Origin: Pseudobdellovibrionaceae bacterium
GTDB taxonomy: Bacteria > Bdellovibrionota > Bdellovibrionia > Bdellovibrionales > JAMPXM01
Length of the DNA: 49,686 bases
Assembly (NCBI GenBank): GCA_947462815.1
Contig: CANHQR010000020.1
Coordinates: 1 to 49,686 of the forward strand
Direction: 5' to 3'
Below, piece after piece: positions 1 to 49,686 of the stretch. The position numbers and the translations under genes were made by a program. A model generated the notes under the pieces. It saw nothing but the letters and a program-made list of their open reading frames with translations, was not told the origin of the DNA and did no database searches. Each line of letters begins with the position of its first letter. Position 1 is the stretch's first letter.

Positions 1-372
1 GAGGAAGCCTTCCACGATGACGCCAAAAGTGCGCATATGCAAAGCCTGCAGACCATGCGGAACTTATTTCGCCAGGACGGATTCACCGCGCAGCCGGAAC
101 AAGGCATTCAGACGATGCGAAATGCCTACGCGGGTCTGGTGCGAGCGACACGCGAGCTGCTGAACTCTCTGTCACTCAGTGAAGACTCGAATTGGTTTCG
201 CACGGACTTAGTGCGCTTGATGAAGACCTATCTGCCGCAAGTTGATCATGCCACACATCGTTTAGACGACGTGCAGAAGTGCTTCGATGCCTTAGCTGAA
301 GGTCCTTCCGTCGCTTCGTCGGCGCCTTCATCCACGCCGAGTTCGTCCACATCCTGGACAAAGGTATCCTGA
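1..372 (+). CDS. Hypothetical protein, 5' end outside window
   Basis: The reading frame is open from base 1 and ends at TGA 370-372, so this is the last 123 residues of a gene that starts outside the window; the first internal ATG is at 37. The visible part is predicted to be mostly helical and amphipathic, and it closes with a low-complexity Ser/Pro/Thr tail (residues about 95-120). I recognise no family and see no membrane segment. It runs in the same direction as the operon that begins at 517 but is separated from it by about 145 bases that contain an operator-like site, so it is probably a separate unit. Confidence 0.55.
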   Translation, partial: EEAFHDDAKSAHMQSLQTMRNLFRQDGFTAQPEQGIQTMRNAYAGLVRATRELLNSLSLSEDSNWFRTDLVRLMKTYLPQVDHATHRLDDVQKCFDALAEGPSVASSAPSSTPSSSTSWTKVS

Positions 373-478
373 TCACTCCCGGTCCGTTGGGCAAAATCGT
401 AGCCGTGCCGATCGCTGGCTGAATTTGAGACGGACGGTCGAGCCCGGTGGTTGCTCGCACCAGTTCGAAGGGTTGTGA

Positions 479-493
479 GGACCTCAGCTGTCC
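479..493 (+). promoter_or_regulatory. Operator-like motif copy A (GGACCnnnGCTGTCC)
   Basis: GGACCTCAGCTGTCC, with GGAC/GTCC outer arms, lies 24 bases before ATG 517. A TTTGG follows at 508-512, 15 bases after the motif end. Copies B and C have TTGG at exactly the same offset. It is a candidate operator or promoter element; the function is inferred. Confidence 0.5.
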
Positions 494-516
494 CAAGGCT
501 CAGCTACTTTGGTCCT

Positions 517-1596
517 ATGAGAAGCTTGAAACAGACTGAGCCCCCCTCGTCGTCCACGGTTGACTCACTTGCCCTAGCTCCAGATCGCGACGAGGCGGGC
601 ACAAGATCTCGACCCTCGCTGCGTGTGCTGTCCTCACCGAACTCGCTGGCGACAAGCAACTCGCCCCATGAGTCAGCCGGGGAAAGCGCCTCAGCTTTTG
701 AACTCACCAGTCGCCTGCAGCGAGCGCGGGAGTACGAGGTGCTCCTGATCGCGGAGGAGTTTCGGCGTCACAACTCCCACGGGGCGGCGGCCTATCTCAT
801 TCTCGCGCATTTGAAACTTGGCGATGAGCATCGGGCCCGACGAGTCGTGGAGTCGCTTCGACCCAGCGACTTTCACATGATGAAGGGTTTGCGACCTCCG
901 ACCAAAGAGTTCTACTTTCGATCGCTCAAGTGGATCCTCGATCACGAAATCTCGCTGCCGGTGAGCTCAAGACAGTATTTCCCCGCTCGCCGCGCGCAAG
1001 CACTCGCCGCCATTCGCGAGGCCTATGCTGGAAGCCTCGATGTCGTGCAACTCAGCGAAGTGCGGGAGCGCATGGCTCGACTGGATCCTGTTCAGACCCA
1101 AATCACGCGAGAGGAGTGCGATGCCCTCTATGCGGAGGCGCTTTTACAATTCACGCGCGGTCGCGCCATAGGCAGTGTCTTTGATCTACTGATGCAGCAG
1201 GCCCGGCGCGATGCAACCTCCTCGATCAACGTCGAAGCGCAAGGTCCCGAGGCCTCGCTGTGGCGGGCGCTGTCGTATCGCCTGTACGCACTGACTCCTC
1301 GCGAAGAGCGAGCCGAGTGGATTTTGTATGGAGGCGATGGGCCCCGGGCGATTGGGCTGGCCCGAGTGCCGCAAAGTGGTTTGATCCTCAAAGATTTTCT
1401 CGCGCCCGCGGCGCGTAATCCGCGCGTGGAGCTTGTCGCGGATCCGCAAGCTCCGCAACCGGACGCACGAGCTTTTGGATCATACGCCTACCTCCTGAAG
1501 AGTCCGCAGGTTCCCGAGGCTCTCAAGCGCCTCTTGATCGATGACTTGGAATTTGCCCGTCGACGTCGCCGCCTGCGAAGAGGAGTGAGCGCATGA
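517..1596 (+). CDS. Helical protein of unknown function, first gene of three-gene operon
   Basis: The protein has 359 residues from ATG 517. The frame can be extended to a TTG at 451, but that would place operator-like copy A inside the gene, so 517 is preferred even though no good ribosome site precedes it. The first 65 residues are Ser/Pro-rich and probably disordered. The rest is helical, rich in Arg/Glu/Leu, and resembles solenoid-type repeats without a clear TPR consensus. No signal peptide is seen. The stop overlaps the start of the TPR gene (ATGA), indicating translational coupling. No function can be assigned. Confidence 0.65.
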   Translation: MRSLKQTEPPSSSTVDSLALAPDRDEAGTRSRPSLRVLSSPNSLATSNSPHESAGESASAFELTSRLQRAREYEVLLIAEEFRRHNSHGAAAYLILAHLKLGDEHRARRVVESLRPSDFHMMKGLRPPTKEFYFRSLKWILDHEISLPVSSRQYFPARRAQALAAIREAYAGSLDVVQLSEVRERMARLDPVQTQITREECDALYAEALLQFTRGRAIGSVFDLLMQQARRDATSSINVEAQGPEASLWRALSYRLYALTPREERAEWILYGGDGPRAIGLARVPQSGLILKDFLAPAARNPRVELVADPQAPQPDARAFGSYAYLLKSPQVPEALKRLLIDDLEFARRRRRLRRGVSA

Positions 1597-2480
1597 ACGA
1601 AAGAGGAATCGGAGAGAAGCGTACAACGAGCGCTTTCACCCGCGTGTTATTCGCCCTGTGTCTTGCGGGCTTCACTCCTCGAGCCGCGAACGCGGAGGCC
1701 CCTGCGACGCCGCCTGTCCAGGACTCGCGCACGGAGTCGTCGACGGATCCTGATCTCGTCCCGGACTATCAGCAGGCGGTGCTGGTGTTTTCATTGCCTG
1801 CGATTGAGCTCTACAACAAAGCGATCGAGGAAAGCCAAAAGTATAATGATGAAGAGGCCGTGCGGCTCTACAAGAAGGCGATTCGTCGCAGTCCGCGATT
1901 TTGGATGGCGTATTCGAATATGGGGACAGCGCTGATTGACCTGGGCCGACTCGATGAGGCCGATCGAGCCCTTCGCCAAGCCCTGCACATCAACCCGAGT
2001 GACGGACTCACGCATATGCACAGATCGCGGATTGCAAGGCTTCGCGGCGATCATCGGCGAGCGCTTAAGCTTTTGCAGCCCTGCTTTCAGTATCAGCAAA
2101 CACGCGAGACTCATGAAGAATGCACCTTTAAACGCGCCCACCTTCTCGAGCGACTCGAGCGCTATCGCGAAGCCCATCAGCTGTATGAGCAATTGGTGAA
2201 GTGGCGTCCCCAGGATCTGGATTCGCTGTTTGGGCGCTTGGTAACGAGTGCTTTTCTCAATCAACCCGCTCGCGCCCGCACAGAGTACGAGGAATGGAAA
2301 TCGGCGGTGGAGCAGAGGGCCAAGCTCTTTGGCCGTCGACCTGAGCAAGTCGACAGGCGTTGGTTTGAGATGCGTGAGATCTTTGAAGCAAAACGACGAA
2401 CCGAGGGCCCCGGCGTTGCGAAGTGGCCCGCCTCAATGCCGGTGCCTGAGCTCACACCCGAACCCCGATCATCGATTTGA
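1593..2480 (+). CDS. Exported TPR-repeat protein
   Basis: This 295-residue protein starts at an ATG that overlaps the stop of the preceding gene. The N terminus has a basic stretch and a hydrophobic core (residues about 20-35) ending in Ala-Asn-Ala, a plausible Sec signal peptide, so it probably acts in the periplasm. Residues about 72-230 form tetratricopeptide repeats; the clearest carry alternating YKKAI, A-Y-N-G and ALRQAL-type helix pairs with the NP turn. TPR proteins usually scaffold protein complexes; the partner is unknown. The gene is the middle of an operon with a helical protein upstream and a zinc-ribbon protein downstream. Confidence 0.8.
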   Translation: MNERGIGEKRTTSAFTRVLFALCLAGFTPRAANAEAPATPPVQDSRTESSTDPDLVPDYQQAVLVFSLPAIELYNKAIEESQKYNDEEAVRLYKKAIRRSPRFWMAYSNMGTALIDLGRLDEADRALRQALHINPSDGLTHMHRSRIARLRGDHRRALKLLQPCFQYQQTRETHEECTFKRAHLLERLERYREAHQLYEQLVKWRPQDLDSLFGRLVTSAFLNQPARARTEYEEWKSAVEQRAKLFGRRPEQVDRRWFEMREIFEAKRRTEGPGVAKWPASMPVPELTPEPRSSI

Positions 2481-2494
2481 GAGAAGGAATTCAT

Positions 2495-3121
2495 ATGCCG
2501 CCTGAACAAAGTTACCCGCATCCCGAAGAAGTCCACAACCTCTGTAAGAGCTGCTTTGAGCGTAAGTTCGAGCGCTACTGCAGGTTTCCGGATCAGTCTA
2601 TGCCGCCTTTCCCGGTGCCGATGATCGGCGAATTTTGCCCGCGCTGCGGCGGCACGGAGATGATTTCGACAGGCGATCTTATCTGGAAGAACGTGCACGG
2701 GGATGGCTGCACGGGACTGCCCATTGGTTTTGTGATTCGAGTTCCCCGACCGAACGACGGTGCCGAGTGGTATCGAGATCGTTGGGGAGCGCCGTATCTG
2801 AGGATGCAGGACTGTCCCTCTTGTGGAATCAAGGCCTGGGTCGTGCAATTTCATGGCAGTCTCTACATCCAGTGCGCGCATTGCACGCCCTTTGGTCGTT
2901 CGCGACCCTTGAGCGAAGATTTTTTTGCTCGCGAGCGAGCCGCACGAGATCGACGCCTCCGCCGCGAGCGCGATCTCCAGCAAGCCGAGGAAGCCGAGCG
3001 CCAGCTTCGCCGCGAAGAGCGCGCCCGTGAGCGTGCCTCCGCGCAAAGCTCGGCCGCAGGTCTCAGCGAAGGCGAGGTCAAAGGCGAGGATGAAGGCGGC
3101 GGCACCGACCAGCGCGACTAA
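2495..3121 (+). CDS. Zinc-ribbon protein with charged coiled-coil tail
   Basis: The start is taken as ATG 2495 because a strong ribosome site (GAGAAGGA) ends about 7 bases before it; a TTG at 2477 would overlap the previous gene. The 208-residue product has Cys clusters at its N terminus (C-x2-C then a further Cys), then CPRCGG, CPSCG and CAHC, which look like two or three zinc ribbons. From about residue 145 it becomes a long Arg/Glu/Ala helix that is probably a coiled coil, followed by a Gly/Glu-rich acidic tail. It could bind nucleic acid or act as an adaptor; I do not recognise the family. It is the last gene of the operon. Confidence 0.75.
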   Translation: MPPEQSYPHPEEVHNLCKSCFERKFERYCRFPDQSMPPFPVPMIGEFCPRCGGTEMISTGDLIWKNVHGDGCTGLPIGFVIRVPRPNDGAEWYRDRWGAPYLRMQDCPSCGIKAWVVQFHGSLYIQCAHCTPFGRSRPLSEDFFARERAARDRRLRRERDLQQAEEAERQLRREERARERASAQSSAAGLSEGEVKGEDEGGGTDQRD

Positions 3122-3144
3122 GTTAGGAGTGACGCGCGACGGGG

Positions 3145-3648
3145 CTACGCGATCGTTGAGCGAAAGCGGCGGGCCCAGCGCGAGTGAAAACTGAGCACGC
3201 GTCGTGTGATCACATAGGAGCGACCGGTCCAGTTGTGATGGGCGACCGCTGCCTGCACGACACTCACTAGAAGCAAGTAAGCGAACACAAGACACTGTGC
3301 ACTCCACGCGAGCGTCGCGCCGATCCAACCTGAGTGCGCCAGCTCGACAAAGAATTCCAAACTCGCGGCAAAGGCCCAGGTCGAAACCGCCAAAATCAGT
3401 ACGTAAATCAGCGACACGATCATAATCCCCGTGCGAAAGCCCCAGCGGTGCATGAGGCCCGCGGCAAAAGGATTCGTTTCATCGCCCGCACCTCCCAGTT
3501 TGAGCCAAGTGCTCCAGACGTCGGCCACCTTGGTGAGCACGACTGCGATCAAGCCGATCGCGTACAGCCACCACCAGATCTGCACAAGTTCAGCCGCGGA
3601 GATATTCAGTTCGCCGTGCAAGTTCACTCCTCGCTTCAAGAGTCTCAC
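3145..3648 (-). CDS. Small integral membrane protein, DUF5658-like
   Basis: The 167-residue product uses GTG 3648; other GTG starts lie just inside, so the exact start is uncertain. It has three to four hydrophobic helices (residues about 25-45, 72-100 and 112-135). The segment D-x2-STWLKLGGAGDETNP after the first helix resembles the D-x2-T...GG..E.NP signature of DUF5658-type membrane proteins, which is a weak assignment. The gene converges on the zinc-ribbon gene and diverges from the XRE gene at 3828. A minus-strand copy of the operator-like motif lies 85 bases upstream. Confidence 0.65.
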   Translation of the reverse strand: MRLLKRGVNLHGELNISAAELVQIWWWLYAIGLIAVVLTKVADVWSTWLKLGGAGDETNPFAAGLMHRWGFRTGIMIVSLIYVLILAVSTWAFAASLEFFVELAHSGWIGATLAWSAQCLVFAYLLLVSVVQAAVAHHNWTGRSYVITRRVLSFHSRWARRFRSTIA

Positions 3649-3732
3649 TTCAGTCTAACTGAGCCTTTGAGACACATAAAAGAGCCTTGGGCTTTTTGAC
3701 CGCTAAAAATCTCATCGAGGGGTGCGGCGGAG

Positions 3733-3747
3733 GGACAGCTCGGGTCC
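3733..3747 (-). promoter_or_regulatory. Operator-like motif copy D, inverted
   Basis: Read on the minus strand this is GGACCCGAGCTGTCC, matching the 12 fixed positions of the motif. It lies upstream of the minus-strand membrane-protein gene and 25 bases from copy B on the other strand. Unlike A-C it has no TTGG at the +15 offset, so it may be an operator only, or chance. Confidence 0.35.
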
Positions 3748-3772
3748 CTTGGACCTTTGCCCATCGACTCGA

Positions 3773-3787
3773 GGACCTAGGCTGTCC
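3773..3787 (+). promoter_or_regulatory. Operator-like motif copy B
   Basis: GGACCTAGGCTGTCC is followed 15 bases later by TTTGG (3802-3806) and lies 41 bases before the XRE gene at 3828. The surroundings match copy A at many more positions (GAGGACCT before, ACTTTGG after). Confidence 0.5.
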
Positions 3788-3827
3788 CGGGAATCGGGCA
3801 CTTTGGATCTGATCACGGAGGTGCTCG

Positions 3828-4106
3828 ATGAATCTCTCCAAAACTTTGCGCGAACTCACTCGTCGCCACTCGCTCACGGTCCCGCGCCTCGCGGCGCGCA
3901 CCGGCGTGCCGGTCAACACGCTTCACAATTGGCTGGCGGGCCAATCGCCGCGTCGACTCGAGCAAGTGAAGCTTGTGGCCGACCACTTCGGCGTGAGCCT
4001 GGAGTACCTACTCTTTGGTGTCGAGTCCAAAGTCGCCCCGCAAGATCTGCACACGCTCCTTGCGAGCGGGCAATTTGAAATCGTGCTGAGAAAAGCTCCG
4101 CGGTGA
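3828..4106 (+). CDS. Small XRE-family DNA-binding regulator
   Basis: This 92-residue protein carries a Cro/C1-type helix-turn-helix over residues about 5-65: the core LTVPRLAARTGVPVNTLHNW is the turn and recognition helix, followed by a leucine-rich dimer region ending LLFG. It starts at ATG 3828 after GGAGGTGCTCG. The C-terminal 25 residues (...LLASGQFEIVLRK) are also conserved in a paralogue at 5299, so they belong to a family rather than being a random tail. Operator-like copies B and D flank its promoter region, which suggests that it, or its paralogue, binds that motif; this is an inference. Confidence 0.85.
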   Translation: MNLSKTLRELTRRHSLTVPRLAARTGVPVNTLHNWLAGQSPRRLEQVKLVADHFGVSLEYLLFGVESKVAPQDLHTLLASGQFEIVLRKAPR

Positions 4107-4257
4107 GGCTTGTGTGGGGGAGAAGGGAACTGCGGCCGTCTCAATTCAAGACACGCCCCTCACGCGCCTATGCGTTTTTAACTCACGCAAAATCGCTCCA
4201 ACTCCCGCGATCTCCAGCCAAGACCACACCGAACTCCGTTGAAAATGTCCGAGTCGC

Positions 4258-4272
4258 GGACCTCGGCTGTCC
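4258..4272 (+). promoter_or_regulatory. Operator-like motif copy C
   Basis: GGACCTCGGCTGTCC is followed at the same 15-base offset by ATTGG (4287-4291). It lies 96 bases before the gene at 4368, so it would leave a longer leader than copies A and B. Confidence 0.45.
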
Positions 4273-4367
4273 GACCTTGGTCGTAGATTGGTGAAAGAGG
4301 GCCGCTCGCTGAATCCGAAACGAGCGCACCAACCGCCTCGCCCCGGGCCAAAAAAGAGGAGTTCCCC

Positions 4368-4709
4368 ATGCGCCCACGCCCTAGCACCGATCCCCAAGTC
4401 GAGAATTTCGATGATGTTCAAGACGATCGCCGCGCGACCCGTCGTGCTCGTCATCACAAAACCCGTCACGAATTTCGACGAACTCGCAATCGTCACCTCG
4501 CTCACCGCCAAAAGAATCGCGGCATCGACGATGAGCTCTTGGACCTCGTCAACACCTACGGCGAGGCCACCTTCGTCGGTGATGGGCGAGTGATCGTGAG
4601 ACTCACGCCGGATCTGATTGAGCGTCTGCAAAAGGTTTATCTCGTACGCGATGTTTCGAGCGGCCAAGTCATTACCGCGGGCCATCGCTTCAAGCGCGTG
4701 AAAGGCTAA
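4368..4709 (+). CDS. Small basic protein of unknown function
   Basis: The start at ATG 4368 is supported by AGAGGAG 7 bases upstream. The 113-residue product begins with about 50 very basic residues (Arg/His-rich, likely disordered or nucleic-acid binding). It ends with a folded-looking domain, from DDELLDLVNTYGEATFVGDG to the C terminus, that alternates beta strands and one helix. I know no family for it. It is followed 43 bases later by a membrane-protein gene in the same direction, possibly one operon. Confidence 0.65.
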   Translation: MRPRPSTDPQVENFDDVQDDRRATRRARHHKTRHEFRRTRNRHLAHRQKNRGIDDELLDLVNTYGEATFVGDGRVIVRLTPDLIERLQKVYLVRDVSSGQVITAGHRFKRVKG

Positions 4710-4751
4710 TCGCGTCGCGGCAGGCGAAGGCACCACACGTTAGGAGTGCAG

Positions 4752-5138
4752 ATGATCTTACTTCAGTTAATCGGATTGGGCGTTCTGATCGCCCTTCTTC
4801 CGTACATCCTCACGGCCGGTCTCTACATCGGCGGGGCACTCTTGATTTTGGGTTGGACGCTCGTCACTTGGCTTTTCACGGTGCCCACCATGCTCTTTGC
4901 CGCGGTGTTTTTGTCCCTCCTCGGCCACACGGATCTTGCGTGGGCGGCCCTCTATGCCGGGATTCCGATCAGCATCCTTGTGAAAATGATTGATCTGAAA
5001 CTTCTCGCGTCCGGTTGGGGTGTTTCCCAGCCCGAGACCACGGCGGATCCCGCAAACGCATCGAATGCATGGAGCGCAACCGAGGTGCCGCAAGCGAAGG
5101 AGCCCAAACGCCGTCGGCCGATTGCGCCGCCATTTTGA
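4752..5138 (+). CDS. Small membrane protein
   Basis: ATG 4752 is chosen over GTG 4746 because TTAGGAG ends 6 bases before the ATG and would overlap the GTG. The 128-residue product has three or four consecutive hydrophobic helices in residues about 3-85, then a polar Thr/Ala/Asn-rich tail ending in a basic RRRPIAPPF. It probably sits in the inner membrane with a cytoplasmic or periplasmic tail. No family is recognised. Confidence 0.65.
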   Translation: MILLQLIGLGVLIALLPYILTAGLYIGGALLILGWTLVTWLFTVPTMLFAAVFLSLLGHTDLAWAALYAGIPISILVKMIDLKLLASGWGVSQPETTADPANASNAWSATEVPQAKEPKRRRPIAPPF

Positions 5139-5298
5139 ACGCGACCTCGACCCTCGACGAGAAAATTTAGAGACGACTCTTAAGAAGCGATGAAGACCGG
5201 CGACGAAGGCTTGCGGGGAGCTCCCGCCAGAAGTGATTTCATGGCCTCATGAAGTATAGGTGTTCATCGTCCACGCGACCGATGGCTCAATGAGAGTC

Positions 5299-5640
5299 AT
5301 GCAGCTGGCCAAGCGACTCAGGCAACTCGTAGGACAACACCAACTCACGATCCCGGAGCTTTCGCGCCTCACGGGTGTACCGGTGAATACGCTGCACAAT
5401 TGGCTCTCGGGCCAAGCGCCGCGCAAACTCGAACAGGTGAAGCAAGTCGCCGAGTTCTTCAACGTGACGCTCGATGATCTGATCTTCGGCCAGGAGATCC
5501 GCATCGAGCCCACGAAGCTCCCCGAGCTCTTGATGACTGGCCAGTACGAAATCGTCATCCGCCCCACCACACGCCGCCGCGAGCCCGATGCATCCGGAGC
5601 GGGAGGCGGGAAAGTGGAACCCGCCAAGGAGCGCAAGTAG
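5299..5640 (+). CDS. Small XRE-family regulator, paralogue of the 3828 gene
   Basis: The frame is open from GTG 5260, but alignment with the paralogue at 3828 (MQLAKRLRQLV against MNLSKTLRELT) and a GAGAG upstream favour ATG 5299, giving 113 residues. The helix-turn-helix core LTIPELSRLTGVPVNTLHNW is nearly identical in the recognition helix (PVNTLHNWL.GQ.PR.LEQVK), so both proteins may read similar DNA. Residues about 85-113 are an extra Arg/Gly-rich tail missing from the shorter paralogue. No copy of the GGACC/GCTGTCC motif is found before this gene. Confidence 0.8.
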   Translation: MQLAKRLRQLVGQHQLTIPELSRLTGVPVNTLHNWLSGQAPRKLEQVKQVAEFFNVTLDDLIFGQEIRIEPTKLPELLMTGQYEIVIRPTTRRREPDASGAGGGKVEPAKERK

Positions 5641-5801
5641 TGCATGGCACACACATAGAGTGCATCGAGCGGAAGGTGAGGGCTGCGCTCACCCCAATCA
5701 GGTGATTGTTCGCTCTCATCAGGGAAAGCCTTCAAATGATGCTGAGGTTCCGGCGAAAGGAAGTGCGTCCCCATGTTCAACTCTTTATTAAAGGTCGCTT
5801 C

Positions 5802-6182
5802 ATGAAATTCATTAAAGTCTCTGTCTGTGTTTTGTCAGTCTTCTTAAACTCAGCTTGTGCCACGATGTTCAATGGTTCATCAGCCACAGTCACAGTTCGA
5901 TCTGAAGATCCTAAAGCCAAACTCTATTATAACGACACTTACGTGGGCCAAGGCTCAGCATCTTTTCCTGTTCCGAAGAAAGGCAATCATTCGGTCCGAG
6001 CGACCAAAGAAGGTTGCGGCGATGGAACGGTCGCGATCCAAAAGAAATTTGATGCGACAAGCTTGCTCGGTGTCTTACTCGATTTTGGAATCGTCTCGAT
6101 GTTGATCGTCGACGGAGCTGCAACAGGCGCGATCCAAGACATTGAACCGAAGAACTATGTCGTGAATCCGAACTGCGGGTGA
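5802..6182 (+). CDS. Putative lipoprotein with PEGA-like domain
   Basis: ATG 5802 opens a 126-residue protein with a signal peptide (MKFIKVSVCVLSVF) ending in NSAC, a non-ideal but acceptable lipobox, so the mature protein is probably lipid-anchored. The next 50 residues (VTVRSEDPKAKLYYND, then G-Q-G and a ...HSVRATKEGC strand) resemble the short beta PEGA-like fold found in surface lipoproteins. A hydrophobic segment (LLGVLLDFGIVSMLIV) follows, then a conserved-looking ...NYVVNPNCG end. Similar lipoproteins occur in many Gram-negative genomes without known function. A longer frame from 5706 has no support. Confidence 0.7.
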   Translation: MKFIKVSVCVLSVFLNSACATMFNGSSATVTVRSEDPKAKLYYNDTYVGQGSASFPVPKKGNHSVRATKEGCGDGTVAIQKKFDATSLLGVLLDFGIVSMLIVDGAATGAIQDIEPKNYVVNPNCG

Positions 6183-6444
6183 GGGATTCCACCTAGTTTT
6201 CTTCGACTCATTTCGACCCCCCTCTTTTTGTTAGAGTTGTCGCGACGGTTGGTCGCTCTTTTCTATTTAGAGCCAATATGCAACTTCGCAATGTGACTCA
6301 TCTTAAGCCCATGTATTTCAGAAAGTTCGATTTGGATCCGATAAGTTCAATCGGAAATAAGTAGAGTATCGTCCTAGTAACCCAATTGGTGAGAACGATT
6401 AATTCATAAGGCCTATTTTATCTGATTTAAGTGAGGAGAAATTT

Positions 6445-7371
6445 ATGTCGGCGAGGAAAACCGAAATCTCTGCTGAAAACTTGGCTCTGCATGATGCAAT
6501 TCGTTCGGGAAGCATCGAGAGTGTCTTAAATTTGGATCTCACAAACTCGGATCTAAATTCAGTCATCGACGACTTCAGTCCACTTAGTTTAGCTACCGAA
6601 TTAAGACATTATGCCATCATGATTCTGCTTCTTAAGCGTGGGGTAGATCCGAATCATGGGATAAAATGTGATGGACCGCTTTCATACGTCGACTTCCCTC
6701 TTTATCACGTCAAGGGCGATCTAGATTGTCTCCGGATTTTGCTTCACTACGGCGCCGATCTCAAGTTGTATAGAGAGCGTGCCGGTCAGATGCTTGAGTT
6801 GAATAGACGCCTGGCTATGGCCGTCGCTCATGATCAAAATCCAGAGCTTGAATTCCATCGATTTTGTCAGCGGGAACCTTCATTTGAGCGCCTCGTAGGT
6901 GACCCACGTGATTTTCTGCATTATTTGCGCGCTTGGGCGCTCAATAGAGATATGAAAATCATCGATCAAACAAATGGCATATCTACAAAACTAGCGAAGA
7001 CTTGGGCGGATCTCGGCGTACACCCAATTTGCTCAGGTCAGATTTACTCAGCGACTCGTGCTGGATTGTTCGGAGAGTTGTGTGGACTGTCGGGTCTCAA
7101 TTGGCCACAGATCAGACTGCAGAACATTTCTGTCCCTCTCAATGTAGATGCTAGTGAACACATAGGGACTTATCTGCGTCCCAAAATCAAGTTTGAGGCG
7201 CTTACGGACAAAGCATCAACTTGGGTTCTTGTTCAAGAACTTGTTTTGCCAGAAGGCAGGACTGTCTCATTTGAATTACATTGCGGTTGGATTGCGCAAG
7301 ACGGCGGGAGCCTTTTATCAGCGCCAGATGTAGCAATTGGTGCACTTCGAATTCTAAAGAAGTTGTTTTAG
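6445..7371 (+). CDS. Ankyrin-repeat-like protein
   Basis: The start is supported by GTGAGGAGAAATTT before ATG 6445. In the 308-residue protein the first 110 residues contain two to three ankyrin-like units: LHDAIRSGSIESVLNLDL, PLSLATELRHYAIMILLLKR-GVDPN and LDCLRILLHYGADL, which show the LL..GAD.N ankyrin signature. The remaining 200 residues match nothing I recognise; they include aromatic beta-like segments but no signal or membrane helix. The gene stands alone with 262 bases of AT-richer DNA before it and marks the left side of the accessory island. Confidence 0.7.
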   Translation: MSARKTEISAENLALHDAIRSGSIESVLNLDLTNSDLNSVIDDFSPLSLATELRHYAIMILLLKRGVDPNHGIKCDGPLSYVDFPLYHVKGDLDCLRILLHYGADLKLYRERAGQMLELNRRLAMAVAHDQNPELEFHRFCQREPSFERLVGDPRDFLHYLRAWALNRDMKIIDQTNGISTKLAKTWADLGVHPICSGQIYSATRAGLFGELCGLSGLNWPQIRLQNISVPLNVDASEHIGTYLRPKIKFEALTDKASTWVLVQELVLPEGRTVSFELHCGWIAQDGGSLLSAPDVAIGALRILKKLF

Positions 7372-7451
7372 TCGCACTCGAACTGTAACTGGTCAATATT
7401 TCTTGAGTGCGCTCAGTATGAATTCATTTAGCGGCGGGTTCAATGAGGCTC

Positions 7452-7694
7452 TCAGTTTCCGAAGGTCTCAAAAATCGTACGAGCAAACTTAATGAGTAAT
7501 AAGACGACCATCACGGCTACGGCCGTCGCCGCTGCAGCGCGCTTGTTCCAGGCGGTGCGATTTTGAGCCGAGAGGTGAGCCACAGCCGAACTTTCAGATC
7601 CACGTACGGAGCTGAGAATCGTGCCGCAATCACAGACCTGTGCCTTCGGAGGATTGATGAGTCGGCAATTGGGACACTCGATAACTTCCTTCAT
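7452..7694 (-). CDS. Small zinc-ribbon membrane protein
   Basis: This 80-residue protein begins MKEVIECPNCRLINPPKAQV and continues with CDCG, a four-Cys zinc ribbon at the N terminus. A single transmembrane helix (residues about 55-75, AAAATAVAVMVVLLLIKFA) is near the C terminus. GAGAGGAAA precedes the ATG at a good distance. It resembles the many short zinc-ribbon/TM proteins of bacteria and would sit in the inner membrane with the ribbon in the cytoplasm. The gene converges on the ankyrin gene. Confidence 0.75.
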   Translation of the reverse strand: MKEVIECPNCRLINPPKAQVCDCGTILSSVRGSESSAVAHLSAQNRTAWNKRAAAATAVAVMVVLLLIKFARTIFETFGN

Positions 7695-7898
7695 AGCGGC
7701 TTTCCTCTCAAAGCGAAATCTGATGACCTCAAGGGATCAAAATTTGTTTAGAAGGTAAAAAAATATTGGCAACACACCCTATCGGACTTGCGGAAAGGTT
7801 AAGATGTAAGATGTCGCTAGTCCAACTGGAATTTGGACTGAACTAACATCCAGAAAACATCGAAAAATACGTGTTGAACGAGATATGTAGGAGACTAA

Positions 7899-10058
7899 GT
7901 GAACATCTTTGAAACCCACCCAAAACCGCTCAAACTTTTGCTCACACAAATTCACAACGGAGAACTCGCTCTACCCGATTTTCAGAGAGACTTTGTGTGG
8001 GAGCCTGGAGCGGTTGAAGAATTAATTGAATCAATCATGAGAGCGTATCCGGCGGGTAGCCTACTTTTCCTCAAGCACTCCGGCGAAGGATTTCAAGTCA
8101 GAGAATTTGAGGGCGCACCCAAGCTAAAATCTGCAATGTCCACGAGTTACCTCGTGTTGGATGGTCAGCAGAGACTGACCTCGCTCTTTCAAGCGTTCTT
8201 CGGAAAGGGAGAACACGTTTTTTATCTCGATATTCGTGAACTGAGCGAGACTGAGGACATCGAAGCAGCAGTATGGCACGAATCACGAAAACGAGCCGAG
8301 CGAATGGACCTCATGGACATTCAGACACAAGCAGAAAGGTTGTTTTGTCCGCTCAGTGTAGTCATGACAGATGGGTTCGATAGCTGGATCGACGAAATCA
8401 TGGATCATCGCGTAGAGAAAGGTGATGAAGCGAAAGAACTTAGAGCAACTTTAAGGCAAGTGAACAAAGATTGGATCGCGCCGATTCTTGAGTATCAGTT
8501 TCCTGTTGTAACTCTTTCCTCGGAGACGCCAATAGATGCTGTCTGCAAAATGTTTGAGACCCTCAACCGACGTGGTGTGAAGCTCACAGTGTTTGAACTC
8601 CTCATGGCGCGTTCTTTTATGAATAAAGTTTCTCTCCGCCAGCTCTGGGATGAGGCACAAGAGAAGTATCCTGTTTTTGAAGAGTTTAATATTGATCCCT
8701 ATTATGTACTTCAAACAGTTTCGCTGTTGGAGGGCAGGACCCTAAAGCGTAAAGAGATACTTGATATTCGACCGAATACAATCATGTCTCATTGGGAGAA
8801 AGCCACTTCAAGTCTCGCTGAAGTTATCACGTTTCTGCGCCGAAATGCTGGGGTTCTATCGCCCTCAATTTTGCCCTACAACACAATGTTGATTCCGCTT
8901 GCTGCGGCATGGGCAAAGACGTCTGACATCAAAGGCCCGGCCGAAGCATCTCGAAGAGATAAATTCAAAACATGGTTTTGGGCCTCTGTTTTCAGTCAAG
9001 CCTATGAAAAGGCCCCTGCAAGCAGAGCAGTTGCTGACTTCAAAGACCTGGTGAGATGGATTGCAGGGGAAGATCGGCTCCCCTTTGGAGTGAGAACACT
9101 TTACTTCAACCCTGAGATGTTCACAGACATCACTCCGAAACAACGAGCTCTTTACCGTGGCACTATTGCTTTGGTTTGTTCGAATGGCGTACTAGACTTT
9201 CACAAGGCCGAACCACTGACTTTTGACTACTTGCAAGCCAACAAAGTGGATGATCACCACGTTTTTCCACAGGGATACCTGAAGGTCCGGGGCGAAGATG
9301 AGTGGATGAACTGTGTTTTGAACAGAACACTGATCGACAAGAAAACCAACATTAGAATTAGCAATAAAGCGCCGAGCCGTTATCTTGCTGAGATTGAAAC
9401 GGAAGTTGGCAAAGAGAAGATGGAAAAGATTTTATCTAGCCATATTCTCCCATCATCCGAACTTCGCGGAGACGACTTTGAATCGTTCATGATTGAACGT
9501 GCGAAGATGCTATTTGAAAGGCTTAAGGCCCAAGTTGGGCGAGACATTCCGCTCGCACAAGTTGCATACGTAGAGACGCATGATGAAATTGATGAGGAAG
9601 GCGAAGATGATCGTATGATTCCGCGCGAGAAGTTTGATCCTACCTCAATCAATGCGTATCCTGCGGATTTGTTGGATGGATTGCCTAAGGAAACCGAAGA
9701 ACTCTTCATTAGGTTCACAGAGTCTCTATCGGCTAAAGCACCAAATGTTTGGTTTAAATCCAATCAGACTAAAGTTGTCTTTTGGTCACCAAACAAGGTC
9801 TTTTGCTCTGTGCGACTTTCAAAGAGCGGTCTTCATTTCACAACTTACACAGATGGCAAAGATCTAAAGGATGTCTCGCCGATCGTACAGAAAGATCGCG
9901 GGGGCGAACTCTGGGGCCGAATTAAGCTCAGGCGATTGGAAGATTTGAGTCGTGTTGTTGAAACGCTACTTGAGTCACACAAGCGGCTCCAGATCGCAGT
10001 CAAAGAGGGTCGTCCAACCGCATGGTGGGCCATGACGCGGAAGGATAGGAGCAACTGA
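7899..10058 (+). CDS. GmrSD-type defence nuclease (DUF262-DUF1524-DUF5655)
   Basis: The 719-residue product uses GTG 7899 with TAGGAG upstream. Residues about 5-230 are the DUF262/GmrS ParB-like domain: LPDFQRDFVWEPGAVEELI and the catalytic-type DGQQRLTSL near residue 88. Residues about 400-520 are the DUF1524/GmrD HNH-type nuclease, with the signature DDHHVFPQGYL near 451 and N-R-T-L..K.N-I-S-N-K-P after it. Residues about 595-700 match a DUF5655 domain common at the C terminus of such proteins. GmrSD enzymes are single-chain type IV restriction systems that cut modified phage DNA. All key motifs are present. The gene stands in an island with other defence-like genes. Confidence 0.9.
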   Translation: MNIFETHPKPLKLLLTQIHNGELALPDFQRDFVWEPGAVEELIESIMRAYPAGSLLFLKHSGEGFQVREFEGAPKLKSAMSTSYLVLDGQQRLTSLFQAFFGKGEHVFYLDIRELSETEDIEAAVWHESRKRAERMDLMDIQTQAERLFCPLSVVMTDGFDSWIDEIMDHRVEKGDEAKELRATLRQVNKDWIAPILEYQFPVVTLSSETPIDAVCKMFETLNRRGVKLTVFELLMARSFMNKVSLRQLWDEAQEKYPVFEEFNIDPYYVLQTVSLLEGRTLKRKEILDIRPNTIMSHWEKATSSLAEVITFLRRNAGVLSPSILPYNTMLIPLAAAWAKTSDIKGPAEASRRDKFKTWFWASVFSQAYEKAPASRAVADFKDLVRWIAGEDRLPFGVRTLYFNPEMFTDITPKQRALYRGTIALVCSNGVLDFHKAEPLTFDYLQANKVDDHHVFPQGYLKVRGEDEWMNCVLNRTLIDKKTNIRISNKAPSRYLAEIETEVGKEKMEKILSSHILPSSELRGDDFESFMIERAKMLFERLKAQVGRDIPLAQVAYVETHDEIDEEGEDDRMIPREKFDPTSINAYPADLLDGLPKETEELFIRFTESLSAKAPNVWFKSNQTKVVFWSPNKVFCSVRLSKSGLHFTTYTDGKDLKDVSPIVQKDRGGELWGRIKLRRLEDLSRVVETLLESHKRLQIAVKEGRPTAWWAMTRKDRSN

Positions 10059-10594
10059 TAGTTTTTAAGAAAAGTGGACCCTTTCACATGAGAGTGAGCT
10101 GTGTGGCCATATTTTTATTTCTACGAATTAGGCGTAGAAAATCAAGTCCCTATCTACCGGCACAAGTGTCTGGTATTTTTGCGGTGTTAAGGACGCTTCG
10201 AAATGCCGACGATATTTTCTCTGGAAAATCTCTTCTTTATGCTCTCTCCTTGCCCTTATCGCGACCGTTATGACACGAAGTGAGCTAGTTTGAGATGCGT
10301 CTAGATCCCCAGCCGCCGATCGCCTCTCCTCTCAAGGCGAAGTCTGAGGTTTCAGCTTCTCGCAGGAGAAGTCCTTTCGCACCCAAAAGTTTTTGACTCC
10401 TGGAGGATGTCCGGGTCGTCGAGCGGTTTGCGAATGAAGCGGCTCGGACACATGCATGGGAACAGCAGGTTTTCCGAGTCGTCTCCGTCTCACTCTGATC
10501 CGCCGGACTCACTTAAGGTACCCCGACCAATAGCCGAAGAGAAAAGGTCCTCGCTTATGGACCGTCCTTAGATCGCTCCATTGTAAAGGTTTAA
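10059..10594 (+). other. Gene-free 536-base region with RNA-like hairpins
   Basis: No convincing CDS is found. Two hairpins stand out: CTTCTC/GAGAAG with a GCAG loop (10356-10371) and a 10-bp stem (10409-10418 with 10440-10449) containing two G-T positions that pair only in plus-strand RNA. A plus-strand structured RNA is possible, but no promoter or terminator was found. Confidence 0.3.
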
Positions 10595-11146
10595 ATGGAA
10601 ACCAGTGCGCCGGATTTTGAGCAAGAGAATTTGATCCTTCTAAACCTCATCGGGAGCCTGATGGCTCATCCGATAGAAGGTTTCGAGTACAAGTCATTCA
10701 ACGAGTTAATCTCAGAAGATCCGCGACTGGGTGTGCGAGTTCATATGGTCTTTGAGAATCAAACGCCGATTGAGATCCATCTCTACCATCCGCCCACAGC
10801 TTCTATTGACTCGGGCTTCCAAATCCTTGCCGAACATCTTCAGGGTCTGCGTAATTTCGCACGTCAGGACCCACAACTTGATTTCCGTAAACTGAATGTG
10901 CAGCCGAGTAACGACTGGATTGCGACCGACCGGGCATTCTTCGTAACCCAGCTTGAGTTGCAATGGGAAGGTGTGAGGCAGAATGTCCAACTCATCAGCG
11001 GTAATGTTTTTAACTCCCACTGCCGAGTGACGATCAAATCGCCACAAGGCGAATTCACTGACCTCCGCAAATTTCTCCCGGGCCTCTCGCGACTCCTTGA
11101 AGATGCGAGTCAGAGAGTTTTGAAGACGTTTGAGAGAGCGGGGTAG
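10595..11146 (+). CDS. Unknown protein, single copy of a repeated domain
   Basis: The 183-residue protein has no signal peptide, membrane segment or known motif. It aligns by eye with the C-terminal half of the protein encoded at 11272: (E/D)DPRLG near residue 41, then TDRAFFVTQLELQ against TDKSFLWSEFEY, and SHCRVTIKSPQGEFTDLRKF against FVCKTRISHNRGVSFDLRSV. The fold looks alpha/beta with a final amphipathic helix. No good ribosome site is visible and an upstream or internal start is possible. The two genes are separated by 125 bases and run in one direction, so they may be one unit. Confidence 0.65.
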   Translation: METSAPDFEQENLILLNLIGSLMAHPIEGFEYKSFNELISEDPRLGVRVHMVFENQTPIEIHLYHPPTASIDSGFQILAEHLQGLRNFARQDPQLDFRKLNVQPSNDWIATDRAFFVTQLELQWEGVRQNVQLISGNVFNSHCRVTIKSPQGEFTDLRKFLPGLSRLLEDASQRVLKTFERAG

Positions 11147-11271
11147 GCAAATGCCGTCACATTTCAAAAATGGCGTGAACGCCGCGATCTGAGCCGACTT
11201 TACAGAGAGAGACGAAGATTTCGCGACAATCACAAAGAGCAGAGACTGGGTCGCGATGTGAGGGTAGGGGA

Positions 11272-12369
11272 ATGAGTTACGTCAAAGCCGTGAATTCCGT
11301 GATGTTGCACAAAATTGAATCGATTCGTGACATGAAAGCGTCAGGCTTCGCTTTCGTGATGGTTGAGAATCTGGAGTCCCGCACTGCGGGTGCCGGCGTT
11401 CAGATCAGCTTTCTTGTCGACGAGCATACTCTTGTCAGTCTGAATTTCGCTGTGGGAGACCGGATCCTACCTACCTCTCAGACCGTGATCAATGAGCACG
11501 CTATCTCTTTTGCTGAAGCGGGTTTGCGTGGCCTTCGCAAATCAGACGGGTCGAGTCTCAGGTTGGCGAGCGAGTTCGTCAAAACGGACTTAGACTTCTT
11601 GGTGAGTCAGTTTGATGACCCAAGCGAAAGTAGCATCAATCAATTTTGTATTCTCACGACGGCCTTTGCCGGGGCCTATTGCAAAGTTCGAATTTTTGGG
11701 CCGGCAGATCGAATTGATCTCGGTTCTATTATTCAACGTCTTTCAGTGCTGATCTGCGAAGCTTGCCGGGATTTGCTGACTGAAGAAAGCAAAGTCGCTC
11801 TGGTCAAATTTATCCCGAATGAGGCGTTGGGCGAGAGTCAGAGCACCTATGACGAGGACAACCAATTGATCCGAGCGCTCATGGAGTCGATACAGAATGC
11901 GCCCCAAGTAGATCTCAAGTTCGGCGGGCGCGATGAGCACGTCTCAGATGACCCGCGGCTTGGATATAGTATTCGGTTTTACACCCATGAGTCCGTCAAG
12001 GTTGATTTGTTTATTTACATTGGTCATTCAGGCGAGATCAGAACAGACGAACAAATTCAGGAGTGTCATCGGTCCGCACTGCAGCAAGTGGCAATCGCGT
12101 ACGACGTCCCAGAGGTCTTGAACGCGAGAGTGAGGCGATCCGAGGAGCTCGCCCAGACGGATAAGAGTTTTCTGTGGAGTGAGTTTGAGTATATTAAAGG
12201 AGCAGAGCCAATAAAATCTTACTTGCTCACGACATCCACGCTCGGATTCGTCTGCAAAACACGAATCTCACACAATCGTGGTGTCTCGTTTGATTTGCGG
12301 TCAGTCATCAAACGAATCTCCGAACTTGTTTCTTCGGCAGAGCTAGAGTTAGGACGCCGGGCAGCCTGA
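11272..12369 (+). CDS. Unknown protein, two copies of the same domain
   Basis: The start ATG 11272 follows GTAGGGGA. The 365-residue protein divides into two related halves: residues about 5-170 and 190-365. Each half ends in a C-K-x-R-I strand, a DLxSxIxRxS helix and a further amphipathic helix (AYCKVRIFGPADRIDLGSII; FVCKTRISHNRGVSFDLRSV). The second half also shares DPRLG and TDKSF with the 10595 protein. No export signal, metal site or catalytic motif is obvious. The genes are between a GmrSD nuclease and a toxin-antitoxin-like pair, which suggests a defence or immunity role, but this is context only. Confidence 0.7.
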   Translation: MSYVKAVNSVMLHKIESIRDMKASGFAFVMVENLESRTAGAGVQISFLVDEHTLVSLNFAVGDRILPTSQTVINEHAISFAEAGLRGLRKSDGSSLRLASEFVKTDLDFLVSQFDDPSESSINQFCILTTAFAGAYCKVRIFGPADRIDLGSIIQRLSVLICEACRDLLTEESKVALVKFIPNEALGESQSTYDEDNQLIRALMESIQNAPQVDLKFGGRDEHVSDDPRLGYSIRFYTHESVKVDLFIYIGHSGEIRTDEQIQECHRSALQQVAIAYDVPEVLNARVRRSEELAQTDKSFLWSEFEYIKGAEPIKSYLLTTSTLGFVCKTRISHNRGVSFDLRSVIKRISELVSSAELELGRRAA

Positions 12370-12397
12370 CTCTGATTGCCTGAAAGGTAATTCAGAG
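12370..12397. terminator. Hairpin between converging genes
   Basis: CTCTGA (12370-12375) pairs with TCAGAG (12392-12397), and the stem continues TTGCCT with AGGTAA around a GAA loop with one bulged base. It starts right after the stop of the 11272 gene. There is no clear T-run on either side, so termination is likely but not certain. Confidence 0.4.
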
Positions 12398-12475
12398 CGG
12401 TGATCGTTGTTTCGCTCACAGTCAGTTTTTTTCCACGCCTGAATTGCGATTGATAAAAAAGATTCAGCTCGCAAA

Positions 12476-13045
12476 TCAACACTTAGACTTATTGAGATCA
12501 AGATCCCGATCTAGCTCACTCGCTAACTCTGACCCAAAGCACAAATCGATCATACTCAGGTAGTTGAGCTTAAGTGCTGCTGGATCCTTGATGACGTGAT
12601 CCATTTCTGACTTAAATCGATCATGAATCGCCATGGCGTGAATCGATTGAGACTGAACGATCGCTTTGATTGCAGCAAGATCATGGGCCTCGGCACGCAT
12701 GACTTTCATGAGTATCAGATCAATCGCTTCGGGCGCCTTCACCGAAAGATATTTGAAGAGATCCCTTTTGTAATGAACAAGTCGCTCTTCCCAGTTCCAT
12801 GGCGCGTCGTGGATGGCAGCTGGATTGACGGGTATGTTGTAGCCCGTTTGCAGTCTCGCTGATTTAAGAGCGGCTTCAATGGATGAGATCGAATTGTGTG
12901 TATCGATGTCTTGAGTGGCCCCGCTGTGCGCGTAGACGAGTGCCGCGGCCGTTCCGCCGATGACAATTATTTCAGCTGGCTCAGTCAGATTTTGGTCGAT
13001 CGCAATGAGAAATGCCTGAATCTCGACCGGTGTGTAGCGCCGCAT
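12476..13045 (-). CDS. Nucleotidyltransferase-fold protein (DUF6036/AbiEii-like)
   Basis: ATG 13045 is preferred: it starts 5 bases after the stop of the upstream wHTH gene, whereas the longer frame (13099) would overlap that gene by 50 bases. The 189-residue product has the nucleotidyltransferase signature GG-T near residues 30-31 and D-x-D (TQDIDTH) near 46-48, followed by a helical region with K-R-D-L and DLILMK. This matches DUF6036-type nucleotidyltransferases related to the toxin side of AbiE-like type IV toxin-antitoxin systems. Partnered with a winged-helix gene, it could be the toxin or effector of a defence pair. Confidence 0.8.
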   Translation of the reverse strand: MRRYTPVEIQAFLIAIDQNLTEPAEIIVIGGTAAALVYAHSGATQDIDTHNSISSIEAALKSARLQTGYNIPVNPAAIHDAPWNWEERLVHYKRDLFKYLSVKAPEAIDLILMKVMRAEAHDLAAIKAIVQSQSIHAMAIHDRFKSEMDHVIKDPAALKLNYLSMIDLCFGSELASELDRDLDLNKSKC

Positions 13046-13049
13046 GTTT

Positions 13050-13814
13050 TTAGCCGACCCTTCTGGAGAAGCGTTGGAAGGTCGATTGGAAGGTCTCAAA
13101 ACTCATATTCATCCTGAACTTCCATTTCTTTGCCAAAGTCGGTGTGTTGCGCTCGGTAAGACGCCTCTGATACTCGGACGCGCCTTGATTCTCAAAAAAA
13201 TCCCGATCGTCTTTTAGACGTCGATCCTTGAGTGCTCGAGCGAGCTTCGCAAAGCTCTTTTCGCCAGAAAGCTCGCTTGTGAGCTCGAGGAAAAACCCGA
13301 GTTCCTGCTTGGCTTGGTGCTTTCTCGCCAAAACAAGTAGGCGTCTTGAATCAAGACGTTCGGCATTCTGATGAATTGCGACGGGAATTGCCCGAGCGAT
13401 GGAGGGATCCTTTTTTGCGAGGAGTGCACCTCGCACAAGGACCTCTTCAAGATCGGGATATGACTTTGCCGGCGTGTCTTCAACGACAAGGGGGGCGCCA
13501 AAATCTTGCAATCTCGCCTTCACCGTCGAGTCTGTGATCGCGACGGTTGATCGCCTTGAAGCGCCGAGAAGTTCAGTCAAGAGTTGGCGAGTGATTTCTG
13601 GTGCAGCACTTTTAAACAGGACATGGCGCCCTTCTTTGCGTGCTTGCAGCAAGCCCTGCGCGGCCAGTTTCTCGAGCTCCGAGTGGGTTGTCGCATATGG
13701 AAGCTCGGTCAATTGTGCGAGGGAATAAGCCGTGAGCTCTTGATCTTCAACAAACAAGATCCGGAGGAGGTCTTGGTGCCTATTGGATTTGAAAAGGTAC
13801 TCGTTCAGCCCCAT
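13050..13814 (-). CDS. Winged-helix regulator paired with the nucleotidyltransferase
   Basis: This 254-residue protein begins with a winged HTH (residues about 12-75: ILFVEDQELTAYSLAQLTEL, then a recognition helix, then GLLQARKEGRHVLFKSA wing). The rest is helical and includes a second domain of unknown type. The ATG at 13814 has no ribosome site because a palindrome ends 4 bases upstream; the message may be leaderless. It is cotranscribed with the nucleotidyltransferase gene and probably represses the pair by binding the palindrome, as AbiEi-type antitoxins do. Antitoxin identity is an inference; only the fold is clear. Confidence 0.75.
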   Translation of the reverse strand: MGLNEYLFKSNRHQDLLRILFVEDQELTAYSLAQLTELPYATTHSELEKLAAQGLLQARKEGRHVLFKSAAPEITRQLLTELLGASRRSTVAITDSTVKARLQDFGAPLVVEDTPAKSYPDLEEVLVRGALLAKKDPSIARAIPVAIHQNAERLDSRRLLVLARKHQAKQELGFFLELTSELSGEKSFAKLARALKDRRLKDDRDFFENQGASEYQRRLTERNTPTLAKKWKFRMNMSFETFQSTFQRFSRRVG

Positions 13815-13818
13815 TTTA

Positions 13819-13846
13819 TAATATTATCGGATTTTCGATAATATTA
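13819..13846. promoter_or_regulatory. Perfect 11-bp inverted repeat before the wHTH gene
   Basis: TAATATTATCG and CGATAATATTA flank a 6-base spacer. The AT-rich palindrome lies 4 bases from the wHTH start codon, in the position of the promoter. It is a strong candidate for an autoregulatory operator; the TATAAAAT-like stretch at its gene-proximal edge may also serve as -10. Confidence 0.75.
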
Positions 13847-13905
13847 CTATAGGGAGCCAGGTCGCAGTATAAGGCACTGAAATTACCGGGTTTTATGGGC
13901 CGCCC

Positions 13906-14649
13906 TCAGCGGCTTGCTATAATCTCACAGAGCGGCCATGGGGACTCAATCCAAAGTCCCAACTCATAGGAAAAGCTCTCTCGCGGCTCTTGTTCGGCCC
14001 ATAGTCTTGCGTCCACGATCTCAGCACTTGTTAGCCCCCGAAAAACCGCAGCGATCAGAACACCTTCGTGATCGGCGGCATTGCAATCAAGAAAGTAAGT
14101 CAGACCCATTCGTACAGGATGAGTGCCGGCCGTGTGCCCGCGAACAATGAACTTTCCCCGCCAACCCTCAGCGAGACCTGCATAGTTACACGCGATCTGC
14201 GAGATCAGCCGCTCATCCCCTGGATCCAGTTCCACGTCGCAAGCTGAGGGTGAGCCGTGACAAAACAGGAGGCTCGGAGTCTCTACCCATGGCACGAACT
14301 CATCGCGCAAAAACTCAAGTACCCCTGGCCGGAGTGGCGTCGTGAGGCCACGCTCATCACTCCCGCGCCCGAGTGCGAGCGTCTGCAGCTCATGATTGCC
14401 CCAGATCAACTGCGTGTGCGGCCAACGCCGCTTGAGCGCCCGTACATAATCGAGTGTCGCGTCTGAGTCTTCGCCGCGATCGATCAGATCACCAAGGAAG
14501 ATGAGCTGAGCGTGGGGCTTGTGGGCTTTGTGAGTTTCATTCGCGGGAAGTGTTGGCCCCAGTTCATAGCGCTCTTCGATACGTGCGATCAGACTCTCAA
14601 GTTGCGAGATCTCACCTTGAACATCGGGGATCGCGATAAAATAGGACAT
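13906..14649 (-). CDS. PPP-family metallophosphatase
   Basis: All four phosphoesterase motifs are present in this 247-residue protein: PDVQGE at residues 8-13, FLGDLIDRGED near 51-61, WGNHE near 82-86, and CHGSP and RGHT later. The first motif has Gln in place of the usual His (D-V-Q-G), a variant also known from ApaH-type enzymes. The family hydrolyses phosphoproteins or diadenosine polyphosphates with two bound metal ions; which substrate this one uses cannot be told. Start ATG 14649 follows GAGAGAGAAA. It may be an orphan or be part of the island. Confidence 0.85.
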   Translation of the reverse strand: MSYFIAIPDVQGEISQLESLIARIEERYELGPTLPANETHKAHKPHAQLIFLGDLIDRGEDSDATLDYVRALKRRWPHTQLIWGNHELQTLALGRGSDERGLTTPLRPGVLEFLRDEFVPWVETPSLLFCHGSPSACDVELDPGDERLISQIACNYAGLAEGWRGKFIVRGHTAGTHPVRMGLTYFLDCNAADHEGVLIAAVFRGLTSAEIVDARLWAEQEPRESFSYELGLWIESPWPLCEIIASR

Positions 14650-14786
14650 CGTGATTTCTCTCTCGCGGGATTTTCATGCGGTGAAAGGGAGTCGGTTAGG
14701 CGGCGGCTCATACTGGGATGAGCGCTAACTCTGGAAAGTGCGCCTCCATCGAGCTAAACTTTAAGACGCAAACCGGGGGAGTTGTC

Positions 14787-15686
14787 ATGAGGAGATTCAA
14801 GGACGGCTTCATTAAGCTTAGAGAAAGTGCCGCAGCGAAATGGGGCACAGCAGGGCTTGTGGCGAGCGAATTGTCAGCGCAACTGGCGGCGACGGATTGG
14901 TTTAGGTCGCTCAATGAGTTCTCGTCGGAAGTGTCCAAATCGATGGATGCTGACTTCCTTGCGCAGGGGATCTCAAAAGCCATGACGCCGAGTAATCATC
15001 GCGTGCTCGATGGTGGACACGATCTATTTTCAAGTTTGGACAGAGCGCGAGAGGTCGGCACCCAACAAGGTTGGACGGATCTTGAGACCTTCACCGAGTG
15101 GGCGAAGGCCTATCTCACAGATCTCTCTTCACCGGCTGGTATGCCGGTGCTAGGAAAGCTTTCGGATGAGATTTACCTTTTTCTGCAAAAGATGGGCGTC
15201 GATGAGGCCCAAGCGCGCGATTTTGTCACAATCAACGGGCAAGAGGCGATGGACGCTGTATTGGGCGCGAGCCTCACCGCAGTCGCCATCGCTTTTTCTT
15301 GGAAAAGTGAAGATAAAGCTCGGTTCTCGCAATGTGTAGGATCAATACTCTGTACAAGTACCATCACCATGAGTCCAATCGCACTTGCGATCGCGATGAT
15401 TGCGCTTGCGATCGGCTACAATCGATTAGTGTGCAAGGAAGCGATCGCGCGCGGAGCAATTGTATCAGGCGCGGGGCTTCTCGTGAGCGCCTTGATTCCC
15501 GGTCCAGTTCTTTTAGGATTTTTGCCAGCTCTGGTCGTTTCAATCGTGATTGCGCGGAAGATGGGAACCGAGTTTAAGCCTATTGAACAAACTGGTAAAA
15601 TTTTAGAATTGACCCGCTCGCCCGAATTCCGCCAAGCCTGTGAAGCGATCTTCCGGACCGAAGCTCCTGAAATAAAGACGCGATGA
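14787..15686 (+). CDS. Membrane protein of unknown function
   Basis: ATG 14787 with GGGGGAG 7 bases before it is preferred over ATG 14718, giving 299 residues. The N-terminal 160 residues are soluble and helical. The C-terminal half carries three to four hydrophobic helices (residues about 160-175, 192-215, 225-260) with small-residue faces (LAIAMIALAIGY, LLVSALIPGPVLLGFLPALV). A short soluble tail ends the protein. There is no signal peptide, so the N domain should be cytoplasmic. A pore-forming or membrane-bound effector of a defence system would look like this, but there is no direct evidence. It converges on the next operon. Confidence 0.65.
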   Translation: MRRFKDGFIKLRESAAAKWGTAGLVASELSAQLAATDWFRSLNEFSSEVSKSMDADFLAQGISKAMTPSNHRVLDGGHDLFSSLDRAREVGTQQGWTDLETFTEWAKAYLTDLSSPAGMPVLGKLSDEIYLFLQKMGVDEAQARDFVTINGQEAMDAVLGASLTAVAIAFSWKSEDKARFSQCVGSILCTSTITMSPIALAIAMIALAIGYNRLVCKEAIARGAIVSGAGLLVSALIPGPVLLGFLPALVVSIVIARKMGTEFKPIEQTGKILELTRSPEFRQACEAIFRTEAPEIKTR

Positions 15687-15742
15687 TACATCTTACGTCT
15701 AAATTGGATCGGGAAAAGATTTGCCGTGGACGACGATCGAGG

Positions 15743-16291
15743 TCACTCGAATTTTGATTTCTGAATGGCTACGTCTACACATTCAGCATCGGGGAATATG
15801 TCCGTTGAGCCTGTGGCACAGCCGCTCAGCGCCTGATCCGCACCAGGAAGATCGCGGATCCTTACAAACACCCGATAGTTGCGCTCGTTTCTTTGAATGC
15901 AGATGTGGGGTGAGGCCTCGCTCGACTTTTGGCAATGAGCCATGAAGATTTGTTGAATGCTGTCGGGGACTTCAATCTTGGGTTCCAAGACGGCGTCGTT
16001 GTTGTTGGGCACATCGGAAGCGACGGTCGCTTTCTCGTCTGCCTCACGCACGGCCTCTTCGATCCAAGCTGTGTCGTTGGTTGGGCTGGAGAGCGAACTT
16101 GTTGATGCCATCGACGTGTTCTCGCGACTCTCCGGAAGAACTGCTTCGGCAAATGGCTGTGGTTTTGGTTTACGAGTCGGTGGGGAGCGCATTTCATGTT
16201 TATTCATTACGATGAGGGCGGTTGGAATGAAGAGCGTCCAAGTGGGCAAGTCCCGCGTCCAGATCGACTGATTTTTTTGGCGGTCATTCAT
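15743..16291 (-). CDS. Single-pass membrane protein, last gene of a small operon
   Basis: The frame is open to 16525, but ATG 16291 is favoured: GGGAG lies 6 bases upstream and the start overlaps the stop of the upstream gene by 8 bases. The 182-residue product has one hydrophobic helix (residues about 15-30, WTLFIPTALIVM), a Ser/Pro/Glu-rich linker, and a C-terminal domain with four Cys (AHCQKSSEASPHICIQRNER and ...GCATGSTDIFPDAECVDV), suggesting periplasmic disulfides. I recognise no family. Confidence 0.55.
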   Translation of the reverse strand: MNDRQKNQSIWTRDLPTWTLFIPTALIVMNKHEMRSPPTRKPKPQPFAEAVLPESRENTSMASTSSLSSPTNDTAWIEEAVREADEKATVASDVPNNNDAVLEPKIEVPDSIQQIFMAHCQKSSEASPHICIQRNERNYRVFVRIRDLPGADQALSGCATGSTDIFPDAECVDVAIQKSKFE

Positions 16292-16760
16292 GCTCATCTC
16301 CCGCGACACCGAGAATTTGCTCGACACAATCGAGTATGACCGCTTCGTCCTCAAACTGATCGGCACAGGCATCCGCCGCTTCTGCAAGGAGCGCTGAGTT
16401 GTAGGACATATCTCTGGGCAATTGGACCGGTCTTGAAGCCCTCGATTCAAGGGCGCTTTCACATGCTGAGTTGTGGTCCGACGAGGGACAAGGTCTAAAC
16501 GCATCGGCAGAATTTGTCGTTTCACTTTTGGATGCGAATCCTACGTGCGATCCTTGAGGGCGAGGGTTAGCGCCTCGATTTGATGGAGTCACATTCTTGA
16601 TCGTTACATTTTGAGACACGCGGTCTTGCTCGGAGAGTTCGAAGGGCGAAAGGAGAACTCCCCGGACGCTCGACGAAGAGAGACTGGCTTTCAGCGAGAA
16701 AAGGACAGAAAGCACAGTCATTAGTTTTTTGGACTCTTTGCGGGCCAAAGTGTTGCTCAT
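16284..16760 (-). CDS. Unknown protein, N-terminal hydrophobic segment
   Basis: The 158-residue product starts MSNTLARKESKKLMTVLSVL, a basic stretch and hydrophobic core that could be a signal peptide or anchor. The middle is low-complexity (Ser/Asn/Pro) and the end is acidic with three Cys. It overlaps the start of the downstream gene. No strong ribosome site is visible and no family is recognised, so this is a moderate-confidence gene supported mainly by the overlap and the coherent direction of the group. Confidence 0.5.
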   Translation of the reverse strand: MSNTLARKESKKLMTVLSVLFSLKASLSSSSVRGVLLSPFELSEQDRVSQNVTIKNVTPSNRGANPRPQGSHVGFASKSETTNSADAFRPCPSSDHNSACESALESRASRPVQLPRDMSYNSALLAEAADACADQFEDEAVILDCVEQILGVAGDEHE

Positions 16761-16839
16761 CGAGAATCAGTTTCGCATTTGCGGGGGACAGGTGGGGTCC
16801 TTGCGTTAGCGTGATCCCCATCTCGCACAGCGTTTGGAC

Positions 16840-17085
16840 TTAGGTGTGATTTGCTCGATCGCCATGCGTTTCATTTGGAGGCGGGTTATTCAACCCACCC
16901 GAACAATCGACAACCAGAAAAGCGAGTGGACGAGTTCCCAATTTTTCTTTGGCAACCCGAGTACCACCAACCAACACGTTGTTGAGTGATGCTCCCACCT
17001 GAAGAGAGATATTTATCTGATCTATCGTTACATGTCCAAGAGCGGTCGCAGGCTTCGGCTCAGAGCCGTTGGTGACATCGGTCAT
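16840..17085 (-). CDS. Small unknown protein, possible first gene of the operon
   Basis: The 81-residue frame starts at ATG 17085 and stops 79 bases before the next gene. It has a beta-like centre (HVTIDQINISLQVGASLNNV) and one Cys near the C terminus; there is no signal peptide. It has no recognised family and a weak ribosome site. Its place just inside the IS insertion suggests that the IS may have separated the operon from its promoter. Confidence 0.4.
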   Translation of the reverse strand: MTDVTNGSEPKPATALGHVTIDQINISLQVGASLNNVLVGGTRVAKEKLGTRPLAFLVVDCSGGLNNPPPNETHGDRANHT

Positions 17086-17316
17086 TCATTCATCGGGCTT
17101 CTCCGTGTACAGTTCTCTCCTATTGAATTAGGGGCCTCGAATTGCGAGATGCCTTGGACTTAGGCCATGTTTGTTAAGAGTCTGTTCGCGCGAAATACAG
17201 ACGGCTATTTTTCGTCTTTTGGCGGAGACGAGCAACCCAGTCAGATTCGCGGTATCTAATATAGCCTCAGTAATTTTCCGATGAGGTGCTCGAATTAGTT
17301 ACAGCAGAGCTTCTAT

Positions 17317-17340
17317 TGACCGGCTCCCCGAAATTTAGAC
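17317..17340 (+). repeat. Left terminal inverted repeat of the IS
   Basis: Compared with the reverse complement of 18501-18524, 19 of 24 positions match, including TGACCGG, TCCCC and ATTTAGA. Confidence 0.85.
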
Positions 17341-17398
17341 GATTCCCAACTTAGCTCACTCCGTGTCATAACGGCCCCGATCGGGGTAAGGAGAGAGC

Positions 17399-17662
17399 AT
17401 GAAGAAGAGATTTTCCCACGAACAGATCGTGGCAGTCCTGCAGCGGCTTGAGCGCGGCGAAAAAGCCAAGGACTTGTGCCGAGAGATCGGGATTTCAAGT
17501 CCGACGCTTTATGCGTGGAAACAAAAATTCGGCGGCATGGATGTAGCCGACGTGCGCCGGTTGAAAGACCTTGAGCAGGAGAATGGTCGACTTAAAAAAC
17601 TCGTCGCGAACCTCATGCTCGATAACGAAATCCTGCGGGATGTGAATAGCCGAAAGTGGTAG
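17399..17662 (+). CDS. IS3-family transposase OrfA
   Basis: The 87-residue protein starts with a good GGAGAGAGC site. It has the HTH of IS3 OrfA ([20 protein letters not shown], then [20 protein letters not shown]) and a C-terminal leucine zipper ([18 protein letters not shown]). It binds the IS ends and, fused to or together with OrfB, forms the transposase. It ends in TAG at 17660, inside the start of orfB. Confidence 0.95.
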
Positions 17663-18498
17663 GGCCCAACGCCAAGAAGTCGGCAGCTCGCGCGATGGTC
17701 GAGGAGCGGAAAATCTCTAAGACTCGAGCCTGCCGTGTTTTGGGTCTCAATCGCTCAACGTTCACGTACAAAACGCAACCGAAGCATGACGATGCCCTGA
17801 TCGCTCGGATGAAAGAGCTCGCCGATCGTCACGAACGATGGGGGCTGATCTCAATTCACGATGTGTGTAAGCGTGAAGGTCTCGTCATCAACCGCAAGCG
17901 CTCGCTTCGCGTCTATCGTGAGCAGCGACTTCAGATCCATCATCGTCCCAGGAGAAAGAAGGTTTCAATCATGCGAGCTCCAATCGCAAAGCCGAGTGCT
18001 CCGAATCAAGTTTGGTCGATGGACTTCATCCATGACCGTCTTGAGAACGGACGCAAAGTGAAAGTTCTTAACGTCGTTGATGATTTCTCGCGTGTTTGTG
18101 TCGGACAGATCGTCAGCGATTCAATCACCGGCAAACATCTTGCGGAGTTCTTCGACAATCTCGATCATACTCCACTCGTCGTACGCTGCGATAATGGACC
18201 TGAGTTCTGGTCGAGAGCGTTTCAAGCGTGGGCGCACGATCGAATCAAGATCGACTTCATTCAGCCCGGAAAGCCGCAGCAGAACGCCTTCGTAGAATCG
18301 TTCAATGGAAAGTTTCGGGAGCAGTGTTTGAACGAGAATCTGTTTTTCTCAATCGAACACGCCCGAGAAGTCATCGAGGAATGGCGAGAGATCTATAACG
18401 ACTTCCGACCACATCGGTCTTTGAAGGGAAAGACACCAAAAGAGTTTGAACGTGAGCATCAAAACCAGTATCAACACGCGGAACTGCTAAGTTCGTGA
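17656..18498 (+). CDS. IS3-family transposase OrfB (DDE integrase domain)
   Basis: The 280-residue OrfB lies in the -1 frame relative to OrfA. It holds the rve DDE domain: WSMDFIHD (first Asp), RCDNGPEF (second Asp) and [19 protein letters not shown] (Glu), all present. An N-terminal HTH_21-type region precedes it. The -1 frame is closed by stops at 17623 and 17647, so any slip must occur within 17650-17662; re-initiation at GTG 17656, which overlaps the OrfA stop, is equally possible. Confidence 0.93.
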
Positions 18499-18500
18499 CT

Positions 18501-18524
18501 CTCTAAATCATGGGGATCCGGTCA
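18501..18524 (-). repeat. Right terminal inverted repeat of the IS
   Basis: Mate of 17317-17340, matching at 19 of 24 positions. It begins 3 bases after the stop of orfB. Confidence 0.85.
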
Positions 18525-18775
18525 CTGCCGACTCAGCTAACTTAACTTATGTTGATGTGGCGAGTGTGTTTAGCCACTTTCAGGAATCGGCACCTCGCTA
18601 TTTATCAAACTTTACCGATGGTGCATCCGTTTAGCGGTCCTCCTCCGTTAGGGCCCGTACAAGCGTAGGAGAGATTTCCTTGGGTTAGTTAGCTAGTCGT
18701 GGGAATTTCTGATGGAAGATGCTCGTTTGACATTTCCGTTTGCTGATCGGCACGTGAAAGTATTCAATACTCATT

Positions 18776-19720
18776 ATGCTCACACCTGAACAAAATCGAG
18801 CGTTACAAAAGTATATCGCGGCATTTATGAAGTTGAGAAGAGCGCCAGGAGGTCATCTTGAGGGTCCAGCGCCGCATAAGCCGATTCTCCTGATGTCTGT
18901 TATTGACTACGCGTTATCTGTCGAGCGCTTTGATGGCCTGATTCCGCTTGACGGTCAGATCTTTGCTCTTTTCATCGAAAACTGGCGAAAATACGTGACT
19001 ACGCCTCACAATCCCCAGATTGCTTTGCCTTTCTTTTACCTGAAGAACGACAAACCGACATTTTGGCATTTGGTGGCGAGGCCCGACGCCCAGGCGGGTA
19101 CGGGGGCGTTGGATACGATTCGCAAACTTCAGTCCTTCACCGAGGGTGCGAAACTCAGCGAAGATCTCACGGATCTCCTGAGACAAAGGGACGCGGCAAT
19201 GCTTCTTCGAGGGGTACTTGTCGAAACTTACTTTAAGGGCAGTCGTAATCAGCGAACCGGTATGAGTGAGCGGCTTGATCGGCTTCTCGTTTCAGAGGCG
19301 GCCATCCAGTATAAAATTTTGCCTGAGGACGAGCAGGTGTTTCTTCGAAGCGATGTCTTTAAGCGAGAGCTTCCGAAAGTCTACAATTACACCTGCTGTA
19401 TTTCTGGCCTGGGGTTCAAGTCTCCCGAGGCGCAACTTGTCGATGCCTGCCATATTGTCCCGTTTGCCGAAAGCCAGGATGATTCAGCGGCGAACGGAGT
19501 TGTATTGGAACCCACTCTTCATCGTGCATTCGACCGAGGCCTCATCGCGATTGACGATGATTACCGAGTGAGAATCAGCTCTTTGCTGGATTCCATGGTG
19601 TATCCGGTGGCACGTATTAAAGAGTATCAGGGAAAGCAAATCCGTCTTCCTCAAGACGAGAAGTATTGGCCTTCGCCTGAAAACCTTCTCAAAAAAATGA
19701 AATCAAAGTTCATCGATTAG
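18776..19720 (+). CDS. HNH restriction-type endonuclease (COG3440-like)
   Basis: The 314-residue protein begins with a helical domain carrying APHKPILLMSVIDYAL, the hallmark N-terminal segment of this HNH family. The C-terminal 110 residues are the nuclease: CCISG, VDACHIVPFAES, NGVVLEPTLHRAFDRGLI, which supply the H-N-H metal and catalytic residues and a Cys pair. Proteins of this kind are linked to restriction and phage defence. ATG 18776 follows AT-rich DNA without a strong ribosome site. The gene is the right boundary of the island and lies 251 bases from the IS. Confidence 0.88.
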   Translation: MLTPEQNRALQKYIAAFMKLRRAPGGHLEGPAPHKPILLMSVIDYALSVERFDGLIPLDGQIFALFIENWRKYVTTPHNPQIALPFFYLKNDKPTFWHLVARPDAQAGTGALDTIRKLQSFTEGAKLSEDLTDLLRQRDAAMLLRGVLVETYFKGSRNQRTGMSERLDRLLVSEAAIQYKILPEDEQVFLRSDVFKRELPKVYNYTCCISGLGFKSPEAQLVDACHIVPFAESQDDSAANGVVLEPTLHRAFDRGLIAIDDDYRVRISSLLDSMVYPVARIKEYQGKQIRLPQDEKYWPSPENLLKKMKSKFID

Positions 19721-19777
19721 AGCTTTCGGAGTATCGAAGCTCAATGCTGGGTGGAGCGAATTCTTTTTGAGATCCGC

Positions 19778-19803
19778 GCTGGCGCGGGTCGCACCGCGCC
19801 AGC
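19778..19803. terminator. GC-rich hairpin between converging genes
   Basis: GCTGGCGCGG (19778-19787) and CCGCGCCAGC (19794-19803) form a perfect 10-bp stem around GTCGCA. It lies between the HNH gene and the converging protease gene. No T-run follows on either strand, so it may block exonucleases or act with Rho. Confidence 0.45.
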
Positions 19804-19835
19804 CATGTCGCTTCAATGGGTTTGCGCCAACAACA

Positions 19836-21254
19836 TCACCGCGACGTGCGCGGCGGCGCGGGTTGCGCAGGCGAGCTGGGTGACGTCGTCGCGGCACGTG
19901 CGGGTGCGGTCTGGGGCAAAGGCGCCAGTGGTGATGTGGGTCGGGGGACGGCGACCTCGTTGATGCTGGGGACGAGGGCGTCGGCGGGGATCAATAGAGC
20001 GTGGCCGTCGCGGGGCCAGCGCGAGTTGCCGATGGGGTTGGAGTCACGCACGAGGAAGTGGCAGCGGCCGTTGATCTCGCGGCGGCCGATGATGTTGGAG
20101 TAGTGATCGGGTTGGCCGGGGGCCTCGGGCGTGTGGCCGGGCTTGGGCGGCTCGCTCGGGCCAGAGAGAACTCCTGAGGCGAAGTTGATCATTGCGGGTT
20201 GGCGCGAGTTGAGAGCGCGGTGGATGGCAGCGGTGAGCTCGGCCGGGCTTGCGGCACTTCGGCGAGTGGTGGCGATCTCGAGGCCGCCGGGTTGGCGAGG
20301 CGAGCAGTCGCGCGACAGGCGCGCTTGGCCCTCGGGTGTGGCGAAGCTTTGCAGGAAGCGCTCGACCTGAGCGGGGTGCATGAGCTCGCGGCGGCGTGAA
20401 GAGAACTGCGATTCCAGGCACAGGCCTCCAGCGCGGCGAATGAGCTCGTTGGTGCTTTCCACGGACGCGCCGAGATTGAGCGAGTCGGACTTTGGCGGCT
20501 CAGCGTTCGGGTTTTGTTGTTGCTCGCGTCGGTGTTGCAAGTGCGAGCTCAGGCCCAAGTGCAAAGCAGAATAAGGCGCACAATCATTGTAGGAGTACAC
20601 ATCGGCGAGTGTGTTGGCGAAGCAGAAGTTCGTGCGCAGCTGATCGCGCGGCGAAGGAATGCGTGAGGCGCCGCTGGAGCAGCGCTCATCGCGAAGATCG
20701 AGAGGCGCGCAAGCTTGATTCTGCGCCTGGGTGTCGGTGCGATCTGTGGGGCGCGGCGTGCTTGAGGGTTGTGCGTTGAGGAGCGGCCTCGGCGTATTGA
20801 CTGGCTGGGTGCTGGGCGTGGCGTTCACGGCAGGTGTCGAGCTGGGAGTCGCGCGGAGCGAGGGCGTTGGGTTTGCGGAAGGTGTTGCCAAAACACCCGG
20901 TGTCGCGTTCACGGACAGCATCGAACGCGGCGTGGATGCCGGTTGAGCGGCAGGCGTGGCCCCGGGCCGTGCACCAGGTGTCGCGCTTGGTGTGTTTGGA
21001 GTTAGTACGCCGGGTGTGGCGCGTACTGAAGGTGTCGAGCTGGGCGTCGCACGCACTGAAGGCGTCGAGCTGGGTGTGGCCAACACACCGGGCGTCGCAC
21101 GCACTGAGGGCGTCGCCATTGGCGTAGGACGTACGGCTTGAGCTGATGCAGTTGGGCCGAGGACGGCAGCTAATCCCACCGTGAAACAAGGAAGGACTAA
21201 GCCGAAGTGAACGGCGTGAACCAGCGAATGCAACCGAGGGGAGGGTGTCATCAT
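19836..21254 (-). CDS. Exported papain-like cysteine protease with Thr/Pro-rich stalk
   Basis: The 472-residue protein has a signal peptide ending near ASAQA. Residues about 42-165 form a repetitive stalk of Thr/Pro units (ATPGVLATPSSTPSVRATPS-like). The globular part carries a papain-type triad: Cys in RTNFCFANTLADVYSYN near residue 211, His in PDHYSNIIGRREINGRCHFL near 381 and Asn in RDSNP near 403. Further cysteines suggest disulfides. The stalk could hold the protease away from the cell surface. The start (ATG 21254 or 21251) has an AGGA very close and is not fully certain. It may be linked to prey or cell-wall degradation in a predator, but this is speculation. Confidence 0.75.
   Translation of the reverse strand: MMTPSPRLHSLVHAVHFGLVLPCFTVGLAAVLGPTASAQAVRPTPMATPSVRATPGVLATPSSTPSVRATPSSTPSVRATPGVLTPNTPSATPGARPGATPAAQPASTPRSMLSVNATPGVLATPSANPTPSLRATPSSTPAVNATPSTQPVNTPRPLLNAQPSSTPRPTDRTDTQAQNQACAPLDLRDERCSSGASRIPSPRDQLRTNFCFANTLADVYSYNDCAPYSALHLGLSSHLQHRREQQQNPNAEPPKSDSLNLGASVESTNELIRRAGGLCLESQFSSRRRELMHPAQVERFLQSFATPEGQARLSRDCSPRQPGGLEIATTRRSAASPAELTAAIHRALNSRQPAMINFASGVLSGPSEPPKPGHTPEAPGQPDHYSNIIGRREINGRCHFLVRDSNPIGNSRWPRDGHALLIPADALVPSINEVAVPRPTSPLAPLPQTAPARAATTSPSSPAQPAPPRTSR
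20760..21131 (-). repeat. Degenerate repeats encoding the Thr/Pro stalk
   Basis: Units of about 8-14 codons of the form (V/A)RATP.V.(L)ATPS recur here. They change the protein length in frame and are likely sites of replication slippage. Confidence 0.6.
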
Positions 21255-21296
21255 CCTATAATCTTAGGCTTGTTTCACTTTGAGATGAAAGACCCC

Positions 21297-21311
21297 GTCT
21301 CAATTTGAGAC
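21297..21311. promoter_or_regulatory. Palindrome GTCTCAATTTGAGAC upstream of the protease gene
   Basis: A perfect 7-bp inverted repeat with a 1-base centre lies about 43 bases before the protease start. An adjacent inverted repeat TTTCA...TGAAA (21274-21291, around TTTGAGA) lies between it and the gene. Together they look like an operator region; no regulator is known. Confidence 0.5.
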
Positions 21312-21494
21312 AAATCACCTTCGCGTGGTCAGGAGAATCGCGTGCTCAGGCCGCGATCGGGTCGTCCTCCAGTTACCGGCTGGAATCGGCGTATCCGACT
21401 CCGCGAGAGCGCGACCCGCAATCTTGAGGAAGAGAGAGGCCAAGCCAAGGGGTCTCATGATGAGGATTTACCTCGAAAGTGCCTCGATCCGATT

Positions 21495-21857
21495 TCAACT
21501 CCGCTTGAGTCGCAGACGAATCGGGCCACGGAAGTGATCGGGATCCACAGCGCGATCTCGCTGGGTGATTTCGATACGCCCGGCGTGGGCGAGAAGGCGG
21601 GCGCTTCGCCGAACGTGTTCCATCATCTGCGGATTCGACTTGTGCTCGGGTGGGAGAATATCGCTCGGACAAATGCTGCTCGACGCCGAGATCATGGCAA
21701 GACGATGCAGAATAGCGTCGCGAAAGTCGAACTTCGATTTTTGGGAGCGGCAGGTATCGCTACAATACTTGACCGAGTCCCAGTTGCGCGCCCACTTTTT
21801 CCGATACTCGAAAGATCGGCCGCAACTTTCGCAGACTTTGCTCGGCGTATTTCTCAT
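21495..21857 (-). CDS. DUF2256-DUF3253 fusion protein
   Basis: The 120-residue product (from ATG 21857) has an N-terminal DUF2256 zinc-ribbon domain (CESCGRSFEYRKKWARNWDS, then VKYCSDTC) followed by a DUF3253 winged-helix-like domain (ILHRLAMI...SICPSDI...VRRSARLLAHAGRIEITQ...DPDHFRGPIRLR). Each domain is a widespread small bacterial protein of unknown role; DUF2256 is often found near cryptochrome or photolyase-related genes. A photolyase-related gene occurs about 5 kb away (26944). A TTG start at 21887 is also possible. Confidence 0.88.
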   Translation of the reverse strand: MRNTPSKVCESCGRSFEYRKKWARNWDSVKYCSDTCRSQKSKFDFRDAILHRLAMISASSSICPSDILPPEHKSNPQMMEHVRRSARLLAHAGRIEITQRDRAVDPDHFRGPIRLRLKRS

Positions 21858-22007
21858 GCTGGTGAGGCCTTTCCTGAAAGGGGCCAAGTGCTGAGAGTTT
21901 GCCAGAGCAGAGGTGACATGAAAAGTCGTGCGAGTTTTTGTGAATTCTCAGATCACGGCATCTTCGCCTCTTGAGCTCATCCTGACGTTCGTAGAGATCG
22001 CAGGTCT

Positions 22008-22892
22008 TCACGGCCTTGAGTTCAAGTGCAGGCGCTTCACGCCGCCATTGAAAGATAAAAGTGAGTACCAGAATTCGATCTGCACGTGCGTGAGCAGGCG
22101 CTGTGTGGCGGGATCGCGAAGGCGCCACGCACTGGGGGCCGCGAGGCCCGTGGCTGCAGAACTCAAGGGTCCCGAGGCCTCAAGCCATAGATCGACGGAA
22201 GCGAAGCTTTGTTTTTTGAGATCCAGGGCGTAGGCCAAGCGAAGCGAAAAGGCGCGGGCATTTGCTTCCACCCCGCCACTCGGGATCTGCAAGCGAAGCG
22301 CATCGAGTTGCTTCAAGCCCGCAAAGCTCACGCCACTTTCTAAGTGCGCGCGATGAAAAAGCCGCAAGCTCGATTCATCGACGCTGTCTTCGTACTCCGA
22401 TTGAGCGTAGACCAAACCCATGAGGCGCCCTTGCTCGTCTTGCAAAGCGCTGATCGTGTAGATGAGCGAGGCGCGCAGATCATTGCGCACTTCGAGAAGC
22501 GGATGCAAAGCCCCTAGGCTTGTCCAGCGCGCGAGAGTTTGATTTTGAAGAGCGATAAACTGGCGGCGCAGTGGCTCGCGGCGAGATTCCGGGATCGCAA
22601 AGCGTGCGTTGTAGCGGGTGATCAGAGCATTCATCTCATCGTAGCGCGTGGGCGCTGCGGGGTCTTGCGCGTGCGCTGGAAGCCACACCGCCAAAACGGT
22701 GAGCGCGAGCCATAGTGCGATCACCGCCATCGCGTTCAGCGGGCGCGCGAGGCGTGGGACCATTGAGGGGACGAGTGATGGGGCCATGGGCCTCGGCCAT
22801 TGGGGCCCTTGCCATTGACGCCCCCGGGGCCATTGGAATTGGAATTGGAATTGGAATACAGAGCGAGCAAACGCAAAGCGACCTAAGTGCAT
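22008..22892 (-). CDS. Unknown exported or anchored protein with long N-region
   Basis: ATG 22892 is chosen because GGGAGGT lies 7 bases before it; an upstream GTG 22934 also exists. The N-region is odd: after MHLGRFAFARSV come four FQ pairs encoded by TTGGAA hexamer repeats, then W/P/R-rich residues, and only at residues about 55-80 a hydrophobic segment ending AHAQD that looks like a signal peptide. The mature part (about 215 residues) is helical with no recognised family. It might be translated from a later start nearer the hydrophobic segment. Confidence 0.55.
   Translation of the reverse strand: MHLGRFAFARSVFQFQFQFQWPRGRQWQGPQWPRPMAPSLVPSMVPRLARPLNAMAVIALWLALTVLAVWLPAHAQDPAAPTRYDEMNALITRYNARFAIPESRREPLRRQFIALQNQTLARWTSLGALHPLLEVRNDLRASLIYTISALQDEQGRLMGLVYAQSEYEDSVDESSLRLFHRAHLESGVSFAGLKQLDALRLQIPSGGVEANARAFSLRLAYALDLKKQSFASVDLWLEASGPLSSAATGLAAPSAWRLRDPATQRLLTHVQIEFWYSLLSFNGGVKRLHLNSRP
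22833..22856 (-). repeat. Four TTGGAA hexamer repeats
   Basis: Four copies of the 6-mer encode four FQ pairs on the minus strand in the N-region of the 22008-22892 gene. Copy-number changes keep the frame. Confidence 0.7.
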
Positions 22893-23362
22893 GGTACGAC
22901 CTCCCGCACAGTCGCAAACTATGAGATGAATCACTCCGGGAGCTATGGGGGACAGAAGAATTGTCGAATCTGGATGGCTCCCGCTCTGTTTGGGCCTAAC
23001 AGGATTCTGTCAGAAGGAATAGATTACTCGAAAAGAGGATCGATTTGAGATCAGATCCTAAAACACGATCGCGGGTGGGTCTGCCTGCGACGATCGTTTT
23101 GGTCGAACTCGGAGATGGATAACGGAGTGAAGATGAGTGAGAGCCTGCTGAGGAGGTCGAAATTTTTTGAGCGGGATCAGCAAGCGCAGTGTTAAAATGA
23201 AGACGAGGTGATACGTGGTCTCATGATCTTGGTCATCGATTTGCTGGAATCACCTTGGCGATTCCAGTCTCCTTTTTTAAAGCCTCAGCTCAGTGTTTCT
23301 TCCATATCGCAGTTTTTTAAGTATGCCTAAGTCGAAACCTCACTCGTCAATCAGGCTGAGAA
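22893..23362 (+). other. Gene-free region between two minus-strand genes
   Basis: No CDS is supported. It contains ACGATCG/CGATCGT arms near 23071-23103 and a plus-strand terminator at 23244-23278, both without a plus-strand gene in front. Confidence 0.4.
23244..23278 (+). terminator. Orphan plus-strand intrinsic terminator
   Basis: CTGGAATC (23244-23251) pairs with GATTCCAG (23260-23267), followed by TCTCC and six Ts. No plus-strand gene lies upstream. A small RNA beginning in 23.0-23.2 kb is possible; promoter signals are weak. Confidence 0.6.
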
Positions 23363-23363
23363 T

Positions 23364-24245
23364 TCATGGACATCGATTGACGTCGAAAGCATCTTGGGCA
23401 ATTCGGTCCGATGTTAAGGGTGGCATGTTGATGCTTGCCAGTTGGGGATTGCAAGCAAATGCCGCTTTGCCGATACTTCTAACTGATGTCGGGATCACCA
23501 CACTCGTCAGCTGGTTGTAAGCGAATGCAAAATGCCCGATATAATTCACCGAGTTTGGGATCACCACACTGGTGAGTTGATTTTTTGCAAATGCACCGTC
23601 GTCAAGTATTTGGACCGAGTTCGGGATCATCACGCTTGTGAGCTGGTTAAAAGCGAATGCGTTGCGCATGATATACAGAACCGAGTTTGGGATCACTACA
23701 CTTGTGAGTTTATTCTGTTCGAATGCTCCAGCTGAGACCCGTGTGACCGAGTTCGGGATCACTACTCTTGAGAGTCGATTGCCTGCGAATGCCCCGAATC
23801 CAATCCGTTTGACCGAGTTTGGGATCTCCACACTGGCGAGTTTGTTGTATGCGAATATACCTTGGTCAAGTTCTTCCAACGAGTTTGGGATCTCCACACT
23901 GGTGAGTTGGTTGTATGCGAATGCCGAATATCCAATCCGTGTGACCGAGTTTGGGATCACTACACTTGTGAGACGGCTAGATGAGAATGCATGGTAGCGA
24001 ATTTCTTGAACAGAATTCGGAATCACCACATCTTTCGGGCAGCTCGGATCATCCCCTTTGTAACCCATAATCATTCGCTGCGAACCGTCTGAAAAATTAA
24101 AACATTGCGTTGGCGTCTGCGTCTGCGCCCACGCACTGAACGTGGTGATGGTCGTGGCGAGTGCGATCAAAGATGTGCCGAAAAGGTACGGCGTCTTCGC
24201 CTTCATGTTTGAAAGTGTCGACGTATTAGATCTTTGCGAAGACAT
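23364..24245 (-). CDS. Exported BspA-type leucine-rich-repeat protein
   Basis: ATG 24245 is supported by AGAGAGG upstream; the longer frame to 24446 is unlikely. The 293-residue protein has a signal peptide (GTSLIALATTITTFSAWAQ). From about residue 72 there are nine repeats of about 23 residues, of the form LTSVVIPNSVTRIGYSAFAY, ending with a capped C terminus (Cys in ACNPQL and NRCP). This is the LRR_5/BspA pattern of surface proteins that bind other proteins or surfaces. The repeats are very similar to each other at the DNA level, which suggests recent duplication or gene conversion. Confidence 0.88.
   Translation of the reverse strand: MSSQRSNTSTLSNMKAKTPYLFGTSLIALATTITTFSAWAQTQTPTQCFNFSDGSQRMIMGYKGDDPSCPKDVVIPNSVQEIRYHAFSSSRLTSVVIPNSVTRIGYSAFAYNQLTSVEIPNSLEELDQGIFAYNKLASVEIPNSVKRIGFGAFAGNRLSRVVIPNSVTRVSAGAFEQNKLTSVVIPNSVLYIMRNAFAFNQLTSVMIPNSVQILDDGAFAKNQLTSVVIPNSVNYIGHFAFAYNQLTSVVIPTSVRSIGKAAFACNPQLASINMPPLTSDRIAQDAFDVNRCP
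23400..24029 (-). repeat. About nine 69-bp tandem repeats (LRR coding)
   Basis: On the plus strand each unit contains a form of CCGAGTTTGGGATCACCAC. The period is 69 bases, with no leader or spacers, so this is not a CRISPR array. Confidence 0.75.
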
Positions 24246-24520
24246 TTGAGCCTCTCTTTTTTTGCACACCGTTCTAGTTCGCACGGACTCCGAGGGTGTT
24301 GGTTTAGGATCAAGTGGATCAGCTCGCCGACTTTGCCAGTAACGTGCCAGCGGAATTGAGCACTTTAGGAGCAATGAGCGCCAATTCAGGAACAGCGACG
24401 GCCGCAGTTGAGTTCCGATCAACGCGAAATTGTCTTGTGTTTTCAAGCTCGCGTTCGCTGATGTTCATACAGAACTTGTCCAGTGAGCAATGTCTTAGGG
24501 CCCCTAAAAAGTGAGTGACC

Positions 24521-25858
24521 TCAGAGCCACTCAACGAGACGAGGGTCGCGCGAACACTCCAGCTGAAGATCCTTGAGGCTGGTGCGAGACTGTAGTGCGC
24601 GCGGCAAGCGAATGCGACCGCAGCTCCCGTGTGCGCCGTCAGCACCGCGTGCGCCTGCGGGCGCAGCTTCGCCATGGGGTCCAGAGGATGCGGCCGTGCA
24701 CGCGTTATCGGTGTTGGCGCCGGCTGCGCCGCCTTGTCCACCCGGCTCGCCGAGACCACCGCGCGATCCCTGCCCACCTTGACCGGGTTTAAGCTCAAGG
24801 CTCAGCTGCAACTCGCCGAGCTCTGCGATGTCGAGTTCGACTTCGCTGGTGCCGATGCCAGGGAGTCCTGCTCGACCATCTTCGCCGCGTCGCTGTCCAG
24901 GCTGTCCCGGCGCGCCGTTCGTCGGCGGCTTGGTACAGATTGTATGACAAGTTTCGCCGACCGTGTCGGCGCCCAAGCGCGCCGCTCGCCTGGGTCTGCA
25001 GTCCACGCGCACCTGGGCCGCTTCGCCGGCTGCGCCGTTGAGTTGCGGATTCGCGGATCGCTGCGGCGGTTGCACACCGTCGTCACCATTTCGTCCTTCG
25101 AGGATCAATTTGAGGTGCCCGCCGCGGGCAGATTGGGCTTTGAGGCGGAGCTTGGGGGCCTTCCATTGCTCGGGTAGGCGTTGGGTGATTTGCGCATCGG
25201 GTTTCAGTTCAATGCTCGCCGTCCCCTCAACGATCAACTGGGAGATGTCGAGCTGAGAGTCTTCAGTCGACGTGAGTCGCGCACCGTTAAGAAGGAAGAG
25301 ACGGCCCTTTGGCGCCTGGGGGTGGTAGTTTATTTCTCGAAGGACATCAGATATCTCTTCATGTCTCACTACTTGGACATCGTTGGGGCAGTAACCAAGT
25401 AATTCATGAGTAATGTCCAAACCGCTTAATGGCGAAACTACCGTTACATAAACTGCGAAAGCTCGAGAACTTCGACAGTGTCCCGCGATGTGAGAGCTTA
25501 AGTTTCCGTTGATGACTTCCGACTCCGCATGACCAACGGCGCGTCCCGAATTATCCAGAGGTCGCACGCGTGTGATGTTGAGCGCCACGTCCTTGCCAGC
25601 GGGCCAATGCAGGCGAATCAAATAATCATTGGGTCGCTCTTGCGGCAGGAACTCGATGCGGAAATCGCGTTTCGAGATCGTGTGCTTATTGACGGCCTCG
25701 CGCACAGGGGCCGGGTCAGCGGCTTTTTCCGCACCAGGGTTTTCGCGAAACGAACAGCCTGCCATCAAAATTTGCGCGCAGACCAGCGCAGTCCCCAGCA
25801 GGGGACTGTGATGCAATGAAAGGCGAAATAGTCGAGAACGATATCCAAAGGCGCGCAT
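24521..25858 (-). CDS. Putative lipoprotein with collagen-like C terminus
   Basis: The 445-residue protein starts MRAFGYRSRLFRLSLHH, then a hydrophobic core and LMAGC, a good lipobox. Residues about 60-280 look like a beta-rich domain. From about residue 310 the sequence becomes glycine-rich with Gly-X-Y runs (NGAPGQPGQRRGEDGRAGLP and GQGGQGSRGGLGEPGGQGG) that resemble bacterial collagen-like proteins. A Cys-containing C-terminal stretch follows. It is likely a surface-exposed outer-membrane lipoprotein; no binding partner is apparent. Confidence 0.75.
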   Translation of the reverse strand: MRAFGYRSRLFRLSLHHSPLLGTALVCAQILMAGCSFRENPGAEKAADPAPVREAVNKHTISKRDFRIEFLPQERPNDYLIRLHWPAGKDVALNITRVRPLDNSGRAVGHAESEVINGNLSSHIAGHCRSSRAFAVYVTVVSPLSGLDITHELLGYCPNDVQVVRHEEISDVLREINYHPQAPKGRLFLLNGARLTSTEDSQLDISQLIVEGTASIELKPDAQITQRLPEQWKAPKLRLKAQSARGGHLKLILEGRNGDDGVQPPQRSANPQLNGAAGEAAQVRVDCRPRRAARLGADTVGETCHTICTKPPTNGAPGQPGQRRGEDGRAGLPGIGTSEVELDIAELGELQLSLELKPGQGGQGSRGGLGEPGGQGGAAGANTDNACTAASSGPHGEAAPAGARGADGAHGSCGRIRLPRALQSRTSLKDLQLECSRDPRLVEWL

Positions 25859-26022
25859 CGGCGACGATTATAGGGTGAAAAACTAAGCTCGGCGACTTAC
25901 GCACCCAAGCCAAGAAGAAGCTACCGGATCGTCCAAAAAGTCGACAGCCCTGATCTCGCTCATGGCGAAACCAGGGCTGGTGCAGAGATCTCCGTCGGGC
26001 TCGAGATGAGAACTACCACAAA

Positions 26023-26787
26023 TCAAAACTGAAAATTCTCGCAAGCTGTGAAGCGCATCTCCGTCGTGTGCAAGGGCGTGATCGTCTCCGGCGTCTCGAG
26101 GCGATCATCCGCGCAGACCTCGATCATCGGCGGCACGGTCGGCGAGAGCGAAGCCCACGGGTTCGGCTCAAGACGCGTGCGTGTGCAGCGGCGGATTTCC
26201 GGGCGGTAGTCGCTGACAACCAGTTGCAGCGCCACGCTCTGATCGCGCAGGCTCGCCGTGCGAACGTCGATCTGCAAGAGCGGCAGCAGACTGCGGCTGG
26301 CCTCGTTCATACCAAGCACCACTGGACTTCGGCGATGGGACTCCACCGCGAGTGTCGCGCCGGCTTGGTACTCGGTGTTGCCGCCGCCGATGTGGCGAAC
26401 ACGCGCCGACTCGGTGAGGAAACTCACGTGCTCGGTGCGGAATTCAGCCGGCATACCCACTTGCTCATCTAGAGCCGCATTCGAGTGTCCGGTGTTGACG
26501 ACGAGGCCTTTGGCCTCGAGCGCGCGAATCTCTGCGCGATCTGTGAGATGCAAGACCGCGCCAGCCAGAGCGTCCGCCGAGATCATGCTCTGTCCAGGCT
26601 TCAAGGGTGCGTTGAGGTTCGCGATCGCGCGACCTTCGGGGCCTCGGCAGACGACCGGGTAAGTGGTCGGGCCACCGACGGCTCCACCGGCCCAGGCCAT
26701 CGAAGCGGTGGAGAGTTCAGCGGCGAGCAAGGCCGCTCCGGCGACAGGACGGGCCACATTTTTTGTTCCAAGAAAACGGATTCGCAT
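26023..26787 (-). CDS. Exported protein of unknown function
   Basis: The 254-residue protein begins MRIRFLGTKNVARPVAGAAL and has a signal peptide ending near SMAWAGG. GAGGAGGC precedes the ATG. The mature part is beta-rich and has four Cys in two distant pairs, which fits a periplasmic or secreted protein with disulfides. No family is recognised. The gene is a single unit between the collagen-like lipoprotein and the photolyase-related gene. Confidence 0.65.
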   Translation of the reverse strand: MRIRFLGTKNVARPVAGAALLAAELSTASMAWAGGAVGGPTTYPVVCRGPEGRAIANLNAPLKPGQSMISADALAGAVLHLTDRAEIRALEAKGLVVNTGHSNAALDEQVGMPAEFRTEHVSFLTESARVRHIGGGNTEYQAGATLAVESHRRSPVVLGMNEASRSLLPLLQIDVRTASLRDQSVALQLVVSDYRPEIRRCTRTRLEPNPWASLSPTVPPMIEVCADDRLETPETITPLHTTEMRFTACENFQF

Positions 26788-26943
26788 AGAGCCTCCTCTG
26801 TGGGTTGAATTTCGAGTTCCCCGGGGCTTGGACCAATTTTAGGTCGCCTCGGATGAAACTGAAATTGCCAGCCCGGGCCCCAGAAGGCGATGCGCAGATA
26901 ATTTCAAAAATGAAGCGAAATGAGGCGAATTTCCTAGGCGTCT

Positions 26944-28539
26944 TTAGCGATCCAGGAAGGCCAAAAACTCCGCGGCGGCCCCATCCAGGCGTTCGCGCTT
27001 GCCGCGATCCATTTTGTCAGCGGCACTGAGCATCACCGACATGCGGGGATTGCGCGCAAAGAACTCGCGGTGTTGGCGGATGAAGCGCCAATACAAGCCA
27101 TCGATCACGTCGCACCACTCGCCACGTTTGAAGTCGCTCATCTTGAGCCAGTAGTTCGATCCACAAATGTAGGGCTTGGTCGCAAATAATCCGCCATCGC
27201 TCATCAGTCCCATCCCGTAAACGTTCGGACCCATGACCCAGTCGGCAGAGTCGACGTACATCTCCATGAACCAGCGATGCACCTCGCGCGGATCCCGCTC
27301 CGACAGCAGGAAAGTGTTGGAGAGATACATGAGGCGCTCAATGTGATGTGTCCATCCCCAATGCTGGGCTCGGCGGATCGCGAGGTCCACCGGCGGCAAG
27401 CCCGTGCTCGCCTCGTACCACACGGCCCCGACGCGTCCGCGATGTTTCCAGAAATTCGATCGGTCTTGGGTCTCGGAGTGATGGCGATAGATGCCGCGTA
27501 CGAATTCGCGCCAGCCAATGATCTGGCGAACAAAACCTTCCAGAGAAGCGATTGGGAAGTCGGGGCGGGCCTCGGCGTGCTCCAGGGCTTCGCGGATCAC
27601 TTCATCCGGGGTCAGTAGGCCCAGATTCATGAGCGGCGAAATGGCGGAGTGAAACACAAAGTCATGCTGGGTCGATACCGCATCTTCATAGGGACCAAAC
27701 ATCGCAAAGCGCTCTTCCAAAAATTGCGCAAGCCAGGCGCGGGCGTCGGCACGACGAACTGGAAGCCAGAAATTCTCGACGGCGCCGGGATGGGACGCGA
27801 ACTCTCGCGCGACCAAGGCTTGGACGTCGCGCACGATGGGCGTGGGTGAGGGAAAGCGCGGGGGCGGAGGTTCAACGCTCGCGGGAAGTTTTTTGCGGTT
27901 GTCCTCATCGAAGCTCCAGCGGCCGCCAGTGGGTTGGTCGCGATCATCGACTAAGATGCGCAGGCGCTTACGTTGGGCTTCGTAGAAGTTCTTCATGCGC
28001 GGCGCCTTGCCGATCAAACGCGAGTCGCTCGCCAGCTCCTCGCGCGTGGTGAGAAAGCCGGGGCTCGCGCGCTCGTGGCGGGGGAGCTGGAGTCGCGAGG
28101 CGAACTCGAGCAGTTCATTCTCAAAGAATTTGTCTTCGATTTCGATGTGCACAAGTTCGGTGGGCTTATGTTTTTGGATCGCAGCCTCGAGGCGTTGCCA
28201 AAAGCTCGGCCCGCCCTCGGCCTCGAGCTCTTCGTAATGCACCCGAAGGCCTTGTGCGCGAAGCTCATCGCGGTATTCGCGCATTGCCGAGAAGAACAAG
28301 ACGATCTTCAATTTGTGATATCGAAAGTGAGTGGCCAGCGCTCGCGACTCGGACATAAAGACAAGATCGCGCGCTGGATCAAGCTCCTGCAGTAGCCAGC
28401 GCGGATCAAACAACTGATCACCGAGCACAAGATGTAAACGCATATCCTGAAGAGTCTCGCGAAGGCCCGAGCGACTCAAGTCGCGCGTGGCCCGTTCACG
28501 CAAAACTGGATCCTTGAATCTGTGAAGGGGAGGGGTCAT
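26944..28539 (-). CDS. Photolyase/cryptochrome-related flavoprotein
   Basis: The product is 531 residues from ATG 28539; starts at 28614 and 28443 (MRLHLVLGDQLF) are also possible. LHLVLGDQLFDPRW, then the C-terminal FAD-domain hallmarks HAISPLMNLGLL-like, WREFVRGIY, HHIERLMYLSN, MGPNVYGMGLMSDGG and YICGSNYWLKMSDFKRGEWC, identify the photolyase-related (COG3046-type) family. These enzymes repair UV photoproducts, often (6-4), or act as light receptors. The CxxC and further Cys used for the [4Fe-4S] cluster in FeS-BCP enzymes are not seen here; only C near YIC and EWC remain, as in a cluster-less subgroup. The assignment of subgroup is less sure than the family. Confidence 0.85.
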   Translation of the reverse strand: MTPPLHRFKDPVLRERATRDLSRSGLRETLQDMRLHLVLGDQLFDPRWLLQELDPARDLVFMSESRALATHFRYHKLKIVLFFSAMREYRDELRAQGLRVHYEELEAEGGPSFWQRLEAAIQKHKPTELVHIEIEDKFFENELLEFASRLQLPRHERASPGFLTTREELASDSRLIGKAPRMKNFYEAQRKRLRILVDDRDQPTGGRWSFDEDNRKKLPASVEPPPPRFPSPTPIVRDVQALVAREFASHPGAVENFWLPVRRADARAWLAQFLEERFAMFGPYEDAVSTQHDFVFHSAISPLMNLGLLTPDEVIREALEHAEARPDFPIASLEGFVRQIIGWREFVRGIYRHHSETQDRSNFWKHRGRVGAVWYEASTGLPPVDLAIRRAQHWGWTHHIERLMYLSNTFLLSERDPREVHRWFMEMYVDSADWVMGPNVYGMGLMSDGGLFATKPYICGSNYWLKMSDFKRGEWCDVIDGLYWRFIRQHREFFARNPRMSVMLSAADKMDRGKRERLDGAAAEFLAFLDR

Positions 28540-28747
28540 CTGAGGTTCCGCGACTTTGTAAATTGGAGTGAAAAAAGCACGAGGCCCACCGCGCGGATCT
28601 GCATGCCAAGCCATGAAACTTGCGAGCCCGTCCGCGCCGTGAGAAACTTTGAATCCCGCGCTCGTTTCGGTCGTTTGTTGAATCGCTTTAGAGATGAATT
28701 CGCTTGAGTCGGCAAGAATGCCGGCACTCGGAATTCGAAAGGAAACG

Positions 28748-29257
28748 ATGCGCGCATCACGATATTTCCTGCCGAAACATGCAGTTCGAATTCCAGCGGG
28801 GTCGCTCGCGGCGATCGGCGCTCTGCTCCTTGGGCTGGGTCTACCATCGCAAGCCGAGGCCTCTTACTTCGCGGGTGTGGATGCGACACTCGCATCGGCA
28901 GCGAGTGCCAGCTCAGCGCGCGGCCTCACAGTGCATCGATACTATCGCTTGATGGCGCGGCTATCGGTGTTCGCGCTGTATTGTGATCCCGGAAATCGCA
29001 AGGGCTACGCCACGCAATTCAGCCGTGTTTGGCAAGCCTCGGGGCGCATGCAAGCGGAGGCGACTCGCATCCTGGGCGGGCAGGTGGCGGCCTACAATAT
29101 CTTCGAGGATATGCGTAATGAAGAATCGCTCCGTTTGGCACGCGCGTCTTTGGCTGAGCTTTGTGCCCAAGATGATGCGACTTTCAAGCAATGGGTGAGT
29201 GCGACGGCCGCGCAGATCGAAAATCAATGCCGGGTTACACCTCGCGGGGATATGTAA
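28748..29257 (+). CDS. Exported protein of unknown function
   Basis: ATG 28748 follows GAAAGGAAACG and is preferred over the longer frame from 28694. The 169-residue product has a signal peptide (AGSLAAIGALLLGLGLPSQA then AEASYF). The mature part is helical with three Cys (ALYCDP, ELCAQ, NQCRV) and no recognised family. It diverges from the photolyase-related gene. Confidence 0.65.
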   Translation: MRASRYFLPKHAVRIPAGSLAAIGALLLGLGLPSQAEASYFAGVDATLASAASASSARGLTVHRYYRLMARLSVFALYCDPGNRKGYATQFSRVWQASGRMQAEATRILGGQVAAYNIFEDMRNEESLRLARASLAELCAQDDATFKQWVSATAAQIENQCRVTPRGDM

Positions 29258-29419
29258 GGTACGCACAGTGCTGGCTTCGATCCGTCCAGCAAGATCTGAA
29301 TTCGCAATCGCTTCAGTGGCACCAAAACTCATCGAACAATCCCGATCCTCACCTTGAGATGACGTTGACAAGTCTCACATGGACTCGCTGAGATGGAGGT
29401 CTCACTACCGGAGGTCTCC

Positions 29420-30889
29420 ATGCGTAAATTGCCTATTGGGCTCTTCCTGCTTCAGCTATCCTTGGTCTTCTCAAGCTTCATCCTCACAAGCCAAATCGCG
29501 CACGCCAATCCGACTTCGCCCTCGCCGGCGCAACCCCAGCCGCCACCGCTGCAGACCGTTCCCTACGTGGACGTCGCGAAATACTTGGGAACTTGGTACC
29601 AGATCTCGCGCGTCGTGCTGCCGTTTGAAGGCGACTGCGCGTGTGCGCAGCAGACCCTGGGCCTCGATACCGCGCGTGGTGTGGTGACCGTTTACAACTC
29701 TTGTAACGACAAAACTCCGCAAGGCCGGTTGCGCGAGATCCGCGGATTTGCCACCAACGATGATCCGCAGTCGAATTCCAAGTTCACCGTTGATTTTGGT
29801 CTACCGCAAACAGGCAAGTATTGGATCGTCGCCCTCGGCGCGAACTACGAGTACGCCGTCGTTTCTGATCCGGATCGCAAGTCGCTCTATATTCTGTCAA
29901 AGACGCCCGAGCTCGACCCGACCCTGTATCAAGAGGCGCTGAACAAAGCTTCCATGCAACTCGACATCTCGCGCTTGGTTTCGACGCAACAAAAAGGCTG
30001 TTCCTATCCTGCAGAAGTGGTGCCCTATCCGCAGGTGAGCTCGCGCACTCCCGATGCACCCACGGATCCCGCACATCCGGGTTCGAAGGTCTATGCCTAC
30101 ACGAGCACGCGCCATAAAATCCAGTGCTTGGGTCGCGACACCGATGTGTTCTTGTCGTCCAAGTCGACCCCACAGGCCCTCGTCGCCTTTGGTCACGGCC
30201 AAGCGCTCGACACCTCTCACTACGAGGGCACGCATGTGCATTTGGCGAAAAAGGGCATTGCCAGTGTGAACCCGCCCTACGACACGGGATTTTTTGATCG
30301 CAATTGGAATCGCATGGGTTCGGACTACGCCAAGATCATCGAGTGTGTCGCTGACGCTTTCCCCAAACAGATCGATCGCAGCCAAGTGATTTACTCGGGG
30401 CACTCCAAGGGGGCCTATGTCGCGCAGATCGCCGCGGGCCTCGCACACCAGCAGAAGCTGGCGTCAGCGCCGAAGTCCTTGGTGTTGTTCAATCCCGCAG
30501 GCCACGATGCACCGACTTTGAAAACGATTGGCGCGACCACCGCGACGACCGTGGTGTTCTCGGACCAAGACACGGTCGTGAAACGCGCGGACTCGGAAGC
30601 GATCTACAATCAGTCCGCGTCGCGTAAGCGCCAGCTCATCACGCTCAAGAGCTACACCACCTCACCCGCCGTGGAGGCCAATCACTTCTGGAGTCTCACG
30701 AAGTCGTCGACTTTCGGTGGTGGCCCCGAATCGGCTTTGCATTATTACGGTTCGTGGAAGTGGATGACCTCAGCCGCATTTGATTTGGAAAACGGTGGCG
30801 GCTTTACGGCTTCGCACCTGTATGGAGCGGACGTCGTCGATAAAGGTCTTGGCCCATCGGTACGCGATGAGCGCCTCGCAAATTTCTAA
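29420..30889 (+). CDS. Exported lipocalin-alpha/beta hydrolase fusion
   Basis: ATG 29420 is preceded by GGAGGT. The 489-residue protein has a signal peptide, then a Pro-rich linker. Residues about 45-180 form a bacterial (Blc-type) lipocalin: YLGTWYQISRVVLPFEGDCA, the structurally conserved G-x-W, then YWIVALGANYEYAVVSDP and YILSKTPELD. Residues about 195-489 resemble an alpha/beta hydrolase: GHSKGAYVA (nucleophile Ser near 329), VVFSDQD (Asp near 381) and VEANHFWS (His near 419). A lipocalin that carries its own hydrolase would bind and process a lipid-like ligand in the periplasm or outside. The fusion is visible; the substrate is unknown. Confidence 0.8.
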   Translation: MRKLPIGLFLLQLSLVFSSFILTSQIAHANPTSPSPAQPQPPPLQTVPYVDVAKYLGTWYQISRVVLPFEGDCACAQQTLGLDTARGVVTVYNSCNDKTPQGRLREIRGFATNDDPQSNSKFTVDFGLPQTGKYWIVALGANYEYAVVSDPDRKSLYILSKTPELDPTLYQEALNKASMQLDISRLVSTQQKGCSYPAEVVPYPQVSSRTPDAPTDPAHPGSKVYAYTSTRHKIQCLGRDTDVFLSSKSTPQALVAFGHGQALDTSHYEGTHVHLAKKGIASVNPPYDTGFFDRNWNRMGSDYAKIIECVADAFPKQIDRSQVIYSGHSKGAYVAQIAAGLAHQQKLASAPKSLVLFNPAGHDAPTLKTIGATTATTVVFSDQDTVVKRADSEAIYNQSASRKRQLITLKSYTTSPAVEANHFWSLTKSSTFGGGPESALHYYGSWKWMTSAAFDLENGGGFTASHLYGADVVDKGLGPSVRDERLANF

Positions 30890-30960
30890 GCGACTTGTGT
30901 TCGTTTGTCGTGATCATTGTTCGTGCGCTGGGGCGCGAACTGATCCATTCGCCCTCGCAG

Positions 30961-30993
30961 AAAAAAAACGGACCGGCGCGGTCCGTTTTTTTT
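30961..30993. terminator. Bidirectional intrinsic terminator
   Basis: CGGACC/GGTCCG form a 6-bp stem flanked by eight As and eight Ts, around a GGCGC loop. It lies between the lipocalin-hydrolase gene (plus) and the gene at 31012-31371 (minus) and serves both. Confidence 0.92.
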
Positions 30994-31011
30994 GGCTAAG
31001 CCTGGCTCGGC

Positions 31012-31371
31012 TTAGTCGCCGATTTCCGAATTGCCTTCGAGAATGCTGCGGCTCACGCCCTGTGTGGGGCAAGAAACAATCGCCGCGAGGTTCATGCCGT
31101 TCACAAAGGTGTAGGCGAGATCCACGCCGCGGCCGTTGATCTGCATTTCCCAGTAGCCTTGATAGTTCACATCGGCCATGCCCACGGCCTTGACGTCCAC
31201 ATAAGTCGCGCCGCGATCACCGCAAGGCTCGCAGTAAGTTTGCACGCTTCCGGCATCCATGACGATGCGAAGAGCCTGCGCGGCCATATCGCGAGTGACG
31301 TAAGCGCACTGATCAGCCGAGGCCTGTGCAGCGAAAGCGAAAACAGACAAGACGAGAGCTGTGTACTTCAT
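31012..31371 (-). CDS. Small exported protein with disulfide Cys
   Basis: This 119-residue protein starts MKYTALVLSVFAFAAQASAD, a clear signal peptide. The mature part has Cys in DQCAYV, TYCEPCGD and VSCPTQ, probably two disulfides, and a beta-rich core (VNYQGYWEMQINGRGVDLAY). No family is recognised. The shared terminator just past its stop codon supports a monocistronic unit. Confidence 0.7.
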   Translation of the reverse strand: MKYTALVLSVFAFAAQASADQCAYVTRDMAAQALRIVMDAGSVQTYCEPCGDRGATYVDVKAVGMADVNYQGYWEMQINGRGVDLAYTFVNGMNLAAIVSCPTQGVSRSILEGNSEIGD

Positions 31372-31764
31372 GAGGGTCCCCTTTTTGCGGCAGCTCGCAC
31401 GCGCGAGCCGTGGTGAATGAATTTGGCTTTGGCGCCAACTTGGTTTCCGTGTCGAACTTCAGCAGGGCTTACGACCTCGGGGACCACGAGATTGAAGCCG
31501 GCGCTGATGGTGAGGGTCTAACGGGCTATTGGCGCACCCGTCACCGAGCCTTGTGACGTGTGAAAATAAGCAAGAAGGGGAGTAGGAAATTTTGGCGAGG
31601 GCTGTGTCAGTTGGTCAATTGCGGTGAAGATCGGGATAACCCACGAGGTCTGTGGCGAGATCTCCGAACCCAAAGAATTCGTAGAATCATGAGGGGGAGC
31701 GGGGCGGGTGAAACTCAGCTGGGCTCGATCGTCTCGTTTCAAGTCACACCAGCGGATTCGACGA
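31372..31764. other. Gene-free region
   Basis: I see no supported CDS or RNA gene in this stretch. It separates two small exported-protein genes and ends at a terminator. Confidence 0.4.
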
Positions 31765-31794
31765 CAAAAAATGCGGCTCAACGATGAGCCGCAT
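31765..31794 (-). terminator. Intrinsic terminator of the 31857-32189 gene
   Basis: Read on the minus strand, ATGCGGCTCA and TGAGCCGCAT form a perfect 10-bp stem with a 4-base loop, followed by six Ts. Confidence 0.9.
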
Positions 31795-31856
31795 CTTCAG
31801 AGTCTTGGTTTGCGGCCGATTAGAAGTGCCGCAAGCCTTTCACTCTCAGACGAATC

Positions 31857-32189
31857 TTACTTGCGACAAGTCACGTTCTCGTCGCCTGTAAACATGAGTA
31901 CGAGCGTACGCCCTTGCTCCGCGACGACGACTTCACCCATGTCGGCTTCTTCGTCATCTCTCAACATTTGACCGCGGAGAGCAGCGCCACGAAACTCGAA
32001 TGAAGCCAGGGTTGAAGCTGAACCATCGCTATAAGCCAGCGAAGCGAAGAACACGCCTTGTTGGCGAGCTTGTGAAACCTCCAGAGTTCCACCGTCATCG
32101 CAGTTGAAATGACCAGTGATCGCCGGAGCAGAAGCCGCCGCCGATGTCGTGAGTGCGAGAGTCGAGAGAGTCATCAAGAACTTTTTCAT
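31857..32189 (-). CDS. Small exported protein
   Basis: The 110-residue protein has a signal peptide (MKKFLMTLSTLALTTSAAAS) and a short beta-rich mature domain with Cys near both ends (GHFNCDDGG and NVTCRK), probably one disulfide. It ends before a strong terminator. AGGAGATTTCTCG precedes the ATG. No family is recognised; it resembles small periplasmic proteins of this organism type. Confidence 0.7.
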   Translation of the reverse strand: MKKFLMTLSTLALTTSAAASAPAITGHFNCDDGGTLEVSQARQQGVFFASLAYSDGSASTLASFEFRGAALRGQMLRDDEEADMGEVVVAEQGRTLVLMFTGDENVTCRK

Positions 32190-32638
32190 CGAGAAATCTC
32201 CTAGGATCGGGGCGGGGGTGGCAGACGAGTAACTAGCCGCATTAATCGCGTCAAATGAAACTCTGTCAGGATTCGGTCGAACAATGACTTGAGGTACTGA
32301 GCTGTAAATCAGTTCGCTTGAGGCTTAGGGAGGAGTGAGGATCAACGCCGAATTTTCTTCGACGATGGCGAAAGCTTGGAAAATGTTACCGACCCTCAAT
32401 TAGCAACGGGAAGTTGCCTTCGAAGGTGCCCGTCGTTTTGGGCGAGGGCGTTTGAGTGAGGAGAACCAAAATGGGGTGATCGTCAGTCCGTGACGTGAAA
32501 TCAACCATTTAACCCATACTAGAGGAGAAAAGAGGCAAGAACAGCATTTTTCGCTCAAACAAGCTTTCTGCATCGAAGTGACTCTCTCAAAAATCGCATC
32601 CCAACCATCGGGACTGACCGTTAAATTAAAAAACTCTC
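32190..32638. other. Gene-free region at the left edge of the mobile element
   Basis: No CDS or tRNA gene can be seen. The attachment site attL should lie here or within the 3' end of the integrase region, because the integrase gene is outermost. No second copy of a direct repeat is available in the window to locate it. Confidence 0.35.
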
Positions 32639-33841
32639 TTACTCTTCTGATCCACCGTTAACCGGCGAACCACGTTTCAAAGCCCGCATGTCTCCCAAGT
32701 TCACAACATTCGCCATCGGCTGACTTCCGCCGGAGCTGAACCCTGGAAACTTAAGTGCTTCGGTCGCTCCCGCAACATCGAGGCCCGCAAGCCTGATGTA
32801 TCGGTTCATGACCTTTTCCTCCGTCCAGCCGCAGATCTTTTTTACGATCGGTGACGAGACACCTGCGTTAAGCAAGTGCGTCGCAAAGCACGCTCTCAGA
32901 GCGTGAAAATTCACGGAGGTGATTCCGATCTTGAGGCAATGATCTCGCAGAAACTTGGCTGCTTCTCCGTTGCCCCAGCGCGAAGCGCGAGGAAGTACGT
33001 TCTTCTGCGTGATCGGCGTTTTCTCTCGAAGGTCCATCAACATCGCTTCAAGCTCGGCATTCATTGGTACTTTTCTCCAGTAGCCAGCTTTCGTGGATTT
33101 GACCGACTTCAAGCGGCAGTTCCACGACTTGGAAACCGTAACGAGCTTCTTTTCCCAATCGAGATCAGTCCACTCAAGAGCGTACAATTCGCCGGATCGC
33201 ATTCCGGTGTTGAGCGCCATGAACCAGATCGGATACCACGGATGCTCTTCGGCTTTCGCGGTCTCAAGCAGCCGATGGATCTCGGCCATGCCTAAAATCT
33301 GCGGCGGCTTGTCTTCGATGTACTTCGGAAGCTGAACGCTCTGCGCTGGTGAAGCGTGAACGCCGTTCAAGTGTCCCTCATCAATGCCGAAGCGAAACAC
33401 ATTGTTGATTGCCGACTTCATTGAACGAAGTCGACCTCGCGAATAGTCTTTCTCTTCCATCACATTGATAATTCGACGAACGTCGCCCGGAGTGATGTCG
33501 CGACAATCGCGCTTGTACCAATCACTCGTCCAAGCTCTGAGAAAGCTGACCATCTCGCGAAGGATATCCGTCTGCATCTTCGCCCGCGTGGCAGTCCCAC
33601 TTCGGAGTGTGACCTCGAAGGTATCAAGTAGTTCGCCCCAAGACATTGTCATGTCTTCGAGTCGAGCAAGTTCCATCGATGCCTCAGAGATCATCTGCTT
33701 TTCGATCTGCTGGGCTTCACGAAGTCCACGAATCTGCTTCCGACGCTTCTGGATGCGAGCGCTTTTCTTAAACTTACTTTTGACGTCGACGTAGACCTCA
33801 AAAAACTTCTGTCCGTTTTCTACGACTTCTCTTATCGCCAT
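32639..33841 (-). CDS. Tyrosine recombinase/integrase
   Basis: The 400-residue protein has a SAM-like N-terminal core-binding domain and a C-terminal catalytic domain: Arg in NTGMRSGELYAL near residue 213, H-x-x-R in FHALRACFATHLL near 311 and the nucleophile Tyr in NRYIRLAG near 346. It cuts and rejoins att sites to integrate or excise the element. A Gly/Ser-rich tail of about 30 residues ends it. The start overlaps the stop of the excisionase-like gene, so both are coexpressed. Confidence 0.95.
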   Translation of the reverse strand: MAIREVVENGQKFFEVYVDVKSKFKKSARIQKRRKQIRGLREAQQIEKQMISEASMELARLEDMTMSWGELLDTFEVTLRSGTATRAKMQTDILREMVSFLRAWTSDWYKRDCRDITPGDVRRIINVMEEKDYSRGRLRSMKSAINNVFRFGIDEGHLNGVHASPAQSVQLPKYIEDKPPQILGMAEIHRLLETAKAEEHPWYPIWFMALNTGMRSGELYALEWTDLDWEKKLVTVSKSWNCRLKSVKSTKAGYWRKVPMNAELEAMLMDLREKTPITQKNVLPRASRWGNGEAAKFLRDHCLKIGITSVNFHALRACFATHLLNAGVSSPIVKKICGWTEEKVMNRYIRLAGLDVAGATEALKFPGFSSGGSQPMANVVNLGDMRALKRGSPVNGGSEE

Positions 33842-34128
33842 CTCTTACTCCTTTGTTGTGCTTGCGAGGCACTTCGACCGGAGTTTTCAATGAGCCCATC
33901 AATCTCGTGTCTATCGAAGTAAAGGCGACCGTAGAGTTTCTTCGGTTCTAGCCTTTGCCTCATTACGAGTTTCTTGATGGAGGCACGCGTGGTGCCGAGA
34001 TAGAGAGCCACTTCATCTGTTCTCAACCATCTTTTAACTGTCAAAGAACGAAGCTTCGCTTCCGCTTGCTCAATCGCAATTTGCGACTGAACTGTTGAAA
34101 GATCCGCTGCTGCTGATTCGTTATCCAT
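33832..34128 (-). CDS. Excisionase-like helix-turn-helix protein
   Basis: ATG 34128 is supported by AAAGGAGAACACA; a longer frame to 34149 is unlikely. The 98-residue product has a MerR/HTH_17 type domain (LRTDEVALYLGTTRASIKKL and KLYGRLYFDRHEIDGLI). Such proteins bend DNA at the att site and steer the integrase towards excision. It overlaps the integrase gene by 10 bases, the normal xis-int arrangement. Confidence 0.85.
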   Translation of the reverse strand: MDNESAAADLSTVQSQIAIEQAEAKLRSLTVKRWLRTDEVALYLGTTRASIKKLVMRQRLEPKKLYGRLYFDRHEIDGLIENSGRSASQAQQRSKRWR

Positions 34129-34145
34129 TGTGTTCTCCTTTGGGT

Positions 34146-34496
34146 TCAATCATTTTTTTGAATTTGGACTTCGCCGCGAATCAGGCGGCCGATAAATTGA
34201 TCGAGCGAGATTTTGCCGTTTTGTTTTTGATAGCTGTCGTGCGCCATCTGCAGCCGATCTTTCTCGGAATAGGTCTGCTCTTGAAGTTCGCCTAAATGCT
34301 TTTGTTCAATGAGCTTGAGACCTAGTGCGATAAGTTCACTGTCTCGAACTTTGCGACCGAACGGCTTCTTGTTGGCTCGCTCCTTCAGCTGTGAAAGCTG
34401 TCGCGCGGTTTCAACGTCAATCTTCTTCAAAAACGATTGGCGCTTAATGGTGGCCTTCTTCGGTGACTTAGAATCAATAGGGATCTCTAAAGACAT
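34146..34496 (-). CDS. Small unknown protein of the element
   Basis: The 116-residue protein starts at ATG 34496 after TAGGAGGAATAT. It is charged and helical without a signal or membrane segment. It contains KRQSFLKKIDVETARQLSQL and ends ...LIRGEVQIQKND. The position before xis-int suggests an accessory role in mobility, for example in regulating excision, but no family is recognised. Confidence 0.7.
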   Translation of the reverse strand: MSLEIPIDSKSPKKATIKRQSFLKKIDVETARQLSQLKERANKKPFGRKVRDSELIALGLKLIEQKHLGELQEQTYSEKDRLQMAHDSYQKQNGKISLDQFIGRLIRGEVQIQKND

Positions 34497-34550
34497 ATAT
34501 TCCTCCTAATAGTTGTGAGTTTTCATATAGTTACGCGGCAAAATGCCTAA

Positions 34551-34579
34551 TTGCGGTTTTGCGGCAAATCGGCTATAGT
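34551..34579 (+). promoter_or_regulatory. Sigma-70-type promoter of the toxin-antitoxin pair
   Basis: TTGCGG (34551-34556), a 17-base spacer and TATAGT (34574-34579) fit a standard promoter. GCGGCAAA occurs twice (34535-34542 and 34561-34568), once upstream and once in the spacer, and may be the operator for the antitoxin. Confidence 0.7.
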
Positions 34580-34595
34580 ATTCTGAGAGGTGTTT

Positions 34596-34835
34596 ATGGG
34601 AGCTCGCAGAAAAGCCACATTTTATATGGATGCAGAAGTGCACAAAGCTTTGCGCATCAAGGCTGCAGAGGACGACACTTCTCCGTCGGAGCTTCTCAAC
34701 GAGCTGCTCGCCAAAGATCTTCAGGAATATATGGAGGATCTCGAAGACGTTGCGGACGCGAAGGCTCGCCGCAGCGAACTTGGCAAAGGTCTTACGCTCG
34801 ATCAGATGAAGAAGAAGTATAAAGTAAATGTCTAA
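34596..34835 (+). CDS. Antitoxin, ribbon-helix-helix type
   Basis: ATG 34596 has GAGAGG upstream (a GTG at 34590 is also in frame). The 79-residue protein has an RHH/CopG-like N terminus (RRKATFYMDAEVHKALRIKA) that should dimerise and bind DNA. The C terminus, rich in Glu/Lys, probably wraps the toxin. Its stop overlaps the toxin start by 8 bases, the classical toxin-antitoxin coupling. Confidence 0.88.
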   Translation: MGARRKATFYMDAEVHKALRIKAAEDDTSPSELLNELLAKDLQEYMEDLEDVADAKARRSELGKGLTLDQMKKKYKVNV

Positions 34836-35085
34836 GTTTCGAGTAATCTTCAACGCTTCGGCGGAGAAGGAGTTTTCGAAACTAGATAAGACGGTGCAAG
34901 CCCGGGTCTTCAAAGCGATCGCCAAACTCGAAGACGATCCGCGCCCCCCGAACTGCAAAAAGTTAAAGGGCTCTCCGAACTGGAGAATCCGAGTTGGCGA
35001 TTTTCGAGTCGTGTACGAAATCGTGGACGATACGGTCCAGATCAACATCGTGAAGATAGGCCATCGCAAAGAAGTATATGACTGA
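34828..35085 (+). CDS. RelE-type toxin
   Basis: The 85-residue protein matches RelE/ParE family toxins: FRVIFNASAEKEFSKLDKTV, PPNCKKLKGSPNWRIRVGDF and RVVYEIVDDTVQINIVKIGH then RKEVYD. RelE toxins cleave mRNA at the ribosome. The pair probably stabilises the mobile element by killing cells that lose it. Confidence 0.9.
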   Translation: MSKFRVIFNASAEKEFSKLDKTVQARVFKAIAKLEDDPRPPNCKKLKGSPNWRIRVGDFRVVYEIVDDTVQINIVKIGHRKEVYD

Positions 35086-35092
35086 GATCGAG

Positions 35093-35836
35093 TCATAACT
35101 TCCGCCGTGGTTGCTCAACAACCAGAACCTTGATCGTCATCGGTCCTTTCAGAACTGAATATTCGGGTGCTTGTCGCACTTTTTCAGCGAATCGATCTGC
35201 CGTTCTGGCGAGCGCGCTGCTAATCGCCTTCTTTCCGCTGGTATCGAGCGACTTCTCTTCTTGCTGATTCCCAAAAGCATTTGTCGGTCGGTTCACAGAC
35301 GCGTCCGCAAAACCGGCCGCTGCTGCTGCTCCAAATTCGGCCGCAAAAAACTTCGATTCGCCGGAGAAATATTCGCCTTCGAGTCCAAGAATTCCGTCGC
35401 CGTCCATCGCGTGACCTTTGAACTCGAAAATTTCCGACGAATTTTCAGTTCTGGCCGATTTGAAGTCGACAAGGATACGTTTCGAATTCTTTTCGAGTGT
35501 CGCTTCACCGATCAAAACAATCTCTCGACCTCGGTCATCGGTTAGAAAAGCTGCGACCGGAGCCTTGCTTTCATTGAATGCAAGGACGCTCTGTTTGATT
35601 CGCGCCAACTGCATTTCCCCGGGCAAAAGTGATCCGAGTTCACGACCGACAGGTTGTGCCGGAAGTACGATCGGGTTGCCTTGAACGACATGTGCCCAAC
35701 TACTTCCTTGAGACTTCATGCTCCGATAGCGCTGTCTCTGGGCAACCTCGGCAGTTGGCACAGGTTTAGGTTCTTCTTTGAAAAGCGGTGTTCTCGCCAA
35801 CGCAATGGATGGAAGAAGCATAAGCAATAGGATCAT
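35093..35836 (-). CDS. VirB10/TraB-like protein with signal peptide
   Basis: The 247-residue protein resembles the C-terminal beta-barrel domain of VirB10/TraB: VGRELGSLLPGEMQLARIKQ, PVAAFLTDDRGREIVLIGEA, ILVDFKSA and DGILGLEGEYF. In place of a cytoplasmic region and transmembrane anchor it starts with a short hydrophobic signal-like segment (MILLLMLLPSIALA). It would therefore be periplasmic and attach to the outer-membrane core only. It overlaps the upstream gene by ATGA. It is the last gene of the secretion operon. A lost N-terminal part or a new start is the alternative, but no upstream reading frame continues it. Confidence 0.7.
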   Translation of the reverse strand: MILLLMLLPSIALARTPLFKEEPKPVPTAEVAQRQRYRSMKSQGSSWAHVVQGNPIVLPAQPVGRELGSLLPGEMQLARIKQSVLAFNESKAPVAAFLTDDRGREIVLIGEATLEKNSKRILVDFKSARTENSSEIFEFKGHAMDGDGILGLEGEYFSGESKFFAAEFGAAAAAGFADASVNRPTNAFGNQQEEKSLDTSGKKAISSALARTADRFAEKVRQAPEYSVLKGPMTIKVLVVEQPRRKL

Positions 35837-36294
35837 TCGAACTGTCCTTCGTGGAGTTTACGAACGATCTTCAGTTTCGGTTCAGCCTTCGGCGCGAGCG
35901 AAGTTTCAACCAGAGTTCGACCTGTCGAATGAAAGCCGGGAGCGCCGAATGCGCCACGAACTTGAATGATGTCCTGATGGCCGGAGGTGACCGGCACGAC
36001 ATCAAAGACGAAAGTGCGTTTCGTCGTGCGAATAATTAGGTTCGTACGAAATGCACTGCCTTCTACCCAGAACAGCGTAAGTTCTTTCGGATCTGATGTC
36101 GATGGCACGACTTTAAGCTTTCGAGGTGCTCCGACTTTCGCTTCAGCGATCGATTCTGGCATTTCCAAAACAGATACGCGCCCTGGTGCAATGTGAATTT
36201 CTGTCGACTTGGAAAGATCGACGACGGCGCGTGAAATCGGTTCGGCAGCAAATGTCGGCAAAGCAATCAGCGCGAATAAACTAGAGAACAACAT
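35833..36294 (-). CDS. VirB9/TraK-like secretin-type protein
   Basis: ATG 36294 follows GGAGGTGTCCG. The 153-residue protein has a signal peptide ending PTFAAEP, then a beta-rich domain containing STEIHIAPGRVSVLEMPESI and FRTNLIIRTTKRTFVFDVVP, like the N-terminal domain of TraK/VirB9. Proteins of this type form the outer-membrane core ring of the T4SS. It is short compared with the usual 250-300 residues and may lack the C-terminal domain. It overlaps both neighbouring genes. Confidence 0.7.
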   Translation of the reverse strand: MLFSSLFALIALPTFAAEPISRAVVDLSKSTEIHIAPGRVSVLEMPESIAEAKVGAPRKLKVVPSTSDPKELTLFWVEGSAFRTNLIIRTTKRTFVFDVVPVTSGHQDIIQVRGAFGAPGFHSTGRTLVETSLAPKAEPKLKIVRKLHEGQFE

Positions 36295-36850
36295 CGGACA
36301 CCTCCGAGATTTCAAATGGCCATGGGTTTGATTCACTTCTTTCATGAACGCGCACCTTCAACGTGACTTTGAGATTGGTCGAAACGGATTCGATTCGTTT
36401 TGCGATATGGATTTGAAGCAAAACTTCGACTGTTTCTTCATCTAATAGGTCTATTGAAAGAATCTTCGATGTCTGAACGAGCGGTTCAGTTTTCAATCGC
36501 TCATTGATTCGCTGAAGATCTGCTCGTTTCGATTCCCAGAGTGATGAGGCCATCACGTCGCCAGCGCGACTGATCTTTTCGGCATGATTGCTTGGTGAAA
36601 ACTCGTAGTAGTTCGAGATAAATCCTCGAACAAAACTCACGATCTCCTTTCGCCTGAGCGTTTCGTTAGATTGTGAAATCACATAAGAGGCGTCGTCGGC
36701 GACGCCAATTAAGATCGTCTTCTCTGTTTTCATTAATGCAACAGCTGTCGCTGTGATTGCCCAAAGTGCAAGAGCGGCGATCAATGAAGCTCGTAGCACC
36801 TCTTCGCGAATAAATCGGCTGCGAATCCAATACTGAACGGCAAATTTCAC
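36281..36850 (-). CDS. VirB8/TraE-like inner-membrane assembly protein
   Basis: GTG 36850 is chosen because AGGAGGTTTAAA precedes it and it overlaps the upstream stop (GTGA); a longer frame to 37066 is a shadow of the upstream gene. The 189-residue product has a short cytoplasmic N terminus, one transmembrane helix (residues about 18-40, ASLIAALALWAITATAVALM) and a periplasmic domain, the TraE/VirB8 layout. VirB8 proteins bring the inner-membrane complex together during assembly. Confidence 0.8.
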   Translation of the reverse strand: MKFAVQYWIRSRFIREEVLRASLIAALALWAITATAVALMKTEKTILIGVADDASYVISQSNETLRRKEIVSFVRGFISNYYEFSPSNHAEKISRAGDVMASSLWESKRADLQRINERLKTEPLVQTSKILSIDLLDEETVEVLLQIHIAKRIESVSTNLKVTLKVRVHERSESNPWPFEISEVSDVVL

Positions 36851-37575
36851 TTTAAACCTCCTGCCATCTTTAAGGCGATACCAGTGACCGTTCGGAGTGC
36901 CGACTGCGGTGCCGCCTGACGAAGCAACGCGAGACAGAACAACGGCGAAAAAAATTGAAGTACGGTAACGGAGATCGAAAACACGATCGAAGAAAGCGAA
37001 GTCGATTGAAACGACGGCCAAAGATTTGATGACAAAAGACCGATCACATTCCAAAGCACCGGCCACAGTGCAAATGCCAAAAGGCTTGAGCCTAAGGCGG
37101 CAATTCCGACGCCTTGTCCAAGAATGTATCCAGAAATGAATATCAACGGCGCTGCTACCGCTAAAAGACCGATGAGAAGCGAGAACACCGCGCGAACGAG
37201 GTGCAGAACCGTGATGTCGCCAATATCTGATAGCAGCCCAACGAATAGAACGTGCGTCTTCAACGACCCGAGTAGATTGTCGATAGCGCCACTAGAGCGA
37301 GCATAAGCTTCGAATCGAATTGCCGCTGCGATTTGCCCGGAAGCCATAACAACTGTTTTTAGAACAAACGGAAAAATCGCGAGGGCCAAAAGCAATACAA
37401 CGGTATCGCGCACGAGGTCGGCAAACGCGTGTGCGCCTTCAACCTGAACGATTAGCAGAGCCACTCGCGCGATGAAAACCGCACTCGTGATACCAAGAAC
37501 GATCCCAGCTACTCGCTGAAATGTTTCAATGACAGCCTGAAGGACACCAGAATCAATAGGTGGAAATGGAGTCAT
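36847..37575 (-). CDS. VirB6-like polytopic membrane protein
   Basis: The 242-residue protein has five to six hydrophobic helices spread over its length, without a signal peptide, and falls exactly in the VirB6 place. VirB6 proteins form part of the inner-membrane channel. The sequence is too diverged for a family match by eye, so size, topology and position are the evidence. Confidence 0.7.
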   Translation of the reverse strand: MTPFPPIDSGVLQAVIETFQRVAGIVLGITSAVFIARVALLIVQVEGAHAFADLVRDTVVLLLALAIFPFVLKTVVMASGQIAAAIRFEAYARSSGAIDNLLGSLKTHVLFVGLLSDIGDITVLHLVRAVFSLLIGLLAVAAPLIFISGYILGQGVGIAALGSSLLAFALWPVLWNVIGLLSSNLWPSFQSTSLSSIVFSISVTVLQFFSPLFCLALLRQAAPQSALRTVTGIALKMAGGLK

Positions 37576-38177
37576 CGCAACCGCCCACGACTGAGAGCGC
37601 GACGGTTGGTGAGTCCTTCCTCTTCAAGCACCTGCCCCAGAGCAAGCTGATAGTTCGCTCGCTGCTCTTTGTTTTCCAATGCGCTTTCGAACTGCATTCT
37701 CCGAATCGCCATGAGTTCATCAAGAATCATGTATTGAAGACGCGCTTCCTGAACTTTGAGGCCCTTTTCACCCGATTTCGGTCGAAGGCCCATCATCGCC
37801 GCAAGTCGCTTTGTGGTTTGTATCATGTCCCGCACGCGTCGAATCCGAGAGGCAAACGATCGCGATCGAGCGAGGTCCTGACCAATCAGCGACTTGATGT
37901 CGCGCTCTCCATCACGAAGATTTCGGGACTGTCGCTCGATCTCTTCGAGTCGTTTTACTTGTGCTTCGATCTCCTGATCGGTCTCAGTATCGATATCGAG
38001 CTCGTCGACAAGATCAGCAACGGCAAATCCTGCATCGGCCATTTCGTCGGCCTCGCGGAGACTTCCCATAATTCCAGAGACTGCCTGTACACCGGCCGCA
38101 ATCGTAAACGGATCAAAAGCGAAAGATTTTGATCCGGTCATCACGATCAGCACTATCGGGACGCAACGGACAGACAT
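37572..38177 (-). CDS. VirB5/TrbJ-like exported helical protein
   Basis: The 201-residue protein starts with a signal peptide (CVPIVLIVMTGSKSFA) after GAGGAGGCG. The mature part is long and helical (EADEMADAGFAVADLVDELD, QVKRLEEIERQSRNLRDGER), like VirB5/TrbJ minor pilus proteins. It overlaps the ATPase gene by 25 bases and the VirB6-like gene by 4. Confidence 0.7.
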   Translation of the reverse strand: MSVRCVPIVLIVMTGSKSFAFDPFTIAAGVQAVSGIMGSLREADEMADAGFAVADLVDELDIDTETDQEIEAQVKRLEEIERQSRNLRDGERDIKSLIGQDLARSRSFASRIRRVRDMIQTTKRLAAMMGLRPKSGEKGLKVQEARLQYMILDELMAIRRMQFESALENKEQRANYQLALGQVLEEEGLTNRRALSRGRLR

Positions 38178-40282
38178 CGAATCGCCTCCTCTGTTGTGAG
38201 CCCAGGAACTGCTTTTACGAGACTCAAAAGTTTCGAGCGATCATTCGGCGAAGACGTGACTCTCCAGTATTCTTTAGGCGACAACTCTAGTCGCATGACT
38301 CGTGCTTGGTCTCCCTGTTGGTATATAAACTCGGAGTATTTTCGATTCTTGAATCCAAGCCCCGAGATGAAATTCATATCTTTCTCTCGAAGCCGCAGCC
38401 TTTCGCGGAATTCTGTTAGGTCACCGTCGGCAGAGAACAGGATGCGGTGATACGAGTTCTCCAGAATTCCAGTGTCGCCTTCAGCAACCAGGTGCTTCGA
38501 CAACTGGGTAACAAGAATGACCGAGCCGCCGAACTTTCTGACGTTCGCGGTTGTAATCTTGAAGAGTCCAAAGCATTTCTCGATAAAGAATGGCGTTTCG
38601 TCGCAAATAAGAACCAGACGCGCCCCAGGATGCGTACGCATTTCGAGATTAAAAACCGCGAGTACAGCCGCCATTGCTGCTTGCGAGAAGTCCTGATCGC
38701 TGGCTTGAAAGATGTCTTGGAAGTTAAAGTAGCGAAGACGTGGCGGATTCAGGTCAGGCGATCCGCGAAATGCTTTCCCGAAAAGGCCCTCTGATCCCCA
38801 GCGCTTGAGCAAGCGATGACGAGAAAAGTCGAATTTCAAAAGCAGATCGATCGACAGAGATTCGTCAAAGCTAAGTGCCTCTTGAATCATCTGATCGATT
38901 TCAATCTTCACGTCTTTTGGTAAACGAGCCTCGCCTTCTTCGAGCACTAGGCTTTCAACAAAACTGCCGAGCACAGCGCGAACCGACTCAGACGCTTCGC
39001 CTTGCAGCAGTGAAAACGGATTCAAACCTTCGGAAGTTTCAAGGCTTAGGCGATACTCGCGTCCGCCGAGCAGTTCGCATTCTCTTGAATGTGAACCTCC
39101 GACATCGACCTTAATAATGCGCACTGATGGATCGTTCATGAGATCGTTCGTCAGACATCCCAGGAACGCGCTCTTTCCTCGACCCGAGTTTCCAACAATG
39201 ATCGCGTTGGCATTTTGATTGTCTCTCGCGAGAAGGTCGATGCGATCGAGACTTCGGTCGCGACGATGTACGGACAGTGCTCCTGCTCGGTTGATAGAAG
39301 CGCCTGCACCTTGTCTCCACACGGGCAAAAACAGCGGCAATGTCGAATCGACTTCGAGCAATGGTACGTGCAGTCCAACACCGGGCATGGTGGCCAGAAA
39401 TGAAGGGCCAACACCGACGGTCTCAATCACGACATCGCCAAATGTACGCAAGACGCCAGCTGCTTCGAGAAGCGCTTCGCTCAATTCGGATTCAGATCGA
39501 CGTTCGACAGAGATCAAGACCTCGTATTCAAATACTTCAGAGCCGGACAGCGAAGTGTCGGCGAGAGTATTTTCGATAGCGTCACGGCGAAGGCTTAAAA
39601 CTTTACCTTTCCCTGATTCCTGACGAAGTCGTTTCTGTAGACCGATTTCGGCAGCTTCGCGCGAGCATTTCTGAAAACAAACGGTCCACTTGAACGGAGC
39701 AGGAAGCTTCGTCAATGCCATCGCCATCTGCTCTGCGCATAGCTCTTGGGCCGTTGGACGAAAAAGTCTCACGATTCCGGTGTAGCCTTCGCCTTTCGCG
39801 ATATGCCTTCGACTCAAGACCCATGCCGAGGAAGAACACTCGAAGATTTCAGACGTCGCAATATCTCCGAGTGGTTCGAGATCAAGACCCGATTCCTTCA
39901 GTTGCTTGTAGCCTTGTTCCACACGCAACGGGGCACCTTGCGAGCCATGTCGCTTGCGATAGATCAATTCGAGGAATGGGTTTCGATTCGTCTGCATATG
40001 CAGCCGAGTTCGATACTCGCGAAACCCCAAGTCCGCTATCGCTTGTGCTCGCGAGCTTATGGACTCATCGCTGGTTCCAACTTCGCAAGTCGTTTCGATT
40101 CGCGCGACGATCCCAGTCGGAAGCGAAGCGAGAGCGCGAGACCACTTCAAAAGTTCCGTGCCTTCGTCACGAGCTTCGACATCAACTGATGGAATGTCGA
40201 ACGAAGCGCCGACGACGCCGTCTGTTGTCTGCCAAAGACAGAGATTTCCATGAGGCGTGAGAAGATCAAGTTTCGGGATCAT
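38153..40282 (-). CDS. virB4: VirB4/TraC-type secretion ATPase
   Basis: The 709-residue protein carries an N-terminal domain as in VirB4/TraC and a C-terminal ATPase domain: Walker A GNSGRGKS near residues 364-371, Walker B LVLICDE near 558, and a ...GGSVILVTQLSKH motif. This enzyme powers pilus assembly and substrate transfer at the inner membrane. The length, order and overlapping neighbours all match a VirB4. It is the best-supported member of the apparatus. Confidence 0.95.
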   Translation of the reverse strand: MIPKLDLLTPHGNLCLWQTTDGVVGASFDIPSVDVEARDEGTELLKWSRALASLPTGIVARIETTCEVGTSDESISSRAQAIADLGFREYRTRLHMQTNRNPFLELIYRKRHGSQGAPLRVEQGYKQLKESGLDLEPLGDIATSEIFECSSSAWVLSRRHIAKGEGYTGIVRLFRPTAQELCAEQMAMALTKLPAPFKWTVCFQKCSREAAEIGLQKRLRQESGKGKVLSLRRDAIENTLADTSLSGSEVFEYEVLISVERRSESELSEALLEAAGVLRTFGDVVIETVGVGPSFLATMPGVGLHVPLLEVDSTLPLFLPVWRQGAGASINRAGALSVHRRDRSLDRIDLLARDNQNANAIIVGNSGRGKSAFLGCLTNDLMNDPSVRIIKVDVGGSHSRECELLGGREYRLSLETSEGLNPFSLLQGEASESVRAVLGSFVESLVLEEGEARLPKDVKIEIDQMIQEALSFDESLSIDLLLKFDFSRHRLLKRWGSEGLFGKAFRGSPDLNPPRLRYFNFQDIFQASDQDFSQAAMAAVLAVFNLEMRTHPGARLVLICDETPFFIEKCFGLFKITTANVRKFGGSVILVTQLSKHLVAEGDTGILENSYHRILFSADGDLTEFRERLRLREKDMNFISGLGFKNRKYSEFIYQQGDQARVMRLELSPKEYWRVTSSPNDRSKLLSLVKAVPGLTTEEAIRCLSVASR

Positions 40283-40538
40283 AAATCACCTTTGGTCCAA
40301 CAGTTGAAAAAGCGAAGTCGCGAACGATTTTCCGTCGGAACTTCAAACGAATAGCGATCAACACGTATCCGACTATGGCCACCGCAACGAACGAGAGCAG
40401 CCCAAGATCGAATGAGTCGAGCAGTCCGTGAGTCGCGACGAGCAAATATCCGAGTGCGCACAGATCGAGACTCGTGAGGCCCATAAAGCCTACCGGCTCG
40501 TTAAGAATTCTGAGTGGTGTTCTGCCAGCGCGCTTCAT
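40266..40538 (-). CDS. VirB3/TraL-like membrane protein
   Basis: The 90-residue protein has one or two hydrophobic helices and the signature ending RLKFRRKIVRDFAFS, then KVIYDPE, typical of VirB3/TraL. It lies between the pilin-like gene and virB4, with overlaps at both ends. VirB3 works with VirB4 at the inner membrane. Confidence 0.8.
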   Translation of the reverse strand: MKRAGRTPLRILNEPVGFMGLTSLDLCALGYLLVATHGLLDSFDLGLLSFVAVAIVGYVLIAIRLKFRRKIVRDFAFSTVGPKVIYDPET

Positions 40539-40813
40539 AGAGCAGCCCCGAAAATGCGGCCGAGAAGGCCGATCAGGGCCGGCGCGCCTAGAATGGCGAT
40601 CGCACCGATGAATCCGCTAAACAGCAGCATCCTCCCAATTTGTGCCGCACCCATCGCGAAGAGAATTCCGCCTAGCGTGACGCCGATTGAAATCGCAGCG
40701 ATGCCGATGCGATTGAAAAATGATTGAGCGCTCGAAGCGGCGTCGACGAGGTCGCGCGCGAACGCCGGCTCGACAAGAATGAGCGTAGCTAAAATTAGAA
40801 CGAAGAACTTCAT
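40535..40813 (-). CDS. VirB2-like pilin
   Basis: The 92-residue protein has a signal peptide (MKFFVLILATLILVEPAFA) followed by two hydrophobic helices (IGIAAISIGVTLGGILFAMG and MLLFSGFIGAIAILGAPALI) separated by a short loop, the exact layout of VirB2/TraA prepilins. The mature protein would be about 70 residues. Confidence 0.85.
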   Translation of the reverse strand: MKFFVLILATLILVEPAFARDLVDAASSAQSFFNRIGIAAISIGVTLGGILFAMGAAQIGRMLLFSGFIGAIAILGAPALIGLLGRIFGAAL

Positions 40814-41298
40814 TTAGAACCTCCATTAGAACGTGATGGATTGAGACTTGGTGGAACGAGCTCCATGACGAGCCCTTGATGGATAAGACGATTTTCTCCG
40901 TCTTCGACCCACTGATCGATTTCACTCACGCGCCAAGAGCCTGGCTGAACGAGCGACCGATACTTCGCAGGAATTTTTGCGCCGAACGTAGCTGGCGATT
41001 CGAGAATTCGACGGGGTGCACGAATACGATCAAGTTCTTCGCTCAGAGTCTGTGCTTCCTTTCGAAAGCGCTCTGACTCCGCGTCTGTATTCCAAATCAG
41101 AAGGCCGGCAGCGCCGGCTCCGGCGGCGGCCAATCCACCATAGAGAGCGGCGTTCTGCTCGCGATGCTCTGGGCGTGAAAGGCCATAAAGCACGCCGGCA
41201 GCCCCCGCGATCGCCATCGTTTGCAGCGTCTTTCCAGTGTTGGTCGTCGCGCAACCTGTGAAACAGAAGAGAGAAAAAATCGCACCGATGACTTTCAT
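40810..41298 (-). CDS. Lipoprotein of the secretion operon, VirB7/TraV position
   Basis: The 162-residue product starts at ATG 41298, which overlaps the stop of the upstream gene. It begins with a signal peptide ending FTGC, a good lipobox. A hydrophobic segment (residues about 55-75) and a charged helix (...ESERFRKEAQTLSEELDRIR) follow. It might stabilise the outer-membrane ring, as VirB7/TraV lipoproteins do; the sequence alone does not prove this. Confidence 0.75.
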   Translation of the reverse strand: MKVIGAIFSLFCFTGCATTNTGKTLQTMAIAGAAGVLYGLSRPEHREQNAALYGGLAAAGAGAAGLLIWNTDAESERFRKEAQTLSEELDRIRAPRRILESPATFGAKIPAKYRSLVQPGSWRVSEIDQWVEDGENRLIHQGLVMELVPPSLNPSRSNGGSK

Positions 41299-42428
41299 GG
41301 AACGTCCTTTGAAAGAGTGAGTTCGAAACTTTGGGCGGACACGGGAGAAGCAACCGGCTTCTTGTCGATTTCGAAGCTTTGCGCGTCGAATGCTTGCATA
41401 CCCGAAAGTGTGAAAATCAATAGCGGGTCCGATTCGTCGCGACCTTCGCGAACCGAAAACGTCGTCTCTGAAATGCCGCCGATCATGGCGACGACTCGCG
41501 ACGGGATCGGGTTTGGGCCACTTGTTAGGTCGCGGCACATTTCTGTTTCTGTCGCCATAAACGACCGCTCTTTGTACTCACCAGGCCCGTAGACTTTGTC
41601 CAAAAACGGATTCCCGACGAATCCCAAGACACGCACGGGTTTTTCTTTCGGCACGTTCACCAATTGCGAATCGAGAGAGAAAGACTGTGGCCAGTCCTTC
41701 TCAATCCCAGCGACATCGGGGACCAGAAAAACTTCGACCGCGATATCTTCGTCTTCGCGAACTGTGGTCGGTCCGACCTCGCAACGAAAGAAATCGAAGT
41801 TGTATCCAAAGCGAACTAGCTTGCGTCGAACGGTACCGCTAACTTTCGTGGGCATCGAGAGCGTCATGCCCCCGGCAGAACCGCGAGCGATTTCGAAAGC
41901 CGCGACTTGGTGATAGTTCGAAGTCGTACCCACGCTTCGAACTGAAATCGACCTCTCGACAGGGTTTAATGGCAGTGCGTTCGGCAGCGTTCGAATGCCA
42001 AAGTTGATCGATGTTGCACCGACTTCGACTCGCAACGGATGAAGTCCATCGAGATTCGGCGGAACTGCGAGGTTGAGTCCTCGAAGCGTCAGTTCTTTTG
42101 AACCTTCGATGCCGACACAATCGAGTTTCACTGGAGTCTCGGCGCGCACCCAAAGTTTCGCGACACAGCCGGTGTTGCCTGGTTCAAAACCTTGGATGGT
42201 CAAATTCTCTGGCGCGACCACCATCGGCAGCGGCGGAGCGTTCACGAGTCCGGACTTCGAGTTTTCGAACGAGCGAAGAATTTCATGCGATCCGCTCGGA
42301 TCTCCCCATGCGAATGTAAGATCTGTCCGGAGTTCGGCCACTGGAGCGGCCTTCGACTCATCGCGAAATTCGCAGCCGCACTGAATCCAAACCATACCAA
42401 GAACTAGAGCTAAGTACCTTCGAGACAC
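41295..42428 (-). CDS. Large lipoprotein, first gene of the secretion operon
   Basis: The 377-residue protein uses GTG 42428 after AGGAGGTTCCAG. It has a signal peptide ending WIQCGC, a lipobox-like site. The mature part is beta-rich with scattered Cys and no known family. It has no counterpart in the standard VirB set. Its place at the head of the operon suggests a surface or outer-membrane component specific to this kind of element. Confidence 0.75.
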   Translation of the reverse strand: MSRRYLALVLGMVWIQCGCEFRDESKAAPVAELRTDLTFAWGDPSGSHEILRSFENSKSGLVNAPPLPMVVAPENLTIQGFEPGNTGCVAKLWVRAETPVKLDCVGIEGSKELTLRGLNLAVPPNLDGLHPLRVEVGATSINFGIRTLPNALPLNPVERSISVRSVGTTSNYHQVAAFEIARGSAGGMTLSMPTKVSGTVRRKLVRFGYNFDFFRCEVGPTTVREDEDIAVEVFLVPDVAGIEKDWPQSFSLDSQLVNVPKEKPVRVLGFVGNPFLDKVYGPGEYKERSFMATETEMCRDLTSGPNPIPSRVVAMIGGISETTFSVREGRDESDPLLIFTLSGMQAFDAQSFEIDKKPVASPVSAQSFELTLSKDVP

Positions 42429-42543
42429 CTGGAACCTCCTGAGGCGGACAGGGATAACCCGTTGAAATTCCAGCGGTCATCGAAGTGACGATCTAAATAT
42501 TTTCGCTGAACGCGAAGATTCAGAGATGAAACGACTCTTTAAC

Positions 42544-42565
42544 AAATGAACTTTTAAGTTCATTT
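42544..42565. promoter_or_regulatory. Perfect 10-bp inverted repeat between the two operons
   Basis: AAATGAACTT, a 2-base centre and AAGTTCATTT form a palindrome 53 bases before the XRE gene and 116 bases before the secretion operon. It is the best candidate operator for control of both. Confidence 0.75.
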
Positions 42566-42617
42566 CTCCATCTTCCGGTTGCAACTGCACAAAGCTAGTG
42601 CAAGACAATTTGCCTAT

Positions 42618-42947
42618 ATGTTGAGCCACCGTCTGAGCCTTTTGGTGAAAGCCAAAGGACTTACGCAGAAATCCGTCGCTGATTCGATGGGCGTCACTGA
42701 ACAGGCGCTCAGTCGCTATTTGCAAGGCAAGACAGCGATTGGATCGGACTCTCTCGAACTTCTCTTAAGCGCACTCGGTATGAACCTCGAAAAGGTTGTC
42801 GATGCTGAGATCGTGAAAGTGATGAAGACGCGAGAGAAGAAACCGGCGAAGGGACGGAACTTGCTTTCAGAGCTGCAAGAAGAACAAGTCGCGAAGATCG
42901 TGGCTTGGTATTCGAAGACGGCAAAGAAGCCAGTCGCTCAAAGTTAA
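42618..42947 (+). CDS. XRE-family regulator
   Basis: The 109-residue protein (from ATG 42618; a TTG at 42579 is also in frame) has a Cro/C1 HTH (LTQKSVADSMGVTEQALSRY, then LQGKTAIGSDSLELLL). The C-terminal helix is Lys-rich. The absence of a clear ribosome site leaves the start unsure. It is the natural candidate to bind the palindrome upstream and control both its own operon and the secretion operon. Confidence 0.85.
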   Translation: MLSHRLSLLVKAKGLTQKSVADSMGVTEQALSRYLQGKTAIGSDSLELLLSALGMNLEKVVDAEIVKVMKTREKKPAKGRNLLSELQEEQVAKIVAWYSKTAKKPVAQS

Positions 42948-42972
42948 AGTCGAAACCATCCGGGGGGGATTC

Positions 42973-43518
42973 GTGGAAACTACACTCGTCAACGGGGGGC
43001 CGTTGAAGGAGTTCAAGCGAGAGGAACTTCTCCAGCGCCTATCGGGCAGCTGGAAAGGGCGATCGATCTTTGCTCTGCTTGAGCTCCCGCGCTATTCGAA
43101 AAGTCCAAGAGAGATCGCGCCCGAGCTGGGCATTACGCTCGACGAACTCTTCTTTTACCTCGATCTGCTCGAAGCGGTTTCGCTCGTACGTCGTGACGCG
43201 AATGGCAACTACCTGCGCCTAGCTGAAACGCTCGATTTTCGGGCGATGGGACTCGACGGTTCTGGAGAACTTCGCAACTTTTCCTTAGTAACTGCCGAGA
43301 TTCTTTCGCGTCAATCGATGGACGTTCCTTGCCACCACGAATCGGCCATCGTTTATTCAAATACGACCCTCGTGAAGGAGCTAATCGGCAAGCTTGGAGC
43401 GGCGATGGACGAGTTCGAAGCCGCATCGAAAGCTAGCCCCGATAAGAGCTTCCTTCTAGGATACACAACGGCGTTTGTCGACCTCTTGCAGAGCAACAAG
43501 CTCGGGAGTGACCAGTGA
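42973..43518 (+). CDS. DUF4423/TIGR02147-like winged-helix protein
   Basis: GTG 42973 follows GGGGGG. The 181-residue protein has a winged helix (residues about 30-80: IFALLELPRYSKSPREIAPE, ...LDELFFYLDLLEAVSLVRRD). A helical part with SLVTAEILSRQSMDVPCHHE and ...LVKELIGKLGAAMDEFEAA follows, as in DUF4423 (TIGR02147) proteins, which are abundant in Bdellovibrio and Fibrobacter. It is shorter than usual. It is probably a regulator. It is coupled to the next gene by GTGA. Confidence 0.7.
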   Translation: METTLVNGGPLKEFKREELLQRLSGSWKGRSIFALLELPRYSKSPREIAPELGITLDELFFYLDLLEAVSLVRRDANGNYLRLAETLDFRAMGLDGSGELRNFSLVTAEILSRQSMDVPCHHESAIVYSNTTLVKELIGKLGAAMDEFEAASKASPDKSFLLGYTTAFVDLLQSNKLGSDQ

Positions 43519-43910
43519 GAAACATGATTTTCAAAACACTATTCGCATCGATTCTTGGTTCACTTTTCATCGCGCCTCTCGCGCACGCTGATCGCCAGGG
43601 TGGCGGGACTTTGAGAGCGGCGTTCGAAATTAACCCTTCTATGCTCGACACAATGACGATAGCGACGGGCGGAGATCAGATTGGTAGTGGCGCAGTCTCC
43701 ACCGTAGAGTGGGTGAAATTCAAGAAGCACAACAATGACTCGATTACGTTCGACTACTCGTGGGCGGAAAAGCTCGGCAGCGGAGTTACTGAAGTAACGA
43801 TCGATCGCGCCGAACTTCAATCTCAACATGGGGACCTTGTTCGCGCGCTATCTGTTTCGAAGGCCAACGGCGTTTGGGTTTCAACATTCGAAACTGCTGA
43901 GCGTAAATAG
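43515..43910 (+). CDS. Exported protein of unknown function
   Basis: The 131-residue protein starts at GTG 43515 overlapping the preceding stop (an ATG at 43524 is also possible). It has a signal peptide (FKTLFASILGSLFIAPLAHA) and a beta-rich mature domain that contains TVEWVKFKKHNNDSITFDYS. No family is recognised. It is tied to the regulator upstream by the overlap. Confidence 0.7.
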   Translation: MRNMIFKTLFASILGSLFIAPLAHADRQGGGTLRAAFEINPSMLDTMTIATGGDQIGSGAVSTVEWVKFKKHNNDSITFDYSWAEKLGSGVTEVTIDRAELQSQHGDLVRALSVSKANGVWVSTFETAERK

Positions 43911-43939
43911 AGTACCGACAACATCTTGATGGAGCTACT

Positions 43940-44941
43940 TTGAGTCCCGTAGACTTTTTTCGGCTTGTCACGTCTGAACTGGCAATGCCACTGCCGGTTT
44001 ATTTTTATGCGAGTGCCGTGGCCGGTGGTTTTCTCGCTTACAACCAAGGCTTCGCTCACCGAAGAGATATTAAATGGTCGGCGCTTGTTTCGCCGATTTC
44101 TCAACCAATCATTGAGGTAATCAGAAAAGGAAGTACCGCTGATTTTGCGAATTTGTTGCCGCCACTTCTCGGCAGTTTTGTAGTTCTAGCCGGAGCTTAC
44201 CTCGTTTCAATCGGTATTCTAGCGTTCGTCGCTGCTGTTTTCGTGAAGTCGCAAGGGAGTTGGTTTGACCGATTCGCAGAATTCATGGGCGGAGGGTATC
44301 GTGAGGTCGATCGCAGATATCGCGACCTGATGGACAAAACTCATCGCCTGGAGACTGAAGCTCGAAATACGCATCAAGCGTATCGGATTATCTGCAACTT
44401 TCTACGAGACATGACGAAGCCTCTTGAAGTTAACGAGTTCAAGGAGCATTTAGCGATCTTGATGGATTCTGCGCTCTCATTTGTATTCGGGACGCAAAGT
44501 CGGCTTCGCATCGCACTTTACCTGCATTCCCCGACGGAGAATTCAAACGGTAAGCTCGTATTGGCGACAGGACACTATCCGACACGTCAGGGAATCCCGT
44601 CGCATTTGAATAAAGAATGGCCGCTCAGTGGATCTATCGCTGGCAATTGCTTCTCAACCGGCGCAAACATTGTCTATCCGAACGACAAAAATATGAAGCG
44701 CCTCTATTCCGCAGGAAAATCAAAAAACGGAAATTCGTATACGAAGTCGTTCGTGTGCATTCGAATTGAGAACAAACAGAATGTCTGGGGCGTTTTAAGC
44801 GTTGATTCACCGACAACGCCGTTCCCTGACTTGTCAGAGGGCCAGATATTGTTTCTCAGAAATCTTGCTCTATACGTCGGTGAAATTTTGGACTATTCCA
44901 ATGGTTGTAACCAATGGAAGCCAGTTGCACTTAACAATTAG
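43940..44941 (+). CDS. Membrane-anchored GAF-domain protein
   Basis: The 333-residue protein uses TTG 43940 with GGAG upstream. Two hydrophobic helices (residues about 17-32 and 72-100) are followed by a charged helix (YRDLMDKTHRLETEARNTHQ) and a GAF-like domain (residues about 160-320: RLRIALYLHSP, GSIAGNCFSTGANIVYPNDK, SFVCIRIENKQNVWGVLSVD). GAF domains bind small molecules or sense redox state. There is no output domain (no kinase, GGDEF or phosphodiesterase), so the signal may pass to a partner protein. Confidence 0.75.
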   Translation: MSPVDFFRLVTSELAMPLPVYFYASAVAGGFLAYNQGFAHRRDIKWSALVSPISQPIIEVIRKGSTADFANLLPPLLGSFVVLAGAYLVSIGILAFVAAVFVKSQGSWFDRFAEFMGGGYREVDRRYRDLMDKTHRLETEARNTHQAYRIICNFLRDMTKPLEVNEFKEHLAILMDSALSFVFGTQSRLRIALYLHSPTENSNGKLVLATGHYPTRQGIPSHLNKEWPLSGSIAGNCFSTGANIVYPNDKNMKRLYSAGKSKNGNSYTKSFVCIRIENKQNVWGVLSVDSPTTPFPDLSEGQILFLRNLALYVGEILDYSNGCNQWKPVALNN

Positions 44942-44952
44942 GGGGATCAACG

Positions 44953-45153
44953 ATGGCCAACAAATTTGATCGCCTTTTTAGGGCGCAATCGCTAATCGAA
45001 AAGAAGGTTTCAGAAGTTTTTGGGAAAAGCGAGATTCCGGTCGAAAAACGTATCGAACAGATCAAGATACTTCAAAGTCGACTCGACAGAGTCGACTACT
45101 CAGAAAAGAAGCAAACGCCTTCCGGGCCTCGCAAGCCTATTCTCGGCACTTAG
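44953..45153 (+). CDS. Small charged protein
   Basis: The 66-residue protein starts after TTAGGGGGATCAACG and is helical and very charged (EKRIEQIKILQSRLDRVDYS). It has no family. It lies 11 bases after the GAF gene and likely belongs to the same operon. It may be a partner or antitoxin-like adapter, but nothing proves it. Confidence 0.65.
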   Translation: MANKFDRLFRAQSLIEKKVSEVFGKSEIPVEKRIEQIKILQSRLDRVDYSEKKQTPSGPRKPILGT

Positions 45154-45238
45154 CAACTCGCTGAGGTTCAAAGTTCTAGTTGCCGTACTTTAGGCGGTAC
45201 AAATCCTATCGAAGTTTCACGAAGCGCAGGATAACTCC

Positions 45239-45604
45239 TCACTTTGTAGTATTCATTCGATCGATGATCGATTGAACTTCCGACGAGATCGGCATCGGTT
45301 GAAACGCGCTTATGTCGCTCGTTCCTGGGTTTCCTTTCGGATACTTCTTGAGAATCGAACCCGGGGCTGCTACTACCAGCCGAAAAATTTGACCTGTGAT
45401 TTCACTGAAGTTTCGGGTGCGTAGAGCGAGTGACAGCATCTGCCAATGCACGAGCGTATGTGACCACGCCAATGGCTGCGAGATGACGTGGGCTTTCGCA
45501 AGTAAAGCCCACGCGTTCGAGAAATCACCTCGCCCCGAAGCCACGTTCGCTTCTGTCAAAAAACTTTCGACTACTTGGCGGTTTCGGGTTTTGGCGACGT
45601 TCAT
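45239..45604 (-). CDS. DUF3703 protein
   Basis: The 121-residue protein has the family features: AHVISQPLAWSHTLVHWQML, then TGQIFRLVVAAPGSILKKYP and KGNPGTS with PMPIS. DUF3703 genes are commonly associated with heavy-metal resistance loci, in agreement with the czc genes here. Its function is unknown. TAGGA precedes the ATG at 45604. Confidence 0.88.
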   Translation of the reverse strand: MNVAKTRNRQVVESFLTEANVASGRGDFSNAWALLAKAHVISQPLAWSHTLVHWQMLSLALRTRNFSEITGQIFRLVVAAPGSILKKYPKGNPGTSDISAFQPMPISSEVQSIIDRMNTTK

Positions 45605-45609
45605 AAATC

Positions 45610-45870
45610 CTACTTCTTTTCAGCTGCTTCTTTAGAGTGGTCGTCTTTGTGTTCGCCTTTTCCGTGACCTTCGCATTCACACTCGGATTCCGGCTTGCCG
45701 CACTCCGCGCACATCAAGACTTTCTTTTTGCGCGACTTCTTATCGGTCTTGGTCAATTGCTCAATCGCCGTCGACTTCGATGCCGGCGTACTTGCCGGAG
45801 TCGATGTTTGAGCGAAAGCGGACGTACCTAAAACAACCGAAACTGCGCCTGCGATAACTGAAAATTTCAT
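45610..45870 (-). CDS. Small exported Cys/His-rich protein, likely metal binding
   Basis: The 86-residue protein has a signal peptide (MKFSVIAGAVSVVLGTSAFA), a Thr/Pro/Ser stretch, then a Lys-rich linker and a cluster of metal ligands CAECGKPESECECEGHGKGE, then HKDDHS. AAGGAGTAG precedes the start. It lies just downstream of the CzcA-type pump gene, so it may pass zinc, cobalt or cadmium to the pump or sense them in the periplasm. Confidence 0.75.
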   Translation of the reverse strand: MKFSVIAGAVSVVLGTSAFAQTSTPASTPASKSTAIEQLTKTDKKSRKKKVLMCAECGKPESECECEGHGKGEHKDDHSKEAAEKK

Positions 45871-45879
45871 TTCTACTCC

Positions 45880-48800
45880 TTAAGTTTTCTGTTCTGACTC
45901 TGTTGCTAAATGTGAGTGCCGTTCAATTTGTTTTTCGAACGCGAGATAGAGGACTGGGAGCACGATCAACGTCAACAGTGTTGATGAGATGATGCCTCCA
46001 ATGACGACGGTCGCGAGCGGTCGTTGAACTTCGGCGCCTATGCCTGTCGAAAGGGCCATTGGCAGGAATCCGAAGACATCAACTAGCGCCGTCATCAAAA
46101 CCGGACGGAGACGTAAAGCCGTGCCTTGTTTCACAAGGTCCGAACCCGTGATTCCACGCGCCCGCAGTTCGTTGAAGTAGTTTACGAGGACCACACCATT
46201 TAGAACCGCAATACCGGAAAGTGCGATGAATCCGACACCTGCAGAAATACTGAATGGTATCCTTGCGATGATCAGTCCCAGCACTCCGCCGACCAATGCC
46301 AGTGGAACGCAGAGGAAGATGAGCGCAACCTCAACCACGTTTTTGAACGCGGCGTAGATCATCAAGAGAACCAAGAGCAATGCGACCGGTGCGAGTACGG
46401 ATAGTCGATCTTTCGCTTCGTTGAGATTCTTGAAGTTTCCGCCCCATTCCATGTAGTAGCCGGGCGGCAACTTCACTTCTTGCTGAACCTTCGTCTCCGC
46501 CTCTTTCACGAATGACTCGGTGTCGCGGCCTCGCGGGTTTACCAGGACCGCGATTCGGCGCTTTGTCTGTTCGCGACTGAACGAACTAAAAGCTTCGACG
46601 AACTTAAGCGATGCCACTTCGTTCAATGGTAGGGTTGCGCCGCCCGCGATTCCCACCGGCAGCTTTTTGATCGACTCCATATCGCTTCTCGTGTCGTCAT
46701 CGAGGCGTATGACAATCGGATACTTCTTCATTCCGTCGTAGAATGTTCCGACCTCGTGTCCGCCAATCCCAACTCCGACTGTCTCGAGGACTTCCTTCGC
46801 CGAAACTCCGAGTCGCTTTAGCTTTTCTTTGTCTGGAGAAACATCGAGAACAGTGACCGTCCCTTTGGCCTCAAGCTCGACATCGCCCGCGCCCGGGATT
46901 TTTTGAATGACCGAAACGGCCTGCTCGGCGATTTCAGTGATCTTGACCTGATCTTCGCCAAAGATCTTCAAAGACACATCGGCACGGGTTCCTTCCATTA
47001 GTTCGTTGAAGCGAAGCTGAATGGGTTGGCTCACCAGAATACGCTGGCCCGGCGCTCGTTCTTCAAGTTCCGCAACGATGGCGGCCACGAGTTCGTCCTT
47101 GGTTCTGCGCGTCCCGTTTACAAGCGGCCATTTTTCTTTTGGTTCGAGCATCAAATAGGTATCGGCGATGTTCGGTCCCATCGGGTCGGTTGAGATCTCA
47201 GCCGTTCCGATTCGCGTGAAGACATCTTTGATTTCGCCAAATTCGCGAATGATACTTTGCGATTTTTCTTCGAGCGCGACGGAATTGGAAATTCCCACTG
47301 TGACTGGTCGAATGAATTGAATCGCAAGCGAACCTTCGTTGAGCTGCGGAAGAAATTCTCCGCCCAGACGGCTAAATAGAATTCCTCCCAAAACAATCGA
47401 AGCGACGGCGATCGAGATGACCGCACGTCTTGATCGCAGACTCCAGTTCAGCGCGGGCGCATAGAGCTGATAGAGCTTCCGCATGATCCATGGTTCTTTG
47501 TCTTCGACTTTGCCTTTTAGAATCAGACTTGCCAGTGCCGGTACAAACGTAAACGACAGCACCAAGGCCGAGATGATTGCGAAGATAAATGTCGCAGCCA
47601 TCGGAATAAACATCTTTCCTTCGATTCCGACGAAGGCGAAGACCGGTAAGAAAACTACAACGATGATGAGCTCGCCGAATCCTGCCGATTTGCGGATTTC
47701 AAGAGTGGCATCGTGAATCGTCTCGTTGACTTCGCGAGGCGTGAGCGCGCGCTTTACTTGCTGTGCTCGCTCGTGCAAGTGACGAACGCTGTTATCAAGC
47801 ACGATGACGGCGCCATCGACGATAATCCCGAAATCAAGAGCGCCGAGACTCACAAGATTTCCTGAGATCCCAAATCTCCGCATCAGGATAAACGTGAACA
47901 GCAGCGAAAGCGGAATGACGATGGCCGTGATTAACGCCGCTCGTAAGTTCCCAACAAGTAGGAAGAGAATGACGATCACGAGCACCGCGCCCATAAGCAA
48001 GTTGTGTTCAACCGTGCTTAACGTCGCATTGACTAGATCAGAGCGATTGTAAACCGCTTCTATCTTGTATCCTGGCGGAAGACCTTGCTTGATAGCTTCA
48101 ATTTGCTCGGCTACTCGAATCGACACAGATCTCGAATTTTCCCCAAGAAGCATGAGGACTGTGCCGAGTACGACTTCTTTTCCGTTGTGAAGAGCAGCGC
48201 CCGTGCGAAGCTCGCGGCCGATTTTGACGTTCGCGATGTCGCCGATCGAGATCACGCGCGCATTTTCTAGCGACTTGACCGGAACATTTCGAATGTCATC
48301 GAGTGACTTAAAGAGACCAAACCCCTGTACGAGAAACTGATCTGCCGTTTGCTCAACGTAGCCACCGCCAGCGTTCTTATTCGCAGATTCGATGGCTTCT
48401 TCGATGTCAGAGAAGTGAACGCCAAGTGCCGACATCTTTTTCGGATCAGGCTCGACGAGATATTGTTTCTCGTGACCGCCGATCGTGTTGACCTCAGCTA
48501 CACCTTTTACCGACAGCAAACGCGGCTTGATGTACCAGTCTTGAAGAGACCTTAACTCGGCAAGTTGTGCTAGCCGCCCAGGACCTTCGGCAGTTTGCTC
48601 GGTTTCAATCACGTAGTGATAGATTTCGCCAAGGCCAGACGATACCGGTCCCAGGGTCGGACTCACTCCGTTAGGAAGCTGTTCTGCCACTCCACGTAGC
48701 CGCTCAGTTACAAGCTGCCGAGCGCGGTAGATGTCAGTGTCATCTTCGAACGTCACCGTGACCTGGGAAATTCCGAAGCGAGTGATCGAACGAACTTGGG

Positions 48801-49038
48801 TCACTCCGGGAATACCATTGAGCGATATCTCAACCGGAACGGTGACCGTTCGTTCAATTTCTTCCGGGCTCAGTGCAGCGACGGGCGTATTCACCTGTAC
48901 CTGAACATTTGTGATGTCAGGAACCGCATCAATGGGAAGTTTCGTAAACGCGATCCATCCAGCGAAGGCCACCAAGGCCGTTGCGAGCATGACGAGCCAG
49001 CGATACTGAATGGACGTTCGAACTAATTTTGAAATCAT
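45880..49038 (-). CDS. czcA: CzcA-family heavy-metal RND efflux pump
   Basis: The 1052-residue protein has the complete RND layout: an N-terminal helix, two large periplasmic loops and 12 membrane helices. The heavy-metal (HME) signature in TM4, DFGIIVDGAVIVLDN near residues 398-412, contains the two conserved Asp of the proton relay; a position often Glu in CzcA proteins is Asp here. It exports divalent metals such as Co, Zn or Cd across the envelope, driven by protons. AGAGGTTCG precedes the start. The gene is next to a short adaptor-like gene. Confidence 0.95.
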   Translation of the reverse strand: MISKLVRTSIQYRWLVMLATALVAFAGWIAFTKLPIDAVPDITNVQVQVNTPVAALSPEEIERTVTVPVEISLNGIPGVTQVRSITRFGISQVTVTFEDDTDIYRARQLVTERLRGVAEQLPNGVSPTLGPVSSGLGEIYHYVIETEQTAEGPGRLAQLAELRSLQDWYIKPRLLSVKGVAEVNTIGGHEKQYLVEPDPKKMSALGVHFSDIEEAIESANKNAGGGYVEQTADQFLVQGFGLFKSLDDIRNVPVKSLENARVISIGDIANVKIGRELRTGAALHNGKEVVLGTVLMLLGENSRSVSIRVAEQIEAIKQGLPPGYKIEAVYNRSDLVNATLSTVEHNLLMGAVLVIVILFLLVGNLRAALITAIVIPLSLLFTFILMRRFGISGNLVSLGALDFGIIVDGAVIVLDNSVRHLHERAQQVKRALTPREVNETIHDATLEIRKSAGFGELIIVVVFLPVFAFVGIEGKMFIPMAATFIFAIISALVLSFTFVPALASLILKGKVEDKEPWIMRKLYQLYAPALNWSLRSRRAVISIAVASIVLGGILFSRLGGEFLPQLNEGSLAIQFIRPVTVGISNSVALEEKSQSIIREFGEIKDVFTRIGTAEISTDPMGPNIADTYLMLEPKEKWPLVNGTRRTKDELVAAIVAELEERAPGQRILVSQPIQLRFNELMEGTRADVSLKIFGEDQVKITEIAEQAVSVIQKIPGAGDVELEAKGTVTVLDVSPDKEKLKRLGVSAKEVLETVGVGIGGHEVGTFYDGMKKYPIVIRLDDDTRSDMESIKKLPVGIAGGATLPLNEVASLKFVEAFSSFSREQTKRRIAVLVNPRGRDTESFVKEAETKVQQEVKLPPGYYMEWGGNFKNLNEAKDRLSVLAPVALLLVLLMIYAAFKNVVEVALIFLCVPLALVGGVLGLIIARIPFSISAGVGFIALSGIAVLNGVVLVNYFNELRARGITGSDLVKQGTALRLRPVLMTALVDVFGFLPMALSTGIGAEVQRPLATVVIGGIISSTLLTLIVLPVLYLAFEKQIERHSHLATESEQKT

Positions 49039-49053
49039 AAATCGAACCTCTTG

Positions 49054-49488
49054 TTAATGGGCACACGTATCAACGGTGCCGGCATTTAGATCAGCATCAG
49101 TCATTCGTAGGAATTGAACTCCGTGAGATGCGATCTCATCATTGGGCTCAAGATCCTGCGAAGTGATCAAGGCGGTCTCGCTTGTCTGTGAAACGATTTT
49201 GACTAAGACCATCGAGATCCATCCGTCGTATCGTCGATAAACGCCTGTCGATTGCTTGATATGAATGAGCGACGATTTTGGAACACGCCAAGGTCCCGAA
49301 CCGCGAACGGGTTCGAAACGTACTCCTAGAGTCGAAACGGCTTTCGGTGACATCTTAAAGCCGTCTTCTTCTGAAAAGGCTTCGATGGCTTTTCCTGGGC
49401 CGAAACGTGACGACGTTTCCTCCTCGTCCGAAAGAACGGCCAGAGGAAAGAGAAGTACGCCGAGTGCGAGTAGTTTTATTGTTTTCAT
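49054..49488 (-). CDS. Short exported CzcB-like or adaptor-associated protein
   Basis: ATG 49488 overlaps the stop of the upstream gene (ATGA) and follows CGGAGA. The 144-residue protein has a signal peptide (MKTIKLLALGVLLFPLAVLS) and a short beta-rich mature part (GFKMSPKAVSTLGVRFEPVR, VPKSSLIHIKQSTGVYRRYD) like parts of membrane-fusion adaptors, which are normally about 400 residues. It is not truncated by the window and probably is a separate subunit. It might pair with a full-length adaptor encoded further right. Confidence 0.65.
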   Translation of the reverse strand: MKTIKLLALGVLLFPLAVLSDEEETSSRFGPGKAIEAFSEEDGFKMSPKAVSTLGVRFEPVRGSGPWRVPKSSLIHIKQSTGVYRRYDGWISMVLVKIVSQTSETALITSQDLEPNDEIASHGVQFLRMTDADLNAGTVDTCAH

Positions 49489-49686
49489 GGTGTCTCCGTG
49501 AAAATGCGGCCGTCGAATTTGTGAACGAGCCACAAGGCTTCAATCGCCCTTAGCTCGCGGCCATTACGACTGCGAATCAGCTCGGAACGTTGACGATGAA
49601 GTTCGATAAGAAGCGAGCCCGCAATGAGGCCACGGCGAACGGCTCCCTGACTGCGATTGAAGTCTTTGAGGATCGAATCTACGGAA
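49485..49686 (-). CDS. C-terminal end of a probable outer-membrane efflux protein (partial)
   Basis: An open frame runs from the window edge to TGA 49487-49485, giving the last 66 residues (ends ...KFDGRIFTETP). The segment is helical, with FNRSQGAVRRGLIAGSLLIE then LHRQRSELIRSRNGRELRAI, like the end of the coiled-coil region of TolC/CzcC-type proteins. The assignment rests on this and on its place before the adaptor and pump genes. The gene is cut by the window. Confidence 0.5.
   Translation of the reverse strand, partial: SVDSILKDFNRSQGAVRRGLIAGSLLIELHRQRSELIRSRNGRELRAIEALWLVHKFDGRIFTETP

Follow-up and report, generated by a model that had tools for sequence, protein, structure and literature searches.

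A repeated inverted motif in a Pseudobdellovibrionaceae genome as the predicted promoter site of a DriD-type WYL activator

A short inverted repeat that recurs in front of several genes raises the question of whether it controls them and, if so, which protein reads it. The repeat considered here lies on a contig of a Pseudobdellovibrionaceae bacterium (CANHQR010000020.1); the whole stretch of 49,686 nucleotides that was analysed is referred to as the window. A preliminary description had suggested that four copies of GGACCN3GCTGTCC may be the operator or promoter of a small local regulon, perhaps read by the XRE proteins encoded at 3828 and 5299. The four copies are exact (479(+), 3733(-), 3773(+) and 4258(+); Table 1). 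A search by pattern of the 3.43-Mb genome (3,429,156 bases, 107 contigs) returned these four matches, every one in the window, and 0 matches to the reversed pattern that served as control; the exact motif was absent from 12 further genomes of this family. The clustering of exact copies in the window is far from chance.

Table 1. Sites, -10-like hexamers and genes of the window, followed by versions of the motif in other genomes of the order
Feature	Position	Strand	Remark
Predicted activator site GGACCTCAGCTGTCC	479..493	+	Upstream of 517-1596; ATG at 517, 23 bases past site
-10-like hexamer TACTTT	505..510	+	Site 479; its last bases plus GG form TTGG at 509-512
Protein of unknown family	517..1596	+	Predicted target
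TPR protein	1593..2480	+	Predicted target; same putative operon as 517-1596
Small membrane protein	3145..3648	-	Possible target
Site GGACCCGAGCTGTCC	3733..3747	-	Divergent from 3773; no -10 hexamer at right distance
Predicted activator site GGACCTAGGCTGTCC	3773..3787	+	Upstream of XRE gene 3828-4106
-10-like hexamer CACTTT	3799..3804	+	Site 3773
XRE-family regulator, 92 aa	3828..4106	+	Predicted target
Predicted activator site GGACCTCGGCTGTCC	4258..4272	+	Upstream of 4368-4709
-10-like hexamer TAGATT	4284..4289	+	Site 4258
Small basic protein, unknown family	4368..4709	+	Predicted target
Small membrane protein	4752..5138	+	Possible target, downstream of 4368
Second XRE regulator	5299..5640	+	No site upstream
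ORF of 158 aa, unknown family	16284..16760	-	Possible target
-10-like hexamer GAAACT	16769..16774	-	Site 16786
Fifth site GGACCCCACCTGTCC	16786..16800	-	Upstream of ORF 16284-16760(-); ATG at 16760, 25 bases on
B. qaytius WYL locus, TTGCCTAATGTGCAA and TTGCCTTAAATGCAA			Divergent pair
G038, TTGCCTACACTGCAA and TTGCCTAAAATGCAA			4-7 kb from the G038 WYL gene
G005 C19 WYL paralogue, TGTCCTGAGGTGACA			Adjoining
G012 locus, TGACCTCACCTGACA			Also upstream of the G073 XRE gene
G134, TGACCTCCCGTGACA			
Third G005 WYL paralogue, TGACCTCATGTGAAA			
G106, TGTCCTTGGCTGTCC			

One-mismatch copies of the motif are mostly scattered through the genome, with the exception of a divergent pair on contig C70 (10982(-) and 11068(+), 86 bases apart start to start), which lies between the genes for a PEGA-domain protein and a lipoprotein, with a gene for an HTH-WYL-WCX regulator further along the same strand. 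This pair reduces the consensus to the actual core, GGACCN5TGTCC, which occurs 12 times in the genome: seven times upstream of genes (five in the window, two on C70) and five times elsewhere, four of these inside long open frames. The reduced core also reveals a fifth site in the window, and the GGAC-N7-GTCC arms are present at all window sites. In a genome of another genus (G005; genomes are cited by our labels, the window's own being G000), the orthologous intergenic region on contig C6 likewise contains a divergent pair (GGACCTTTCCTGTCC and GGACCCGACGTGTCC), with flanking proteins only 27% and 42% identical to those on C70. Among 141 genomes of the order, GGACCYN4TGTCC was clustered or paired only in the window's genome (C20, C70) and in G005 (C6). 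The role of operator or promoter is thus supported by the positions upstream of genes, the conserved orthologous locus and a fixed distance to a -10 hexamer, described below; the regulon is only partly local, because contig C70 holds a second locus. The one-mismatch copies GAACCACAGCTGTCC found at contig ends were rejected as sites; they recur at or near the starts of contigs C28, C78, C87 and C101 of the same genome and are probably a repeat that broke the assembly.

A TTGG at one fixed offset had also been noted, and it does lie exactly 15 bases past the motif at the three plus-strand sites, but the constant feature is a -10-like hexamer, nAnnnT, of which the last two bases followed by GG make up the TTGG. 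In 10 of the 13 sites whose choice took no account of it, the hexamer begins 12 bases past the motif (binomial P about 2e-10 for p = 0.0625); at each other offset, nAnnnT appears in at most four of 21 sites. Within the window's genome, it stands at +12 in six of the seven GGACCN5TGTCC sites upstream of genes and in none of the five others. Matches to the core plus -10 in intergenic DNA, at loci outside the set from which the rule was drawn, numbered 10, against 1.06 in shuffles (maximum 5). Since the site at 3733(-) has no such hexamer at the right distance, it is possibly no promoter for the gene at 3145-3648(-).

The distance to the start codon is similarly regular: an ATG lies exactly 23 bases past the motif at window site 479, at the PEGA gene of C70 and at the PEGA gene of Bdellovibrio sp. 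qaytius, and 24 bases past it at the PEGA gene of G005. This spacing suggests leaderless transcripts that start at the ATG, in which case the motif would span roughly -38 to -24. The sites would thereby occupy the -35 region and keep a constant spacing to the -10, as expected of a DriD-type activator. The same spacing bears on a reading of the motif as an RNA leader hairpin, with a GGAC/GUCC stem and a seven-base loop. Most changes in one arm are compensated in the other, and the loop is polar (C...U), as such a hairpin would have it, but with a start codon 23-24 bases on and the -10 in between at four genes, the motif would not be transcribed; moreover, the full stem is not formed by the sites of G106 or by the TGACC/TGACA sites, and an Rfam search gave no meaningful match. 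We therefore give the hairpin next to no credence.

Which protein would read the sites is indicated by the genes that accompany them. The window's genome has a single close HTH-WYL-WCX regulator, that of C70 (G000:C70:13665-14648), whose WYL (7e-14) and WCX (5.9e-16) domains score above cut-off and whose HTH domain is weak. A profile of this protein retrieved ten close members in eight of the 141 genomes of the order, including Bdellovibrio sp. qaytius (L103), a Bdellovibrionales MAG (L102) and a Bdellovibrionaceae MAG (L104). Each of the ten, which come from eight Bdellovibrionales genomes, is accompanied in its locus by some version of the motif, and every version takes the form nnnCC-N5-TGnnn. 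Because family-wide matches to TGTCCN5TGACA were mostly chance occurrences inside genes and were discarded as sites, only sites adjoining WYL or XRE genes were used. Positions 4-5 (CC) and 11-12 (TG) are invariant in 21 sites, some of which had been picked by this core. The outer arms (GGA/TCC, TGW/ACA or TTG/CAA) go with the recognition helix across the ten proteins: KTVRRDL pairs with GGAC/GTCC; DTIYRDLK and DSIYRDLK with TTGC/GCAA; and RTIYRD, RTIHRD and ETVYRD with TGWC/GWCA or something close to it. The G106 protein (RTVRRD) has the right arm TGTCC, like other TVRRD proteins, yet also TGACC forms, and so more than one arm type. With ten proteins being few, we treat the apparent link between helix and arms as a lead.

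A polar motif at a fixed distance from a downstream element, with a spacing that resembles -24/-12, could also belong to promoters of an alternative sigma factor, of the ECF or sigma-54 kind. Such a factor would not require both arms to change together between lineages, as they do here, and the linkage is to a WYL gene. The hexamer downstream resembles that of sigma-70 promoters, the bases disagree with the -24/-12 consensus of sigma-54, and the TGTC and TTGC forms have no GG. We consider this explanation highly improbable.

The first proposal, that the motif is the operator of the XRE proteins encoded at 3828 and 5299, which would autoregulate a local regulon, was reasonable on the evidence of the window by itself. 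It draws on the XRE genes that immediately follow a site in G000, G005, G073 and, in broken form, G007, and on dyad arms that suit a dimeric HTH protein. The motif does not come and go with the XRE genes, however. Three genomes with both the WYL gene and the motif (B. qaytius, G012 and G134) have no XRE homologue, and the XRE genes of WYL-less genomes have no motif, one broken XRE excepted; it is for these reasons that we regard the XRE gene at 3828 as a target of the site rather than the source of its reader. Of 27 further XRE loci, 26 of them with readable upstream DNA, a single one has the motif, and its genome carries a WYL gene. G005 has one close XRE protein and two arm types, which instead match its WYL paralogues, and the motif is always directed at a gene, like the site of an activator coupled to RNA polymerase. 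An XRE operator thus appears quite unlikely. The second XRE protein is 57% identical to the first; a search of the genome_contigs set found no XRE relatives. In G007, where the motif stands upstream of the broken XRE gene (L014, G007:C135:7605-7880, with an in-frame TGA), there is no close WYL gene; given the in-frame stop, we read this locus as probably a decayed copy of the system, though the case does not fit neatly. A second inverted repeat, around TTGATT (GATCGATTGATTTCGATC and GAATGATTGATTTCATTC), lies upstream of the XRE genes of G005 (L013) and G007 (L014), kept in both with changed arms.

We place a probability of roughly 0.87 on the reading in which the motif is the binding site of a DriD-type HTH-WYL-WCX activator, encoded on C70, at promoters where the motif stands in for the -35 element. 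From the computed sites, their spacing and conservation, the linkage to WYL genes and the match to DriD promoters, we infer binding and activation of the following kind. A homodimer of the C70 protein would bind the 15-base motif, which would cover about -38 to -24 of the promoter and replace the -35 element, with a weak -10 (nAnnnT) starting 12 bases on. Direction would be set by the asymmetric core CC-N5-TG, and the outer arms, here GGA/TCC, would be read by the two HTH domains. On binding of a signal by the WYL domains, the dimer would retain the housekeeping RNA polymerase at promoters as poor as these. The genes switched on would be those for the PEGA protein and the lipoprotein on C70, probably together with the regulator's own operon, and, in the window, 517-2480, the XRE gene at 3828, the genes from 4368 onwards and probably the ORF at 16284-16760. 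XRE genes are probably recurrent targets, in four genomes, and would add a second layer of control. Several observations count against the DriD-type reading: the misfit of the site at 3733(-) and the only partial fit of the G012 site and of the bapE promoter of DriD, the motif without a WYL gene in G007, the distance between sites and WYL gene in G038, and the arms in G106.

Among the predicted targets in the window, the product of 1593-2480 resembles the TPR protein encoded at the WYL locus of G005 (E 1.5e-12) and that of a G038 TPR gene with a site of its own (E 1.8e-13); no homologues of 517-1596 were found in the family genomes. A histone-deacetylase-family gene of G038 (L121:197-1120(-), PF00850) has its own TTGCC-N5-TGCAA site, and a similar gene lies near the G005 WYL locus (L067:4864-5709). 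Elsewhere in the window, positions 7899-10058 encode a 719-aa protein that by eye is like DUF262/GmrSD-type enzymes, possibly a defence gene near the regulon. An integrase (32639-33841, -) and a TraC/TrbE-like ATPase (38153-40282, -), both recognized by eye, suggest an integrative conjugative element at 32639-43518; two genes there, at 41295-42428 and 42973-43518, show 37% and 82% identity, respectively, to neighbours of the G005 XRE gene.

The closest known counterpart of the proposed activator is DriD of Caulobacter crescentus, an activator that answers DNA damage by way of single-stranded DNA. It binds ATACGAC-N7-GTCGTAT in an asymmetric manner, covering the -35 region with constant spacing to the -10 (PMC12340889). 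It is the nearest solved protein to the WYL regulator by sequence (E 1.1e-17, full length), and both are HTH-WYL-WCX proteins throughout. A fold comparison likewise placed DriD first, with BrxR and CapW next, which we take as support only, the model of the B. qaytius protein being of low confidence (pLDDT 67). When the DriD promoter sequences printed in the preprint (PMC12340889) were scanned, two of the three published promoters, CCNA_03891 (CGACCGTTTCTGTCG-N11-CAATCT) and didA (CGTCCGTTTCTGGCG-N11-CAAGGT), were found to share the CC-N5-TG core and the 11-base gap to nAnnnT. On the shared core, the gap and the nearest-protein match, the window sites resemble the promoters of DriD. In its domains and promoter geometry, including a GAC-N7-GTC site over the -35 region and asymmetric docking, the C70 protein looks DriD-like. 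The two differ in their outer arms and in their targets, which here are PEGA, lipoprotein, TPR and XRE genes and for DriD are didA, bapE, dnaG and recJ; DriD does not regulate itself, whereas sites here flank the regulator's own locus.

They differ, too, in the presumed sensor. The Arg pair (RxxR) of the WYL domain, which serves single-stranded DNA binding in PafBC and SiwR, reads R-S-W-R in DriD; aligned to DriD, nine of the ten proteins have K-x-[FY]-[ASN] and that of G134 has R-T-Y-A, the second Arg being A, S or N. With this pair absent, the signal of the C70 protein may be something other than single-stranded DNA. More tentatively, and at somewhat below even odds in our estimation, the Bdellovibrionales could hold a branch of DriD-like activators in which a WYL pocket without the Arg pair senses another ligand, half-sites have split (GGAC, TGTC/TGAC, TTGC) in step with the helix, and paralogues that share a cell, of which G005 has three, could govern distinct regulons of envelope proteins and XRE regulators. 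The open-access literature yielded no paper that deals with a Bdellovibrio WYL regulator.

Other WYL proteins match the system in part. SiwR of Mycobacterium smegmatis is likewise a homodimeric WYL activator that binds an imperfect palindrome, between -35 and -10, and controls adjacent genes, but its palindrome is of 19 bp, its targets are DinB/YfiT-like genes and it needs the WYL Arg pair (PMC10693628). Mycobacterial PafBC also enables the housekeeping polymerase at promoters without a -35 element; it is, however, a heterodimer in which only PafB contacts DNA (a -26 motif), and it does not bind DNA without polymerase (PMC11804915), while the window's genome has one close WYL gene rather than the two of a PafBC-type heterodimer. 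BrxR and CapW share the HTH-WYL-WCX fold but are repressors of defence systems, with sites placed otherwise. The repeat would thus define a small, testable regulon, an uncharacterised one of envelope and XRE genes in relatives of predatory bacteria, in which the rule of core and arms makes the specificity of WYL activators testable residue by residue. The DriD layout would recur here in a different lineage, its core and spacing constant and its arms varying with the recognition helix, and may serve as a rule for finding the regulons of WYL activators.
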